The position numbers and the translations under genes are program-made. Shown here in pieces: positions 1 to 64,000 of a stretch of 64,000 nt of DNA. Location: the NCBI RefSeq assembly GCF_042453785.1, contig NC_091673.1:813501-877500 (forward strand). Reading direction: 5' to 3'. Position 1 is the first letter of the stretch. The number at the start of each line of letters is the position of its first letter. The DNA comes from Malus domestica. Its lineage: Eukaryota; Streptophyta; Magnoliopsida; Rosales; Rosaceae. The notes under the pieces are model-generated. The model was not told the DNA's origin. It was given only the letters and a program-made list of their open reading frames with translations, and ran no database searches.

Positions 1-77
1 ACGCGGCTGGTTTAGGAAGGGAGGAGAAATAGCCTTTCCCGAACCTGCAAAGCGAGAATTAATACCAAGCTGCAGAT

Positions 78-2215
78 CTAAATCTTGATGTGGAAGTAAT
101 CAGAATCAAAGTGATGTAGACGAACGTAACCATCCTCACCCCCGCTTGAGAAACTGTTAAAAATACAACAAAAACCGAAAATATTAAGATAATCTCAAAG
201 CAGCAAATTCTCTTTTCCAGAAAAAATTTCTCAATTCATATAGGCAGAAAATAAGCCACATCATCATCTGAGAAACAAGGAAACCATTATTCCTCCAGCA
301 CCAATTGTTAAGACTCCTAACCAGCTACGTAAAGTTGCATAATATTTATGAACGATTTCATCTCGATTTTAAAATTAATTTAATTTTTCTGGCTAAACAT
401 TTAAATTAATTGTTCATGTATTGAAATGAGAAAAAAAAAATGGTATCGCTAAACATTAGCACAAGCAATATTGCACAGATAAAAGTGAGAAATTCCCAAG
501 TACTATCTAACAGGAATCCAATCCAACTCTAATTAAGAAGAATTTGTTCATTGTATTCACGAATCATGAAACCAACAAAAGTAGTTAAGAGAATGAACTA
601 TACCTTTTTCCATCAGGATTAAACGCCAAAGCATTTATAGGTCCAAAATGCCCTTTAACACCTCCAATTTCTTCTTGAAGAATCTATTTATACATTAAGA
701 AAAACAAAATCACTTACCGAGGAAATGACAACCGAGAACCTTCATACTCCAAAAGACATAAAAGAATAGTATGGTTTACCTTGTCATAGAATTTGGCTTC
801 AAATTTCCCAGAACGATGATCAGTTGTGGTGACAGTTGATGCATCCTGACCACCACCAAGTACCACCTGGATAAAACACACGGAATATTTGTAATGAACC
901 AGGAAAACAGTGCATATATAAGAGATACAAAATAACCAGGAGCCTTTAGTACATATCATCCATTCACTAAAGTTCCAACCAGAAACTAAGACACAAACTT
1001 CTCAATATGTGACCGATAGAAAGCATTTAATCGTATTTGTACTAACTCCACTTTTATCTCATTATGTAAGTAAACAAGTTGGAATGCAAACGAGACGGGT
1101 TCTAAGTAAATGAAATACCGAAAAGACAACATTTTGAAAAAATGCAAGACAATGCAAACAAATTTGAGATTACAGTTACATACATGATCACAAAGAGGAG
1201 ACATTGCAACGGCATTGACTGGACGCTCGGTCACGTAGGTCTTGATAAGAGTCAACGTTCTAGTATCCCACAGCTAAAACATATGCAACAGAAAACACAA
1301 AACTCAGTAAAAATTCGAAACCTACATACAACTCAAGAAACAAAGCACGAAGATTACGAGATGCATTACCTTGGCAGACTTATCAAGCGAACCGGTGAGG
1401 AAATGTGAACCATCCATAGATTTCGCAAGCGAAGTTATGGTCTTTTTGTGACCCACTTCCGGATCATTCTCCTTAAGTAGTTTACCAGTCTGCAAGTTAA
1501 TCGAAAACACTTAAGAGTCAATCAAATTAAAGAAAAAGCTTTCAAATTTCCAATGCAAGTATTGAATAACATCACAGCGAGCCAATGCACACTCACCTCA
1601 GAATCCCAAATGCGAATAACTGCGTCTTCTCCGGCGCTTATGATGGTTCTGTTCAGAGGACCCCAAACAGCTCTGTTAATTCTTCCCTGAGGTCCCTTGA
1701 GTATCAGAGCCGATTCACCAATCTCTGAAAATTCGAAACCGTCGATCATTCCACATCCAATTTTAGATAAACCGAAAGGCAATACAACAAAAGAGGAAAA
1801 ATCAAAGAAGCTTACGATCTTCGGGATCTCCGGCGATACGCTTGACGTGAATCGCCGACGTAACGTCCATGAAAGGGTCGGTGGTGATGACGGCGAGCTT
1901 ATCGCCGACGGAGAAGTCGACAGCCCTCGCCGGCGAGTCAAAATTGAAGGTGAAAAGCTGCTGACCGGTCTGAACGTTCCACAGCTTGGCGGTCTGGTCG
2001 GCGCTGCCGGTAATGAGGCGGGCGGAGTCTCTGGACACATCGCAGCACCAAACGGCGCCGTTGTGGCCGCGGTAAGTCCCGAGGCGCTCGCCGTTGTCGG
2101 CAAACCAGACGGTGGGGTTGTGGTCCTTGGCGCAGGAGAAGAGGAGGTCGCCGTCCCTGTTGTATTTGAGGAAAGTCAGGGGCCTCTCGTGCCCTTTCAT
2201 CAGTATCGGCCTCAT
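78..2215 (-). CDS. TIF3I1: Eukaryotic translation initiation factor 3 subunit I (WD40 protein)
   Basis: Seven exons on the minus strand: 2215-1816, 1724-1597, 1489-1370, 1273-1184, 866-780, 683-604, 153-78. All junctions are GT-AG and keep phase. The sum is 981 nt, or 326 aa, close to the roughly 328 aa of the Arabidopsis protein as I remember it. The product is a seven-bladed WD40 propeller, a scaffold subunit of eIF3 that helps load the 40S ribosome with initiator tRNA and mRNA in the cytosol. The start [12 protein letters not shown] is the family N-terminus, and the end SDYFHIKI is the family C-terminus. Family blocks in order are [48 protein letters not shown] and [11 protein letters not shown]. 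No lesion is visible. The upstream side carries three GGCCCA boxes typical of translation genes. Confidence 0.96.
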
Positions 2216-2380
2216 CGTCGGAGTCGGAGAAGGAAAGAACCGACGGAGGTTTTGCAGGTGGAGAATTAGGATTCCGAAGGAGTGGCGACGGCTAACGTAG
2301 AGAGGGGCAGATTGTGGAAGAATGTTTTAGGTTTAAACCAATCGGGTTCGGTTAAACGGGGCGTGGGTCGGTATCCAAAT

Positions 2381-2439
2381 TTAAGGCCCAAAGTTGGCTT
2401 AATTTAAGGCCCAATCGTGGCGTTATGATTTAAGGCCCA
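2381..2439 (-). promoter_or_regulatory. Three site II (TGGGCC) boxes upstream of eIF3i
   Basis: The ten bases TTAAGGCCCA occur at 2381-2390, 2404-2413 and 2430-2439, so the minus strand reads TGGGCCTTAA three times, 165-225 bp upstream of the eIF3i ATG. TGGGCC/TGGGCT site II elements are known TCP-factor targets in promoters of ribosomal and translation-factor genes. The regular 23-26 bp spacing and the position fit a growth-linked promoter. Use in vivo is inferred. Confidence 0.65.
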
Positions 2440-2455
2440 AGCTTTCCCGCCCTCG

Positions 2456-2816
2456 GTTGCGCATGCTCGCAGTGGAACTCATGCTGCCCCATGAACGTGA
2501 AGACCTCGGCAGCGCCTAACAAAAAGTAGTGGGGAAATTTGGCAAAGTATGCTAAGTGGAACAGAAACCTTTTCGTGGATCGAACCGAGCTCCCTGGCAA
2601 GCTGCAATCGGGTGATCTCTCTGACAATGCAGCAGCTGCCATGCATAGAATGGACACGAACAACCTCAATGAGGGGTGCGATATAGCATTTCCTTTTCAA
2701 CTAGTAATACTTGTTGAAGCAACAACAGTTTCTTCGTGCAGTTTGTCGGTGAAATAGTTGACAAGATTGGTAGAAATCCCATTGACGGCCAACCGTTCAC
2801 AAAAGAACGCCTGCAT

Positions 2817-2859
<43 letters not shown>

Positions 2860-3000
2860 ACACACTACAACTGTTGGGAAAAGAAGAGATTACTCGGACA
2901 CATGAGAGCAAATGTCGAGGACATTATGGTTCCCCTTCGAGTCCAACTGAACCATCTCCAGTGTAGAGGCCATCGCCTTCATTCTGCACTGGAAACAGTA
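2456..3000 (-). pseudogene. Truncated, rearranged copy of the NPF8/PTR2 peptide transporter
   Basis: Read on the minus strand, this piece has three blocks collinear with the intact NPF gene downstream. About 2995-2870 matches its second exon (5994-5889). About 2805-2707 matches the start of its third exon, around the KLHE motif. About 2700-2460 matches the middle of its last exon (SILCMAAAALSE and [12 protein letters not shown]). Everything between the second and third blocks is missing, and the reading frame is broken by indels, for example the garbled segment after FHCEHA. A TA/TG microsatellite lies where the intron would be. It is a decayed partial tandem duplicate, and its decayed end abuts the eIF3i promoter. 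Confidence 0.85.
2817..2858. repeat. (TA)n(TG)n microsatellite
   Basis: A run of about 12 TA units passes directly into about 9 TG units, inside the intron remnant of the NPF pseudogene. It is likely length-polymorphic. Confidence 0.9.
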
Positions 3001-3797
3001 CATAATAACACGATCGCTAATCCAAAGGGAAAACAAAAATAGGATAGACAAAATGTGACCTATGTGGAATTGAGTATCTATTAGTACAAGTCTCACACAA
3101 TAGAACGGGGGTTTATCAACAACCTAACTGAAATTGCAATGTTTGTGTGGGGGGGGGGGGGGGGGGGGAACATCTCCATCCTCCTCTATTCAGTAATTGA
3201 AGGTTCCCGAGTCCATAGACTTCACCGTCATTCATTTAATTTGCAGATGACACGCAACAATAGTTGGTCAAAACTATGCCACTAGGTGGAGTTAATCAAT
3301 TGACTAAGGAAGTATGAAAGTGACAAAAAAATCAAACTTTAAGTATGAAAGTGGGACGAGACAAAATAAGTTAGCTCAGTAGAGTTTTGCAAAACTTAGG
3401 TTGTAAAATAGAAATTATCCTAATTACTAATTTCGAGAAATAAGTCAAGAGTACTGTGCATCCAACTGTCACCAGAAAACTTCAGTAGGCTGTTCGGCTT
3501 CATCATCCCCGCAGCATTCGGGTCTCGTACCAATCAGAAAGCAAGAATAGTTTACGAAGTGCAGAGCTAAAGCAAGAATCGTTGCGAATAATACACATTT
3601 CTTTATAATCTCAAATGTTTTTGATTGGACGAATATGCAGAGCTTGTAATTTCTATTTACACAGTATCAGTAACAGGGTGATTTTTACAAATGGGTTCAA
3701 CGTCATCAAATCAGAAAAGCATTACAAACACTTATTCAGTTTCTACTGTTTACGGTTTTAAGGGTGTGCGGAAGGCGCCACCCACCTGGAGAAAGCC
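3001..3797. other. Spacer and NPF 3' flank, with a G20 tract
   Basis: No gene seen. Positions 3149-3168 are twenty consecutive G residues, a likely polymerase-slippage site whose true length may be misassembled. The part nearest 3797 is presumably the 3' UTR of the NPF gene, which is transcribed leftward. Confidence 0.6.
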
Positions 3798-6672
3798 TTA
3801 AGAAGCCTTCTTCTTTTTGTACCTCTTGGCACAGACTACGTACACCAACATATTCAGGAGGCTGAGTCCGGCTAAGAGCCAGAAGAAATAATCCAGATGA
3901 CCTTCGTTTAAGTTATCCGGTATCCATCCAGCCTTCCCATCCTTTGTTGAGAAGTACGTTACAATTGTTAGAATCAAGGAGCTCAGATAGTTCCCCAACG
4001 AATTCGTCAGAAGCGACAATGCACTGCATAGACTCCGCATGGCATCTGGAGATTGGTCGTAGAAGAACTCAAGCTGCCCAATGAATGTGAATATCTCCGC
4101 AGCACCCAACAAAAAATACTGAGGTATTTGCCATAAGATACTCATCGGTACAGCCACCTCTTTGTCAACCAATCCAAGCTCTTTTGCAAGATTCAATCGG
4201 TAAATCTCTACCACAGCAGCAGCCGACATGCATAGCACTGAAAGAAAGAGACCAATACCCATCCGTTGCAACTCTGAGAAGCCCCTTTCTTTACCCGTAA
4301 ATCTCCTAGCAATTGGGACAATAAACTTGTCATACACAGGGACCCAGAAAATAACACTGATGACGTCAAAAGTTGAGAGGGAGGCTGGGGGAATGGTGAA
4401 AGAACCGATAGATGTGTCCATCATCGTGCCTTGCTCCACAAACATAGTCGACATTTGCGCATATACAGCTGAAAAGACAATTCCAGTAGCCCAAATTGGA
4501 AACATGCGGATTAAAATTTTCAACTCCTCCACCTGTGTTACAGTGCAAACCCTCCACGGATTGGAGAAGTCCCCAGCTTTGGTCTCAGTTTCTGAAATCA
4601 CAGCAGCTTTATCAAGACACCTGCAGCAAAAACAAAGTTCAAATTTTTAGAAACAACTGATATTGTGGTCGAGTTATTTGAGAAACACGTACGTTAAACA
4701 TTCAGAACATTGCACTGTATCAATAGTTCAGAATAAGAAAATAACGTCATTCCATTTTATTTTGTGTAGCAATATGAAAATTCGCGGTTTAAGTTTTCCG
4801 CGAAAATGTGTGATTCTGTAAAATTCAAATAATTATTCCCAAGAACATGAACACAGTAAGAAGAAATTTACGTCAGTTCATCGCTGTGCTCCAGCTTACG
4901 ACTTCCTTTAATAGCAGAGTCTTTATCTGGTGTTTCATACAGGAGACTACTGTCTTTAGGGACGTCCAAATTCCACTTACGAAATGACGCAACCAAAACC
5001 TGGCACATTCTTGTCACAGGGCTTCCCCCCGGTTTCTGAAATCTATATAGGGGTGTGCCTGAAAAGAAACTAAAAATAGCAATGCCCATAAACAAAGTAG
5101 GTATACCAAATCCTAAACCCCACCCAGCATTGTCTTGAACCCAGACTAGTAGAGAACTCGATATTAGAGCACCAATGTTGATAGAAAAGTAAAACCAGTT
5201 GAAGAAGGATCCCTTCTTTACTCTTTCCGTTTTATCTGTATCATCAAACTGGTCTGCCCCAAAGGGCGAAACACACGGCTTGATCCCACCAGTCCCCAGA
5301 GCAATCAGATAGAGTCCAACGAAGAACACTGCATACTGTGCCGGAGAAGCTGAAGGACATACTGAATCCACACATTCTGGAGGCTTCAATGCAGGAACTG
5401 ATGCAGAGAGAGTCAAAGTACCCATCCCCTACACAAAATAATTAGTGAACCAATCAGCAAAATTTATATGCTCTAATCCCAAATATATATATATGCATAT
5501 ACATCATATATGCGTGCATGTATATGAGATGAGATTATATAAGCACCAAACAAATGGGAAGAAAAAACAAATTCTAATTTGTATTACAATGAAATAAATG
5601 GTGGAGAAAACAGCAATTGTCCAATATCTCCCCCAATAAGCATCTGCTAAGACAGCCCCAATCAGAGGTGTAAGATAGCAGGTGCCTGACCAAGTAGTAA
5701 CATTCCTTGCTGCAGACACATTTCCTTCGTGCAATTTGTTTGTAAGATAAGTAACCAGGTTAGTTGCAATCCCATAGTAGGCCAAACGTTCGCAACATTC
5801 GGTACCTGTAACATGTATCAAAAGTATTACAGTCACATAAACTACATTGATGCACAAGAGCAAATTATAGCGAAGAACAAAGCATCACCTAGAATGAAGG
5901 GGCAAGCTCTCCAATTCCCGGTATTTTGTTTCAGAACACGATTCCCCTTAATGTCAACTGAGCCGTCTCCAGTGTACAGCCCGTCGCCTTCGTTCTGAAG
6001 ATGCAACAGGAAAACATCAATGCGAGTAGTGCCACACTGTTTGAAACATTTACATTTGGAAACATAAATGTGAAAGAAAATCCTTTTAAGGGAAACCTCG
6101 TTTAGGATTTCAGGAAGCACTTCTGCTCATACGCATATGCTTTTATTAAAACACGTTGACACTTTATTAATTCAAGTGCTTCGGAATGCGTTTGACAGGT
6201 AAAGTCATAAGTGCTTCTGGGTCACCTACTATAAATGCTTCTTAAAAAAGCACTTGGCTACAAACAAAAACAATCCCAAAAAGACCACTAATGGCAACAG
6301 ATGATCAGTATTCAAAAACGTGAACAGAAATCAAAGGATACCCAGTATACTTCATGTCATTGACCATAATCATACACTAAATCTGAAAAACTCCCAATCG
6401 AATTTCAGTTTAACATAAAAATTCAAAATCCCTAACAGCAGCTAAGCAAATTAAGAACCGACGTTTTACAAGAAACCCAGTTCGTTCCCAAAGTAATTCT
6501 ATATTATTCACATCAAAGATCAAATTTTTGAAAATTCCTAAGTTCGAAATCAATACAAAAGATCACAACTTTCAGATGAAAAAAATGAAGAGAGAGAGAG
6601 AGAGAGAGAGAGAGGAACCTGAATAAGTCCGTCTTCCAAAAGCGATCGCTCCTCCTCCTGGAGAGAACCCAT
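3798..6672 (-). CDS. NPF8.3-like: NRT1/PTR family (NPF8-type) di-/tripeptide transporter
   Basis: Five minus-strand exons: 6672-6619, 5994-5889, 5805-5588, 5428-4872 and 4620-3798. They total 1758 nt, or 585 aa, the same length I recall for Arabidopsis PTR2. The start lies in [18 protein letters not shown], an acidic cytosolic N-terminus that forms the whole 18-codon first exon. The proton-coupling ExxER motif is ECCER at residues 56-60, at the end of TM1. The PTR signature FYFSINIGA and block [10 protein letters not shown] lie in exon 4, and [13 protein letters not shown] near the C-terminus. Twelve membrane segments are expected. The family imports di- and tripeptides with protons at the plasma membrane or tonoplast. 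A CT repeat (6593-6614 on the plus strand as GA) lies just inside intron 1. NPF8.1 and 8.2 are close alternatives. Confidence 0.93.
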
Positions 6673-8325
6673 CTCTCTCTCTCTGTGATCTCTGATTCCG
6701 TCGCCCTACTTCTTCTGGAGTGCAATACAAATGGAAAATGTGTGTTCTGAAGAACAAGGAGGAGCAGAGAAATTATCTTCCGTCTTAGAAGTCGGAATGG
6801 TGGGTGGATAATACGGGTAGAGTTCAAGGTATCGGTGTCGTGTTAGGTGACGTAAACGGAAGACAACCTTGGGACTTGCTTCATCAACTAACTACTTACC
6901 CCACTTCCCGGGCAAACCAACCGTTCTCTTTTTCCTTTCCTTTGACTGGGCCGCAATGTGCCTATGTTAAACTTTTACCTTCGTCTCCACTGCCTATGTG
7001 GCGAGTAGCACTTTTTGAAAGAAGTATTTGTATTGGGTTATAAATTTCCCAACATTTTTTTAGATATATTTTGATATTTATTATATAGAATATATATATA
7101 TTTCAACAATTCAAATTGTTTATATTTTAAAATATAGTTAAATGATTAAAATACATAAAAAAGTGGATCCCACAAAACACATGTTAAAAGCATGTGTCTC
7201 TGGATCTTAAACAGTTTTATTATAAACTTATTCAAATTCTTAATAAAAATTTAAGCGTTTCGAGAAAGATTCACAGAGTCATTTCAACTTTATTTGGTCA
7301 TTATTGTGTAATTCAAAACACATTAAGAATCGAATTCAGAACGTGCAGTACAGAATACGCACCTGAAATTCATCATCAATCACTAGCCCATTCCGTTTTG
7401 GTTAGATTTCTTAAGAACTTGATTTTTTTTTTTTTTTTTTTTTGAACTTTGAATCACAGAAAAGAGTTGCTAAATTAATGACGTAAACAAGAAAAGCAAA
7501 TAGTACAATTAAAGGAAGTGCAAAAAATAACGGAAAATAATGGCAATATTACCGTCTTATATTCAAATATTATTGTTGTGTAAATTACGACAGAATATTG
7601 GAATCAAATTGCCCCCATTCCAAGAAAAAAAATAAAGATACTTTAATGAAAAGAGCTTGAATTAAGTTTATTTTAATAAAAAATCATATAACAATTTTAT
7701 TTAATGTAAAGGGCTTGAAATTTAATTAAAAAAGACAAAAACTAAATACTCTAACGAAAAAACAAGCCCATGTGCAAAACCAAACTTTTTTTTCCAAGCG
7801 CTACCCCTGACGGAAGCTCCATTCCGTCAGTTAATGCCACTACCTTACCCATTAAACATGAAAGTGATGATGGAGGATACGAAAGCCATTAGTGCACTAC
7901 CATCTGTTCAACAAATTTTTTAGCTTTTGTTATCATGAAACAAACTTTTCGTTGGTATGCTCCAGTAAATTAATGCACAATAAATAAACAATCGAATAGA
8001 CACTTTGTGTTTTTGTAAAAATTAGATAGAGGAAATCTAAAAAACATCCCTTAGATGCTTTTTGTACTTAAATTCAAATCTAAAACCATAACAAAACACC
8101 AAAATTTTATAAAAGAAAATCTATTTCGAAAGAAATCTATAAATATGCTTTGATTGGAAGTATCATGAATTTTTTGAGGTAAATTGTATGATATAATTGG
8201 TCTTTCAGAGTGATCATTAGTGGTTTTTTTTTTCAGATCAAGAAATAGTTCGATTCTAGAAAACTTAGTTTTTGCACTACTTCTCTATAAAAACCTGGTT
8301 CGTTAACTGCGTGTTTTCTTCCCTT
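6673..8325. other. NPF upstream region and AT-rich spacer
   Basis: The first few hundred bases are the 5' UTR and promoter side of the leftward NPF gene. The rest is AT-rich with no convincing reading frame. A poly-T run lies at about 7424-7443. A 9-bp perfect inverted repeat with a 6-base loop is at 7807-7830 (CTGACGGAA and its complement). Confidence 0.5.
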
Positions 8326-8329
8326 TCAG

Positions 8330-9875
8330 AAATAATGTGGATTATTTTGGTTCTGTTTCGTAATTAGTGTGTAATTTTGCAGTAGTTCCATAAATAGTGT
8401 TAGTTATTTTGGTTCAATTTTATAAATAGTGCGGGTTATGTTGTTGTATTTTAAAAAATAGTGTTTTTGTTCACTTCGAGAAATAATACGAATTATTTTA
8501 GTTTAGTTTAAAAAGTATTGTGAGTTATTTTGATTCAGTTATAGAAATAGTGTGAGTTATTTTGATGTACTTTCAGAAATAGTGTGTAATTTTGTTTTCT
8601 TCCAGAAATAGTGTAGGCTATTTTGGTTTAGTTTCAGAAATAATATTTGTTATTTTGTTTTAGTTCTAGAAATAGTTTATTCCCTTCCAGAAGTAGTGTA
8701 AGTTCTAGAAATAGTTTATTCCCTTACTTTATTCCCTTCCAGAAATAGTGTAAGTTATTTTCGTTCAATTTTAAAAATTATTTTGTTATTTTGTTGTAAT
8801 TTTAGAAATAGTGTTATTTTGTTTCCTTAAATAGTGTGAGTTATTTTAGTTCAATTTTAGAAATAATGTGCTATTTTGCCGTAGTTCCAAAAAGTGTCGG
8901 TTATTTTGCTATTGTTCTAACAATAATATTTATTTTTTTCTATTCCATAAATAATATGTTATTTTGGTTCATTTTTAGAATTAGTGAGTACTTTTACAGT
9001 AGTTCCAGAAATAGTATAGGTTATTTTTGTTCAATTTCAGAAATAGTGTGGGTTATAATTCTGTAATATAAAAAATAATGAGTTATTTTGGTTTACTTTC
9101 AGAAATAGTGTCGGTTATTATATTGTAGTTCCAGAAATAATATGGGTTATTATGCTGTAGTTTCAGAAATAGGGTCAATTATTTTGGTTTATTTTCAGAA
9201 TTAGTATGGGTAATTTTATTGTAGTTTTAGAAATAGTGTGAGTTATTTTGGTTTAGTTAAAAAAACTATGGTTTATAATTTTGTAATTCCAGAAATAGTG
9301 TGAATTATTTTGGTTCACTTTTAGAAATAGTGTGGGTTATTATGATGTAGTTCTAAAAATAATATGAATTTTGTAGTTCCAGAAATAATGTGAGTTATTT
9401 TGGTTCACTTTTACAAATTGTGTGGGTTATTATGTTGTAGTTCTTGAAATAATATAGGTTATTATGATGTAGTTTCAGAAATAGTGTGAGTTGTTTTGGT
9501 TTACATTTTAGAAATAGTGTGAGTTATTATCTTGTAGATCCATAAATAGTATGAGTTATTAATATTATGATGTAGTTCCAGAAATAATGTAGGTTATTTT
9601 GGTTCGCTTTCAAAAATATTGTACGTTATTATACAATAGTTTCAAAAATAATGTTAGTTATTTTGGCTCACTTTAAAAAATAATGTGAGTTATTTTTTGT
9701 AGTTCAAGAAATAGTGGTTCACTTTCAACAATAGTGTGGGTTATTTTGTGATAGTTCAAGAAATAGTGTTTATTTTGGTCCCTTCCATAAACAATATGGG
9801 TTATTTTGATTAGATGTCTGTGAGGTTTTTTTTTGTTGTAGTTCCAGAAATAGTATGAGTTATTTTGGGGTTTTT
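8330..9875. repeat. Degenerate minisatellite, about 48 units of ~32 bp
   Basis: The core AGAAATAGTGTG with a following GTTATTTTGGTT recurs about every 32 bp over 1.5 kb. From roughly 9000 to 9600 two unit types tend to alternate: one has TTTTGGTTCACTTTC before the core, the other TTATGTTGTAGTTCC. This gives a dimer of about 64 bp. Units differ by many substitutions and small indels, and several are shortened, so the array is old. No reading frame or promoter-like feature accompanies it. It lies in the spacer between the NPF gene and the GAD fragment. Confidence 0.92.
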
Positions 9876-11257
9876 AGCTTAATTGCTCACAAGCTCAAAT
9901 ATCATTTGATATAATTACAAGAAACTTTGGGAACTAGACATAAATTTCTCTAAAATTTTCCATCAATAACACATTTGCGCCATCCTAATTTTCAAGAACG
10001 CACAATGGTTTAGTAAACCTCTCAAACACTCGATGAAATAAGAACAAGCTCATCAATGCATCAATACACATGTTACATAAAAAAAGAGGAAGATACAAGG
10101 GAGTCTGCATAATCAAGATGATATATGAAGAAAGACAAAGAACTTGACATTAAAAAAAAAATCGATTAACTTTCAATGTATATCGATATTCTGTTCCCTA
10201 TTAATATGGGACTGTGTACAAGGGCTTCAACCCAATCAAAATTTCACCCACATGAATGGTTGATGACTCTTCAGTTAACCTGCTACCTGAATCAAGGTCA
10301 GACTAAAACATGTTCTACAGAAATGTATAAAATGAGTTTTCATAATTCGCCCTCCAAGAGATCGATTTCTCTCTTAAACCTAATGAATTGCCTAAATGGC
10401 TCAATGATATACACAAGTGTGTACTTGAACATGAAACTCCACATGATGCACAAAAGAACACAGTTAGTCTTTGAAACTACAAAGCAACCTACTACCATCC
10501 AGCGGACATGCGATTCCTTCCCCTTCCTTTTTGAGCATGTGCTTCTCTTCCACTACAACATGCATTGTCAGATCAAGCTCATCAATATAAGCTTTATAAT
10601 AAACTAGCCAAGAACATAAGATTTAACCCACTAAATCACAATCATCACTCCAAATATATTTTGTATATGCAAATACTGAAGTAATATCTGCAACACAAAC
10701 CTGCAGACTGCTTGACGAAGTCTTTCCCAAGTGTGTATGCCATTAGGTTACGAGTAAGTTCAACTCACATTCCCAACAATCTTTTGGATAGTTATGGGGT
10801 GACTGATGCTGCACTGTGCATATGACTGATGTTGCATATAACTGATGTTGCACTGCGTATATTGATGTTGCATACGGAATACCCACTCTTGACTTTCACT
10901 ACCTTCTCCTCTCTACAAACACGTTCATGGATAAAAAGCCATGAAAACCTGCACACAACCTTCTCTTCTCTGCAAAACTCAATGCTCTCCAAGTTATAGG
11001 TAATTAGAACAATAAGAGCGTGTTTTGTGAGAGCAGGGGCTTGTGGTTTTATACTACAAGACCTGGATCGCCCTATAACAATCCCACAAGGAATACAAAA
11101 CTGCATTCCTTATATCAGTATGAGTCCTATAAACGAGCAAACACAAGAGTCTTCAATATACCAATATGATTGGATTAACTCTTGTCAACATGATTTAGAC
11201 TTCTTTATAATATCAATTATCCCAAGACTTGTAAGAATCATACTCATACTCTTACAC
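9876..11257. other. Spacer without a supported gene
   Basis: A 143-codon open frame at 10176-10607 has no recognisable domain and low-complexity composition, so I do not call it a gene. Short imperfect repeats of TGATGTTGCAT occur at about 10800-10870. Nothing else is recognised. Confidence 0.4.
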
Positions 11258-11573
11258 ATATCACATGCCAGCGGATGCTAAGCATGTGGCCTTGCTCCGC
11301 GTTGCCATAAGGGGAGACTTCTCTCGCTCTAAGGCTGAGGGCCTTCTGTCCTGCATCAACGCCGTGCTTAAAGAGCTCGATGAGCTGCATCCAGTTGCTG
11401 CCATTCAAGAAAATGGTCATCATAAACTGTCTCTAAAAGGAGTTGCAAATGGATACGGTGAGCTGCCACCAGCTGGTTCCGTTGAAAATGGCCATCACAT
11501 AGTGTGCGCAAAAGGAGCTGCAAATGGAAATGGTGTGACAGAGAATGGCCAGAACGGCGCAAAATACTACTAG
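11258..11573 (+). pseudogene. Orphan C-terminal exon of glutamate decarboxylase
   Basis: The open frame ending at 11573 begins [20 protein letters not shown] and continues with [20 protein letters not shown]. This closely follows the plant GAD block that I recall as MP(P/A)DAQH-VLRVVIREDFSR-LAERL-I-VLHELD, the small C-terminal domain of this PLP enzyme, which makes GABA from glutamate. Upstream I find no catalytic exons: no PLP-lysine region and no substrate loop. After HP the sequence departs from the usual tail and shows a repeated ENGHH...KG.ANG.G pattern. The Trp- and Lys-rich calmodulin-binding segment is absent. A splice acceptor (GCCAG) precedes CGGATGC. Most likely it is a captured or truncated last exon; expression is unknown. 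Confidence 0.6.
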
Positions 11574-11698
11574 TCGCATTGTCGGAGTGACAAAACATGA
11601 CATATATCTCAATTAATCCAAACCAGATTTAACATTTTTTTTTTGTCGGAAATCGATTTTATTAGATCGATGGTAGGAGTTTTTGTCTCTTTTGTTTC

Positions 11699-12563
11699 AT
11701 TAGAAATTCATTTTTTTTATTGGAAAAACACTTGAAAGTGCTTCTATCATCAGTATTTTATAAAAAGAAGCGCTTCCAAATGCTTTACAATCTATACACT
11801 TTCCAAAAATTTATGTCAAATTACGTTAGAAATGCTTTTGGTTATCTATGAGCAGCCTAAGCTTTCTCTAAAAGATCTTCCACTCGTGATTTTGGTATTA
11901 CCGTACACTATTATGTTTTGCACCAAATTACCAATACATGTGCAAACAACATATATGTTACCGTGACAATGAAATAAAAATATTACATGATGGTGTTATG
12001 ATTACATTGAAAAATAACTAGTTTTGTGAACTACGTTAGAACATTCAATCCATTGATAGAAACCCTATATCATATATAGAGCCCACATCTTCAATCTGCC
12101 TGCAGGTCCATTGGAACTAAGGCCTTGTGCAAGAAATATGCCCCTTTCATACTCAAAGCTTATTACATATTGAAGGAATTTTAGAGTTGGTTTGGAAATG
12201 CTATTCTAGAACTTCTTATGTTCATAAGCGTTTGTGATAGAAGAGCATTGAAATTTATTAGAAATTTAATTTTTTGTTCTTCAAAAAAACGCTTGAAAGT
12301 GCTTTCAGCAGCAATACTCTATCACAAAAGTGTTTCCAAATGCTTTACAACCTATTCACATGTTTAAAATTTTATGTCAAATTACGTTAGAAACGATTTT
12401 GATTATCTACGAGAGCCATGAGCTTTTTCTAAAAGATCTTCCACACTGGATATTACTGTTACACCGTTATGTTGTGTTACCAATACAAGAGCAGAAAACA
12501 TGTTACAGCGACAATGAAACAAAAATATCACATGGCGGGGTGATGATTACATAGAAAAATAAG
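11699..12563. repeat. Imperfect direct duplication (two ~310-bp copies)
   Basis: About 11699-12018 and 12257-12563 are diverged copies in the same orientation. Shared stretches include AAATGCTTTACAA, TTATGTCAAATTACGTTAGAAA and CTAAAAGATCTTCCAC. The copies are separated by about 240 bp of unrelated sequence. There are no open frames, so this is probably two remnants of one non-coding transposon family. Confidence 0.8.
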
Positions 12564-12697
12564 TTGTCAGGCAGTTCAACTCTGGATTCAACCAGATGTT
12601 GCCAGGTATTTGTGTGGGTTGTTATACAGATTCCCAGGATGTGGTTCTGTTCGAACACCAACTACTCAAAGCATATCTCTCAACAATGCATGTGAAG

Positions 12698-12701
<4 letters not shown>

Positions 12702-12769
<68 letters not shown>
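12702..12769. repeat. (TA)n(GA)n compound microsatellite
   Basis: About 13 TA units are followed by about 20 GA units. It lies about 350 bp upstream of the lipid-transfer protein gene. Confidence 0.95.
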
Positions 12770-12770
<1 letters not shown>

Positions 12771-13006
12771 ATGCGGCTACGCAAAAAGAATGAAAGAGAT
12801 CTAAGAGCACTCTACAGATGCAAAGCAACCAACAAAATCTAATTATATATGTGTCACCTTGTGGAAGTATCAATCAGTGTGAACACTCTGCGCAGTCATC
12901 CCAAATGATTAGATCTTTGAATAAACTATGCCACAAACCCTAATAGTCATCGTTCCACAATCCCACAACCACCCCACTACTGCAAAAAGGATCTGTCTCT
13001 CCATGC

Positions 13007-13016
13007 TATATATATA
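13007..13016 (+). promoter_or_regulatory. TATA box of the lipid-transfer protein gene
   Basis: TATATATATA lies about 100 bp before the ATG at 13116, a normal plant spacing if the 5' UTR is 70-80 nt. Confidence 0.55.
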
Positions 13017-13115
13017 CTCATCCATTGAGCTAGTTCACCAGGTCAGTGCACAAGAGGCATATATAATCAGGCAAACTTTAATTAGTAATTGCAAATATAC
13101 ACGTTGAGCTTCAAC

Positions 13116-13570
13116 ATGAAAGCCTGCATTGTTTCTGTGTTTTTGTTTCTGCTGGCTACGAACATTTTCGTCGAGGAAGTTGTTGCTGCTGGAGAATGTG
13201 GAAGGACTCCGATTAGGTCAGCAGCAGCAAGCCTGAGCCCGTGCTTGAGTGCGGCTAGAAACGTGAGGGCCAAGGTTCTCCCACTTTGCTGCACCAAAGT
13301 TGGTGCCTTGATTAAGACTGCCCCAAAATGCCTTTGCGCTGTTCTGTTGTCACCTTTGGCAAAGCAAGCCGGTATTAATCCCGCCATTGCCATTACCATT
13401 GCAAAGCGATGCAACATCAGGAAACGGCCTGCTGGAAAGAAGTGCGGAAGTAAGTAGTTACATAAAATTGTAAATTATTGAGTAATATGTTACTTAGACA
13501 CACAAAATTTACGGTAACTGATGTTTTAAAATTAATTGTTTGTTGATTTGCAGGGTACGTGGTGCCATAA
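13116..13570 (+). CDS. DIR1-like non-specific lipid-transfer protein
   Basis: Two exons, 13116-13449 and 13554-13570, with a GTAAGT...TTTGCAG intron, encode 116 aa. Without splicing the frame ends at GSK a few codons later; with it the tail becomes CGRYVVP, which is the family ending, so the intron is well supported. Residues 1-25 form a secretion signal. The eight-cysteine motif is complete: C28, C43, C58-C59, C72-x-C74, C99, C110, with Leu between the fifth and sixth Cys as in type-2 and DIR1-like proteins. Such proteins are small apoplastic carriers of lipids, and DIR1 itself acts in systemic acquired resistance; the exact ligand here is unknown. I chose the ATG at 13116 over an upstream non-ATG frame because the hydrophobic signal starts there. 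Confidence 0.93.
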
Positions 13571-15085
13571 GCCAAAGTCAGAGGAGTCCAGGCATTAGCC
13601 ATACATATATAAAAGAGGGACCAGAACATCCAATGTCTTTCTATATATAAGACTATAAGTTGGAATAGAGAATAACATGTAACGAAGGGTCATTTGCTAT
13701 GCTCTGATCGTTGACTCTTCCAGGCACATTACCGTTTTACTTTACTTTCATGTACTATTTAATGTGGTGTTCTTGTCCTAAAGTTGTCTTAATGGATTAT
13801 GTTTCCTATCCTTACCAGCTGACTCTCTTAATTTCTCTGATTATAACAGCAAAATGAACACAAAATCAAAATTGACCCCAAAAAAAAGGGGAAATGAAAT
13901 ATAAAAAATTCCCCCGTGGTATATTTTTAGTGTAATTAACAAATATATATACACACACATATAATTAACGTATTGCATACATTGATGCATTGTAATAAAA
14001 ATGATCGAAATGTATTTGTACATGAATTTAGAATGTGAGCTAGCAGAGATTAAGTAATTTCTGTCGTTGGATTATCCATCAATCAACGTTCACACGAAAT
14101 CCGATGGGGGTGACTTACACGAAATTCAAACACCATGATCAAAATATTGACCTAAAAAAACAAAAAACACCATGATCAAAAGTATACTGGTCCCACGCAC
14201 CCACCTATCCTGAAATAAAAATTCGTGTAGTGAGGTCCTTTTTTCGACTTGATTGTTACATCACCATGAGAATGTAAGACACTAGTATCATTTTCATATC
14301 TTACATATTTTGTATTTATTAATTAACACAGAAAAGTCTCACACTAAAATCAATTATCTCATACCTGAATTGTTAAGAATTAAATCACTAAGAGCGTCTA
14401 CTAGTGTGTAGTTATTGTCTATATCAGAAATTTAACAGTTAGATAGCATAATGATTCATGTCTTTCATTAATTTTAAGTAAGTAAATATAAACTAAATTC
14501 ATAATGTATCAATCTTATTTTTACTCAAATTATAATATAAATTAATAACAACAAGTGATAGTATGACCGTCACATAATATTTATCATGGTTTGATCCGTT
14601 ACAGTTTTCCACCACAAGCATGCCAATAAGTGGACCCAATGCATGCAAAAGAGCAAAGAAAATTTAAAAGTGGAAGGTAGATGATACCTGACGATGGAGA
14701 GAAGCTGTGGAAAAAAGTCTCAAAAAGAAGCTCGGTTGGGAAGCATAATATTGAAGGGGAAGAAAACAAAAAAGGAAAAGCTGAAATTTGAATTGTGTCT
14801 TAACAGTTACAGCACTAGGGCATATCTATTTATCTTTGTCTTACAGTATTTGCTTTTGCATGCAACATCATCATATGAGTACCCTTGCAATTATTTAGTC
14901 CCCCACACATACTTCTAATTAACCAAAGAAAATTAAAAGTGAGACCACATTTCCCGAATCCCAAGAGACACACCCCTTTATTTTTCTTTTCTTTTTTAAT
15001 CTTTGCCGTTGACCGAGCACTGCTGCTTCTGAAATCATATAATCTCTTTTAACTTTTTCCAATCTCTCTATATGTCATGGCTTTG
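13571..15085. other. Spacer between LTP and XRI1-like genes
   Basis: AT-rich, with no convincing gene. It contains the 3' flank of the LTP gene and, near the right end, the XRI1-like promoter. The open frame at 14694-14918 is short and lysine-rich without homology that I recognise. Confidence 0.4.
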
Positions 15086-15088
15086 CGC

Positions 15089-15142
15089 ATATATAGAAAT
15101 GTATGGGCCTGAGTGAGTGAGTCATTAAACATCAAGACTTTC

Positions 15143-15178
<36 letters not shown>
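15089..15178 (+). promoter_or_regulatory. TATA box and GA-rich 5' leader of the XRI1-like gene
   Basis: ATATATAG at 15089-15096 stands 83-90 bp before the ATG. The leader directly before the start is a GA microsatellite (about 15141-15178). GA tracts in 5' leaders are common in plants. Confidence 0.5.
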
Positions 15179-15179
<1 letters not shown>

Positions 15180-16677
15180 TGGGTGAGCTTCATCACTCCA
15201 TGCCCATGGCTTACACGAACAGTAGCCTCCACAGCTCTTCCCAAGGTTGGGATTGTCACGGCCACCTTGGAGTTCTCAACACAGACAGAATGTCTTTAGG
15301 TCTCTCCACTTTTTCTTCCTTTCTCTCTCTTTCCTTTCACTGTTTTTGTCTACATTTGTATTTAACTGTAGTTGAATATATAAGACAATGATAGATTTCT
15401 AGCTTGCTAGGGTTCATTTATTAGTTTTGAATAATATGTGCAGCTATGGATGAGTACATGATGATGAACGCAGCATTTTGCTCATCACCTCATGTAGATC
15501 AGTCAGATTTCTCGACGGGGTACTTAGAAGACGCCTTGGTAGAATTTGGTGAGCGATCCAAAAGGAGACGCTTGCTCGTGTATACCAATGATGATAACGA
15601 GCTCAAAGACTCCACTACTATTCTTGCGAAGGTATTGAATAGGCTTATTTGATGGATCTCTCGATTTGCATGTCTTATCTTTTATAATTATAATAGTTTT
15701 TTCCATCGATCTTGCGCCAATTTCTCACTTAAATACTTTGTAATAGAGAAACTGGAATTCAAACTGGGAATTATCTGAGAATTTTGATTGCATGAGCCAG
15801 CTAACTACTTCCAGTACTGGGCTATCAGGTAATTAATTGATAATTAATTAATAATTACTTTTAGTTCTTTCTTAATTATGATTTCCAAAGTTGATTTCAT
15901 CTTTCTAAAGTTGATTTCATCTTTCAGTTCTACTTGGTGATCCTTTATGTATAACCAGACCAATGAACAGACTCGTTTCCGAGGAGATCACAAATGACAT
16001 CGTCGACTCAAAGATAAACACTCCAGAAGAGCCAACAATGTCAGCTCCTGAAGCTTTTGATTCCTCCTCTTCTTCTTGCAAAGATTCGACCAACACCAAC
16101 TCTGATTATTTACCTACTCCCAAAGAAACCCTTTTTTCCAATATTGCTGCTCCAGCTGCCGGTACGTACACATACCAATCTAGTAACCTATTCTAAAACA
16201 ACTCTAAATTCAATAATGTTAATTTAACACATAAAACCAACTACATTGCGCACATATGCATGTACTCTTTAATTTCCTGCCATTGCATACGAGATTCACC
16301 TGTATCAGAGAGTGTGACTGTGGATAACTAAATAGCATTACTCAAACAAAACTTACAATATTATTGGCATGTTCTCTAATACAGGTGGTGGTGGTGATGA
16401 AAAGAGAAAAAAGAAGAAGAGGGTGATAACAAGGGTAGTTTATCCATTTGCGTTGGTGAAGCCCGGCGGAGTAGAAGGCGACGTCACCTTAAGCGACATC
16501 AACGAGAGGATCCTAATGCCACCAACACGGCCAGTACGACACCCAGTTGGGGACTTTGCATGTCGGCCATGCGTGTCTGCGGATGGCCCTGGCCTTTCTG
16601 GCAAAGCTGTGGTGGCCCTTACCAGAATTCAAACCCAGGGCAGAGGCACAATCACTATTATCAGAACCAAAGGTTAA
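15179..16677 (+). CDS. XRI1-like: XRI1-like protein (X-ray induced transcript 1)
   Basis: Five exons: 15179-15299, 15444-15631, 15747-15828, 15928-16161, 16385-16677. Phases agree, and the total of 918 nt gives 305 aa. The N-terminal half is poorly conserved, with NWNSNWEL in exon 3 and a Ser-rich acidic stretch in exon 4. A basic KRKKKKR cluster, a likely nuclear signal, opens exon 5. It leads into the strongly conserved C-terminal block with YPFALVKPGG, INERILMPPTRPVRHPVGDF, CRPCVSADGPGLSGKA and ending TITIIRTKG. Arabidopsis XRI1 is induced by ionising radiation and needed for meiosis and double-strand-break repair, as I recall through contact with MND1. A related XRI1-like paralogue with meristem or unknown role is equally possible. 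No lesion seen. Confidence 0.85.
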
Positions 16678-19600
16678 AATAATCATCGTCATTTAATTAG
16701 TTAATGGCCTCGGTGCTAGCTAGTTACCAATCATGAGTTCGATCCATCTTTGATTAATTAGCTAATTAATTAGTTTAAATTAATATGTCCGATCTGTCTG
16801 AATTGTATAGAAAACCCTATATATGTTTTCACAGTCCATGTGTTATGGCTTTACTTTTACGTACACAAGTAAGAGTTGTTATTTACTATTGTTTTTTTAA
16901 TAAACAATATTATCTACATTAACTGGGTGAGTGAGTGTGCTAAGTATCTGTTAATACTCAAGTTTTTTGTGTAGATTACTGACTAACTGAGGTATTTAAT
17001 GTGCAACAAGAGACATCATTTCAAAGGTCATGATAATAATAAAGATGGTTGAATTAATGGAAAAGAAGAAAGTAGTAAAAGAAAAAGGCCGAAAAGAAAG
17101 AAAGCAAAAGAAGAGAAGAGAATAGAAACGAAAATGCCTCTTCAAAGATTAAAGCTTCCAACATATTGTCTGGCACGGAGACCTGCCTATAAGGCAATAT
17201 ATGTTATCTGCTATGCCCCAGTTTTCGCTAGGTGTAAAGAGACTAAAGTGAAAGTAGATCAGTTTGGTCATTTGATTTGTTGAAGTGGGGACAATTGGAG
17301 GGGGTACACAATATATTAGATGTCATTACTTATGACTATCCGACAATAGGAATACTATACAAATTTGAAAATTAGAGATTAACGACTGACATGAATTGCA
17401 CAAAATAAAACAAGTAAGGTGTACCAATAACCCTATTAGCCAATGATGTGCTTTTTCTCAACTCATTTGACATTTGTTCACTCCATTATGTATAAATGAC
17501 ATCAATTTTTCTTGTAGTGACGATGACAAATATAGTATAACCCAACCCATTAATATTCTTTGAACAGAAGGTGGATGGATTCATCATCTTCCATTTCCCA
17601 TCCTTTACCTTTTTCATAGCTACCCTGCTGCAGACTCCAACTACTACCACCACCATAGTAATTAAACATCAAATCATTTTCCATTATATATACATATCTG
17701 ATCGACCAAGACTTTTAAGGCATGGGGATCGTGAGGCACGAATTATGTTAATCATGTAATTGTTAGCAGTGCGCCAATCATTTCTGATTGTTGACTAATA
17801 ATTGCATACATTGTTCATGTTCTGTGGTGCATGTCTTCTTCAATACATAGGTCAGTAATTAGGTCAATACCCAAAATTCAAAAACATCACAGGGATTATT
17901 CAAGACAATATCTAACATGTGGGACCGTATATATGAAAACATGCACCAAATATTGATATATATATTTTGTTCTAATTAATTGCTGTTTGTATGCGCTACA
18001 CTGATCATCGATCACTACCCTCGATGAGCCTTTGACTTTTCGTGATACAAATTATAATATATATGATTTGAACTATACGAGAGAAACTTCGATAATATTG
18101 TTTGATAACATTCATGCAGTTTGATAGAACGGAAATATTAGGATTGTAGAAGTCCAAGAAAGCTCACATACACTATAAATAACATTGTCGGACACTCTTT
18201 AATCGATAACCTAGTTTTTCTCGGTAGAGCACATCGCAAGAATGCTCGGAGACTCACAGTAATCACGTTTGCCCATAGATGTTGCAGAAGTCCAAAGCGG
18301 CATCTATATTGTGTAGAAGCTAGATACGGCGTCGTTGACGAATTGCTTTGTGCGAGAGTGACAAGGGAGTGACGAGGATTGGTGTTTGGTCTCATTACAA
18401 CAACCATTGTTGTTGTTTTAGGTGAAGATAACTTTCACCTTTTTTATACTCAATTTCTTTGGATTTGCTGAATCTAGGTCATTTATATATAGAAAATAAA
18501 AGGGCACCATTCTCAAAATCAAATATATATATATATATATATATATTCCAAAAAAAAAAGAAGGATATATATTCCAAAAAGAAAAGTAATAAATATAGAA
18601 AAAAGAGAAAAATCAAAGGACCATATTAAGAAGAGAGAGACCTAAAAGGATGAGTAGGGTGGCTCAAGTAGTGAATGTAAAAAGAATGTAATGCTTTTGT
18701 CCTCATCAAGGGACTTATTTATTCTTTCACTTACGATTAACGAATTTTTACTGTTCAAACATCATGATCGAAATCGTTCATTCTCTTTATTATCATTTAA
18801 AGACCATATAAGCAAAAGATTATTCAATTTGGCAATTCTTTAGCCATTCATATGCATAAAAAAATGAACGATTTATCATGAAGATGCTACTTGTTACCAA
18901 AACCATTGATTGGTTTAACACATATGAATAACTAAAAAATCTTGAAATTGAATATTTTTTTTTTCAGATATGATTATTGGATTATGATATAGAAGATTAA
19001 CAGATACTATTCTGATGCTCGGACGGTAAATGTTCATTAATCGTAATTGAAGGGATAAGTACGTCACCCCATGGAGGGACACAAGCATTATCCTTCAATT
19101 TCGTGCAAACACAAACGCAAGCTTTCTAAATAGAAGTTTAAGAAGGAGACTCTCAAAGTGAGATTTTTCATGGATCTTTGTCACTTCATATTTCAACAGT
19201 AATTTTCATGCTAAACATTATAAAATATTCTATAAAAGATATGAGATGGCGTAGAGATGTCTCACTTTTGAGACTCTCTCTTTAACATTTATCTTTTCAA
19301 TGTTCTCCTTGTTTATTTCTTGCATATCTTATTTAAAATTAGAAAAAGAAATTCCCTTGGTATATGTGAGAATATCATCTACTTTTCTTTTTCCAAATCC
19401 CCGGATTCTCTTTCTGATTTAAAGCACGTATATTATATTGATTGGGGATTTTCAGTCTGTAAATTCTTTTAAAAGCATGAACGGCGGTTTTTCTTTTTGT
19501 TTGGTGAGCAGCTGGGCCTAATATATGATAGCTCACCAATCCTACTTAGGCCCATTATTGAATGATTGCTTCAGAATCGATACTGGCCCAATAATTAGCA

Positions 19601-20510
19601 GTGACGCAATAATTTTTGCATCACCATGCTTGACTCATGCAGCCGTCGTGTACGTGATTGGTCAAAGTAAAAGTCAAGAGGACAAAGTTTGCAGAAAATT
19701 TTAATTGTAACGGAAACACAAGCAGTACATCACGTATTTTAATAGAAGTGGTGGAAAATTTTATTTTTTAAGTTATTAACTTTTTAGCACATATCCCACA
19801 ATTTGTATAGTGACACGTGGTGTACCATCCAGTGTACCAATCACATTGAAAAATCTCTCCAAAGTTTGAACTCAATCCTAGTTTGTGAAATTGATAACAG
19901 TGTTTAAATATGTAGTCGAGATAAAATTTCTTATTTTTATGTATATATGTAGGTTTCGTTATCAATTTCACGAACTAGGAGAATTTATTCATGACTTAAA
20001 TTGACCCGAAGAAAGCCAAGGCAGAAAAGAACAAAGTACAAAGGTATTCATAAGCATCACAATCATATTTGGTAGTACAGAATCTCCGTGTTGACTTTTT
20101 ACCAACTTGCTGGCCAATTAATAAAACATAGGAACAAAAATATAGGAGACGTGTTCTTGCTATCTTGAATCGAAGAGAGACAAAAATAAAAACAGATACC
20201 CAAATCTCAATATGCTTACTGATCAAGCAACTCAATAACACACATTAATATTGCATTGCAATGAGGACATTACAGACATGATCATCGAGAGAGACTGACG
20301 AACGCGATGTACTTGACCAAGAAAAGTTACTTATATCGAATCAAAATTTCAATGGAAGGCTTCACATCAACCCACCATGAACAAATAACAATCCAAACGT
20401 AAATGAGAACAACTTGCGTACGTGTAAAAGAAACTGTAGTAACATGCATGACAATGGATGACAACATAATGAAGTTAGACCGAGTACGTACGTACTAAAA
20501 CTCTCATATT
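16678..20510. other. Gene-free spacer
   Basis: AT-rich. It has a (TA)n run at about 18522-18546 and one copy of a dispersed element at 19696-19850 (listed separately). The minus-strand frame at 18138-18407 has no recognisable domain. The rest shows no coding or RNA gene that I can support. Confidence 0.4.
19696..19850 (-). repeat. Dispersed MITE-like repeat, copy 1 (inverted relative to copy 2)
   Basis: Its reverse complement matches 24085-24240 over about 140 bp. Shared words include AAAAAGTTAATAACT, CACTATACAAA and TATTAAAA followed by ACGTGATGTAC. Both copies hold the same CACGTG-type palindromes. No coding capacity. Confidence 0.75.
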
Positions 20511-20516
20511 AACCGA

Positions 20517-20711
20517 TCAGTAAGGAAAAACCGATGAAGGGTGTGTGTTTGGTGTGGTTGTTGTTATCTGATCAAAGCACACACAAGCAAAGATGGACTT
20601 CAGAATCTTCTTCAGAACTTGGCCGCGTTTTGGGATCCAGCGACTACTGCGAGGAACCGCCACTCCCCTTACTGCAGAAGCAGAAGCAGAAGCAGAAGCA
20701 GCCATATTCAT
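20517..20711 (-). CDS. Candidate small protein gene, unrecognised (64 aa)
   Basis: A single-exon minus-strand frame starts with ATG at 20711 and ends with TGA at 20517. A TATA box (CTATATAA on the minus strand, 20803-20796) sits about 85 bp upstream, and a tandem 37-bp repeat (20724-20795) fills the space between. The protein opens with an alternating Ala-Ser run, coded by a GAAGCA repeat, and then has a basic patch SRWIPKRGQVLKKILKSIF. It continues with ACVCF and a Thr/Pro-rich tail. The basic amphipathic segment looks like a conserved core of a short plant protein, but I cannot name the family. Start and TATA spacing favour a real gene; its length and simple-sequence N-terminus argue for caution. 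Confidence 0.45.
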   Translation of the reverse strand: MNMAASASASASAVRGVAVPRSSRWIPKRGQVLKKILKSIFACVCFDQITTTTPNTHPSSVFPY

Positions 20712-20723
20712 CTACTGAGTGGG

Positions 20724-20795
20724 GTGTGTGATGAGCTGCCAACAGCAAGATGCAGAGGTGGTTTGTGATGAGCTGCCAACAGCAAGATGCAGAGG
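20724..20795. repeat. 37-bp tandem duplication in the leader of the small gene
   Basis: The sequence beginning TGTGATGAGCTGCC and ending GATGCAGAGG is present twice in a row with a 37-bp period and almost no differences. It lies between the TATA box at 20796 and the ATG at 20711. Confidence 0.95.
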
Positions 20796-21466
20796 TTATA
20801 TAGTGGGGTGTGTTGAAGCCGCGTAGGCATATCCCTTCGAGTTTTAACCGAGTGAGCAACGCGTGTGGTGGCTTAGGTGGTGCTGCTGCTGCTGCTCTTT
20901 CTCTCTTTTGTAAGGTTGTATGCAGAGACTCGTTTCTTTCTATAAAAAGCCCTCTTACCCAACAACCCCCACCACCCTTACTCTATTAAGCCCCCAAGGG
21001 CCAATTCTCCCACACGCCTATGTCTCAATTATTCTCTACTTTCCCTCTGCTTTGAAAAGGTCAGTGTGTTCTAATTGTAGTTAAATTAACCCAAGTTCTG
21101 TACGGCATTCTATTTCACATGTATGCTTGTAACATTTGCCACACAGATGAGGTTTAATTTGGTTTAGTAAGAAAAAAATCTCCACTTCTGTTGGAGATGC
21201 GAGTCAATAATATATCAATAAATTTGAATGAGTTACTGATAATTTTGTTGTTGTTGTTGTTGTAATCTTTTTTACTATAAGGTATATATATGTGGAGACG
21301 GATTAGTGGCGCCATTTTTTTAATAGAATTTTTAGACACGTTTTATGAGATCTACTCTGTAATATATTTTAACGATACAAACAATCTGTATTTAGACACA
21401 TGTTTTTATGTGGCCCACTCTGTAATATATATTCTAATGAACCGATGCAGTTCAACCATTACTTAT

Positions 21467-23037
21467 TGTTGGAAAATATTAGTATTTAGGTTTACTTTAA
21501 TATTTGGTTTTCTAGGCTTAGCCCGTTAGTATTAGGGTTTAGGGTTAGTTTATTATAAATAGAGTGCTTTGTTATTCATTCGAGATATCAAGCTATTCAC
21601 AATGTAGTCTCTTAGGGTTTTGTAGTCGTTCTGGCATTCTAGTTTGATTAATAATATTCTTATTAATTTGTAGTCTTATTCGTTATGCACTCTGATATTC
21701 AACTTGGTATCAGAGCAGGTTTGATCTTTCGGGATTTAATCTGTTCTTCTTGATAGGTATCCATGTTGTTTGTTTGATAATAGTTTTCAGTGTTTGTTTT
21801 GAAAAGAAAAAAAATTTGATTATGTTTGCTCGAACGACCCACAAGAATCTGCCCCACTTCCGCTGCATCGTCACCCATCCATCAGCCTTCGTACCAGGTC
21901 TGCAACTAGAAACCCAGCACATCTGTTGTTCGTATCCAACACCAGCCGCATCACCACACCGTTTCCTGCACTGCATCCGCACCCTTTGATCGGACCCGCA
22001 CCACTTGCACCTCCGCACCAGACCCATGAAATCGTCTACCCACCACTGACTGCGCTGCCTTCGCACCGTACCCGCATCCTCGCTGCTGCTTTGATCCGCA
22101 CTTCATCGCCTCTGCTATCCCATCGCGTCAAGAATCCCATAATTGAGATCCCATACTGCACTTGGATTTGTTTTCTCTGGAGAACACTGCCCAGATAGAA
22201 GAAGAGAATAAGGAAACAGAAGCCGAAAAATAGAAGAAGAAAAAATGAAAAAAAAAAGGAAAAGAAAGAAAAAGAAAAACCGTTGTCCAATACAAGAAAA
22301 AGTTATATTGTTTGTTGAAGAGGAAAGCATTCGAAAGGTCCCAGGAGAAAGAAAAAAAATTGATGTTGGTTTAGGCCCACACAGGCAGAGAAAAAAAAAA
22401 GTTATGGTTAAGTTTGTTTGAAGGCCCACACAGTTGGTGGCGTTGTTCGTTTGTTGCTACAATTGAGATATGAAAATCTCGTCCGTTTAGTGACGGGTTC
22501 TTTCCATACTCTCAACTCTAGCCAGTTTGCCAGTCAAGTCAAGTCAAGAATCAAGTCAAGTCAAGTTCGCAAGTTCACCAGTTCGCAAGTCAAGTCAAGT
22601 CAAGTTTGCATACCTGCCTGTCTGTCTGTCCGCGTTGCGGAGCCTGCCTGTCTGTCTGTCCGCGTTGCGGTGGAGCCTGCCTGTCTATCTGTCCGCGTTG
22701 CGGCGGAGCCTACCTGTCTGTCTGTCAGCCTAACGGAGCGAGTCCGCATCTGCTTGTTTGCAAACCCATGTCGTATACCGCCATGAGTTTGACGGGGGGT
22801 GTTGGAAAATATTAGTATTTAGGTTTACTTTAATATTTGGTTTTCTAGGCTTAGCCCGTTAGCATTAGGGTTTAGGGTTAGTTTATTATAAATAGAGTGC
22901 TTTGTTATTCATTCGAGATATCAAGCTATTCACAATGTAGTCTCTTAGGGTTTTGTAGCCGTTCCGGCATTCTAGTTTGATTAATAATATTCTTATTAAT
23001 TTGTAGTCTTATTCGTTATGCACTCTGATATTCAACT
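21467..23037 (+). mobile_element. TRIM-type non-autonomous LTR retrotransposon (copy A)
   Basis: Two 238-bp LTRs, 21467-21704 and 22800-23037, begin TGTTGGAAAATATTAG and end GATATTCAACT. They differ at only about three sites by eye. A 5-bp target duplication CTTAT flanks the element at 21462-21466 and 23038-23042. The primer-binding site TTGGTATCAGAGCAGG follows the 5' LTR at 21705 and pairs with initiator tRNA-Met. A G-rich polypurine tract (GACGGGGGG) precedes the 3' LTR. The 1.1-kb interior has no gag or pol. It holds a C-rich section (about 21840-22140), an A-rich section, and two short tandem arrays (22530-22725). It must depend on enzymes of another element. Confidence 0.93.
22530..22725. 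repeat. Two tandem arrays inside TRIM copy A
   Basis: CAAGTCAAGT-type repeats (about 22530-22610) are followed by about four units of 30-36 bp containing CCTGTCTGTCTGTCCGCGTT. Both arrays are absent or replaced by other repeats (GCACTGGCATG units) in the related copy at 36073-37556. Confidence 0.85.
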
Positions 23038-23042
23038 CTTAT

Positions 23043-24084
23043 TGGCTCACTTATTTTACAACAAAGGGAGGCGATCTAAATGGCTTATGATGTTTGGAAC
23101 TGGCTTATATTTTAAGAAAATTCGTACAAATTCTCTTCCAATATTATTTGGTTGTGGTAGATTTCATAATCACGTTGTATAAGAAATTTAAACTTTTCAT
23201 TTTTTATAAAGCATATATATGAACAGGAAGAGGAGGATGAAAAATGATAAAGTTACACGTGACATTTGATTTTAAGGTAAGTTTTTAATAATTCGAATTA
23301 CTGAACAGTCTGATTTTATATTCATCACATTATCAATAAACAAAAATATAAAAATTCTTCATTTTGATTTTGATCGTTATTTATTACTAAGTAATCCGAA
23401 CTATTAAAAACTCGTCGCAATTGACTGATGCATGCTGATGGCGACTTCCGAAGTATTGAATACTAAAATGGTTCAAGTTCACCGCACAAACTTACCAAAG
23501 ACGAAAAAGAAAAGGACACGGGCAACAGATACATCCATGTCAAAAGGTCAGTCCAAAACCGGTCAAATTTTGCGGGCTGAAATTAGGGCTTGGAATCGTG
23601 GCCCACTGGACTGGTAGAAGGGTATTAAAGAAAACTTGATTTTGTCCCTTGCATGGTTACTTGTTAATCACGTGGCACCACCAGCCACCTCTTCCTCACG
23701 TCAACTTCTCCTTCCCTACCTCCTCTCTTCTTTTGGTCGCGTCACCAGTAAAGCACTTCTAATCTTCCTCCTCTGCCGCCTCCTTCATGATTTTTCAGAG
23801 TTGCTTTCAAAGGACCGCGAAAAACGACAGTACGACTTTGACTGAGGTCATAAAAAAACTACAAGCAAAGCAAGTAAAAGAAAATATTTTAAAAGAGGAT
23901 TCAAGGTCTACTTGCATGCTTCTCGTAACCTGTAAGTCGGAGTCGGAGTCGGAGACATTTTGGAGAGATTTAACAATTGACGGTGGAATGAAACATACGT
24001 TGGAGCATGATCAGTCTGTTCTAAATGCTAATCATTGAGTAACACTTTTCCATGCTGATTGATCTCTAAGCGGAGAGATTTTTT
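23043..24084. other. Spacer without a supported gene
   Basis: AT-rich sequence. The open frames at 23432-23617 and 23636-24038 show no recognised domain and no splice-supported continuation. Confidence 0.35.
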
Positions 24085-24240
24085 AGTGTGACTGATACAC
24101 ATGGTGATACATCACGTGTTACTATACAAATGGTGAGATATGTGTACTAAAAAGTTAATAACTCAAAAAATAAAAATTTTCACCACTCCTATTAAAACAC
24201 GTGATGTACCACTTGTGTTCTCGTTACAACTTAAAATTTA
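24085..24240 (+). repeat. Dispersed MITE-like repeat, copy 2
   Basis: This is the counterpart of the repeat at 19696-19850 in opposite orientation, with the same ACGTGATGTACCAC and CTATACAAATGGTGAGATATG-type words. Non-coding. Confidence 0.75.
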
Positions 24241-24403
24241 TCCTCCACATGTAATTATTGCTTTTTTGTCTTTAGTTCTGCATCATGATTTATTTAGAAT
24301 ATTACACAGGTTTGATTATCGTGTGACCGATAATTTATTTTGAATGGTTGATGGGGACGCACTAATCATGATGTGTTATATGATTGCACACCATATCCTA
24401 TTG

Positions 24404-24601
24404 GGATTTGGATCATCTCCTGAGCTTAGGAGGTTGAGCCTCCTGAGCAAAGCACACGGATCGTTGGATTTTGATCCAATAACTACAAACATGGGGCTTT
24501 CTAAAAGTTTTAATAATTGTAACCGTTAGATCAAAATTCAACGGCCCATGCGATTTGCTCAGGAGGCTTAGCCTCCTAAGCTCAGGAGAGGATCCAAATC
24601 C
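24404..24601. mobile_element. Foldback MITE with ~48-bp arms
   Basis: The left arm (24404-24451, starting GGATTTGGATCATCTCCTGA) matches the reverse complement of the right end (to 24601) at about nine of ten bases. Each arm contains its own small palindrome around TTAGGAGG...CCTCCT. Flanking nonamers ATCCTATTG (24395-24403) and ATCCTGATG (24602-24610) agree at seven of nine positions. This suggests a 9-bp target duplication, as produced by Mutator-like transposases. No open frame. Confidence 0.8.
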
Positions 24602-24610
24602 ATCCTGATG

Positions 24611-26370
24611 ATGGGAGACTATTGGCTTTACGTTGGTCATGGGTAGTGTTAGGGTCAAGAGACCATCTATTTAAACTAAATTTTGTAAATTATATATCGT
24701 GATTGTTGATGATTAATATTTTTTATTGGTGACACATCATGTAACTTATAAATTTGGTTTAAAATTAGTCACCAACATTAACCCGTTGGTTAAAATACAA
24801 TATGGTTGGCATTTGTGTGATTGTTACTTAGCTATATGTATGCGTTATCGAAGGATGAAGAGAATATATGATAACACATAGTTCCGAACTTCCAAATACG
24901 CTACTGGTTTATAGGAAGAAAACAAGAAGCACAAACCAAAATATGGTTTGACCCAACTGATATTTCATTACTCGATCTTGATGTGCTACAGGTTCCAACT
25001 TTGCGTGCGTCACTAATTAAACGGCATTTCATGCAATTAGAAATTAGGGTTTTCAATTCCAAATGAGATGCATAAAGGGGGATCCCAAGCCAACAAGTTC
25101 TCCACTTTATGAGAGTTTGAAGAAACATAAATCGTACGCAGCTTTTTTCTTGCCTTGCAAAAAGACTATTTTCCACAACTCAAACCCGTATGATAGAGAT
25201 TTTACCACCTGTAAAACAAGGGTTAAATCATAGAAAATTCTTGCTAGAGAATAAGTTTTTGTAGTATAAAATGGCTCAAGCAAGGTCGATCTCCTCGAAG
25301 ACTGGTATAAACAATTTACTAGTTTTGGAGTATTTAACTTAGTTAACTCTAAGAACGACACTAATTTGACAAAACTAAATCATACTGTACGTGACTTAAA
25401 CAAATATCTAAAATGGGAATTGGCTTATGGAAATAGTGATCCAACTAAGCAAAACAAGTAAATGTAGAAACTCAAGATAATATAAATAATTGAAGAAAAT
25501 TAGATTAACGAGGCACTATAGTTCAACCATTACCAACAACACTCCTATGTAGCTCTTCCAATTGCTCAAATAATCGAAAACACACATGCTTTGAAGGTTG
25601 GGTTTTTCCTTGTGTAGTTTTACTTGTGACATTCAAGCTAAAACGCATACCACTACATGCAATTCATCCATGACATTTGGATTAAATATAAACATGAGTG
25701 ATTCATTAATCTTGGTGAAAATCCTTTTGGTAAACAATGTAATCCCTAAAAGTTTGATATTTACCTTAGGAGAAATTACAATCCTCAATCACAAGAAGAA
25801 AAACCAATTTTAACGTGATATTCGTTCAAAATTGCATCGATGACTTTTCTAAGCATCCTAATGATGATCAAACATCAAGACACATAGATAGTTTAATTCA
25901 GTGATTGAAAATAGTTATACATATTTGTCTAAATACATAAGAAATTATCTATGAAGAATTAAAAAAAGAGAACAACCATTTTTTACAATAATTATTCCTG
26001 GTCTCTCCGATCTTCTCCTTTAAGAGAGGAGCACTTTCTTCTTCTCTTCAAATGCGAAGCTGTGGCACCCCTTCTATTTTCTGCTATCTCGCTCTCTGCA
26101 ACTCTCCTTTTCTGCTGCTCCCTCTTCTCCCCTTGTTGTCGTCTGTTGCCTTAAACAAAAGGCCCCGAATTTTCAAAGCCACAAAGACCACAAGTGGAAT
26201 ACAAGCCCAATTCCACTTCATAGTGGGCACCCCATGTTCTCCACTCTCTATCCTCCTGCTTTTTATCTTGCTCCAAAGGCAAATGAGTGGAATCCCAACC
26301 CAATTTTCTGCCGAGTGTTGATGACAAAGCAAAGCACAAGACAATGATGTTGCCTTTCCTTTCAAGTTGG
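24611..26370. other. Spacer without a supported gene
   Basis: AT-rich. Short frames on both strands have no recognised domain. Nothing else seen. Confidence 0.35.
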
Positions 26371-26374
26371 TCAT

Positions 26375-26755
26375 TAAGAGTATCTTCAAATGAGATGTCA
26401 AAATCCTAGGTGAAATGTCATTGTGCATATTTGACATTCAAACCGAAGTGTTATTTGCTGACTGGATTTGAAGGCTTAGTGATTTGATGTCAAATTTGAC
26501 ATCAATGTCAAATTTATTTTTAATTCATTTTAATAGCGGATTCCTTATTCCACTAACATTTCAACCAGTAAAAATTGTATTTCAACATTTTTTTTAATAA
26601 TTACAATCATTTAAAGTTGTATTTAAATAATAAAATAACATTTGACAATTCAGTTGGAGAATTACAAAATTTGACATAAGACTTCAGATTGCCATATCAG
26701 CCATCAATTGTAATTTGACTCTTATAATTTGACATTTCCTTTGGAGATGGTCTAA
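26375..26755. mobile_element. MITE with GAGATGTCAAA-type ends
   Basis: The left end AAGAGTATCTTCAAATGAGA, followed by TGTCAAA, matches the reverse complement of the right end near 26755 imperfectly (AGACCATCTCCAAAGGAAAT, then GTCAAA). The interior is AT-rich, with many TTTGACAT words. A partial relative of the right end lies at about 46335-46395. Boundaries are approximate. Confidence 0.6.
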
Positions 26756-27240
26756 AAAGGAAGTTGTGTTTTGCGGAGTGGGTGTGGTGTTGAGGGATGA
26801 GACATAGCAATTTATAGCAGCAGGAGCTTGGAAGAAGGAGGGTATTGGGCCGGCTCTTCAAGCAAAATTTGAGGCAGTCTTGGAGGGGCTTCAGTTGGTA
26901 GGGAGGTTGCAGATTAGACGAGTTATTGTGGAGAGTGACTCCGCGCTCGCTATTGCTGCTATCAACAACTACTCTCACGATTTGTCCGAGTTTGGTTTGC
27001 TAGCGGAGGATGTCAGGTTTGTGGCGGAGTTGGTTTCCTTGGTCTAGTTTGTGCATGTGGCAAGAATATGTAACGGGGTTGCCCATAGATTAGCTAAGTT
27101 TTCCATTTCAACTGGTAATGATTTTGTATAGTTAGAGGATCCTCCTGATTTCATTTAGGGCCTCCTTAGCCAGGATCTTATGTAATGCGTTGGTTTCATT
27201 AATTTATACCCTTTCTTTCAAAAAAAAATAATAATAATAA
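26756..27240 (+). pseudogene. 3' end of a LINE-type element: RNase H domain remnant
   Basis: The plus-strand frame gives GVGVVLRDE, a stop, then AAGAWKKEGIGPALQAKFEA, VIVESDSALAIAAIN, another stop, and VARICNGVAHRLAKF. This is the plant RNase H-like (RVT_3) domain with the ESDS acid and the R..N..AH.LA histidine motif, found at the C-terminus of plant LINEs. Several in-frame stops show it is dead. An A-rich tail with AAT repeats at 27220-27240 marks the 3' end of the retrotransposed copy. The rest of the element is missing (5' truncation). Confidence 0.8.
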
Positions 27241-29500
27241 TGAGATGTCCTTAGAAAGCTTGAAACGTCAGCTTCAAAATCTAAGAAGGAAGTTTTCTCA
27301 ATTTAGGCTTTAATTATGTACTTATCTCTCGTGCAACTCTCAGAGGTCCAAACTGTCCTGTCAGCACGCTGACCTGTATTCGTTCTTAAACTGGGAACAA
27401 TTTGCTGGGAATTTTGAGCTGAAAACTTGAAATGATAATTAATCTATTGTGAATCAACTCCAACTGGAATGACTTAAAAATTTCACCGTTTGCATGCTTT
27501 TCCACCAAACTCGATCATGTTGTTCCTAGAAACACAATATAGCAAAAGTATCACAAATACATAAAACTTCCACTAAACTAGACAAGAAAACAAATATAAA
27601 AAGACTAAATATGTAGTATAAATATTGGTTCATCACCGTACATAGCCTTACCCCAAATGAGATGCATAGCATTAGCATATATTTTCCACCACTTCCTTGT
27701 AGTCTTCATTGACAAATCAAATAATTCATTCATAGTTATCAAATTTACTGATGCTTCTATAAGCATCTTTATCATCAATATTGACAAATATATGTGGAAA
27801 AACTGCCAGAGTGTTCTCCTTCTCTAACTAGTAAAGACAACTGGAAGTTTTTTTCCCAATTTAATCTGTTTTAAAAAATAGTAACAAATTGAATCTCTTT
27901 TAGGTTCATGTTAATTATTGAGTTTAGAAGGCAAGGTATCCCACAGAAGTACGGTCCGATGGAAAAATTGGTTGGATTTCCTTTTTTGGAGTTTAAATCC
28001 TATTAATTTCATGTTATTATTGATCATACAAGGTATGATCTGCCCACACAAGAATATTGATGGTTGGCTTTTCACACATGATCGGTTGGTCCAGTGACAT
28101 TCAAAGTTTATATAGTTTGAGGAGGTATAAGTTTAATTCATGCTGCAAAAATGGTATATTTATAGTGAATTTGATAGTAAATTGTGATTCACTGCTTGAC
28201 TTCGTCCCTAATTGGCTAACTTTACCTAATAAAAAGACCCTACCACCAAAGAAAGGCAGATAGAAATAGAATTATAATCTGGAAAAATACAAATCCATGC
28301 CAGGGGTAGAATATAATTCTACATCTAAAAATATGAGCAATAGTAAAATTACAAGTTTATGATGTTTCCCGGAAAAACCACATAAGAATCTAGCGCATAG
28401 ACAAATTATGGATAGAGAATATCACATACATGTGGTCGTGTTATGTTTTTCTCTTCTATACATATATGATAGTTAGGTAAAATTTTAAAATGTGATTATT
28501 GACATTCTAAAAATCTTATTGTGCTACTCGTATTGATGATTTAAAATATCACTATCAATGGAGATATTGATATGCAAATTGTAAAATACTGATGGATATA
28601 TCGATATCGGCTGTTTTGTATATAAAAAATTCCAAACACGCTCGTATCAGGTATTATCTGGATCATTTTCCTCATCATACAGTTGCTTACATTGTTAGCG
28701 GAGATATAGAGATTTCCCCTCCCTAATTTCATACAATTGAATCAGTCTAAATCGAAAGCTCCTTCTTATTCTTCAGCCACTTTTATCTTTTCCTAATTTA
28801 TCTTTTCCTAATTGAACAAGAGCATGTGTGCGCCTCAGTATACAACGTTATGTAAAACTTTTGTCGATAAATTAAACACAAACTAATATATAAATTTACA
28901 CGTTTTTATTTTATAAGAAAATTAATGAAAATAATTTGAAAATTTTAAGTTTTAACGATAAAAACATAATAAAAATAAAATGAATAGCACCATAATTGAT
29001 TTTTAATATAAAAATATTATTTTTCGTTAAAATAAATAACACTAAAAGTTTTTCGTTAAAATTTCTTTATTTTATTGGCAACGAACGAACGATGGTGACA
29101 GAATACCCGCCCTTGTCATATGAATCCGTGCGTGAGTGAGATCAGATGTTTTAGTCGTATTGATGTGTGGTGCTGCTGCATTGACAAAACCCGACGTGAA
29201 GGCAAAACCAACAATACCATACATGCAGAAGGACTGAAAGGGCCGAGAGATAAGTGGGGGGCCCACCCGCTTAAAGGTCAGCATGGCACGTGTTGCAAAT
29301 TGGAAGTCACGTGGACGTTGGCAAACTCAAGATTTTATTTTAAAAAATTTTAGCAGAAAGTGTTCGTACTGTTTATTTTAATAAAAATTATATTTTTATA
29401 TTAGAAAATTAATCTTAATACTTTTTATTTTATTTTTTATTTTATTTTTATAATTAAAATTTAAAAATTTTCAAATTATTTCCATTAATTTTCTTTTAAT
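27241..29500. other. Spacer without a supported gene
   Basis: AT-rich, with one old copy of the apple-type MITE at 28915-29063 (listed separately) and ATATCGATATCGG-type words at about 28545-28620. The right end leads into the HAK/KUP promoter. No gene seen. Confidence 0.4.
28915..29063 (-). mobile_element. Apple-type TTAACG MITE, old copy 1
   Basis: This is a diverged, inverted copy of the ~155-bp element also found at 46066, 50321 and 61285. It carries AATTAATGAAAATAATTTGA and TTTTTCGTTAAAAT words in the order expected for the reverse orientation. Confidence 0.7.
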
Positions 29501-29791
29501 CCTCCTCCTCACTCTCGTAATCTCATTCGACCACTTTCGTCAATGATTCAATGATTCACATCTTCGCAAAGTTTTCAAGAATTCAATAATTATAAAACTC
29601 AAAATTTTCAAACTCTGAGATTGAATGATCCACATCTTTGCAAGAAAAAAGGAAATACAAATTAAAGGGGAATTAGTCCTCCTTCTTCTCCAGCTTGTCG
29701 CTCGGACTCCGACTCCGAGTCTTAACAACTCGGGGAGGCTCTGAGCTGAGTTGGGGGCTTGTGTGTCAGTGGTGGTGGTGGTTGTGTTTTA

Positions 29792-32700
29792 ATGGATCAA
29801 CCACCGCACTCGCCGCCGGCAACTTCGTCTGAGGTTTCTGTTGTCGTCGATTCTGCCACCAATGATCATCGTCTCAATCGCCCTCGCATTGGTAATGGAG
29901 ATACAGACAACGACAAGGTGGGGAATCGTATGAATATCTGATGTGGGGACGCAGGCAGGCGTTCGCTTTGGTTTTATTTGTATTTTGTGTTTTTGTTGAT
30001 GGGGTTTTAAATACTTCTTTATTGTTTTAACAAAAATTTGAAAAAGATGATTACTTTATCGACATGCAATGGCTTTCCCCTGTTTTTATTTCATGTGGTT
30101 CAAAAGTTTTTTATTTGTTGTATTAGTTGTAAATTCTTCTGCTCAATTGCTTGAAAGATTGTTAATTGTTTTGGTGTTTTAATGTAATGAGTTAATCAGG
30201 ATTAAGGCGTTGTTAATGACAAAACTTGTTTGATTTCAGGGGAAAAGTAGATGGGGGAATCTGCTAGTTGCCTACAGGACGCTGGGAGTGGTGTTTGGAG
30301 GGCTTGTTACATCCCCACTGTATGTATACCCTTCAATGCATCTCAAGTCTCCCACAGAAGCTGACTATTTGGGTATCTACAGCATCATGTTCTGGACTCT
30401 CACTCTCATTGGGGTTGTCAAGTATGCCAGCATTGCTCTCAATGCCGACGATCATGGCGAAGGTACACTCAAGCTCACTTTTGTTTCACCTTCGAAGAAC
30501 TCCTGGTCCTTACATTTATCCGCTGTCTTCAGTTTATTTATGCTTGTTCACTTCTAGTGGATGTGATTACTGTGTTTGAGCATTTTTGTTGTTAAACATT
30601 TTGCATTCGTTACTTACATTTGGTATGCGATAGGCAACTGGAAATCACACGCGTATACGAAAACCTGTAAAATCAGCATTGTTAAGCCGTGATCATGAAT
30701 GGAAGGTGACATCTTGAGACTGCCCCTAAAAGTTAGACCTTGAGTGTCATTATCCTATATTTCCAAGCATTAACGTTTTGCAGCATGTATCGATAAACCT
30801 CTTGTTTGTATGTCAAGGTGAAGACGAGACGCAAATGTAAATATGAGGGTTCGCTCACGTAATAACATATTCTGATCTGCGTTCACCGATGGATTGCAGG
30901 TGGAACTTTTGCCCTATATTCATTACTTTGCAGGCATATGAATATTGGAATCCTTAATTCAAAGCCTGCAAGTTCAAACTCAAGTCTTTCACGCTCTATC
31001 TTGGATGACGGCATAGAAAACCAGAGTGGGCTTGCCAAGTTTTTCAAGAAAAGTGTAGTTGCCAGAAGGATGTTGCTTTTTATTGCCATGTTAGGCACAT
31101 GTATGGTTATTGGCGATGGTATTCTTACACCTGCAATTTCTGGTATTTCACTGCGCATTCTGTCTTTCGTTTACTTTTGGCAAGATTTATTTACAAATTT
31201 TCTTTTACTTCGATACTTCTATATCGCCAGTTTTATCAGCAATGGATGGAGTGAGGGCGCCTTTTCCATCTCTCAGTTCATGTAAGGATGTCACCTTTTA
31301 TTGCTATGCTAGGCCAATGAGGCCAGTTTTCTGATTAGGAAATTGGAGTGCAATGGTTTAAATGGTATCAGGTTATTACTTCTCCGCTACATTGTTGTAT
31401 CGCATTTGAATTTCTTTGCTATTCTGGTTTATATGTTGCAGCTCTGGTCGAAGCACTTTCGGCAGGAGTCCTTATCATTCTGTTCTTGTTACAAAAGTTT
31501 GGTACATCTCGAGTGAGCTTCCTATTTTCCCCAATTATGGGTACATGGACTTTGGTTACGCCGCTCATGGGAATTTATAGCATCATACGTCATTATCCCG
31601 GCATATTTAAGGCTATATCACCACACTTTATCTTCCATTTCTTTCAAAGAAATGGCAAGGAAGGCTGGCTGTTGCTTGGTGGCACTGTCCTTTGCATCAC
31701 AGGTGACTGTCATATTGATATCAAGATATAGATTATTTAGTATGGAAGATAGACTTGATTACCTTTTGGATCATGTACCTTGCAGTCTTGGAAATAATCA
31801 TTTAATCGATGTTCCCTGTTTAATTCAGGCTCCGAAGCATTGTTTGCAGATCTTGGTCATTTCAACAGAAGCTCTATTCAGGTTCACCTCCAATAACATC
31901 GATATGTCTTTAAGGTTCCATTTCTTTTGTCTCAGTAGGTTTCTGATATATTTTCCTCAACAGATGGCTTTCCTGTTTACAATCTATCCGTCTTTGATTC
32001 TGACATATGCGGGGCAGACAGCATACCTGATCAGGAATCCAAATGATCATGATGATGGATTCTATAAGTTTATACCAAAAAGTATCTACTGGCCTATCTT
32101 TGTCATATCCACATTGGCTGCGATAGTTGCAAGCCAGTCTCTGATATCAGCCACCTTTTCTGTAATTAAGCAATCTGTAGTGCTTGATTATTTCCCTCGG
32201 GTGAAGGTTGTGCACACATCCACTAACAAAGAAGGCGAGGTTTACTCCCCCGAAGTCAACTACATCCTCATGGTTCTCTGCGTTGCTGTCATACTTATAT
32301 TCGGAGATGGAAAAGAAATTGGAAATGCATTTGGTACGTTAATTTTGAAAGCATTATGTGTTACCGTTGGAAAGTTAACATTTTCGTCAACATCTTATAC
32401 AGGCATCTTTTATAATTTTCTGACTATTGCCACAACCTTATTTCAGGTGTTGTTGTCAGTCTAGTCATGCTCATCACTACAATATTGCTGACACTGGTAA
32501 TGATCATAATATGGAGAACACCACCGGTATTGGTTGCTCTTTACTTCTGTGTATTCTTCGTGATGGAAGGTGTTTACGTGAGTGCAGTCTTCACAAAGAT
32601 CGCGGAAGGTGGATGGATTCCGTTTGCCATATCCTTTATACTCGCCTTCATTATGTTTGGTTGGTTCTATGGGAGACAGAGAAAGCTAGAATATGAGTTG

Positions 32701-33300
32701 GCTCATAAGATAACCTTAGACAGACTTGAACAGCTATTATCTGATCCCAGTGTTCAAAGGGTTCCCGGATTGTGCTTCTTTTACACCAACATTCAAGACG
32801 GGCTCACTCCGATTCTTGGACACTACATTAAAAACATGAAATCCCTTCACCAGGTCACTATGTTCACTACTCTTCGATACCTTTTGGTTCCGAAGGTTTA
32901 CCCCCATGAGAGGATTGTTATCAGTGAACTCGGCCTGAAAGGAGTTTATGGGTGCGTTATTCAGTATGGCTATGCAGATGCCCTAAACCTCGAAGGAGAC
33001 GATTTTGTTAGTCAATTAACTAATAGCTTGCAGGCACATATACAGAACACCTCAGGCCGTTTCCCATCTGATCCTTCAGAGGTCCGAGAACAGATATCTA
33101 ATTTGGAAGCAGCGAGGAGTGCTGGCGTACTTCACGTTCGAGGGAAAACAAGGTTTTATGTTGGAAATAACTGCTGCTGGTTCGATAAAATTATGCTACC
33201 ATTTTATGAAGTTCTGCACAGCAACTGTCGGTCCTCTCTGCCTGCTCTCGGGGTGCCTCTGCCTCAACGTATCGAGGTTGGAATGCTTTACGAGGCTTGA
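29792..33300 (+). CDS. HAK/KUP/KT potassium transporter
   Basis: Eight exons: 29792-29917, 30240-30462, 30900-31142, 31231-31281, 31442-31702, 31829-31881, 31964-32333, 32447-33300. They sum to 2181 nt, or 726 aa, with all phases consistent. Family blocks are GEGGTFALYSLLCRH (about residue 115), IGDGILTPAIS, YAGQTAYLI, FSVIKQSVVLDYFPRVKVVH and the C-terminal IEVGMLYEA. The product is a multi-span proton-coupled K+ uptake carrier of the plasma membrane or tonoplast. The usual signature GVVYGDLGTSPLYVY reads GVVFGGLVTSPLYVY here (about residues 58-72). As I recall, this is typical of the rice HAK26/HAK17 branch rather than of high-affinity HAK5. I chose the ATG at 29792, since the frame upstream has no ATG. 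Its 3' end faces the SOS1 remnant. Confidence 0.93.
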
Positions 33301-33633
33301 TGGAAGGTTATATTTTGGTTCTCACGAGTAGAATGTTGAAACAAATTAATTTTCTAGATGTGATAGCAGAAGTTTCATGTATAAGATTGAACTTCTGCAA
33401 AATTATTATAGACGTAAGTGTAGTTCTTCATCTAATCCCTCCGTTGGGGGAGCGAATCGACAAAATTTGCAAACTTTAGTTATTCGTTTGTACAATCAAT
33501 CGATAGTTGATGTCGCGTACAGGATCTCTCTGATCCAACTAAAATAAATATTAGACAGAGACTTGTTTAAAACTTGGAACGATAGTGAATCCGACATTAC
33601 AACCGTGGTTTTTCGGAATCATGAGGTAAACAT
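33301..33633. other. Tail-to-tail spacer between HAK/KUP and SOS1 remnant
   Basis: The two genes converge here, with 333 bp between their stop codons. This must hold both 3' UTRs or terminator regions. AT-rich, no reading frame of note. Confidence 0.5.
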
Positions 33634-36072
33634 TCAAGGAGCCTGGCAAAAAGAAAGCCTACCTGGTGAATCGATTCTCACTGTTACATCATCCTCACCA
33701 CCCGATTCATCACTCGAATCGTTTACCACATGGCTCTTATTTGGTTCTGTACTTTGCTGCCCTAGAAGACTTGATTGGGCCGTGACTTTTCTCGCTTCAT
33801 AATCCTTTCTCACAGTTGTTGCCCCTTCTGATCTGACTGAAACCAGTGGACTGTTGTGATGAGATGGAACACTTGGATATGATACCTTGTGTGAACGGCC
33901 TCGATACGATGGCATGCTTGGATATGACAGGGTGCGTGGTGGATTAATCGGGCCACTTCTCAGAAAGCTTCGAGCGCACCTCTGTGGATTCACCTTCACC
34001 TTGTTTGCATAACAACATAAGAAAAGAAGTTTGCTTGAGCAAAAAGATAAAACCAGAATTGTATTCGAAGTGCGAAAGAACGTAAAGAAACCAAGCTCAC
34101 CATGCTGCCGTAAATGCTGAACTGCATCGCCCTCGCTGACAGGCTGTTGATTTGTCTGTCAATCCCTTCGGGGTTCTGCTTTTGTTGCTTTGCTTTGAAA
34201 ATGTCCTCAGGCCAACTCATAAGACCACTATGCTCTCTAGGAAGAGACCTGTGAGGATGATGATCAACTCCATTTGATATAAATGAGGATGAGCATCTAA
34301 TCAGAGCACTGTCGGATTCAAATGCTGCAACGTCGAATATGATCACTCTCGACCTTGTTTCAACGAGATAACTGGATCCTTTATGAGAAAAACTGGCTCC
34401 CCTGGTGCCTGTGACCAATCATCGGCAAAAGGTTAATGATTAGCATTAAGGATGGGGAAGTGGTTTATGCAAGAACGAAACTTGTTCTGAGAAGTATCTT
34501 TCGAAACAGAAGTTAATTATTACCTGATGTTTCCAGATTCTGGAAGCTCTGGTAACCATGTGAGGGGAATAGAGGTGCAGGTGATGTGATAAGTTCTTCT
34601 TGGACACCTTGGGTTTTAACGAAACCCTCTAACAGAAATCCAATGGAACGGTATGGAATTTCAAAAGATTCGCCCCTTATGTAAATCGGCATCACTGACC
34701 TTTCCGCAACAAGAGTTCTCAAATCTTGCATTGCCATTTTCTCAAATATTTGTGGAAGGAAAAGTTTCACAAGAGCAATAGAACTTTCCTAAACATAAGG
34801 GGAATTAAACAAATCAGTTCCAGAGTTCATACCATTGTATTATCTTTTCACTTGCCATGCATTACAAAGTTTGATTAAAACACGTTATTTTGAGAAAGTA
34901 CCGAAAATTTGACAAACAGAACTCTTCGTGTAGTTTTGGTAGCTGTAACAAGCTGGAATTTTTAGTAAGCAGCTTGGACTCCTGATTTAAAATGATTTTT
35001 TGTTTTAGCAAATGAGGCCATAGTTAGATATAGTGACCTTTAACTTTCACACCAGTATCTTTAAGCTTGAAAGTTACTAGGACTAACAAATGCCTAAGCT
35101 TGAAAGTTACTGGGACTGAAATATGTTGCTAAATTTACCATTCAAAAGACGTTCACGTATATCCTTCAAATTTGTAAGATGCGGATCATTGCCACTTTCT
35201 GATGCCTTGTGAGGGTGTACAGGTTCGGTGTCAATGTCATTTAAGCTTGCAATATATCTTTTCACAGTTGGCCAGTCAGCAGGTCCCAACTCCTCGTCAT
35301 CTCCAAGATCGCCAAAAGCCTCTAATGCTTTGTTCAACATTTCATATTTTGTGTACTCCAGCACGCGCCTCTGTAACAAGACAAAGATATAGAAACCAAA
35401 TGCATAAACGGAAGAAAATTCTCATAACAAGTGCCCAAATGGATTTCCACCTTCAAATGGATTTACAGCTGCATGAAATGTTGAGGAATTACTTGAAAAT
35501 TATAAGCCCGAAACAAAGAACAGAAACATAAAGCAGTACCACACGTCTACAAGGACAATGTGGTTAAACCTCACCTTAGCTGCTGATAGCTTGTCCAGAT
35601 CTAGAAGGCGTAAAATGAATTGTGTGGTGGAACCATTCACAATTAGTGTCAAAAAGACAATTCCACCAGTGAAAAAAACAAACTGCAAAGATTTAAACAG
35701 ATTTCTTAAATAAGTATCTCAAGTGATGTCCAATGTTAATTAATTCGCTTTGTTTGCAAATCTAACATACTACACGCTAAAAGAACAGACAAACATGATT
35801 TTCTGTGGGCAAGCAGTCACGCTCCAGATACATACCAGGACTCCGGTATCAGAACTGATAAGTGCAGAACTGTCACTAGTTTTCTGCAAGAGTAAATGTA
35901 AATCAATTAGAAGCCATAAAAATCATGGGTATTCAGAAGGAAAAAAAAATAGAGAAGACTGAGGTTTAGCAGCTGGTTTATTGAGAACGGACAGCTTATG
36001 ATGCACCATCCAACTTGAAAAGAAAAAAGTAACGAAATAAACAACAGCGGGGATTGATTTTCAACCACAAGG

Positions 36073-37556
36073 GTTAGAAAAAATTATTATTTAGATTTAT
36101 TTTATTGTTTGGTATTTTGAGCTTAGTCCGTTAGTATTAGGGTTTCGTTTTCTTGTCTATTAGGGTTAAGTTAGTTATATATATATATGGTACTTTGTAA
36201 CTCTATAGAATAATAAGTCATTCACAATGTAGTCTCTTGGAGTTTTGTAGTCGTTTTGGCATTCTTGTTTGTTTAATAATTTTCCTACTATTTTGTAGTC
36301 TTGTTCGTCGCACACTCTGATATTCAACTTGATATGCAGGTTTGATTCTTTGGGATCAGTCTGCTTTGGTTTGGTATCAATTTGTTGGCTGAAAATTGTT
36401 TGGTTTCATTTCGAATCTTGATTAGGCTTCCGCTTATGTTCGATCTGGTGAATGCATGTTTGTTTTCTGTCTTCATTTGGAATCGATTTGTTTGTCTTTA
36501 TTGTCTCCGTTGTTCCTTTACTTTAGTTGTCAGATAATAGTTTGGAAAAAGAAAATATCAGGAACTGAAATAGCTGTCAACCGCGCCGTAGTCTGAAGAT
36601 TGAACTCGTGAAACGAGATCGCATTGACCCGCCCACACTACACGTACCGCACCACCTGCTTTGCCTGCCCACCAGTCGCGACACCACCTTCATCAGCACC
36701 CTATCCGTTTTCTACACCCGGCCGCAATTGTATCCGCACCAACTCGTTCTGCAATGTGCAATGGAATTGATTGCTGCATTGTTTTACGTGATCAGGAGAA
36801 GACCCCAGGTAAAAAGAAAAGAAAAGAAAAGGAAAGGGAAAAAAAAGTACAAAAAAAAAAAAAGGAAAAGTAAATTCGTTGACCTATAATGAGGATTGTT
36901 TTGTTGGGTCATTTGTTGCGTGCACAAGAGTTCTGTTGGAACAATGATCACTCGAGTGCTTGGACTGGTGATCACTCGAGTGACGTTGTGGACAGAGTAA
37001 ATTTGATTTTTTGTTTGTTTGTTCGGAAGTTGGAATTTGCACTGGCATGGAAATTTTGCACTGCCACTGGCATGGAATCTTGCATTGGCACTGGCATGAA
37101 ATCTTGCACTGGCATTGACATTGAAATCTTGCACTTGCACCAGTGAAGTTTCGTATTGAAATTGGCATTGGAAATTAGCATAATGGAGCTTGCATCCGCA
37201 TTTACTTGTTGACAAACTCATGTCGTGTACCGCATGAGTTTGATGAAGGTGTTGGAAAATATTAACTCATGTCGTGTACCACATGAGTTTGATGAAGGTG
37301 TTGGAAAATATTATTATTTAGATTTATTTTAATGTTTGGTATTTTGGGCTTAGCCCGTTATTATTAGAGTTTCGTTTCCTTGCCTATTAGGGTTATGTTA
37401 GTTTTCTATATATATGGTATTTTGTAACTCTATAGAATAGTAAGTCATTCACAATGTGGTTTCTTAGAGTTTTGTAGCCGTTTTGGCATTCTTATTTGTT
37501 TAATAATATTCCTACTATTTTATAGTTATATTCGTCGCAAATTCTGATATTCAACT
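36073..37556 (+). mobile_element. TRIM-type LTR retrotransposon (copy B), in an SOS1 intron
   Basis: LTRs are 36073-36329 (257 bp) and 37299-37556 (258 bp), diverged at many sites. A 5-bp target duplication CAAGG lies at 36068-36072 and 37557-37561. LTR ends GATATTCAACT and starts TGTTGGAAAATATTA are shared with copy A (21467-23037), as are the TTTGATTCTT interior start and the CATGTCGTGTACCGCATGAG block before the 3' LTR. The 5' LTR start has lost a base, and the primer-binding site is eroded (TTGATATGCAGG). The interior of about 970 bp has no gag or pol. Orientation is opposite to the SOS1 gene. It is older than copy A, judged by LTR divergence. Confidence 0.9.
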
Positions 37557-39273
37557 CAAGGTACTAATGAAATATTGCGAGAGTGCCACACCAACAAGGT
37601 ATAAAAGTTAAATTTTGCTTTGCATAAACAAAAGTTTGTAAATAACAATAACTTGCCTTCACTTCACTGACAGTGAAAGTGACAACGCTACAGCCCCTCG
37701 TAGACCTGACCATATAAGGATTATAGCCTCTTTCCAGTCCAAACCATAGCCAAAATACCGGAGAAGGGGAAATGAAACTGCAACAACTATGAACCGGGAA
37801 ACTTGAACGTAAACATAGAGAAGAATGAGGTAGAACCAAGATTTTCCTGAAACAAAAACGATTAGTTACAGGGAAACAAGTTGAATAAATATCTGCAAGA
37901 ACATATACATGAAAAATAAATATTTAAAAGGTACACGGCGGGAAACAACAAAAATATGCAGTAGTGTTAAGCTTGACTGTTCGGCCTTTGTACTTTGGAA
38001 GATTCCGCACCTGATCGGCCTGTGTTTGTGTGTGCGCGTGTGCGTATGCATAATTATGACTAAGCAAGTGACATATATTTATGAATACATAAATGCATAT
38101 CTATATGTTTGAAAAGTAAGGATTACCATGATCAAAAACATTTTCACCGCTAAGAACACCTTCAGCTATAACAACTCCACTGAAAAACAAAACAAAAACA
38201 GAAAATGTGTTTTAATGGATGTAAATCATGATCAAGCAAATGGTACAGTAAGTTAGTTCTGTTCTCCCTTTAATTATTGTCACGAAACAAAACGCAATTA
38301 AAGAGTGCTCGATTATGCACTTACCTCAAGATGAAAATTAAGGTATTAGCAATATAAGCAACCATTTCCCTGCGCAATATTCATAGAGTACGAGCAATTA
38401 AAATTTCAATCGAGAGTAGATTCAAGAGGCATTTTTCATCAAACAATTCACATATTTGCTGTATCTTTCGGTTTAAGAGATTATTAACAATAGGATGAAT
38501 TTACTCATGAATTGGACCTTTGTTTAAACAAACAGACTGCCTTTAGTTTAACGTGATAACCACAACCACAAGATATACCAGAAATGATGTAAACTTTGTT
38601 GGCTTTCACCCTTAAAAGCTGTCCTTGCAACTCCAGCGTAAAACCTGTCCACAGATTATAACATTAGGATAAATGTATTCTCCAGTGTGTAACGAGATCT
38701 TATTGGGAAATTCAGCTTACATTCCTAAAGTCATCACCGTCAAGACACCAGACACGTCCGCACCCTCTTGAGCCTGTGGCACCCGAATTAAATGTCTCAG
38801 TTTTTTCATACAGAAAACAGGCAACTAATCACCAAAATTTTCCAGATAAGTGAAATGCATTATAATATGCTAACTGGAATGCATATCAACCGTCTTTACG
38901 CTAGAAAAAAATCATATGAAACAGTTTATTGTTGACAATCATTGGTTATTTTTCGGAAAGAACGGACATAAATTTGGAAAGGATGATACATGCAAGTGGC
39001 CAACTCCCCAGTCATGTTGGAAATTATAATATAAAATATTGTAATATATAATTTTAATAATTAAATGAAAAATAGTGTTAACCATATTTTTTAGAAAGGT
39101 TATGTTATTTAGATGCATTCCCTTATCAAATGATGTATATATAGATGAAAAATTACATCTCTTTAACAAGAAGTACTTGGGTGCTATATAAACCCATGAA
39201 ACCATTGGTATTAGATGATAGAAAATTAGAGTTAATTTTTACTCTTGAGAAATAGGGTTTCCCCACTTTGTTT

Positions 39274-42200
39274 TGTTGAAAAGACAATAAAATATGTTAA
39301 AGGTTCTCTACTCCCACGCTGGACAGAAGGCATATGGACAGAAGGAATAAGATCATTCTTTCACAGCTAAGTTAGCATGTGTGTTGCACTATTAACGTGG
39401 ACAGCAAGGCCACTGCATGTGGTTACTGACAGCTTCAACAAAAACAGCATGGGTGCCTCTTTCTTTCCTTTGTTTATTACATGCGTCTGTAATTATCTTG
39501 TATATATGTTCTGCTGCCATTACAGCAGTTGTAGGAATTCAAAATATATTTTTCACATGGTATCAAGAGCTAGGCCAAAACCCTAGTCCTATTTTCTTCT
39601 GTTATTTCTCTTTGACTGCTGTTCATCACAAGCAGCGCGTTTTTTTTTTCCTTTCCATTGATATTAACAATGGCCGATGATCGAACTTCGAGCGAAAGCA
39701 AGCCTGATGCTTCCAATCCATTGTTCATTCATCATTCAGACCACCCAGCTATGGTGCTGGTCTCGAAACCCCTTAATGGGGACAACTATTCCACCTGGTC
39801 CCGAGCCATGAAGATTTCCTTGAGTGCTAAAAACAAGATTGTTTTTGTTGATGGCACTGTTCCACAACCGTCAGCAAAAACCCAGCCGAACGATCATGCT
39901 GCATGGAAGAGATGCAACGACATGATTGTTGCCTGGATCATCAACTCAATCGATTCAGATATTTCAGACAGCATTCTCTACATGACTAGCGCTCATGAGA
40001 TTTGGGACGAATTGGAAGAGCGCTACTCCCAAAGCAATGCTCCTCGGATTTTTCAATTGCAGCGGGATATTTCGTGTCTTTCTCAAGATCAACTCTCTAT
40101 TGCAGCCTATTATACCAAGTTGAAGAGTCTGTGGGACGAGTTGTCTTCTTACAGTGATTCATCTTCATGCACATGCGGTGCTCAAAATGAAAGGAACAGG
40201 TTGATGCAGTTTCTTATGGGACTCAATGATTCATATAGTGCTATTCGAGGACAAATCCTCTTGATGAATCCCTTGCCTACTGTACGTCAAGCTTACTCCT
40301 CAATATCACAAGAGGAGAAACAACGCTCTTTGAGCCTTTCTCGCACCACCACTGCAACAGCAGCCATGGCAGTTCGCCAGGGCCACCACTCCAAGTCCGC
40401 AGGTTCCTCCACTCGAAAACCCATGCATTGTACGCATTGCGATCAAGATTACCACACTATTGATACTTGCTACCAGTTGCATGGGTACCCACCTGGGCAT
40501 CGTCTTCATAAGACCAACAAATCCAATCCACGTGGTGGGAATCGCTCCAAGCGAGACACTGGCTCTTCGTCAGCCAACATAGTTTCCTCAGAAGGACCTT
40601 CTATACAAGAAATGCAGTCCGTGATGTCAGGTTTATCAGATTCTCAGTTTCAGCAAATTCTCAGTATCATGAATGGGAAGGATGTATCCGCTACCCCTCA
40701 AGCCAATGCTACCACCCTTACCAAAGGTTTGTCAAAAAATCATTCGCATCTCCATCGATGGATCATCGATAGTGGTGCGACAGACCACATCACCTCTTCA
40801 CCGAAACTGCTTACTAATGGTGTGAAAAATGATAATATGTTGCCAGTTTTATTGCCAAGTGGAGAACAAGCACCTATTGCATTAACCGGAGATTTATCTT
40901 TGAATTCTACCTTCTTACTCCGAGATGTGTTGTGTGTGCCTACTTTTAATGTAGATTTGATGTCAGTGAGTCGAATTACTGGAGGATTAAATTGTTCCGT
41001 CACTTTTTTTTCCACTTGGTGTATTTTGCAGGATCTGACCACGAAGAGAACGATTGGTTTGGGTAAGCAGCGAGGAGGACTTTACTATTTGGTGGCGTTG
41101 GCTCCTGTCCAAGATGGCACTTCGAGACGTTTCTGTAACATGGTCCTATCACCTACAGAGTTGTGGCATCGTCGTTTAGGTCATTTGTCATCATCTAGAT
41201 TAGATTTCATGTCCAAAACTATGTTACACTTTCCTTTCCAGTCAAATAATGCTTGTGATGTTTGTCCATTAGCCAAGCAAAGTCGTTTACCTTTTGGTGT
41301 TAGTACCATTGCAACCCAGAAACCCTTTGCTTTAATTCACTGTGATATTTGGGGTCCTTATAAAATTGCCTCCACTTGTGGCGCCAAATATTTTTTAACC
41401 ATAGTCGATGATTATTCTCGTTTCACATGGATCTTTCTTATGCAACACAAAAATGAGACTCAACATCTCCTTAAGAATTTTTTCTCTTATGTTCGTACTC
41501 AATTTGATACACTTGTTTGTCAAATCCGTGTTGACAATGGAGGTGAATTTTTTTCCCTTCGTGATTTTTTCCAAGAACACGGTGTCGTATACCAACACTC
41601 TTGTGTTTATACGCCCCAACAAAATGGGGTTGTAGAACGCAAGCATCGTCACATTCTTGAGACAGCACGTAGTTTGCGTTTCCAAGCCCACCTACCACTT
41701 CGTTTTTGGGGTGAATGTGTGCTCACGGCCGTCCACCTTATTAATCGTCTTCCTACCAAAATTCTTTCCAACACTACACCTTTTGCACGTCTCTATTCCA
41801 AATCACCCACCTATTCCCACCTACGAGTCTTTGGATGTCTTGCCTATGCCACCAACACTCACGTTTCTCATAAGTTTGCTCCCCGTGCCCATAAGTGTGT
41901 TTTTCTAGGATATCCTGTTGGTCAAAAAGCCTATAAGCTTTACGACCTCACCACCCATAAGTTTATTACCAGTCGTGATGTCATTTTCCACGAACATATT
42001 TTCCCTTACCAAAATCACTCCACCTCCGATGACCAACTTCCCCTTCCCGGACCTGTCTTACCTCAACCCCTTCCTGACTACACTGTTCTCTCTACAACTC
42101 CTTCCGCGTCCACCATTTCTCCCGTGTTACCTGTTGAGTCTTCTACTCGTCCACCTACAGAGTCCGATGCTCCAACTCTCTCAGTCCCTGCTACTGCCAT

Positions 42201-44277
42201 AACAGCGCTCCCAGCGCCCGTACCCCCCGCACCTTCTGTGCCTGTGCTTCGTCGCTCTGACCGACGCTCTACTCCTCCAACTCGCTTCAGTGATTATGTT
42301 TGCCCTACTTTGCCTTCTTCCCAACCAATCGATTCTTACTCTTCGTCGCCAGGTCCTACCACCGGTACCAGGTATCCTCTCGCTAATTTCCTCACTTATC
42401 ATCGTTTCTCACCCCAACAACAATCTTTCCTTGCTTCTATTAGTCAGCAGGTTGAACCCCACACTTATGCTCAGGCTGCCCTTCATCCCCATTGGCAAGC
42501 TGCCATGGACTCTGAATTGCATGCTTTGGAGGACACTAATACTTGGACAGTCACTACTCTCCCTGCCGGGAAAACTCCCATTGGTTGTCGTTGGGTGTAT
42601 AAGATCAAACATCGTTCTGATGGTTCTATTGAACGTTATAAAGCTCGCCTCGTCGCCAAGGGTTACACTCAACTTGAAGGTGTTGATTATCACGATACCT
42701 TCTCACCTACTGCTAAGATGGTCACTGTTCGTTGTTTATTAGCCCTAGCTGCTGCCCGTACTTGGTCTCTTCACCAACTTGATGTCCACAACGCTTTTCT
42801 TCATGGTGATCTCCATGAAGAACTCTATATGACCCTACCTCCTGGTCTTCGGCGACAGGGGGAGAATCTCGTGTGTCGCCTTAATAAATCCCTTTATGGC
42901 TTGAAGCAAGCTTCCCGGCAATGGTTTGCAAAGTTTTCAGAAGCAATTAAATCCGCTGGTTATATTCAATCAAAGGCAGATTATTCTTTATTTACGAGGC
43001 AGCAAGGGCAATCCTTTATAGCCCTTCTGATCTATGTTGACGATATCTTAATCACCGGCAATGATCCTGAAGGAATTAATGCTCTTAAAAGGTTTCTTCA
43101 TGGTCACTTCAAAATCAAGGATCTTGGTAACTTAAAGTACTTTCTAGGAATAGAGGTTTCACAGTCAAAGAAAGGGATTTTTATTTCTCAGCGAAAATAC
43201 GCTTTAGAAATTTTGAAAGATAGTGGTCTTTTGGGAGCTCGCCCAGTGGAGTTTCCTATGGAGCAGAATACTAAACTCTCTAACACTGGTGAGTTGCTTA
43301 AAGATCCGGCAAAGTATAGAAGGTTGGTTGGTCGATTGATCTATTTAACCATTACAAGGCCGGACATCACTTATCCCGTGCATGTGTTAAGTCGATTCAT
43401 GCATGAACCACGACAACCGCACATGGAAGCAGCCCTCCGAATTCTGAAATACTTGAAGAGTACGCCTGGACAAGGTTTGTTTTTCTCTTCTCAAAACAAC
43501 TTGAACTTAAGCGCATATTGCGATTCAGATTGGGCGGGATGTCCTACAACACGAAGGTCAACTACAGGTTATTGCGTTTTTTTGGGCTCTTCTTTGATCT
43601 CTTGGAGGTCAAAGAGACAAAAGACCATTTCTTTATCATCCGCAGAGGCCGAATACAGAGCCATGACTGGAACTTGTTGTGAACTGTCATGGCTTCGATA
43701 TCTTCTAAGGGATTTAGGTTTGCTTCATCCAAAACCGGTCTTGCTGCATTGCGACAACAAAGCAGCGCTCCATATTGCTGCTAACCCAGTCTTTCATGAA
43801 CGAACTAGACATATAGAGATTGATTGTCATTTTATTCGAGACAAGATACAAGATGGTTCAGTCATCACAAGGTACATTCCTTCTTCAAACCAGCTTGCAG
43901 ATGTGTTCACAAAGGCATTAGGAAAGGAGGCTTTCTCATCCATCATATGCAAGTTGGGAGTACTCGATGTACACTCTCCAACTTGAGGGGGAGTGTTGAA
44001 AAGACAATAAAATATGTTAAAGGTTCTCTACTCCCACGCTGGACAGAAGGCATATGGACAGAAGGAATAAGATCATTCTTTCACAGCTAAGTTAGCATGT
44101 GTGTTGCACTATTAACGTGGACAGCAAGGCCACTGCATGTGGTTACTGACAGCTTCAACAAAAACAGCATGGGTGCCTCTTTCTTTCCTTTGTTTATTAC
44201 ATGCGTCTGTAATTATCTTGTATATATGTTCTGCTGCCATTACAGCAGTTGTAGGAATTCAAAATATATTTTTCACA
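39274..44277 (+). mobile_element. Complete Ty1/copia LTR retrotransposon in an SOS1 intron
   Basis: LTRs of 284 bp each, 39274-39557 and 43994-44277, begin TGTTGAAAAGACAATAAAAT and end TTTTTCACA. I see no difference between them by eye. Target duplication TGTTT lies at 39269-39273 and 44278-44282. The primer-binding site TGGTATCAAGAGC starts at 39558; the polypurine tract GAGGGGGAG abuts the 3' LTR. One open polyprotein gene fills the interior. Equal, apparently identical LTRs and an intact frame indicate a recent insertion that may still be competent. It lies antisense within the intron between SOS1 exons 7 and 8. Confidence 0.97.
39670..43986 (+). CDS. Copia Gag-Pol polyprotein, intact
   Basis: A single frame of 1438 aa from ATG 39670. 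Domain order is Gag (UBN2-like, about 30-230), CCHC zinc knuckle (CTHCDQDYHTIDTC, about 254-267), aspartic protease (WIIDSGATDHI, catalytic Asp 367), and integrase. Integrase shows an HHCC finger from WHRRLGH at about 499 and DDE-core pieces CDIWGPY, VDNGGEF and NGVVERKH. Next come reverse transcriptase (CRWVYKIKH, LDVHNAFLHGDL, and YVDD at 1122-1125) and RNase H (SWRSKRQKTISLSSAEAEYR, ending ADVFTKALG). Integrase before reverse transcriptase defines Ty1/copia. Gag and Pol are in one frame, so their ratio must be set by another route, such as splicing or processing. I saw no premature stop. Confidence 0.97.
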   Translation: MADDRTSSESKPDASNPLFIHHSDHPAMVLVSKPLNGDNYSTWSRAMKISLSAKNKIVFVDGTVPQPSAKTQPNDHAAWKRCNDMIVAWIINSIDSDISDSILYMTSAHEIWDELEERYSQSNAPRIFQLQRDISCLSQDQLSIAAYYTKLKSLWDELSSYSDSSSCTCGAQNERNRLMQFLMGLNDSYSAIRGQILLMNPLPTVRQAYSSISQEEKQRSLSLSRTTTATAAMAVRQGHHSKSAGSSTRKPMHCTHCDQDYHTIDTCYQLHGYPPGHRLHKTNKSNPRGGNRSKRDTGSSSANIVSSEGPSIQEMQSVMSGLSDSQFQQILSIMNGKDVSATPQANATTLTKGLSKNHSHLHRWIIDSGATDHITSSPKLLTNGVKNDNMLPVLLPSGEQAPIALTGDLSLNSTFLLRDVLCVPTFNVDLMSVSRITGGLNCSVTFFSTWCILQDLTTKRTIGLGKQRGGLYYLVALAPVQDGTSRRFCNMVLSPTELWHRRLGHLSSSRLDFMSKTMLHFPFQSNNACDVCPLAKQSRLPFGVSTIATQKPFALIHCDIWGPYKIASTCGAKYFLTIVDDYSRFTWIFLMQHKNETQHLLKNFFSYVRTQFDTLVCQIRVDNGGEFFSLRDFFQEHGVVYQHSCVYTPQQNGVVERKHRHILETARSLRFQAHLPLRFWGECVLTAVHLINRLPTKILSNTTPFARLYSKSPTYSHLRVFGCLAYATNTHVSHKFAPRAHKCVFLGYPVGQKAYKLYDLTTHKFITSRDVIFHEHIFPYQNHSTSDDQLPLPGPVLPQPLPDYTVLSTTPSASTISPVLPVESSTRPPTESDAPTLSVPATAITALPAPVPPAPSVPVLRRSDRRSTPPTRFSDYVCPTLPSSQPIDSYSSSPGPTTGTRYPLANFLTYHRFSPQQQSFLASISQQVEPHTYAQAALHPHWQAAMDSELHALEDTNTWTVTTLPAGKTPIGCRWVYKIKHRSDGSIERYKARLVAKGYTQLEGVDYHDTFSPTAKMVTVRCLLALAAARTWSLHQLDVHNAFLHGDLHEELYMTLPPGLRRQGENLVCRLNKSLYGLKQASRQWFAKFSEAIKSAGYIQSKADYSLFTRQQGQSFIALLIYVDDILITGNDPEGINALKRFLHGHFKIKDLGNLKYFLGIEVSQSKKGIFISQRKYALEILKDSGLLGARPVEFPMEQNTKLSNTGELLKDPAKYRRLVGRLIYLTITRPDITYPVHVLSRFMHEPRQPHMEAALRILKYLKSTPGQGLFFSSQNNLNLSAYCDSDWAGCPTTRRSTTGYCVFLGSSLISWRSKRQKTISLSSAEAEYRAMTGTCCELSWLRYLLRDLGLLHPKPVLLHCDNKAALHIAANPVFHERTRHIEIDCHFIRDKIQDGSVITRYIPSSNQLADVFTKALGKEAFSSIICKLGVLDVHSPT

Positions 44278-46065
44278 TGTTTCTCTCATGCTTTGTGTGT
44301 CAAATTCCGAGTTGTGTCTTGAGAGTACGGAATATATAAAGTTCTTCAGAGTCCGAAGATTGAAGTGTTTTGACTTCGGATTATAAATTGTTGAATCATA
44401 GGAGATGGAAGCCTACCGAACTACAAACACAAGAGTATAGGCGAAATTATGTCTTTAGGACATTGCATTTATGCAAGCCTCAATCTTCAAGTTTGTCTGT
44501 TTTTCTAACTTTATCTCTAGTTGTTTATATTAATCTTGTATACAATTGATGTTGTTATTTTCTTTATGATTATTATCATTGGAATTTTCGTGTTATTTTC
44601 ATATTTTCTAATAAGTCACACGTAAAAGTAACTGCAGAACTATCACTAGCATTTCTACTACAGGTTCAATCGTAAGACTTCTGGACCAGTTCATATGTAT
44701 CTATTGACATGCCAAAAAGCAATTTGGAATTATGATCATCTGAACTTAACAATGAAGCATCCAATTTTGAAAAGGAACATACAGTGAAGTAAGCAACATA
44801 GCTGACAGCAAGTGTTAGTGTGATCTCTATCACGGTGTCATTGAAAATAAACCCGAGCCAGAGTACAGATACTATGCCAAAAGCAAGACCAATGCCTACA
44901 CTGGAACAATAAAAGAGTTATTTATGCGAGACAAAGCTGCCATCTCTGCTCAAAGAAATGTGTGACACATACGCTCCAAATGTGACTTGAGATAGAAATT
45001 TAATTATGGCGGCCCAGTCATAGCTCTTTCCAAGGACCATCTGATAAAATAGCTGGTACACCACAATTGCTGTCCTGGACGAAATTAAACACATTCAGAT
45101 TAGAGAAGATATGAAAGGCATAATTACACAAAGGTTGTAAATCTATATCCATTGTTCAACAACAACAAAGTCTTTTCCTAGTAAGTGAGGTCGGCTAAAA
45201 ATCTATACCCATCATTCATCAAGGATTCTCCTTCAATTATCGTACTCAGCTTTTTGCTAGCACCAAGCTCTTTTAACAGAGCAACAACAGCCACAGGATC
45301 AGTGGCGCTAAGAAGCCCCCCAAGCAACAGTGATGTTTTCCAACTCCAGTCATAAGGGAAAGTGAGCTGCAGTTGTATATGACAATATAATTATATAACT
45401 CCAACATATAGTCTAATTAGCAAAGTTTAGGATACCTTCAAAGCAGATCCAAGGACAAAGGTTGATATTAGAACACCCGGACCAGCTAGTATCATCATTT
45501 GTACTATACACCTCTGCAATTAAGATAGAAAAATCTGCCGGTTCATTTCATACCTCACGTATATAAGTTTCCGACTTTCCATGATCGTGAATATGCAGAA
45601 CAACAACGCGATAAAAGAAGAACAAAATAAAAAACTATATAAGTGACCTTTATTTGGTGCACCTCCATAGAAAACTAGAAAAACAGCCAAAAGAAGATCA
45701 GGATCAATATTTGCCCCTGCACCACAGCAGAAAGCCCTCCAAGTCAAAAACAACACAAGGATGCAAAGCCTATAACCGCGTTGCGCTTGCTATTTCAGCA
45801 AACATGTAAAGCTGGAACTTACAAATTCGAATTCCGGCTCCAATCCTCCTCATTTGATGATGTGTGCCATATTCTGCATGTTTATCAACCATTAATTATC
45901 AACCATATATGATGTGACATGTGTGTTATTTAACTCGTTACTTTCTAGCTGACTTTTTTGACAACAAACAAAGAAAAAGTTGTATATTTAATTGAATTTT
46001 TTAATACATGGGTCCCATTAACAACCAATAGAATAAAAATGACAATTAATTTTGGTTATTTTTTA

Positions 46066-46218
46066 GGGAACTTTAACGAAAAACTTTCAGTACTATTTAT
46101 TTTAACGAAAAACCACAATTTTACACTAAAAAGTCAATCATGATACTATTCACTTTAGCCTTTATTTTGTCATTATCGTTAAAACTCAAAGTTATCAAGC
46201 CATTATCATTAATTTTCC
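46066..46218 (+). mobile_element. Apple-type TTAACG MITE, copy 2
   Basis: It begins GGGAACTTTAACGAAAAACT, contains ACACTAAAAAGTCAATC and ATCGTTAAAACTCAAAG, and ends ATTAATTTTCC. The ends are an imperfect inverted repeat. It closely matches 50321-50472 and 61285-61437. Confidence 0.85.
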
Positions 46219-47405
46219 TTATTTTTTAATAGTTAATGTAAATCTAGGCCCAATAAAATAATAAAATAAATATTTGACACATCTATTGGAAAAGAAGAGA
46301 ATTTAACACTTGTATTCAATTTGACACATCAACCATCAAATAAAATTTTGACATATTATATTTGAGATCTCATTTTTGGAGATGCTCTAATAAAGACACA
46401 AAGCAGAGAGTACCATCCCACCATCTGAAATGGGCTGACAAAGAATTAAGTAGTTTTGTGTCTCACTACGATTGCATGGTTGTTGCTCAATATTCCTCCT
46501 TATATTCAATTACTTCTGTTCTTAGAAATCTCACAGTTGAGATGCTGCTTTTAATTTTGTTAAACCTTGGCTCATCCTTTTCCTAGGAATTATAGGAATC
46601 CCATGATCTCATCCGTTCATTGTATATCGTGCGGTCAGTTTTAGTTAGATACTATTCATATTTAATTTTAAATTTTAAAATAATTTCTAACCGTACGATA
46701 TACTATAAACGGGTGAGATTAATCCGGAGATGCATGTTTTTGACACGTTTTTTGAAACGGAAGATAGACAGTTAGATCGTTGAAAAACGTTACAGAGGGA
46801 GCTCACAAAAACGTACGTGAAAAGCCTGTGTCCCAGATCGTAACCATATGTATAATCCAAAATTGAAAACAAGAAGCTTCTAACTTTTTTATGATCATTT
46901 TTAAGATTCAAATCACTGAAACCAGCAAAAATACAAAGTTTGATAACTAGCTGCAATTAAAATTAGATTAAACCCAATAATTAAAATAATAATAATAATA
47001 ACAAGAAGAAGAAATGGAAGAGAGTGAGAGAGAGGCCTATGGAGCCGAGGCCAATGCCAAGGATGAGCAGAGCGACGGTGTAGGGAACTCTGGTACCAAG
47101 CAGCAGATGCCTGCAGGCGATTCCTAACACCAAACACAACCCCAAGAACGCCACCGCGTTAGTCGGATCCGACGAGCTATCTTCTTCTTCCTCCGCCACC
47201 GCCAAGATTCTGTACGGTAACTGCCATGCCGTCACCGTCGCCATTTCTCCAAGCTCAAAAGCTCTACTCTTCGACCACAATTTTAATTCCGGTTTTAGCT
47301 GAAAAAGCTTGAAGCTTGAAGCTTTTGACTTCTGATTAAGCAATAAGCAGCAGCAGGCTAAGGTGGTGACCCGCGAGCTGCTTTTTCAGGTGCTCCCTTC
47401 CGCGA

Positions 47406-47745
47406 GGCTTGGTTTGGTACTGAGGTGATTCTGAAAAAAGTTGGTATAAAAAAAAAGTTAGGAGTTTTTTTGTGTTTGGTAAATATTTAGCTTCAGTTTT
47501 TTTTTCACAATTTTGAATGAAAAAAACCAAAAACAAGAAGTTGCAAAACCCAGCTTTGAAAAACCGATTTTGTTTCACATCTGTTTTACATAAAAGTTTA
47601 CCAAACACTATAATAATGCTTTTTTTTTTCAAAAGCATTTTTACAAAAAATTTTACCAAAGACTCTACAACTTTATTTCACAGCACAGCAGAAACAGTTT
47701 TTTTTTTCAAAGCACAGCAATACCACACCAACCCAGAGTATGTGA
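47406..47745. mobile_element. Probable MITE upstream of the SOS1 remnant
   Basis: The left end GGCTTGGTTTGGTACTGAGG is an imperfect inverted match to the right end (ACAGCAATACCACACCAACC, 47714-47733). The interior is rich in A and T runs. Boundaries are approximate and no clear target duplication was found. Confidence 0.45.
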
Positions 47746-48084
47746 AAAGGTGGTCGAAGCTGATTGATACGATCATTATCAGTCACGTTTCGTTCTGTCA
47801 CGGCCCACTATGCCTGACGTTTTTTGCTTTTGAATGTTTTATTGAAGCGTCGATTTGTCAAATAATCGCCTGACTGCGAAGCGAGTTTTTCTGAGCGAGT
47901 GAAATTCCTCGGAATGTGGCGCCCGCCCTTCATTTTTCACAACGGATTTTGTGAACGATGAATTCAGTGTCCTCCGACTAATGTATTATTTTTTATTTAT
48001 TTGTCCATGTTTGTCTCCTGATCACAAATCTTGACGGATTGCCGGCAGCCAAATTAAGCAATTTCTTCATTGTTATTTTCGCCA

Positions 48085-48910
48085 AGTTGTCTCCGATGCA
48101 ATATTTGGACCAAAAGTTCTACACTGTTTTGATGCATTTTATTTTTCAATATTTTAACGATTAAAACTTGATTAAGGTTTTAATAGCTAAATTTCTCAGA
48201 GAATAAATTGTCAAAAATCGTAATTGAAATACTTATAGTTTTAGATGATAATATAAAGGCAGAGGGGAAAGCTTTGGTGTTCAAGAATAAATGCTCTCTT
48301 TACACAAGAGCCATCAAAGTTGTCTCCGATGCAATATTTGGACCAAAAGTTCTACGATGCTTTGATGCATTTTATTTTTCAAGATTTTAACAATTAAAAC
48401 TTGATTAAGGCAGAAGGGAAAGCTTTGGTGTTCAAGAATAAATGCTCTTTACACAAGAGCCATCAAAGTTGTCTCCGATGTAATATTTGGACCTAAAGTT
48501 CTACGATGCTCTAATTCATTTTATTTTTCGAGATTTTAACAATTAAAACTTGATTAAGGTTTTAATAGTTAAATGTCTCGAAGAATAAATTGTGAAAAAT
48601 CTTAACTGAAATACTTATAAAGGCAAAGGGGAAAGCTTTGGTGCTCAAGAATAAATGCTCTTTACACAAGAGCCATCAAAGTTGTCTCCGATGCAATATT
48701 TGGACCAAAAGTTCTACGATGCTCTGATGCATTTTATTTTTCGAGATTTTAACGATTAAAACTTGATTAATGTTTTAATAGTTAAATGTCTCGAAGAATA
48801 AATTGTGAAAAATCTTAACTAGAATACTTATAGTTTTAGATGATAAGATAAAGTCAGAGGGGAAAGCTTTGGGGTTCAAGAATAAATGCTCTTTACCCAA
48901 GAGCCATCAA
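48085..48910. repeat. Tandem array, four units of 150-230 bp
   Basis: The word GTTGTCTCCGATG with ATATTTGGACC starts units at 48086, 48319, 48468 and 48681. Full units run through GATTAAGGTTTTAATAG, AGAATAAATTGT and AAAGCTTTGGTGTTCAAGAA to ACAAGAGCCATC. The second unit lacks an internal section of roughly 80 bp. Copies are about 90 percent alike by eye. No coding function recognised. Confidence 0.9.
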
Positions 48911-49396
48911 ATCTGTCACTTGGGTTAACGTTACGAGTTCGAAAGAGACTTTGGAAATATCAGACAATGATAACTGCTTACATAAGATAGAGCTTGCTCA
49001 AAATAGACCATACTCAAAGGATGAGAGAAGCTTAGGTTGGCTAACTCATCAACAACAAAATACTTTCAGTCATTTTAAGAGCACTTTTAAACGAGCCTTA
49101 TATTTTTTGTAATTATTTATAGAAATGTAAAAGGATATTATTATTATTTTAATATTTTTTTGGAAAGAAAAGAATGACAAATAAAAAATGGGACAGTTAG
49201 CAACTTAGCACTAGGCATCAAATCAAATGCGTTAATATTTTCACTGATGAGTGGAAAGGGATTTTTTATTTTTTATTTTTTAATTTAAAAAAAAAATGAT
49301 ATTATCTATTATAGGGGTGGGAAGTGAGTTAAGCTTCACAATGGATGAGCCAAAATAATGTGGTTCAAATTCGCCTTTGACGATAATCGAACCTAA

Positions 49397-49880
49397 GAGG
49401 TATAAAATATCGATGATATCGGAAATATCGGTAGTCCAAAAACACGGAAATTTCGATGGAAATATCGGGATATTATCGATATCGATAAAAATTGAATAAA
49501 AACCACGGAAATTGTAAGAAAAACTTGGAAATTTTTATTGAAACTTTGCAGGATGTTTATTTAGTCAATTATCTATTAGTTTATCACAAAAAATTGGAAG
49601 GAAATGCATTGCATGGTAGATATAATTGATTTAAGTTGATTATATAGCGAGCTGGCAAACATTGTGAGTGTAGAAAATATGTAGTAATTAATGAAATAAG
49701 TTTAAACACACCATAATCATTTATATATAATGAATTAGTACAATATTTTACACTTTATACATTGCATGGTAAGATATATGAGTGACTTAGCAAGGTCTAA
49801 AATATCAATGATATCGGAAATATCGGTAGTCCAAAAACACGGAAATTTCGATGAAAATATCGGGATATTATGGATATTTT
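49397..49880. repeat. Two ~80-bp direct repeats rich in ATATCG
   Basis: Segments 49397-49475 and 49797-49878 share TCGGAAATATCGGTAGTCC, AAAAACACGGAAATTTCGAT and AATATCGGGATATTAT. About 320 bp of AT-rich sequence separates them. Similar ATATCG words occur at 28545-28620, so this is a dispersed family. Confidence 0.85.
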
Positions 49881-50320
49881 AGAAAGACTCTCACTTACAA
49901 GTGAAGATAAATATAACTAAACAATAATACTAACTAATTGACAAATGGAAATGGATTCCTTAAAAAAAATAAAATCAGGAAAAAGATTACGTAAAGGGAT
50001 AATTAAGGCACTAACCAAACACATTATCATTCCAATTACGAAAGCAATAATTAAGGCACTAATCAAGATTACGTAAAGGAATAATTAAGGCACTAACCAA
50101 CTGAATTTTAAATTGTTTTTTGTCAACCGTCATTTTAATTTTGGCTAGGGCAATATTGTAATTTGAAACCCATTCACGTCTTTGGAATAATGTTACAGCA
50201 TCACGTAACGAGTAGTTGTTAACTTGTTATGTGTATCTTTTTCTTCTTTGGAATAATGTTATAGCATTACGTAATGAGCTGCTAAGTTGGTAGCTGTCAT
50301 TTTGTTTCTTTTTTTGTAAG

Positions 50321-50472
50321 AGAACTTTAACAAAAAGCTCCCGGTACTGTTTACTTTAACGAAAAACCACATTTTTACACTAAAAGGTCAATCCTGGTAC
50401 TATTTACTTTACCATTTATTTTGTCCTTATCGTTAAAACTCAAAGTTTTCAAACCATTTTCATTAATTTTCC
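50321..50472 (+). mobile_element. Apple-type TTAACG MITE, copy 3
   Basis: Same element as 46066-46218 in the same orientation, with words ACTTTAACGAAAAACCACAT, ACACTAAAAGGTCAATCC and ATTAATTTTCC. Confidence 0.85.
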
Positions 50473-50614
50473 TTTTTGTACATGATAGGGTAACATTTCA
50501 AGCTCATACAATCATATAGTTTGGTTGTCCCGTGGTGCTCTATCTAGTGATACTTCTATCAAACTTCAACTTCTTTTTTTCTTTCTAATCAAACTTCAAC
50601 TTGCTACTCAGTAC

Positions 50615-50773
50615 TACGCGGTCTGGTAATATTCCTCTTCATTTGGAAGTGAGAGGTCTTATGTTCGAATCTCGTGGATGGTGAATTCGATACCAAATTA
50701 GGTTGCTCATTGTGTGGTTTAGCCAAACTTTTCATTCCCTTAATGTAAAAATATCGATATACTAAAAAAAAAA
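50615..50773 (+). mobile_element. tRNA-related SINE, copy 1
   Basis: Matches the element at 56401-56562: ATTTGGAAGTGAGAGGTCTT, a B-box-like TTCGAATCTCGTGG, TTCGATACCAAATTA, CATTGTGTGGTTT and a terminal A run. I found no clear target duplication here. The B-box-like motif suggests RNA polymerase III ancestry. Confidence 0.75.
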
Positions 50774-51289
50774 GAACACCAATCAAAGGTGGGTGATCGA
50801 CTCTTTGTAGCAAGACAGGTCATGATATTTAGAAGCAATCCCTACCAACCATAGCACTCCCCACCTTCAAAAATAAGCCGTACATATACATGTTAAGCTA
50901 GTTAACCAATGTGTTTGCCTTCTTACACTCAAGTTCGAAAACCTCCTCTTCCAATTCGGAGTAGCTCAAAAGTTGTCTTAGAATGGGCTCATGAGAGAGA
51001 GGCCTAAATCTGCTTAGCAGTTTGTCTTGTTTTGGGCCTGCTTCTTAGTCCAAGCAAGCATTTATGTCTTCATCTTTTAGGTCAAAGTCCAAATCATTAA
51101 CTAGGCCCAATAGGCTTTAGCAAACACATGCGATGCGACATGCCAGTCAGCGCTGGGACGCAGCGGGTTGAGGCTAGTCGGCCACTTGCACGAGCCCAAA
51201 CTTCTTTCTTTTTGTGATCTAAAGGGCTGAAAATAATAGGTCGTTGTTTGATCCAAGTATCTAAATTTAGAGAGTTTCAATTTGAGAGA

Positions 51290-51775
51290 TTTCAATGAAT
51301 TTATAAATTCATAGATTTTTTTGGAGTTTAATTGATTTGTAGAAATTTCATATAAAATTTTAATTCAATTCTCTCGAAATCTCATGGGAAGAGGTAAGAT
51401 TTGTGGATGCTTAAAATACAATACGAAATCTCTTCAATTCCCTCTAATTCCTCAACTTTCACAAATTCTTTAAAATCAATTTCTAGATTTGTGGATGCTT
51501 AAAATACAATACGAAATCTCTTCAATTCCCTCTAATTCCTCAACTTTCACAAATTCTTTAAAATCAATTTCTAATTGAATACACTTGGAATGTTATAAAC
51601 TTCTTTAAAATCATAATTGAATACACCCATATTTCTAAGGATTTTAATAAACTATATTAAAATTATAATTGAATACACATTGAATTTCAGAGAATCACTT
51701 AAAATCCTGATTGAATACCCCTATATTAATTAAAAGAATTAAAATCCCTCAAAATCCCAATTGAATACACCCCTT
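51290..51775. repeat. AATTGAATACACC repeat region with a perfect 88-bp tandem duplication
   Basis: Several AATTGAATACAC words and terminal AT-rich motifs suggest a MITE remnant. Within it, 51397-51484 is repeated exactly at 51485-51572; the unit starts AGATTTGTGGATGCTTAAAA. I see no mismatch between the two units. Confidence 0.85.
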
Positions 51776-52432
51776 AAGTTTAGTTTTTTAATTTTAATTT
51801 GTAAATTAAATAAAAAATTCAATTGCTGAGATTGAATATGATCACATTTAACGGTAAATAAAGAATTAACGATTCAAATTTAGATCCAACAACTAAAACA
51901 ATTAAAAAATCGTTTTAAGTAGATTTATTAATTTTTCAATATTTATCGGAATCTAAATATTTTTAATTTAAAATAATCTACATGAATCTTATTTATATAT
52001 AAAAAAAGTTACCAATATTTTTCTTTTGCCTAAATTAAATTTTTAATAATCTCGAACAAAAATTTCATGTCAAAATCATATAGGACCAAACATTATTTTG
52101 GATTAAAATCTAAAATTTATAGGCTAAAAGTTTAGGTTTTGAATAATTAATTAAAACGCCAAATATTTATGCGGTAAAATTGAAATATGGCTTTTGCAAC
52201 TAGAAAAAATAGAAAAGAAAAAGAAATATAGGATCCTCTAATCCCACAACAAAAGTTGTTGTTGCCGCCGAGTCGCTGACAAGAAAGAAAGAAAGAAAAT
52301 AAATAAATAAAAGTAATTATTTAAAAAATATATAATTATCCGGTTGCTTTAGTTCCTTCGTTCATTGGCTCACACTTTCTCCAGTTGAAAAAGTATCACT
52401 CGATCTTCTTCTTCTTCTTCTCCGTCGAGACC

Positions 52433-55400
52433 ATGAAGAACCTCCTGACCGCTCTTCCACTCGCCGTTCTAATCGCGTGCACCGCCACTCTCGTGAGATC
52501 GGACGCCTCCGACCACCGCTACAACGAAGGCGACGCCGTCCCCCTCTACGCCAACAAAGTCGGCCCCTTCCACAACCCCAGGTAACCCTATCGAGTCTCA
52601 TCCAGATCTGACTTCGGATCTGGATTTCAGTCTCCATTTTCTGAAATTCTTCGTGCAATTTCTGATTTTTGAAGATTATTAATCTGCCTTTGTATCTGTT
52701 TGTTTGGTTGCAGCGAAACGTATCGATATTTTGATTTGCCCTTCTGCTCAGCAGGTTTTGCATCTCAAATTCTTTGCCTTTACATTCCTCGTTCCGTATG
52801 CAATAGTAAATTTTAGCTGCGAATTAGAAAAGATGTGCATAAAATTCTGAAATAGTAGCTTGTCTTGAGGATTTTTCACTTGGAATTTCTATTTCGGGGA
52901 GTTAATATGTTGGGAACTGCGGAGTGATTGTCCCTATACACATTTCTGATCGATAGAAGCAAAGTTTTGGGTTTTAAAATTATGATAATGATGCAGCTCT
53001 TGATTGTAGTTCTTATCGCGGAGTTTGTTTCTTGATGCATTTGCTGTGTTATTGTCTCTTTTGGTTATTAATTTGTTGGCGAATGGACATAAATGTTAGG
53101 TGATGTGAAGGAGAAGAGGGAGGCTCTCGGAGAGGTGTTGAATGGGGATCGGCTTGTTAGTGCTCCCTATAATCTTGAGTTCAGAAAAGATAAGGACTCT
53201 GAGGTTGCTTGTAGAAGGATGCTGACCAAGGAAGAAGTTGCACAGTTTCGAACTGCTGTGAAAAAAGACTACTACTTCCAAATGTATTATGATGATTTGC
53301 CCATCTGGGGCTTTTTGGGAAAGGTTGACAAGGAAGGAAAAACTGACCCCAGGGAATACAAATATTTTCTTTACAAGCATATCCAATTTGATGCTCGGTA
53401 CAATAAAGACCGTGTGATTGAAATCACCGCCAAGATGGATCCTCATTCTGTTGTAGACTTGACAGAGGACAAGGATGTTGATGCGGATTTCATGTACAGT
53501 GTAAAATGGGCGGATACAAACATTCCCTTCGAGAATAGAATGGATAAATACTCACAGTCCTCTTCACTGCCACATCACTTGGAAATTCATTGGTTCTCAA
53601 TCATAAATTCATGCGTCACGGTTCTCCTTTTGACGGGTTTTCTTGCAACAATTCTCATGCGAGTCCTGAAGAACGATTTCATGAAGTGAGATCTATTTTC
53701 TGTGCCTTGAGAGCTTGATGTTTTCTGAAAATCTCCTGGTTTTCTGTTTAGATTGATGTTGTCACTTATCATCTATTTAATTTCTTAATAAGGTATGCAC
53801 AAGATGAGGAAGCTGCGGATGACCAAGAAGAGACTGGATGGAAGTACATTCATGGTGATGTTTTCCGGTTCCCCCAGCACAAATCTTTGTTTGCTGCTGC
53901 CCATGGTTCTGGAACCCAGCTGTTCACTCTGTGAGGATCTTATTTCATTCTTTTAGATTTATGAATTTCGTTTTATTACATGTTAGTATTAAAGGCTACT
54001 CTCTCTTCCTTTATTCATTTCCAGCACAATATTCATCTTTATGCTCGCACTGGTTGGTGTATTTTATCCATACAACCGAGGAGCTTTATTCACTGCGCTT
54101 GTGGTCATATATGCACTGACTTCTGGCATTGCGGGATATACTGCAACTTCTTTCTATTGTCAGCTTGAAGGAAAAAACTGGGTAAGTTAACCAGATTCTG
54201 TTCGGCGACAAATACAGCTTATAGTTTATGCTTTTAAAGTGAAACGGAATCATTTAGTTTCCATTTTCTTTTTGACAGGTGAGAAATTTGTTACTTACTG
54301 GGTGCCTTTTCTGCGGGCCTCTGTTCCTGACTTTCTGCTTCCTTAACACTGTTGCAATTGCTTATAGTGCAACCGCAGCCCTTCCTTTTGGTACTATTGT
54401 GGTAATTGTCCTTATTTGGACATTGGTAACATCACCATTGCTTGTTTTGGGTGGTATCGCCGGGAAAAACAGCAAGGCTGAGTTTCAAGCCCCTGTTCGC
54501 ACCACAAAGTATCCTCGAGAAATTCCACCTCTTCCATGGTACAGGACTACCATTCCTCAGATGGCAATGGCTGGGTTTCTCCCTTTCAGTGCAATATACA
54601 TTGAACTTTACTACATATTTGCCAGCGTCTGGGGTCACAGGATTTACACAATCTACAGCATCCTGTTTATTGTATTTATTATTCTTTTGATTGTCACTGC
54701 CTTTATAACTGTGGCTTTGACCTATTTCCAACTTGCTGCTGAAGATCATTGGTGGTGGTGGAGGTAAACACATCTTTCTTGCATTAAGTTTCTTGCTTCT
54801 ATTCTAGGTTACATTGCTTATATCCTAGAAGTTAGGTTCAGTTCTCTGCTTTGTTTCAAGCTTTTTCTTTTGCTAAGTGTTTTCTAAGTTAAACTTATGC
54901 TGTGGATTTGAAGCAAAAATAAATAAGATAGAAGAAATGCTCATAATATGTTTCGAAGTACGAGAATTTCTGAAATCCAATAGATGAAGTTGTTTGGTAC
55001 TAACGGTCTTCGGGGTTGTCAAGTTGTTTCCTCTATAATGTTATGTGCTTTCAGTGCTAGTGTCGTTACTTTTGAGTTATGACTCTGAAGCCAGCTCTTC
55101 GTGACTCCTATGAAGCTACTATGTTGCTGTATTTTGTAAGTAGGCTATCTTATGAGAGGTTGACTAGCAAGGACATGCTTTTGTCCCAAGTATGGTATCT
55201 ACCACATTTGCTTTGTAATTCAGAGGGGTAGAGATTATCATATTCTCCGTGATCCATCCTGTGTACGGGTGATTTCATGGTTAATATTCTTATACCTTCT
55301 GATAACAGACTAACGAGGTTCTTGAAAAGCATGATTATGTAATTGATAGCATCAGAGGGAGCTCTATTTTTAAAATTCAAGGAACGATATTTCATAGAAA

Positions 55401-55909
55401 GTACAGTTATACTTCCGATTATGCAAAGGCGAAAGCAAGATTATTGATGTTCTCTAGACAGGATTAATGAGACTGAATCGATTTTTGGATTATCATAGTT
55501 CTTCTTTCCATTTGTACCATGATTTGTGCCTTGCTGCATTATGATTTTTCTTCTTCCTTATTATTCATTGAAATTTGTGTGATAGTATAGAGTTTTCATC
55601 CCTACATACAGCAGAGCATATATTTATTATGTCTTCCTCTTTCTATCACTTGTGTGGCTGGACTAATGAGAGTTCTTGGTTTGCGACAGGTCTTTCCTAT
55701 GCGGTGGATCTACTGGCCTCTTCATCTATGGGTATTGCTTGTATTATTACTACGCCCGTTCAGATATGACCGGCTTTATGCAAACGTCTTTCTTCTTCGG
55801 TTACATGGCTTGCATTTGCTACGGCTTCTTCCTCATGCTTGGCACCGTAGGTTTCCGCGCGGCTTTGCTGTTTGTTCGTCACATTTACAAGTCCATCAAG
55901 TGTGAGTAG
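52433..55909 (+). CDS. Transmembrane 9 superfamily (nonaspanin, EMP70) protein
   Basis: Seven exons: 52433-52581, 52714-52754, 53100-53685, 53793-53930, 54025-54181, 54279-54763, 55690-55909. They total 1776 nt, or 591 aa, with all phases consistent. A cleavable signal peptide (MKNLLTALPLAVLIACTATL) is followed by a long lumenal domain starting with YNEGDAVPLYANKVGPFHNP. That block and YRYFDLPFC are EMP70 hallmarks. Nine membrane spans follow, with LPWYR, AFLPF-like GFLPFSAIYIEL and GYMACICYGFFLMLGTVGF. The C-terminus KSIKCE carries the Lys-based Golgi-retention type tail (KxD/E-like). Members sit in Golgi and endosomes and help sort other membrane proteins. Length fits the short TMN1/TMN2-type branch. 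The last exon has a broken duplicate at 62217-62447. Confidence 0.95.
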
Positions 55910-56250
55910 GTGGTCAGTTGATGGGTCTTTCGACCAGGTCCTCGTTTCTTCCTTTTTTATGATAGGAAAAAGTCGGTATTTTTGTCAGAAGGTAGGCGAG
56001 AGGGTGCCTTCAGAAGCAGAGGAATGGGCGAGCTTTCCCGAATCAAGTCCTTTCGGGGCCTCTGTTGCGCGTTTGCTTCAGGCGTTTGGGAAAATTTGGG
56101 GAATTAGGGTTTTGCCTTAACTATTCTTCACTAGATGTATGTCGTAGAATAGAAGTATGAATGTGGGGGGAACAGAAGAGATTGCTGTATGGCCACATTT
56201 TACCCCACTCTCTGAAATGACTCTTTCCATATTAGCTTACCCTTACTGTT
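55685..56250 (+). repeat. Segmental duplication, copy 1 (last TM9SF exon and 3' flank)
   Basis: This stretch, from the end of the last intron to CCATATTAGCTTACCCT, matches 62215-62775 closely in the same orientation. The match resumes at about 57185-57770, after roughly 940 bp not present in copy 2. Confidence 0.92.
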
Positions 56251-56400
56251 TTTTCTAATTAGCATTTTACATTCAAATCAAATAATCGATCGGAAGGAAG
56301 GAAACAAACCTACGTTTTGGATGAGCAATTGTCCTTGATTACATCCAAATATTATAATTGCCTAGATGACTTGTTATTAGCTAATACGAGGATCCGAAAA

Positions 56401-56562
56401 GCCATTTAGGTCTGATGGTATTCTTCTTTATTTGGAAGTAAGAGGTCTTAGATTCGAATCTTGTGAAATGCGAATTCGATACCAAATTAAGATGTTCATT
56501 GTGTGGTTTTACCAAACTCTTTTTTCCTTAGTATAAAAATATTGATGTACTCGAAAAAAAAA
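56401..56562 (+). mobile_element. tRNA-related SINE, copy 2, with 15-bp target duplication
   Basis: A 162-bp body ending in an A run is flanked by perfect copies of ACGAGGATCCGAAAA at 56386-56400 and 56563-56577. Internal words are ATTTGGAAGTAAGAGGTCTT, TTCGAATCTTGTG and CATTGTGTGGTTTTACC. Length, A tail, B-box-like TTCGAATC and target duplication all fit a plant SINE moved by LINE enzymes. Confidence 0.9.
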
Positions 56563-56584
56563 ACGAGGATCCGAAAATATGAAG

Positions 56585-56885
56585 GGAGGCTCCTCTAGCT
56601 CTAGTAGATGTAGTTTCGGTTTCAACTTTTGGAATGAATCAAATCTCTCCAAGTAGGATTTGAACCTACGACCAGTTAGTTAACACCAAATTTGTATATA
56701 GATAGGGTAAACATTACAATACAATGGCTACCATACACAGCCATTCGGCGAGCAGCAGATTCATTTAAACGTATGCAGCCGTGCGGTGAGCATAGAGCGA
56801 ACTATTCTTTCGCCCCTTACTTAAGAATACTGTGTGTTCATCGCTTAAAGCAGCATACGCCTGTTTTGGAGGGTATTTCTTAAGT
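56585..56885 (-). pseudogene. Organelle-derived insert with the 3' part of trnN-GUU
   Basis: On the minus strand, about 56682-56644 reads GTTAACTAACTGGTCGTAGG then TTCAAATCCTACTTGGAGAG. This is the anticodon-to-acceptor part of the plastid-type tRNA-Asn (anticodon GTT) with a few changes. The 5' half of the tRNA is missing, and the sequence beyond the anticodon is unrelated to tRNA. The ATTTGATTCATTCC that follows is also like the plastid 3' flank. Mitochondria also carry a plastid-like trnN, so the donor organelle is uncertain. Outer limits are approximate. Confidence 0.6.
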
Positions 56886-57184
56886 GAGTGCCCATACATT
56901 TATAGTTCATAAGTTCTACGAAAGTTCTACTTTGATGATAATATTCCTTAAACTTGTTAGTTGAGCTAAATTGTAATACTATCGTTAAAGAGTGCTGCTA
57001 TCCTCAATCTTTTTTTACCTCTCACACACTCCTCTCAATTTTTGATCATTGGATCGAATGAATTGATAAAGATAAAGGGATAGAAATCAACAAAGGGTGT
57101 GTGAAAAGTAATAAATGACGTGTGGATAGCACCACTATAGAGTTAATTAATATTATTTTTATAATTGTTGCATGTATTATAGGA

Positions 57185-57775
57185 ATGTAATTTCCAATTG
57201 TAATTAGTGTAGAAGTCTTGCCTATATATTCTAATATTTTTCACATAACAATACAAAGAGTCATATTTCTACCTAGTAGTCCTGCATGTGAAAGCATGAT
57301 GTTCACACATGCTCATGTCACCCCATTTGTGTTGTTCGCGTATGTGGCTTGAAAATTCGTCAAATGCAAGAGGTGTGTTGAGAATAAATCCCACGTTGAT
57401 GGAAGAAGTGACATTGTCTGTGCTTATAAGAAAATTGATCACTTCCCATATTGCCAATTAATTTTATAATAGAACATCAACTTCTTCATAATATCAGATG
57501 GTAAACCTGATGGCTCTAACACACAAACACAAAGATGATAGAATATTCTCGCGTGTATTAGGTTCGTGGAATACCATTGTTCTTACAAAGAACTCATTAT
57601 ATGGCCCAACCCAAATTGCTCTATAGTGTAAAGTGTTATTGTACAAACAAAATGCCAATTTGTATTTAACTACAACAGAATCTCTTACACGAATAACTAA
57701 ATTAATTAAACGTGTTAAAATATAAAATTTGGCTCCAATACGTTCATCTCTATATAAACGTGTTGAAATTTATAT
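57185..57775 (+). repeat. Second block of the segmental duplication, copy 1
   Basis: Matches about 62800-63535, with GTGTTGAGAATAAATCCCAC, CCCATATTGCCAATTAATTT and ATTAGGTTCGTGGAATACCA. The block looks like a fragment of an LTR element (a TATCAG-type primer-site word is present in copy 2), but no complete element was found. Confidence 0.8.
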
Positions 57776-59177
57776 TATTAGAGATTAATTAATGATTTAG
57801 AAGTTGAAATTGGTGTTATTAGACATTAAGTAATGGTTCAGAAGTTGAATTGCTTACTTGAAATTTTAATTACGGCATTGTTGGCGGCCTACGATTTCTA
57901 GCAAGCAAAGACCTGAATATGTAAAACAGAACATTCCAGTTGAAGAATGAGTAACATGTAACCGTCGAATAAAGACAAACTAAAGTTGACCCAGGCTCGA
58001 TTAGCTGCTTATTATATGAAATGAAAACTAAAAATTCTCGATTGTAATTCTTGACCTTTTTTAGCTCACCCGATATTAATTATTATATAAAATTTTCAAT
58101 ATAAATAAAGAAAGATGGAGGAAAGATCGCATTCAAAATAGAACGACGAATTAAACGAGACAAACTACGTATAAAGACCTGATCATCGAACTAAATTCCT
58201 ACTTTTTAATCTGTTTTGACTTTTAGAAATGATAGCTCAGTTGGATTCAGATACTTAATTTCAAGACTTAAGAGGAAGCATGAATTAATTCAATAAAGCG
58301 TGGGAAGAACCCTTCATAACCACCTGGTTAATTAATTGGCAGTTGGAAAAAGTGTTGATTTCTGTTATGTTGTTAATCGACTCTTTCATAATTTTTTTTT
58401 CTTATGTCCAGGATTTCCAATTTTCCATCCCATAATGTAAGCTCGTCGAACAGTCAAACTCCTTGACATGCATGACGATTTGTCACTTTATTCGAAACAC
58501 GCGATGATACACGACGTGTCATAATATAAATAAAATAATATTATAAAATAGTCTTCGAAGACAGCCACTTTCGAGCCGTTTTCTGGCCAAACCACGGTGA
58601 GTTAGCCATAAAAAAAGAAATCATTCTCTTCGTCTCGTCCAGAAGTATGATTTTCGTTTTTGAATCACTTGATTTCGTTGAGTATTGAAGAAGTTGTGAA
58701 CGTTTAAAGTTTACCTAGTTTCTGGCAAGTTTTCCAGTTTTCCCTCGGACCAGTCAACTTTGAGGCTATTTTCCGGCCATCTCCGGCAACCATTAGGCTT
58801 CCAAATAGATATAATCTTATTCTATATTTTCCTATTTTCATTTTGATATATTATGGGTCGAATTTGGTTAAGAAACGATTGAGTTACGAAACTTTGAAAA
58901 TTGCCCAAACTTCCGGTTAAGAGCTTCGGGACACTTAACGGAGTTTTTAACGGAATGACCAAAATGATGGATAATGGACAATCTCAGGAACCATTTTGGC
59001 TATTTAGCCAATAAGTCAATAACCTTGACTCATTTTTTTGTCAAAATAAGCATTTTATTTGTTGGTCAAGAATCAATAATAAACATGACTTGGGAAACAT
59101 TGAGCAACCAAATATGAAGTAGACTTCAAAAATAAACTGCGATCTCCTTTTACATGTGTGGAACCGTGCAAATTCAA
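57776..59177. other. Spacer without a supported gene
   Basis: AT-rich up to 58550. Then a section rich in TTTTCCGGCC and CTCCGGCAACC words (58560-58800) resembles an untranslated region of an old LTR element. No frame with a recognised domain. Confidence 0.35.
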
Positions 59178-61872
59178 TCTATACTAAAAGAGAAAAACGC
59201 CTGAATCACTGTTCATAAGCACAGTGAATTTCCGATTTTGCCCTCGCTTATTTGTCTGTAATTTCAATATTAGTCTAATTTAAATCTGATTGAATCTGGA
59301 CCGTTCATTGTTTTTGGGCAGTGTGATAAGAAATCAGTCCATCCATATTTTGTAATCTTATTCTCTCTGCTGATCATCATTCTTCCTCTCGCTCTCTCAA
59401 CATCCCGAAAACCCCCAACCCCACCCACGAACCCAGGTACACCCAAAACAATCACCATTCTCATCCCTTCGACCTCACGAACTCAAGTCTGAGCCCATTC
59501 TTACTTTCTAGGTCAAGATTTCGTGGCTTTCATGTACGATTTGGTGAAGGTTTGAAAAAGATTGAAGCTCAATCCGTTACCTAGATTCCGGCGAGGTTTT
59601 CCGGCGAATCCGCTAGCTTCCCTGTATTTTTTGAGGCCCTCACAGTCATCCAATCACCAAATCTTAGGTATGTTTTGATTCTTTAAAATTCTAAAATTTT
59701 GCACTATAAATGATGTAAGAGTTAGTCTTCAGGGGTTTAAGAGAAGGGTGGTTTTACAGGAGTTTACATCTGAATCCGACCGCCTCTTCTTTCCCCCTTC
59801 ACTTTCACGGTTCCACCCCAACATCATCGGTAAGCTTTGAAACGTTTTTATGGGTGTGAATTTCTGAATGCATGTCTAAACTTTGATTGGAATTTGGTTG
59901 TTTCCTCAATTTCCATCAACCCTTCTCACAACTTCATTTAAAATGTTCTGCATGTAAGATCTGTGTTCGTGTAGGTCATTTCAAAGGGATTTCAAGCTGG
60001 GTAGCAGAGATTTGATTCAAATTTGTGGATTTGGGTAAGAAATTGAGAACCCCTAATCTTTTCTTAAGGTTTTGGGGCTTTTTTTTATGTGATTTTATGT
60101 GAAAATTCTGGTTGCCTTGAAGGATGGTAACAACCCCCCGGCGGCTAATCGCTGGACATCACACGCCGACTTACCACCAGTGCATCCGCGTCGTTTCGGA
60201 TAACTGTATTTACGGAAGGTAAGCAATTTATTCTACTTTAGATTTCAAAGATTTCTGTGCAAATTAAAGTTATCTTCTGGGGATTGTTCTGGAGATGCAA
60301 GATTTGAAGTAAGATTTGAAGTAAGAGAGAGAGAGATAGGGAAATTAATAAAGAAAAGAAAGCACACAGGTAAAACCCCAACAAGATTATGTACAGAGGT
60401 AATTGCGAAATATTTAGTGGTGCGGCAAATATTTCTTGGCTAAATTGGGAGAGTTATATTTTATTTAAGTTTTTATTTTTATTTTTATAGCTTTTGGTAA
60501 AGATTAAGTTTATGGTATTTTTGATCTTCAGAGGCCTAGAGGCTGATGAGAGCCTATTACCAATCTGCTACTACTCTAAACCTTTTCAGGGCGTTTGCCT
60601 CTAGAAGTGACTAAGCAGAGGGTCACGTAGCAGAACTTGGATTTCATAGATCACAGAGAGCAGGGTGATAGGTATGTTTCCTCACTTTTACCATTTTTGA
60701 ACTTAGATTATTGATAAATTAAGCTCAGAGGCAGAACGTGGAAACAGTATTGCCTGGTCTTCTAAATTTTAATCTCAAAGGCTGTTGGTCATAGTTTAGA
60801 GGATTAAGTTCCAAAAATAGTTTGGAGTTTCGTTTTTACCAAGATTCATTCTTTTTCCATTGTATTTTCAATTTGTAGGCTTTAAAAAACTTAAGTACGT
60901 TGAATGTGTGGTTTAGGACTGATGGATGTTTTTTGAAGCTTAAGTGAGTATAAGGTCAATATACAAATCTGAGGTGAGAAATTATATACCAACTACATAA
61001 TTACAAAGGGCACCAGTTTCACTTGAGGTCATACCGATGCTTTTAGGTTGTTTTTCAAGGTTTTGGAATGAAATAACGTTTTTTTTTACCAAAGAAACAT
61101 AAGAGATGATAACAACTATATTAGACCTAACTTCTATATGGAGAGCAGGTATAACACTGACAAATTGAGATTGATTCGGTATAGACTGAACTATATCTTA
61201 ACAATTTTTTTCCCATCTTCAATGAGTAGTTTCTCTAACACATAACTATATCTTATAAATATTGCATAATATAGATATAAATATGGGAGTTTTAACGAAA
61301 AGCCCACGGTACTGTTCACTTTAACGAAAAACCATATTTTTACACTAAAAAGTCAAACCTGTTACTATTCACTTTACCCTTTATTTTGTCCTTATCATTA
61401 AAACTCAAAGTTTTCAAGCCCTTTTCATTAGTTTTCCTTATAAATATTTCATTTGGGTTGTCGATGAGGCCAACTGGAAAATAGAGAGTTTATTTAGTAT
61501 GGTAGCAAAATATATGCAATTTAGAGTCATTCAATTCTTATGTCAATTTTTTTTTTTTCAGTTCATCGTTGTCATCCAAGATGGAGGAGTTACGTATATG
61601 GGTGTCTTTAGTAGAACAAATCTTACTTTTTGAGCTTTGTACAGTTTTAGACGTAAAAGTCTCCTTGGGATAGGACCATAGCTTTTGAAAAACAATCCCT
61701 AAGGATGACATACTAACATCCTCAACTTTTTGCATGTAATATATGAATGTAAATAGAACTCTCTGGCTATGGCGTACGACCATCCCAATTTTTCTCATGT
61801 ATATAAGCCCTACTTTTTACACGTTTAAGATCATTTTGAAACCCGCAGCATCGCGCCGGCCTCACTTGCTAG
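59178..61872 (+). mobile_element. Non-autonomous Helitron (2.7 kb)
   Basis: The 5' end TCTATACTAAAAGAGAAAAA follows an A at 59177. The 3' end CTCACTTGCTAG is followed by T at 61873, so the insertion lies between A and T without target duplication. A GC-rich, weakly hairpin-forming GCATCGCGCCGGC lies about a dozen bases before the CTAG end. These are the standard Helitron ends (5' TC, 3' hairpin then CTRR). The interior has no Rep/helicase gene. It includes short GC-rich exon-like pieces (59390-59660, 60120-60230, 60530-60670) with splice-like borders that may be captured host fragments, but I cannot name their source. A MITE sits inside at 61285-61437. Confidence 0.85.
61285..61437 (+). mobile_element. 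Apple-type TTAACG MITE, copy 4, inside the Helitron
   Basis: GGGAGTTTTAACGAAAAGCC at the left and TTTTCATTAGTTTTCC at the right. The interior closely matches 46066-46218 and 50321-50472. Its place inside the Helitron shows it moved there later or was carried along. Confidence 0.9.
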
Positions 61873-62216
61873 TGGAAAACTAATTTTGGATTTGGAATCC
61901 TTTTTCCCAACTGTGGGTTAATGCTTTCACAAAGGTGCGTTGTATATGGAGAATATTTTGCTGACCATGTTCAAGTGATTGTCATTTCACCATTCTATTT
62001 ACACTGTTTGATGAGTTTAAAGATCTATGTAGTGAGTAAACATAAATCTCAAAACTCTTAAACTCATCTAATAATAATAATTAGGGTGGTGAACAATAAT
62101 ACCACTACTTAAGATTAGTGTGAGTAAAATGCACCCAAAATAATCAAGAAGATTATTATTAGATCAGTGTGAGTGTCATTTTCTTTCAAAAGTAAATAAT
62201 GTTGAATTTTATTTGC

Positions 62217-62447
62217 AACAGGTCTTTCCTATGCGGTGGATCTACTTGCCTCTTCATCTATGGCTACTGCTTGTATTATTATTACGCCCGATCAGATATG
62301 TCTGGCGTTATGCAAACGTCGTTCTTTCGGTTACATGGCTTGCATTTGCTCCGGCTTCTTCCTCATGCTTGGCACAGTAGGTTTTCGCGCGGCTTTGCTG
62401 TTTGTTCGTCACATTTACAAGTCCATCAAGTGTGTGTGAGTAGGTGG
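62217..62447 (+). pseudogene. Duplicated, frameshifted last exon of TM9SF
   Basis: It begins at an intact acceptor (GCAACAG) and reads SFLCGGSTCLFIYGYCLYYY, nearly identical to residues 519 onward of the intact gene. After MQTSFF it loses 2 nt relative to TTCTTCTTCGGTTAC, which shifts the frame. The nucleotides of the rest, up to KSIK and the stop region, are still present. The other six exons are absent here. The 3' flank is also duplicated up to about 62775. Confidence 0.9.
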
Positions 62448-63540
62448 TCGGTTGATTGTTATGGTAAGTAGGTCCTCGTTTCTTCCTTTTTTTATCATAG
62501 GAAAAAGTCGTCATTTTTGTTAGAAGGTAGGCGAAGGGTGCCGTCAGAAGCAGAGGAAGCAGCGAGCTTTCCTGAATCAAGTCTTTCGGGCCCTCTGTTG
62601 CGCGTTTGCTTCAGGCGGTCGGATTATTTGGGGGATTTTAGGGTTTGCCTCAAATATTCTACACTAAATGTATGTAATAGAATAGAAGCGTTAATGTGGG
62701 GGAACAAAAGAGCTTGTTGTGTAGCCACATTTTACCCACTCTCTGAAATGACTCTTTCCATATTAGCTTACCCTAGTCTGTGGTTTAGATTTTCGATTGT
62801 ACTTAGTGTAGGATTTTCGTTTATATATATGGTAATATTTACCACATCAATATAAAGAGTTATATTTCTACGTAATATCAGACCATGTTGTTCCATGTGT
62901 GAAGTCTAAATGCCATGCATATTCACGTCACGCCTATTGTGTTGTCCGCGAGTTAGCTTAAAAATTCATCACACGCGAGGGGCCGTGTTGAGAATGAACT
63001 CCACATTGATAGGAGGATGGATCTTTCATGTGTTTATAAATAAATGTATTACTCCCCATATTGCCATTTAATTCTATGATGAACCTCAACTTCTTCATGA
63101 TATCAGAGTATAAACCTGATGGCTCTCACAAATAGACACAAAAGTTATAGAATATTCTCTCGCATGTATTAGGTTCGTAGGATATCATTATTCCTATGAC
63201 GGACTCATTATATTGCCTGGGAGTAGGATTCTCCCTCTTTCTATTTTCATCCCCTTCCCTCCCCTCCTCTCACATATTTTTTTTTTGTCTTATTGTCTTT
63301 ATAAAAAAATTAATATAAGATGTTGACGTGACTTAACTGTAACCATTCAAATAGGAAGAAAGGGAAAGGGAGAGAGATTAGGAGGGAAGAGAATCATCCT
63401 CCATATTGCTTGACCCAAACTACTCTATAGTGTAAAATATTATTGTAAAAACAAAATGCCAATTTGTTTTAATTATAAAAGAATCTCCTACAAGAATAAC
63501 TAAATTAATTAAACTTGTTAAAGTATAAAATTTGCTTTAC
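62448..63540 (+). repeat. Segmental duplication, copy 2 (3' flank of the broken exon)
   Basis: Matches 55910-56250 and then 57185-57775 without the intervening 940 bp. It is interrupted by a roughly 190-bp insertion at 63215-63405. Confidence 0.88.
63215..63405. mobile_element. Probable MITE inserted in duplication copy 2
   Basis: Left end GAGTAGGATTCTCCCTCTTT and right end GGAGGGAAGAGAATCATCCT are imperfect inverted repeats with pyrimidine- and purine-rich arms. The copy-1 sequence runs straight across this point, which proves an insertion. ATATTGC-like words on both sides may be the target duplication. Confidence 0.75.
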
Positions 63541-64000
63541 TTACATCTTTATATATATATATATATTTTTTTTTTTACTTACATCTTTATATATAAACAA
63601 TAATTCAACTTTCATATGGAAACATCTCTATATATAATAGTAATTCTTGACACAATAAAACAATGACTCCACCAGCTAGGAATATTATTTCTCAGATTCA
63701 CCGGTCAAAGAAGTATACTATTCCAATCAACCAAAAGGTCTTTAAAAAAGCATTGACTTTAAATTTTGGATAGTGCTATTCATTCGATATTTTTTTTACA
63801 TTTCACAGATTCATCTTAATTTCTTAATCGTTAAATTAAATAAATTGGAGAAGATCAAAAGATAAAAATTAACAGAATATGTAAGAGATGAAGAAGAGTG
63901 TGTTTAGCGCCATCCTAAATTTTTAGATGAAGTTTTTGTTCTTTATTTCTTTCCCGCCAAGAGCATGGGATCAAACAATAATCATAATTCAGCGTCAATC
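63541..64000. other. Terminal spacer
   Basis: AT-rich with a (TA)n/T-run at 63550-63575. No gene seen up to the window edge. Confidence 0.4.

Follow-up and report, generated by a model that had tools for sequence, protein, structure and literature searches.

A locus on apple chromosome 13 (C13) for the salt-tolerance antiporter SOS1 is, in our judgement, very probably a duplicated pseudogene: a homoeologue left by whole-genome duplication (WGD) that was long held under constraint and then broken, its loss having probably been neutral with SOS1 kept on chromosome 16 (C16). The locus lies within C13:813501-877500 of Malus domestica, and this entire stretch of 64,000 nucleotides is the window referred to below. 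A first-pass annotation made from the letters of the window had recognised an SOS1 locus with 18 exons that carries several independent lesions, and both observations hold. The exons can be placed on the minus strand between an ATG at 47244 and a stop codon at 33634, and four lesions were found, each of them absent from both SOS1 copies on C16. To that description we add the nature of each lesion, the extent of an exon deletion and the intronic position of three transposon insertions. Coordinates of the relevant features are collected in the table.

Table. Features of the SOS1 locus on C13, in window coordinates (A and B are the two C16 copies)
Feature	Position	Strand	Remarks
SOS1 (NHX7-type plasma-membrane Na+/H+ antiporter) pseudogene	33634..47244	-	18 recognisable exons, compared with 23 in copy A
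Exon 1, ATG included	47037..47244	-	intron 1 starts with GC; GT in A and B
Exon 3, net 23-nt deletion at 45675-45678	45648..45716	-	69 nt, compared with 92 nt in A and B; frameshift
Solo-LTR-like insertion (590 bp), intron 7	39015..44613		flanks AGTCA; copia element nested inside; not in A or B
Ty1-copia element, intron 7	39274..44277	+	identical LTRs; target duplication TGTTT; not in A or B
5-nt tandem duplication, end of exon 12	37656..37667	-	in-frame TGA and frameshift; single unit in A and B
TRIM/LARD-like element, intron 12	36072..37593		repeats 36073-36329 and 37300-37556; flanks ACAAG; not in A or B
Exons 15 and 16, flanking the deletion	34524..35370	-	out of frame with each other when spliced
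Deletion junction	34957..34973	-	1268 nt relative to B, 1442 nt relative to A; TTACT microhomology
Exons 17 and 18, tail including DSP motif	33634..34408	-	open in the conserved frame

The identity of the locus is evident from its exon peptides. When translated in the conserved frame and compared with the PDB, these matched AtSOS1 (7y3e, E 8.8e-291) and OsSOS1 (8iwo, E 2.5e-288) at 890-970 bits, ahead of SLC9C1 (about 290 bits) and NHE1 (about 80 bits), and the Na+/H+ exchanger membrane domain is thus nearest to that of SOS1. The matches form two blocks, between which At residues of about 541-854 have no partner, and the cytosolic part typical of the protein (alpha-CTD, CNB-like domain and autoinhibitory tail) is incomplete, with the tail kept. 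All 17 internal acceptors are AG, and 15 of the 17 donors are GT, the remaining two being GC at introns 1 and 12. The second of these is native, in that copies A and B share the same GC-AG intron (AAG/GCAAGT). Retention of 17 introns, together with the presence of an uninterrupted paralogue (copy B) elsewhere in the genome, places the locus among duplicated (non-processed) pseudogenes, and a processed origin is ruled out by the introns themselves. A tRNA scan of the 64-kb window found no tRNA.

An unbroken frame over correctly spliced exons, as a functional SOS1 would have, is missing from the C13 copy, which is interrupted in exon 3, in exon 12, at the first donor and at the deletion. At intron 1, the GT found in both C16 copies has become GC. 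If the exons are spliced as they stand, the frame is lost in exon 3 and a stop is reached at residue 141. The lesion in exon 12 could be mistaken for the loss of one base at the donor, but this is ruled out by copies A and B, which reveal the 5-nt duplication beside a native GC-AG intron. The remaining change is the deletion, which took most of exon M1 (18 nt are left) and all of exons M2 to M5, corresponding to At residues of about 541-854. Copy B carries TTACT at both breakpoints and copy A carries TTACT and TTACC, while a single TTACT is present in the C13 copy. By the domain limits given in the relevant passages of PMC10372031 (membrane domain At 32-450, alpha-CTD 458-722, CNB-like domain 732-883), the deleted residues cover 182 of 265 positions of the alpha-CTD and 123 of 152 positions of the CNB-like domain. 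That the lost exons were moved elsewhere in the window is ruled out: a tblastn search of all 64 kb with the At segment of about 541-854 and its rice counterpart matched exon 16 only, and the other rows had E values of at least 0.34.

Chromosomes 13 and 16 of apple form a homoeologous pair. The C16 interval of 796-856 kb, which corresponds to the window beyond its first 11 kb, is collinear with window positions 11.3 kb through about 63 kb, gaps included. The flanking genes, among them TMN and remnants of HAK, are collinear on the partner chromosome, as is characteristic of WGD homoeologues. In this C16 block, SOS1 is represented by two tandem copies, A (C16:818298-825949, 23 exons) and B (C16:829967-838397, 22 exons), with B lacking one intron that is present in A. 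The C13 copy has the same exon order as these, and identity over exons with short flanks is 88-97% (35 of 36 exon comparisons, those in which both ends could be mapped). In contrast to the C13 copy, A and B retain the lost exons and are free of all four lesions, although A has stops of its own in the last exon.

The annotation had suggested that a second intact copy be sought in the same genome, and that another SOS1 might have survived genome duplication. Both points are borne out by copy B, whose model of 1162 aa is uninterrupted, has its only stop at the end, and uses AG acceptors and GT donors except for the GC at intron 12. Copy B can be regarded as the sound SOS1 copy and, judging from its sequence, would supply the function, and we infer that loss on C13 was tolerated because of the other copy. 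The model for copy A runs for 1117 aa up to a TAA early in the last exon. Downstream of this codon, a TGA takes the place of the first serine in the DSPS motif, and six codons on there is a TAG, where the C13 copy and B have TTT. The pertinent passages of PMC10372031 relate that earlier work gave S1138 as the phosphorylation site of this motif and S1136 a role in placing SOS2, and that the S1136A/S1138A mutant made in that paper nevertheless gave yeast with SOS2-SOS3 tolerance at the wild-type level. When the entire 651-Mb genome was searched with 511 aa from the C-terminal part of B, a search that scored the best candidates only, all 15 reported matches were located in A, B or the C13 copy.

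The neighbouring HAK/KUP gene presents the opposite picture. The window holds clean models for HAK/KUP (726 aa) and TMN (591 aa), whereas only parts of the first and last exons of HAK remain in the C16 block, the last exon carrying four stops at codons that are sense codons in the window as well as several indels. Given the reduced HAK on C16 and the intact one in the window, adjacent cation transporters appear to have been lost in opposite directions, SOS1 on C13 and HAK/KUP on C16, as judged on the C16 block alone.

The relative timing of these events can be estimated from sequence divergence. Intron K2P distances, calculated from 13 of the 17 introns (all except 1, 7, 12 and 15), are 0.171 between the C13 copy and A (1582 sites), 0.170 between the C13 copy and B (1704 sites) and 0.113 between A and B (1964 sites). 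These values group A with B and leave the C13 copy outside, and therefore the tandem duplication is younger than the C13/C16 split. In its conserved frame, the C13 copy has no stop in 825 codons, a count from which the lesion in exon 3 and the end of exon 12 were excluded. This bounds the neutral divergence since loss to 0.029-0.042 per site (95%; ts/tv 0.5-3), or between roughly one-third and one-half of the approximately 0.085 per lineage accumulated since the split, which is half of 0.170 under an assumed clock; the dating also assumes that neutral rates are equal across exons, introns and LTRs. Among 498 columns from exons 1-15, changes at positions common to At, Os and the other two copies number 4 in the C13 copy, 13 in A and 2 in B. 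Given the absence of stops and the few conserved residues altered, loss of SOS1 on C13 is recent relative to duplication, and the recent loss proposed at the outset is upheld in that sense.

Substitution patterns are compatible with this timing but define it less sharply. Over 817 codons, lineage-specific synonymous and nonsynonymous changes number 46 and 58 in the C13 copy, 36 and 72 in A (which has four further changes within its three stop codons), and 26 and 25 in B. The proportions differ between A and B (p = 0.04), and not significantly between A and the C13 copy (p = 0.12) or between the C13 copy and B, whose lineage omegas are 0.38 and 0.29 (Fisher p = 0.49). With copy B setting the constrained rate, the proportion of the branch that evolved neutrally is estimated at 0.13 in the C13 copy (bootstrap -0.30 to 0.41), and the corresponding estimate for A is 0.45 (0.05 to 0.93). 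The range for the C13 copy includes zero, and by this measure the date of loss is therefore loose. A relative-rate test against At, with Os as the outgroup, detected no excess of change in the C13 copy (29 window-specific and 42 At-specific changes; p = 0.15). Thus, the plainly dead C13 copy seems to have been under constraint until late, and the nearly full-length copy A seems to have drifted more.

Transposon insertions help to order events at the locus. The copia element in intron 7 has a single open frame of 1456 codons from stop to stop, with gag, integrase and reverse transcriptase domains, and is young on the evidence of LTRs that are identical over 286 sites. The terminal repeats of the TRIM-like element in intron 12 are identical at 231 of 257 sites (26 differ), for a K2P of 0.110 (SE 0.022). 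A relative of this element is located at 21467-23037 of the window. The likely sequence of events is TRIM-like insertion, then loss of function, then copia insertion, with overlapping sampling ranges for the first two.

Given that the C13 copy carries three intronic insertions that neither C16 copy has, one might propose that a transposon (the copia, the solo-LTR-like or the TRIM-like element) silenced the gene and that the other lesions came later. We consider this improbable. The TRIM-like repeats correspond to about 0.055 substitutions per copy, compared with the bound of 0.029-0.042 since constraint was lost, and a divergence of 5% predicts 3.6-5.2 stops where none is observed. That this element is older than the loss is likely but not proven, since the sampling ranges overlap. 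The copia element, for its part, is young, and every insertion is within an intron.

It could also be argued that the C13 gene is whole in the plant and that its lesions arose through misassembly. All of the evidence does come from a single assembly, and any of the lesions might in principle reflect faulty assembly or an allele confined to one haplotype. However, the four lesions are of different kinds and each resembles ordinary mutation, and the adjoining HAK and TMN models are clean. Moreover, divergence from A and B extends over the entire C13 stretch, with an intron K2P of 0.17, and the stretch therefore does not represent a collapse of either. We therefore regard an artefact as highly improbable. 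Marginally less credible still is the proposal that the locus yields a shortened working product, such as a short antiporter fragment or a regulatory RNA. Its exons remain open when read in the conserved frame, and its splice sites are largely intact, but splicing as it stands would end the protein early in the membrane domain, the donor of intron 1 is altered, and the frame is not maintained from exon 15 into exon 16.

A duplicated pseudogene remains the reading that we strongly prefer, and its history may be reconstructed as follows. A WGD, most likely that of apples and pears, would have left an SOS1 homoeologue on C13, and purifying selection would have acted on it through much of the period after the split. 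Function would then have been lost through small indels, a change of splice donor and a microhomology-type deletion, with the deletion removing most of one exon plus four whole exons. The loss was probably neutral, as SOS1 persisted on C16 in the tandem copies A and B. To lose one copy is not rare, given that about 70% of apple and pear ohnologues are retained in all genomes analysed, according to the relevant passages of PMC11965797. A working SOS1 is present in Malus, as indicated by the salt tolerance that results from MdSOS1 overexpression and the salt induction of MhSOS1, both as cited in passages of PMC7016215. In the open-licence literature, exact-phrase searches for pseudogenes or loss of SOS1 or NHX7 found none, as did a search for an apple SOS1 pseudogene together with chromosome 16, and a paper that combines SOS1 with both MD13G and MD16G gene names mentions no SOS1 locus in its relevant passages.

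By this count, the genome has three SOS1 loci, of which one is dead, one has a shortened tail and weaker constraint, and one is sound by sequence. We recommend that studies of SOS1 in this species separate the three loci, because results from primers or reads that fail to distinguish them would be misleading. Copy A, with its 13 conserved-site changes and a stop before the DSPS motif, appears to be drifting, and therefore the genome may depend on one sound SOS1, copy B, with SOS1 and HAK lost reciprocally between C13 and C16. We offer this combined view tentatively and consider it rather doubtful. Were such losses to vary between lineages of Malus, the capacity for Na+ efflux could segregate in crosses. 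The region provides a small, well-resolved example of neighbouring transporter genes lost reciprocally after polyploidy.

Compared with AtSOS1 (7y3e, 8jd9) and the rice protein (8iwo), the C13 copy shows homology through the membrane domain into the first part of the alpha-CTD and again in the tail, but it differs in its missing At residues, its broken frame in exons 3 and 12, and its altered intron-1 donor. Loss of SOS1 from C13 is the ordinary fate of a duplicate gene. Among the post-polyploidy duplicated pseudogenes of apple and pear, the pattern is the same, with one homoeologue lost and the other kept, and we see no difference in principle. In the adjacent HAK/KUP pair, the direction of loss is opposite to that of the SOS1 pair.

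The reading frame of SOS1 copy A (C16:818298-825949), one of the tandem pair on C16, is open for 1117 aa. Its last exon carries stops, one of which falls on the first serine of DSPS. Copy A also departs from the otherwise conserved residue at 13 positions. The intron between '...VTFPQ' and 'VLRVV' is present in copy A and precisely absent from copy B, at C16:831843-832072. Given that similar CTCAGGTTT motifs border this intron in copy A, recombination between short repeats would fit as the route of intron loss in copy B.

Features of the window and of the collinear C16 block
Feature	Location	Strand	Remarks
TRIM/LARD-like element 1	21467-23037		terminal repeats 98.7% identical
TRIM/LARD-like element 2	36072-37593		terminal repeats 90% identical
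Copia element nested within solo-LTR-like insertion	39015-44613
Dispersed repeat, ~150-180 bp	46049-46223, 50299-50477, 61285-61441		85-91% identical
TMN (EMP70) 3' end, truncated tandem copy	62163-62774
HAK/KUP potassium transporter, intact	29792-33300	+	726-aa model
HAK/KUP decayed remnant	C16:828400-829630		C16 block

The two TRIM/LARD-like elements are related to each other. The copia element, which has identical LTRs and a single long open frame, is young. The dispersed repeat, which is MITE-like on the basis of its size, is carried by the C16 block as well. Within the truncated TMN copy, positions 62212-62774 share 88% identity with 55680-56243. Tandem repeat units (~87-95% identical) lie immediately upstream of the dead SOS1, at 48084-48917, and one block of degenerate tandem repeats (pairwise identity ~66-72%) occupies 8314-9868.

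The HAK/KUP gene follows a pattern opposite to that of SOS1, being intact in the window and decayed in the C16 block.
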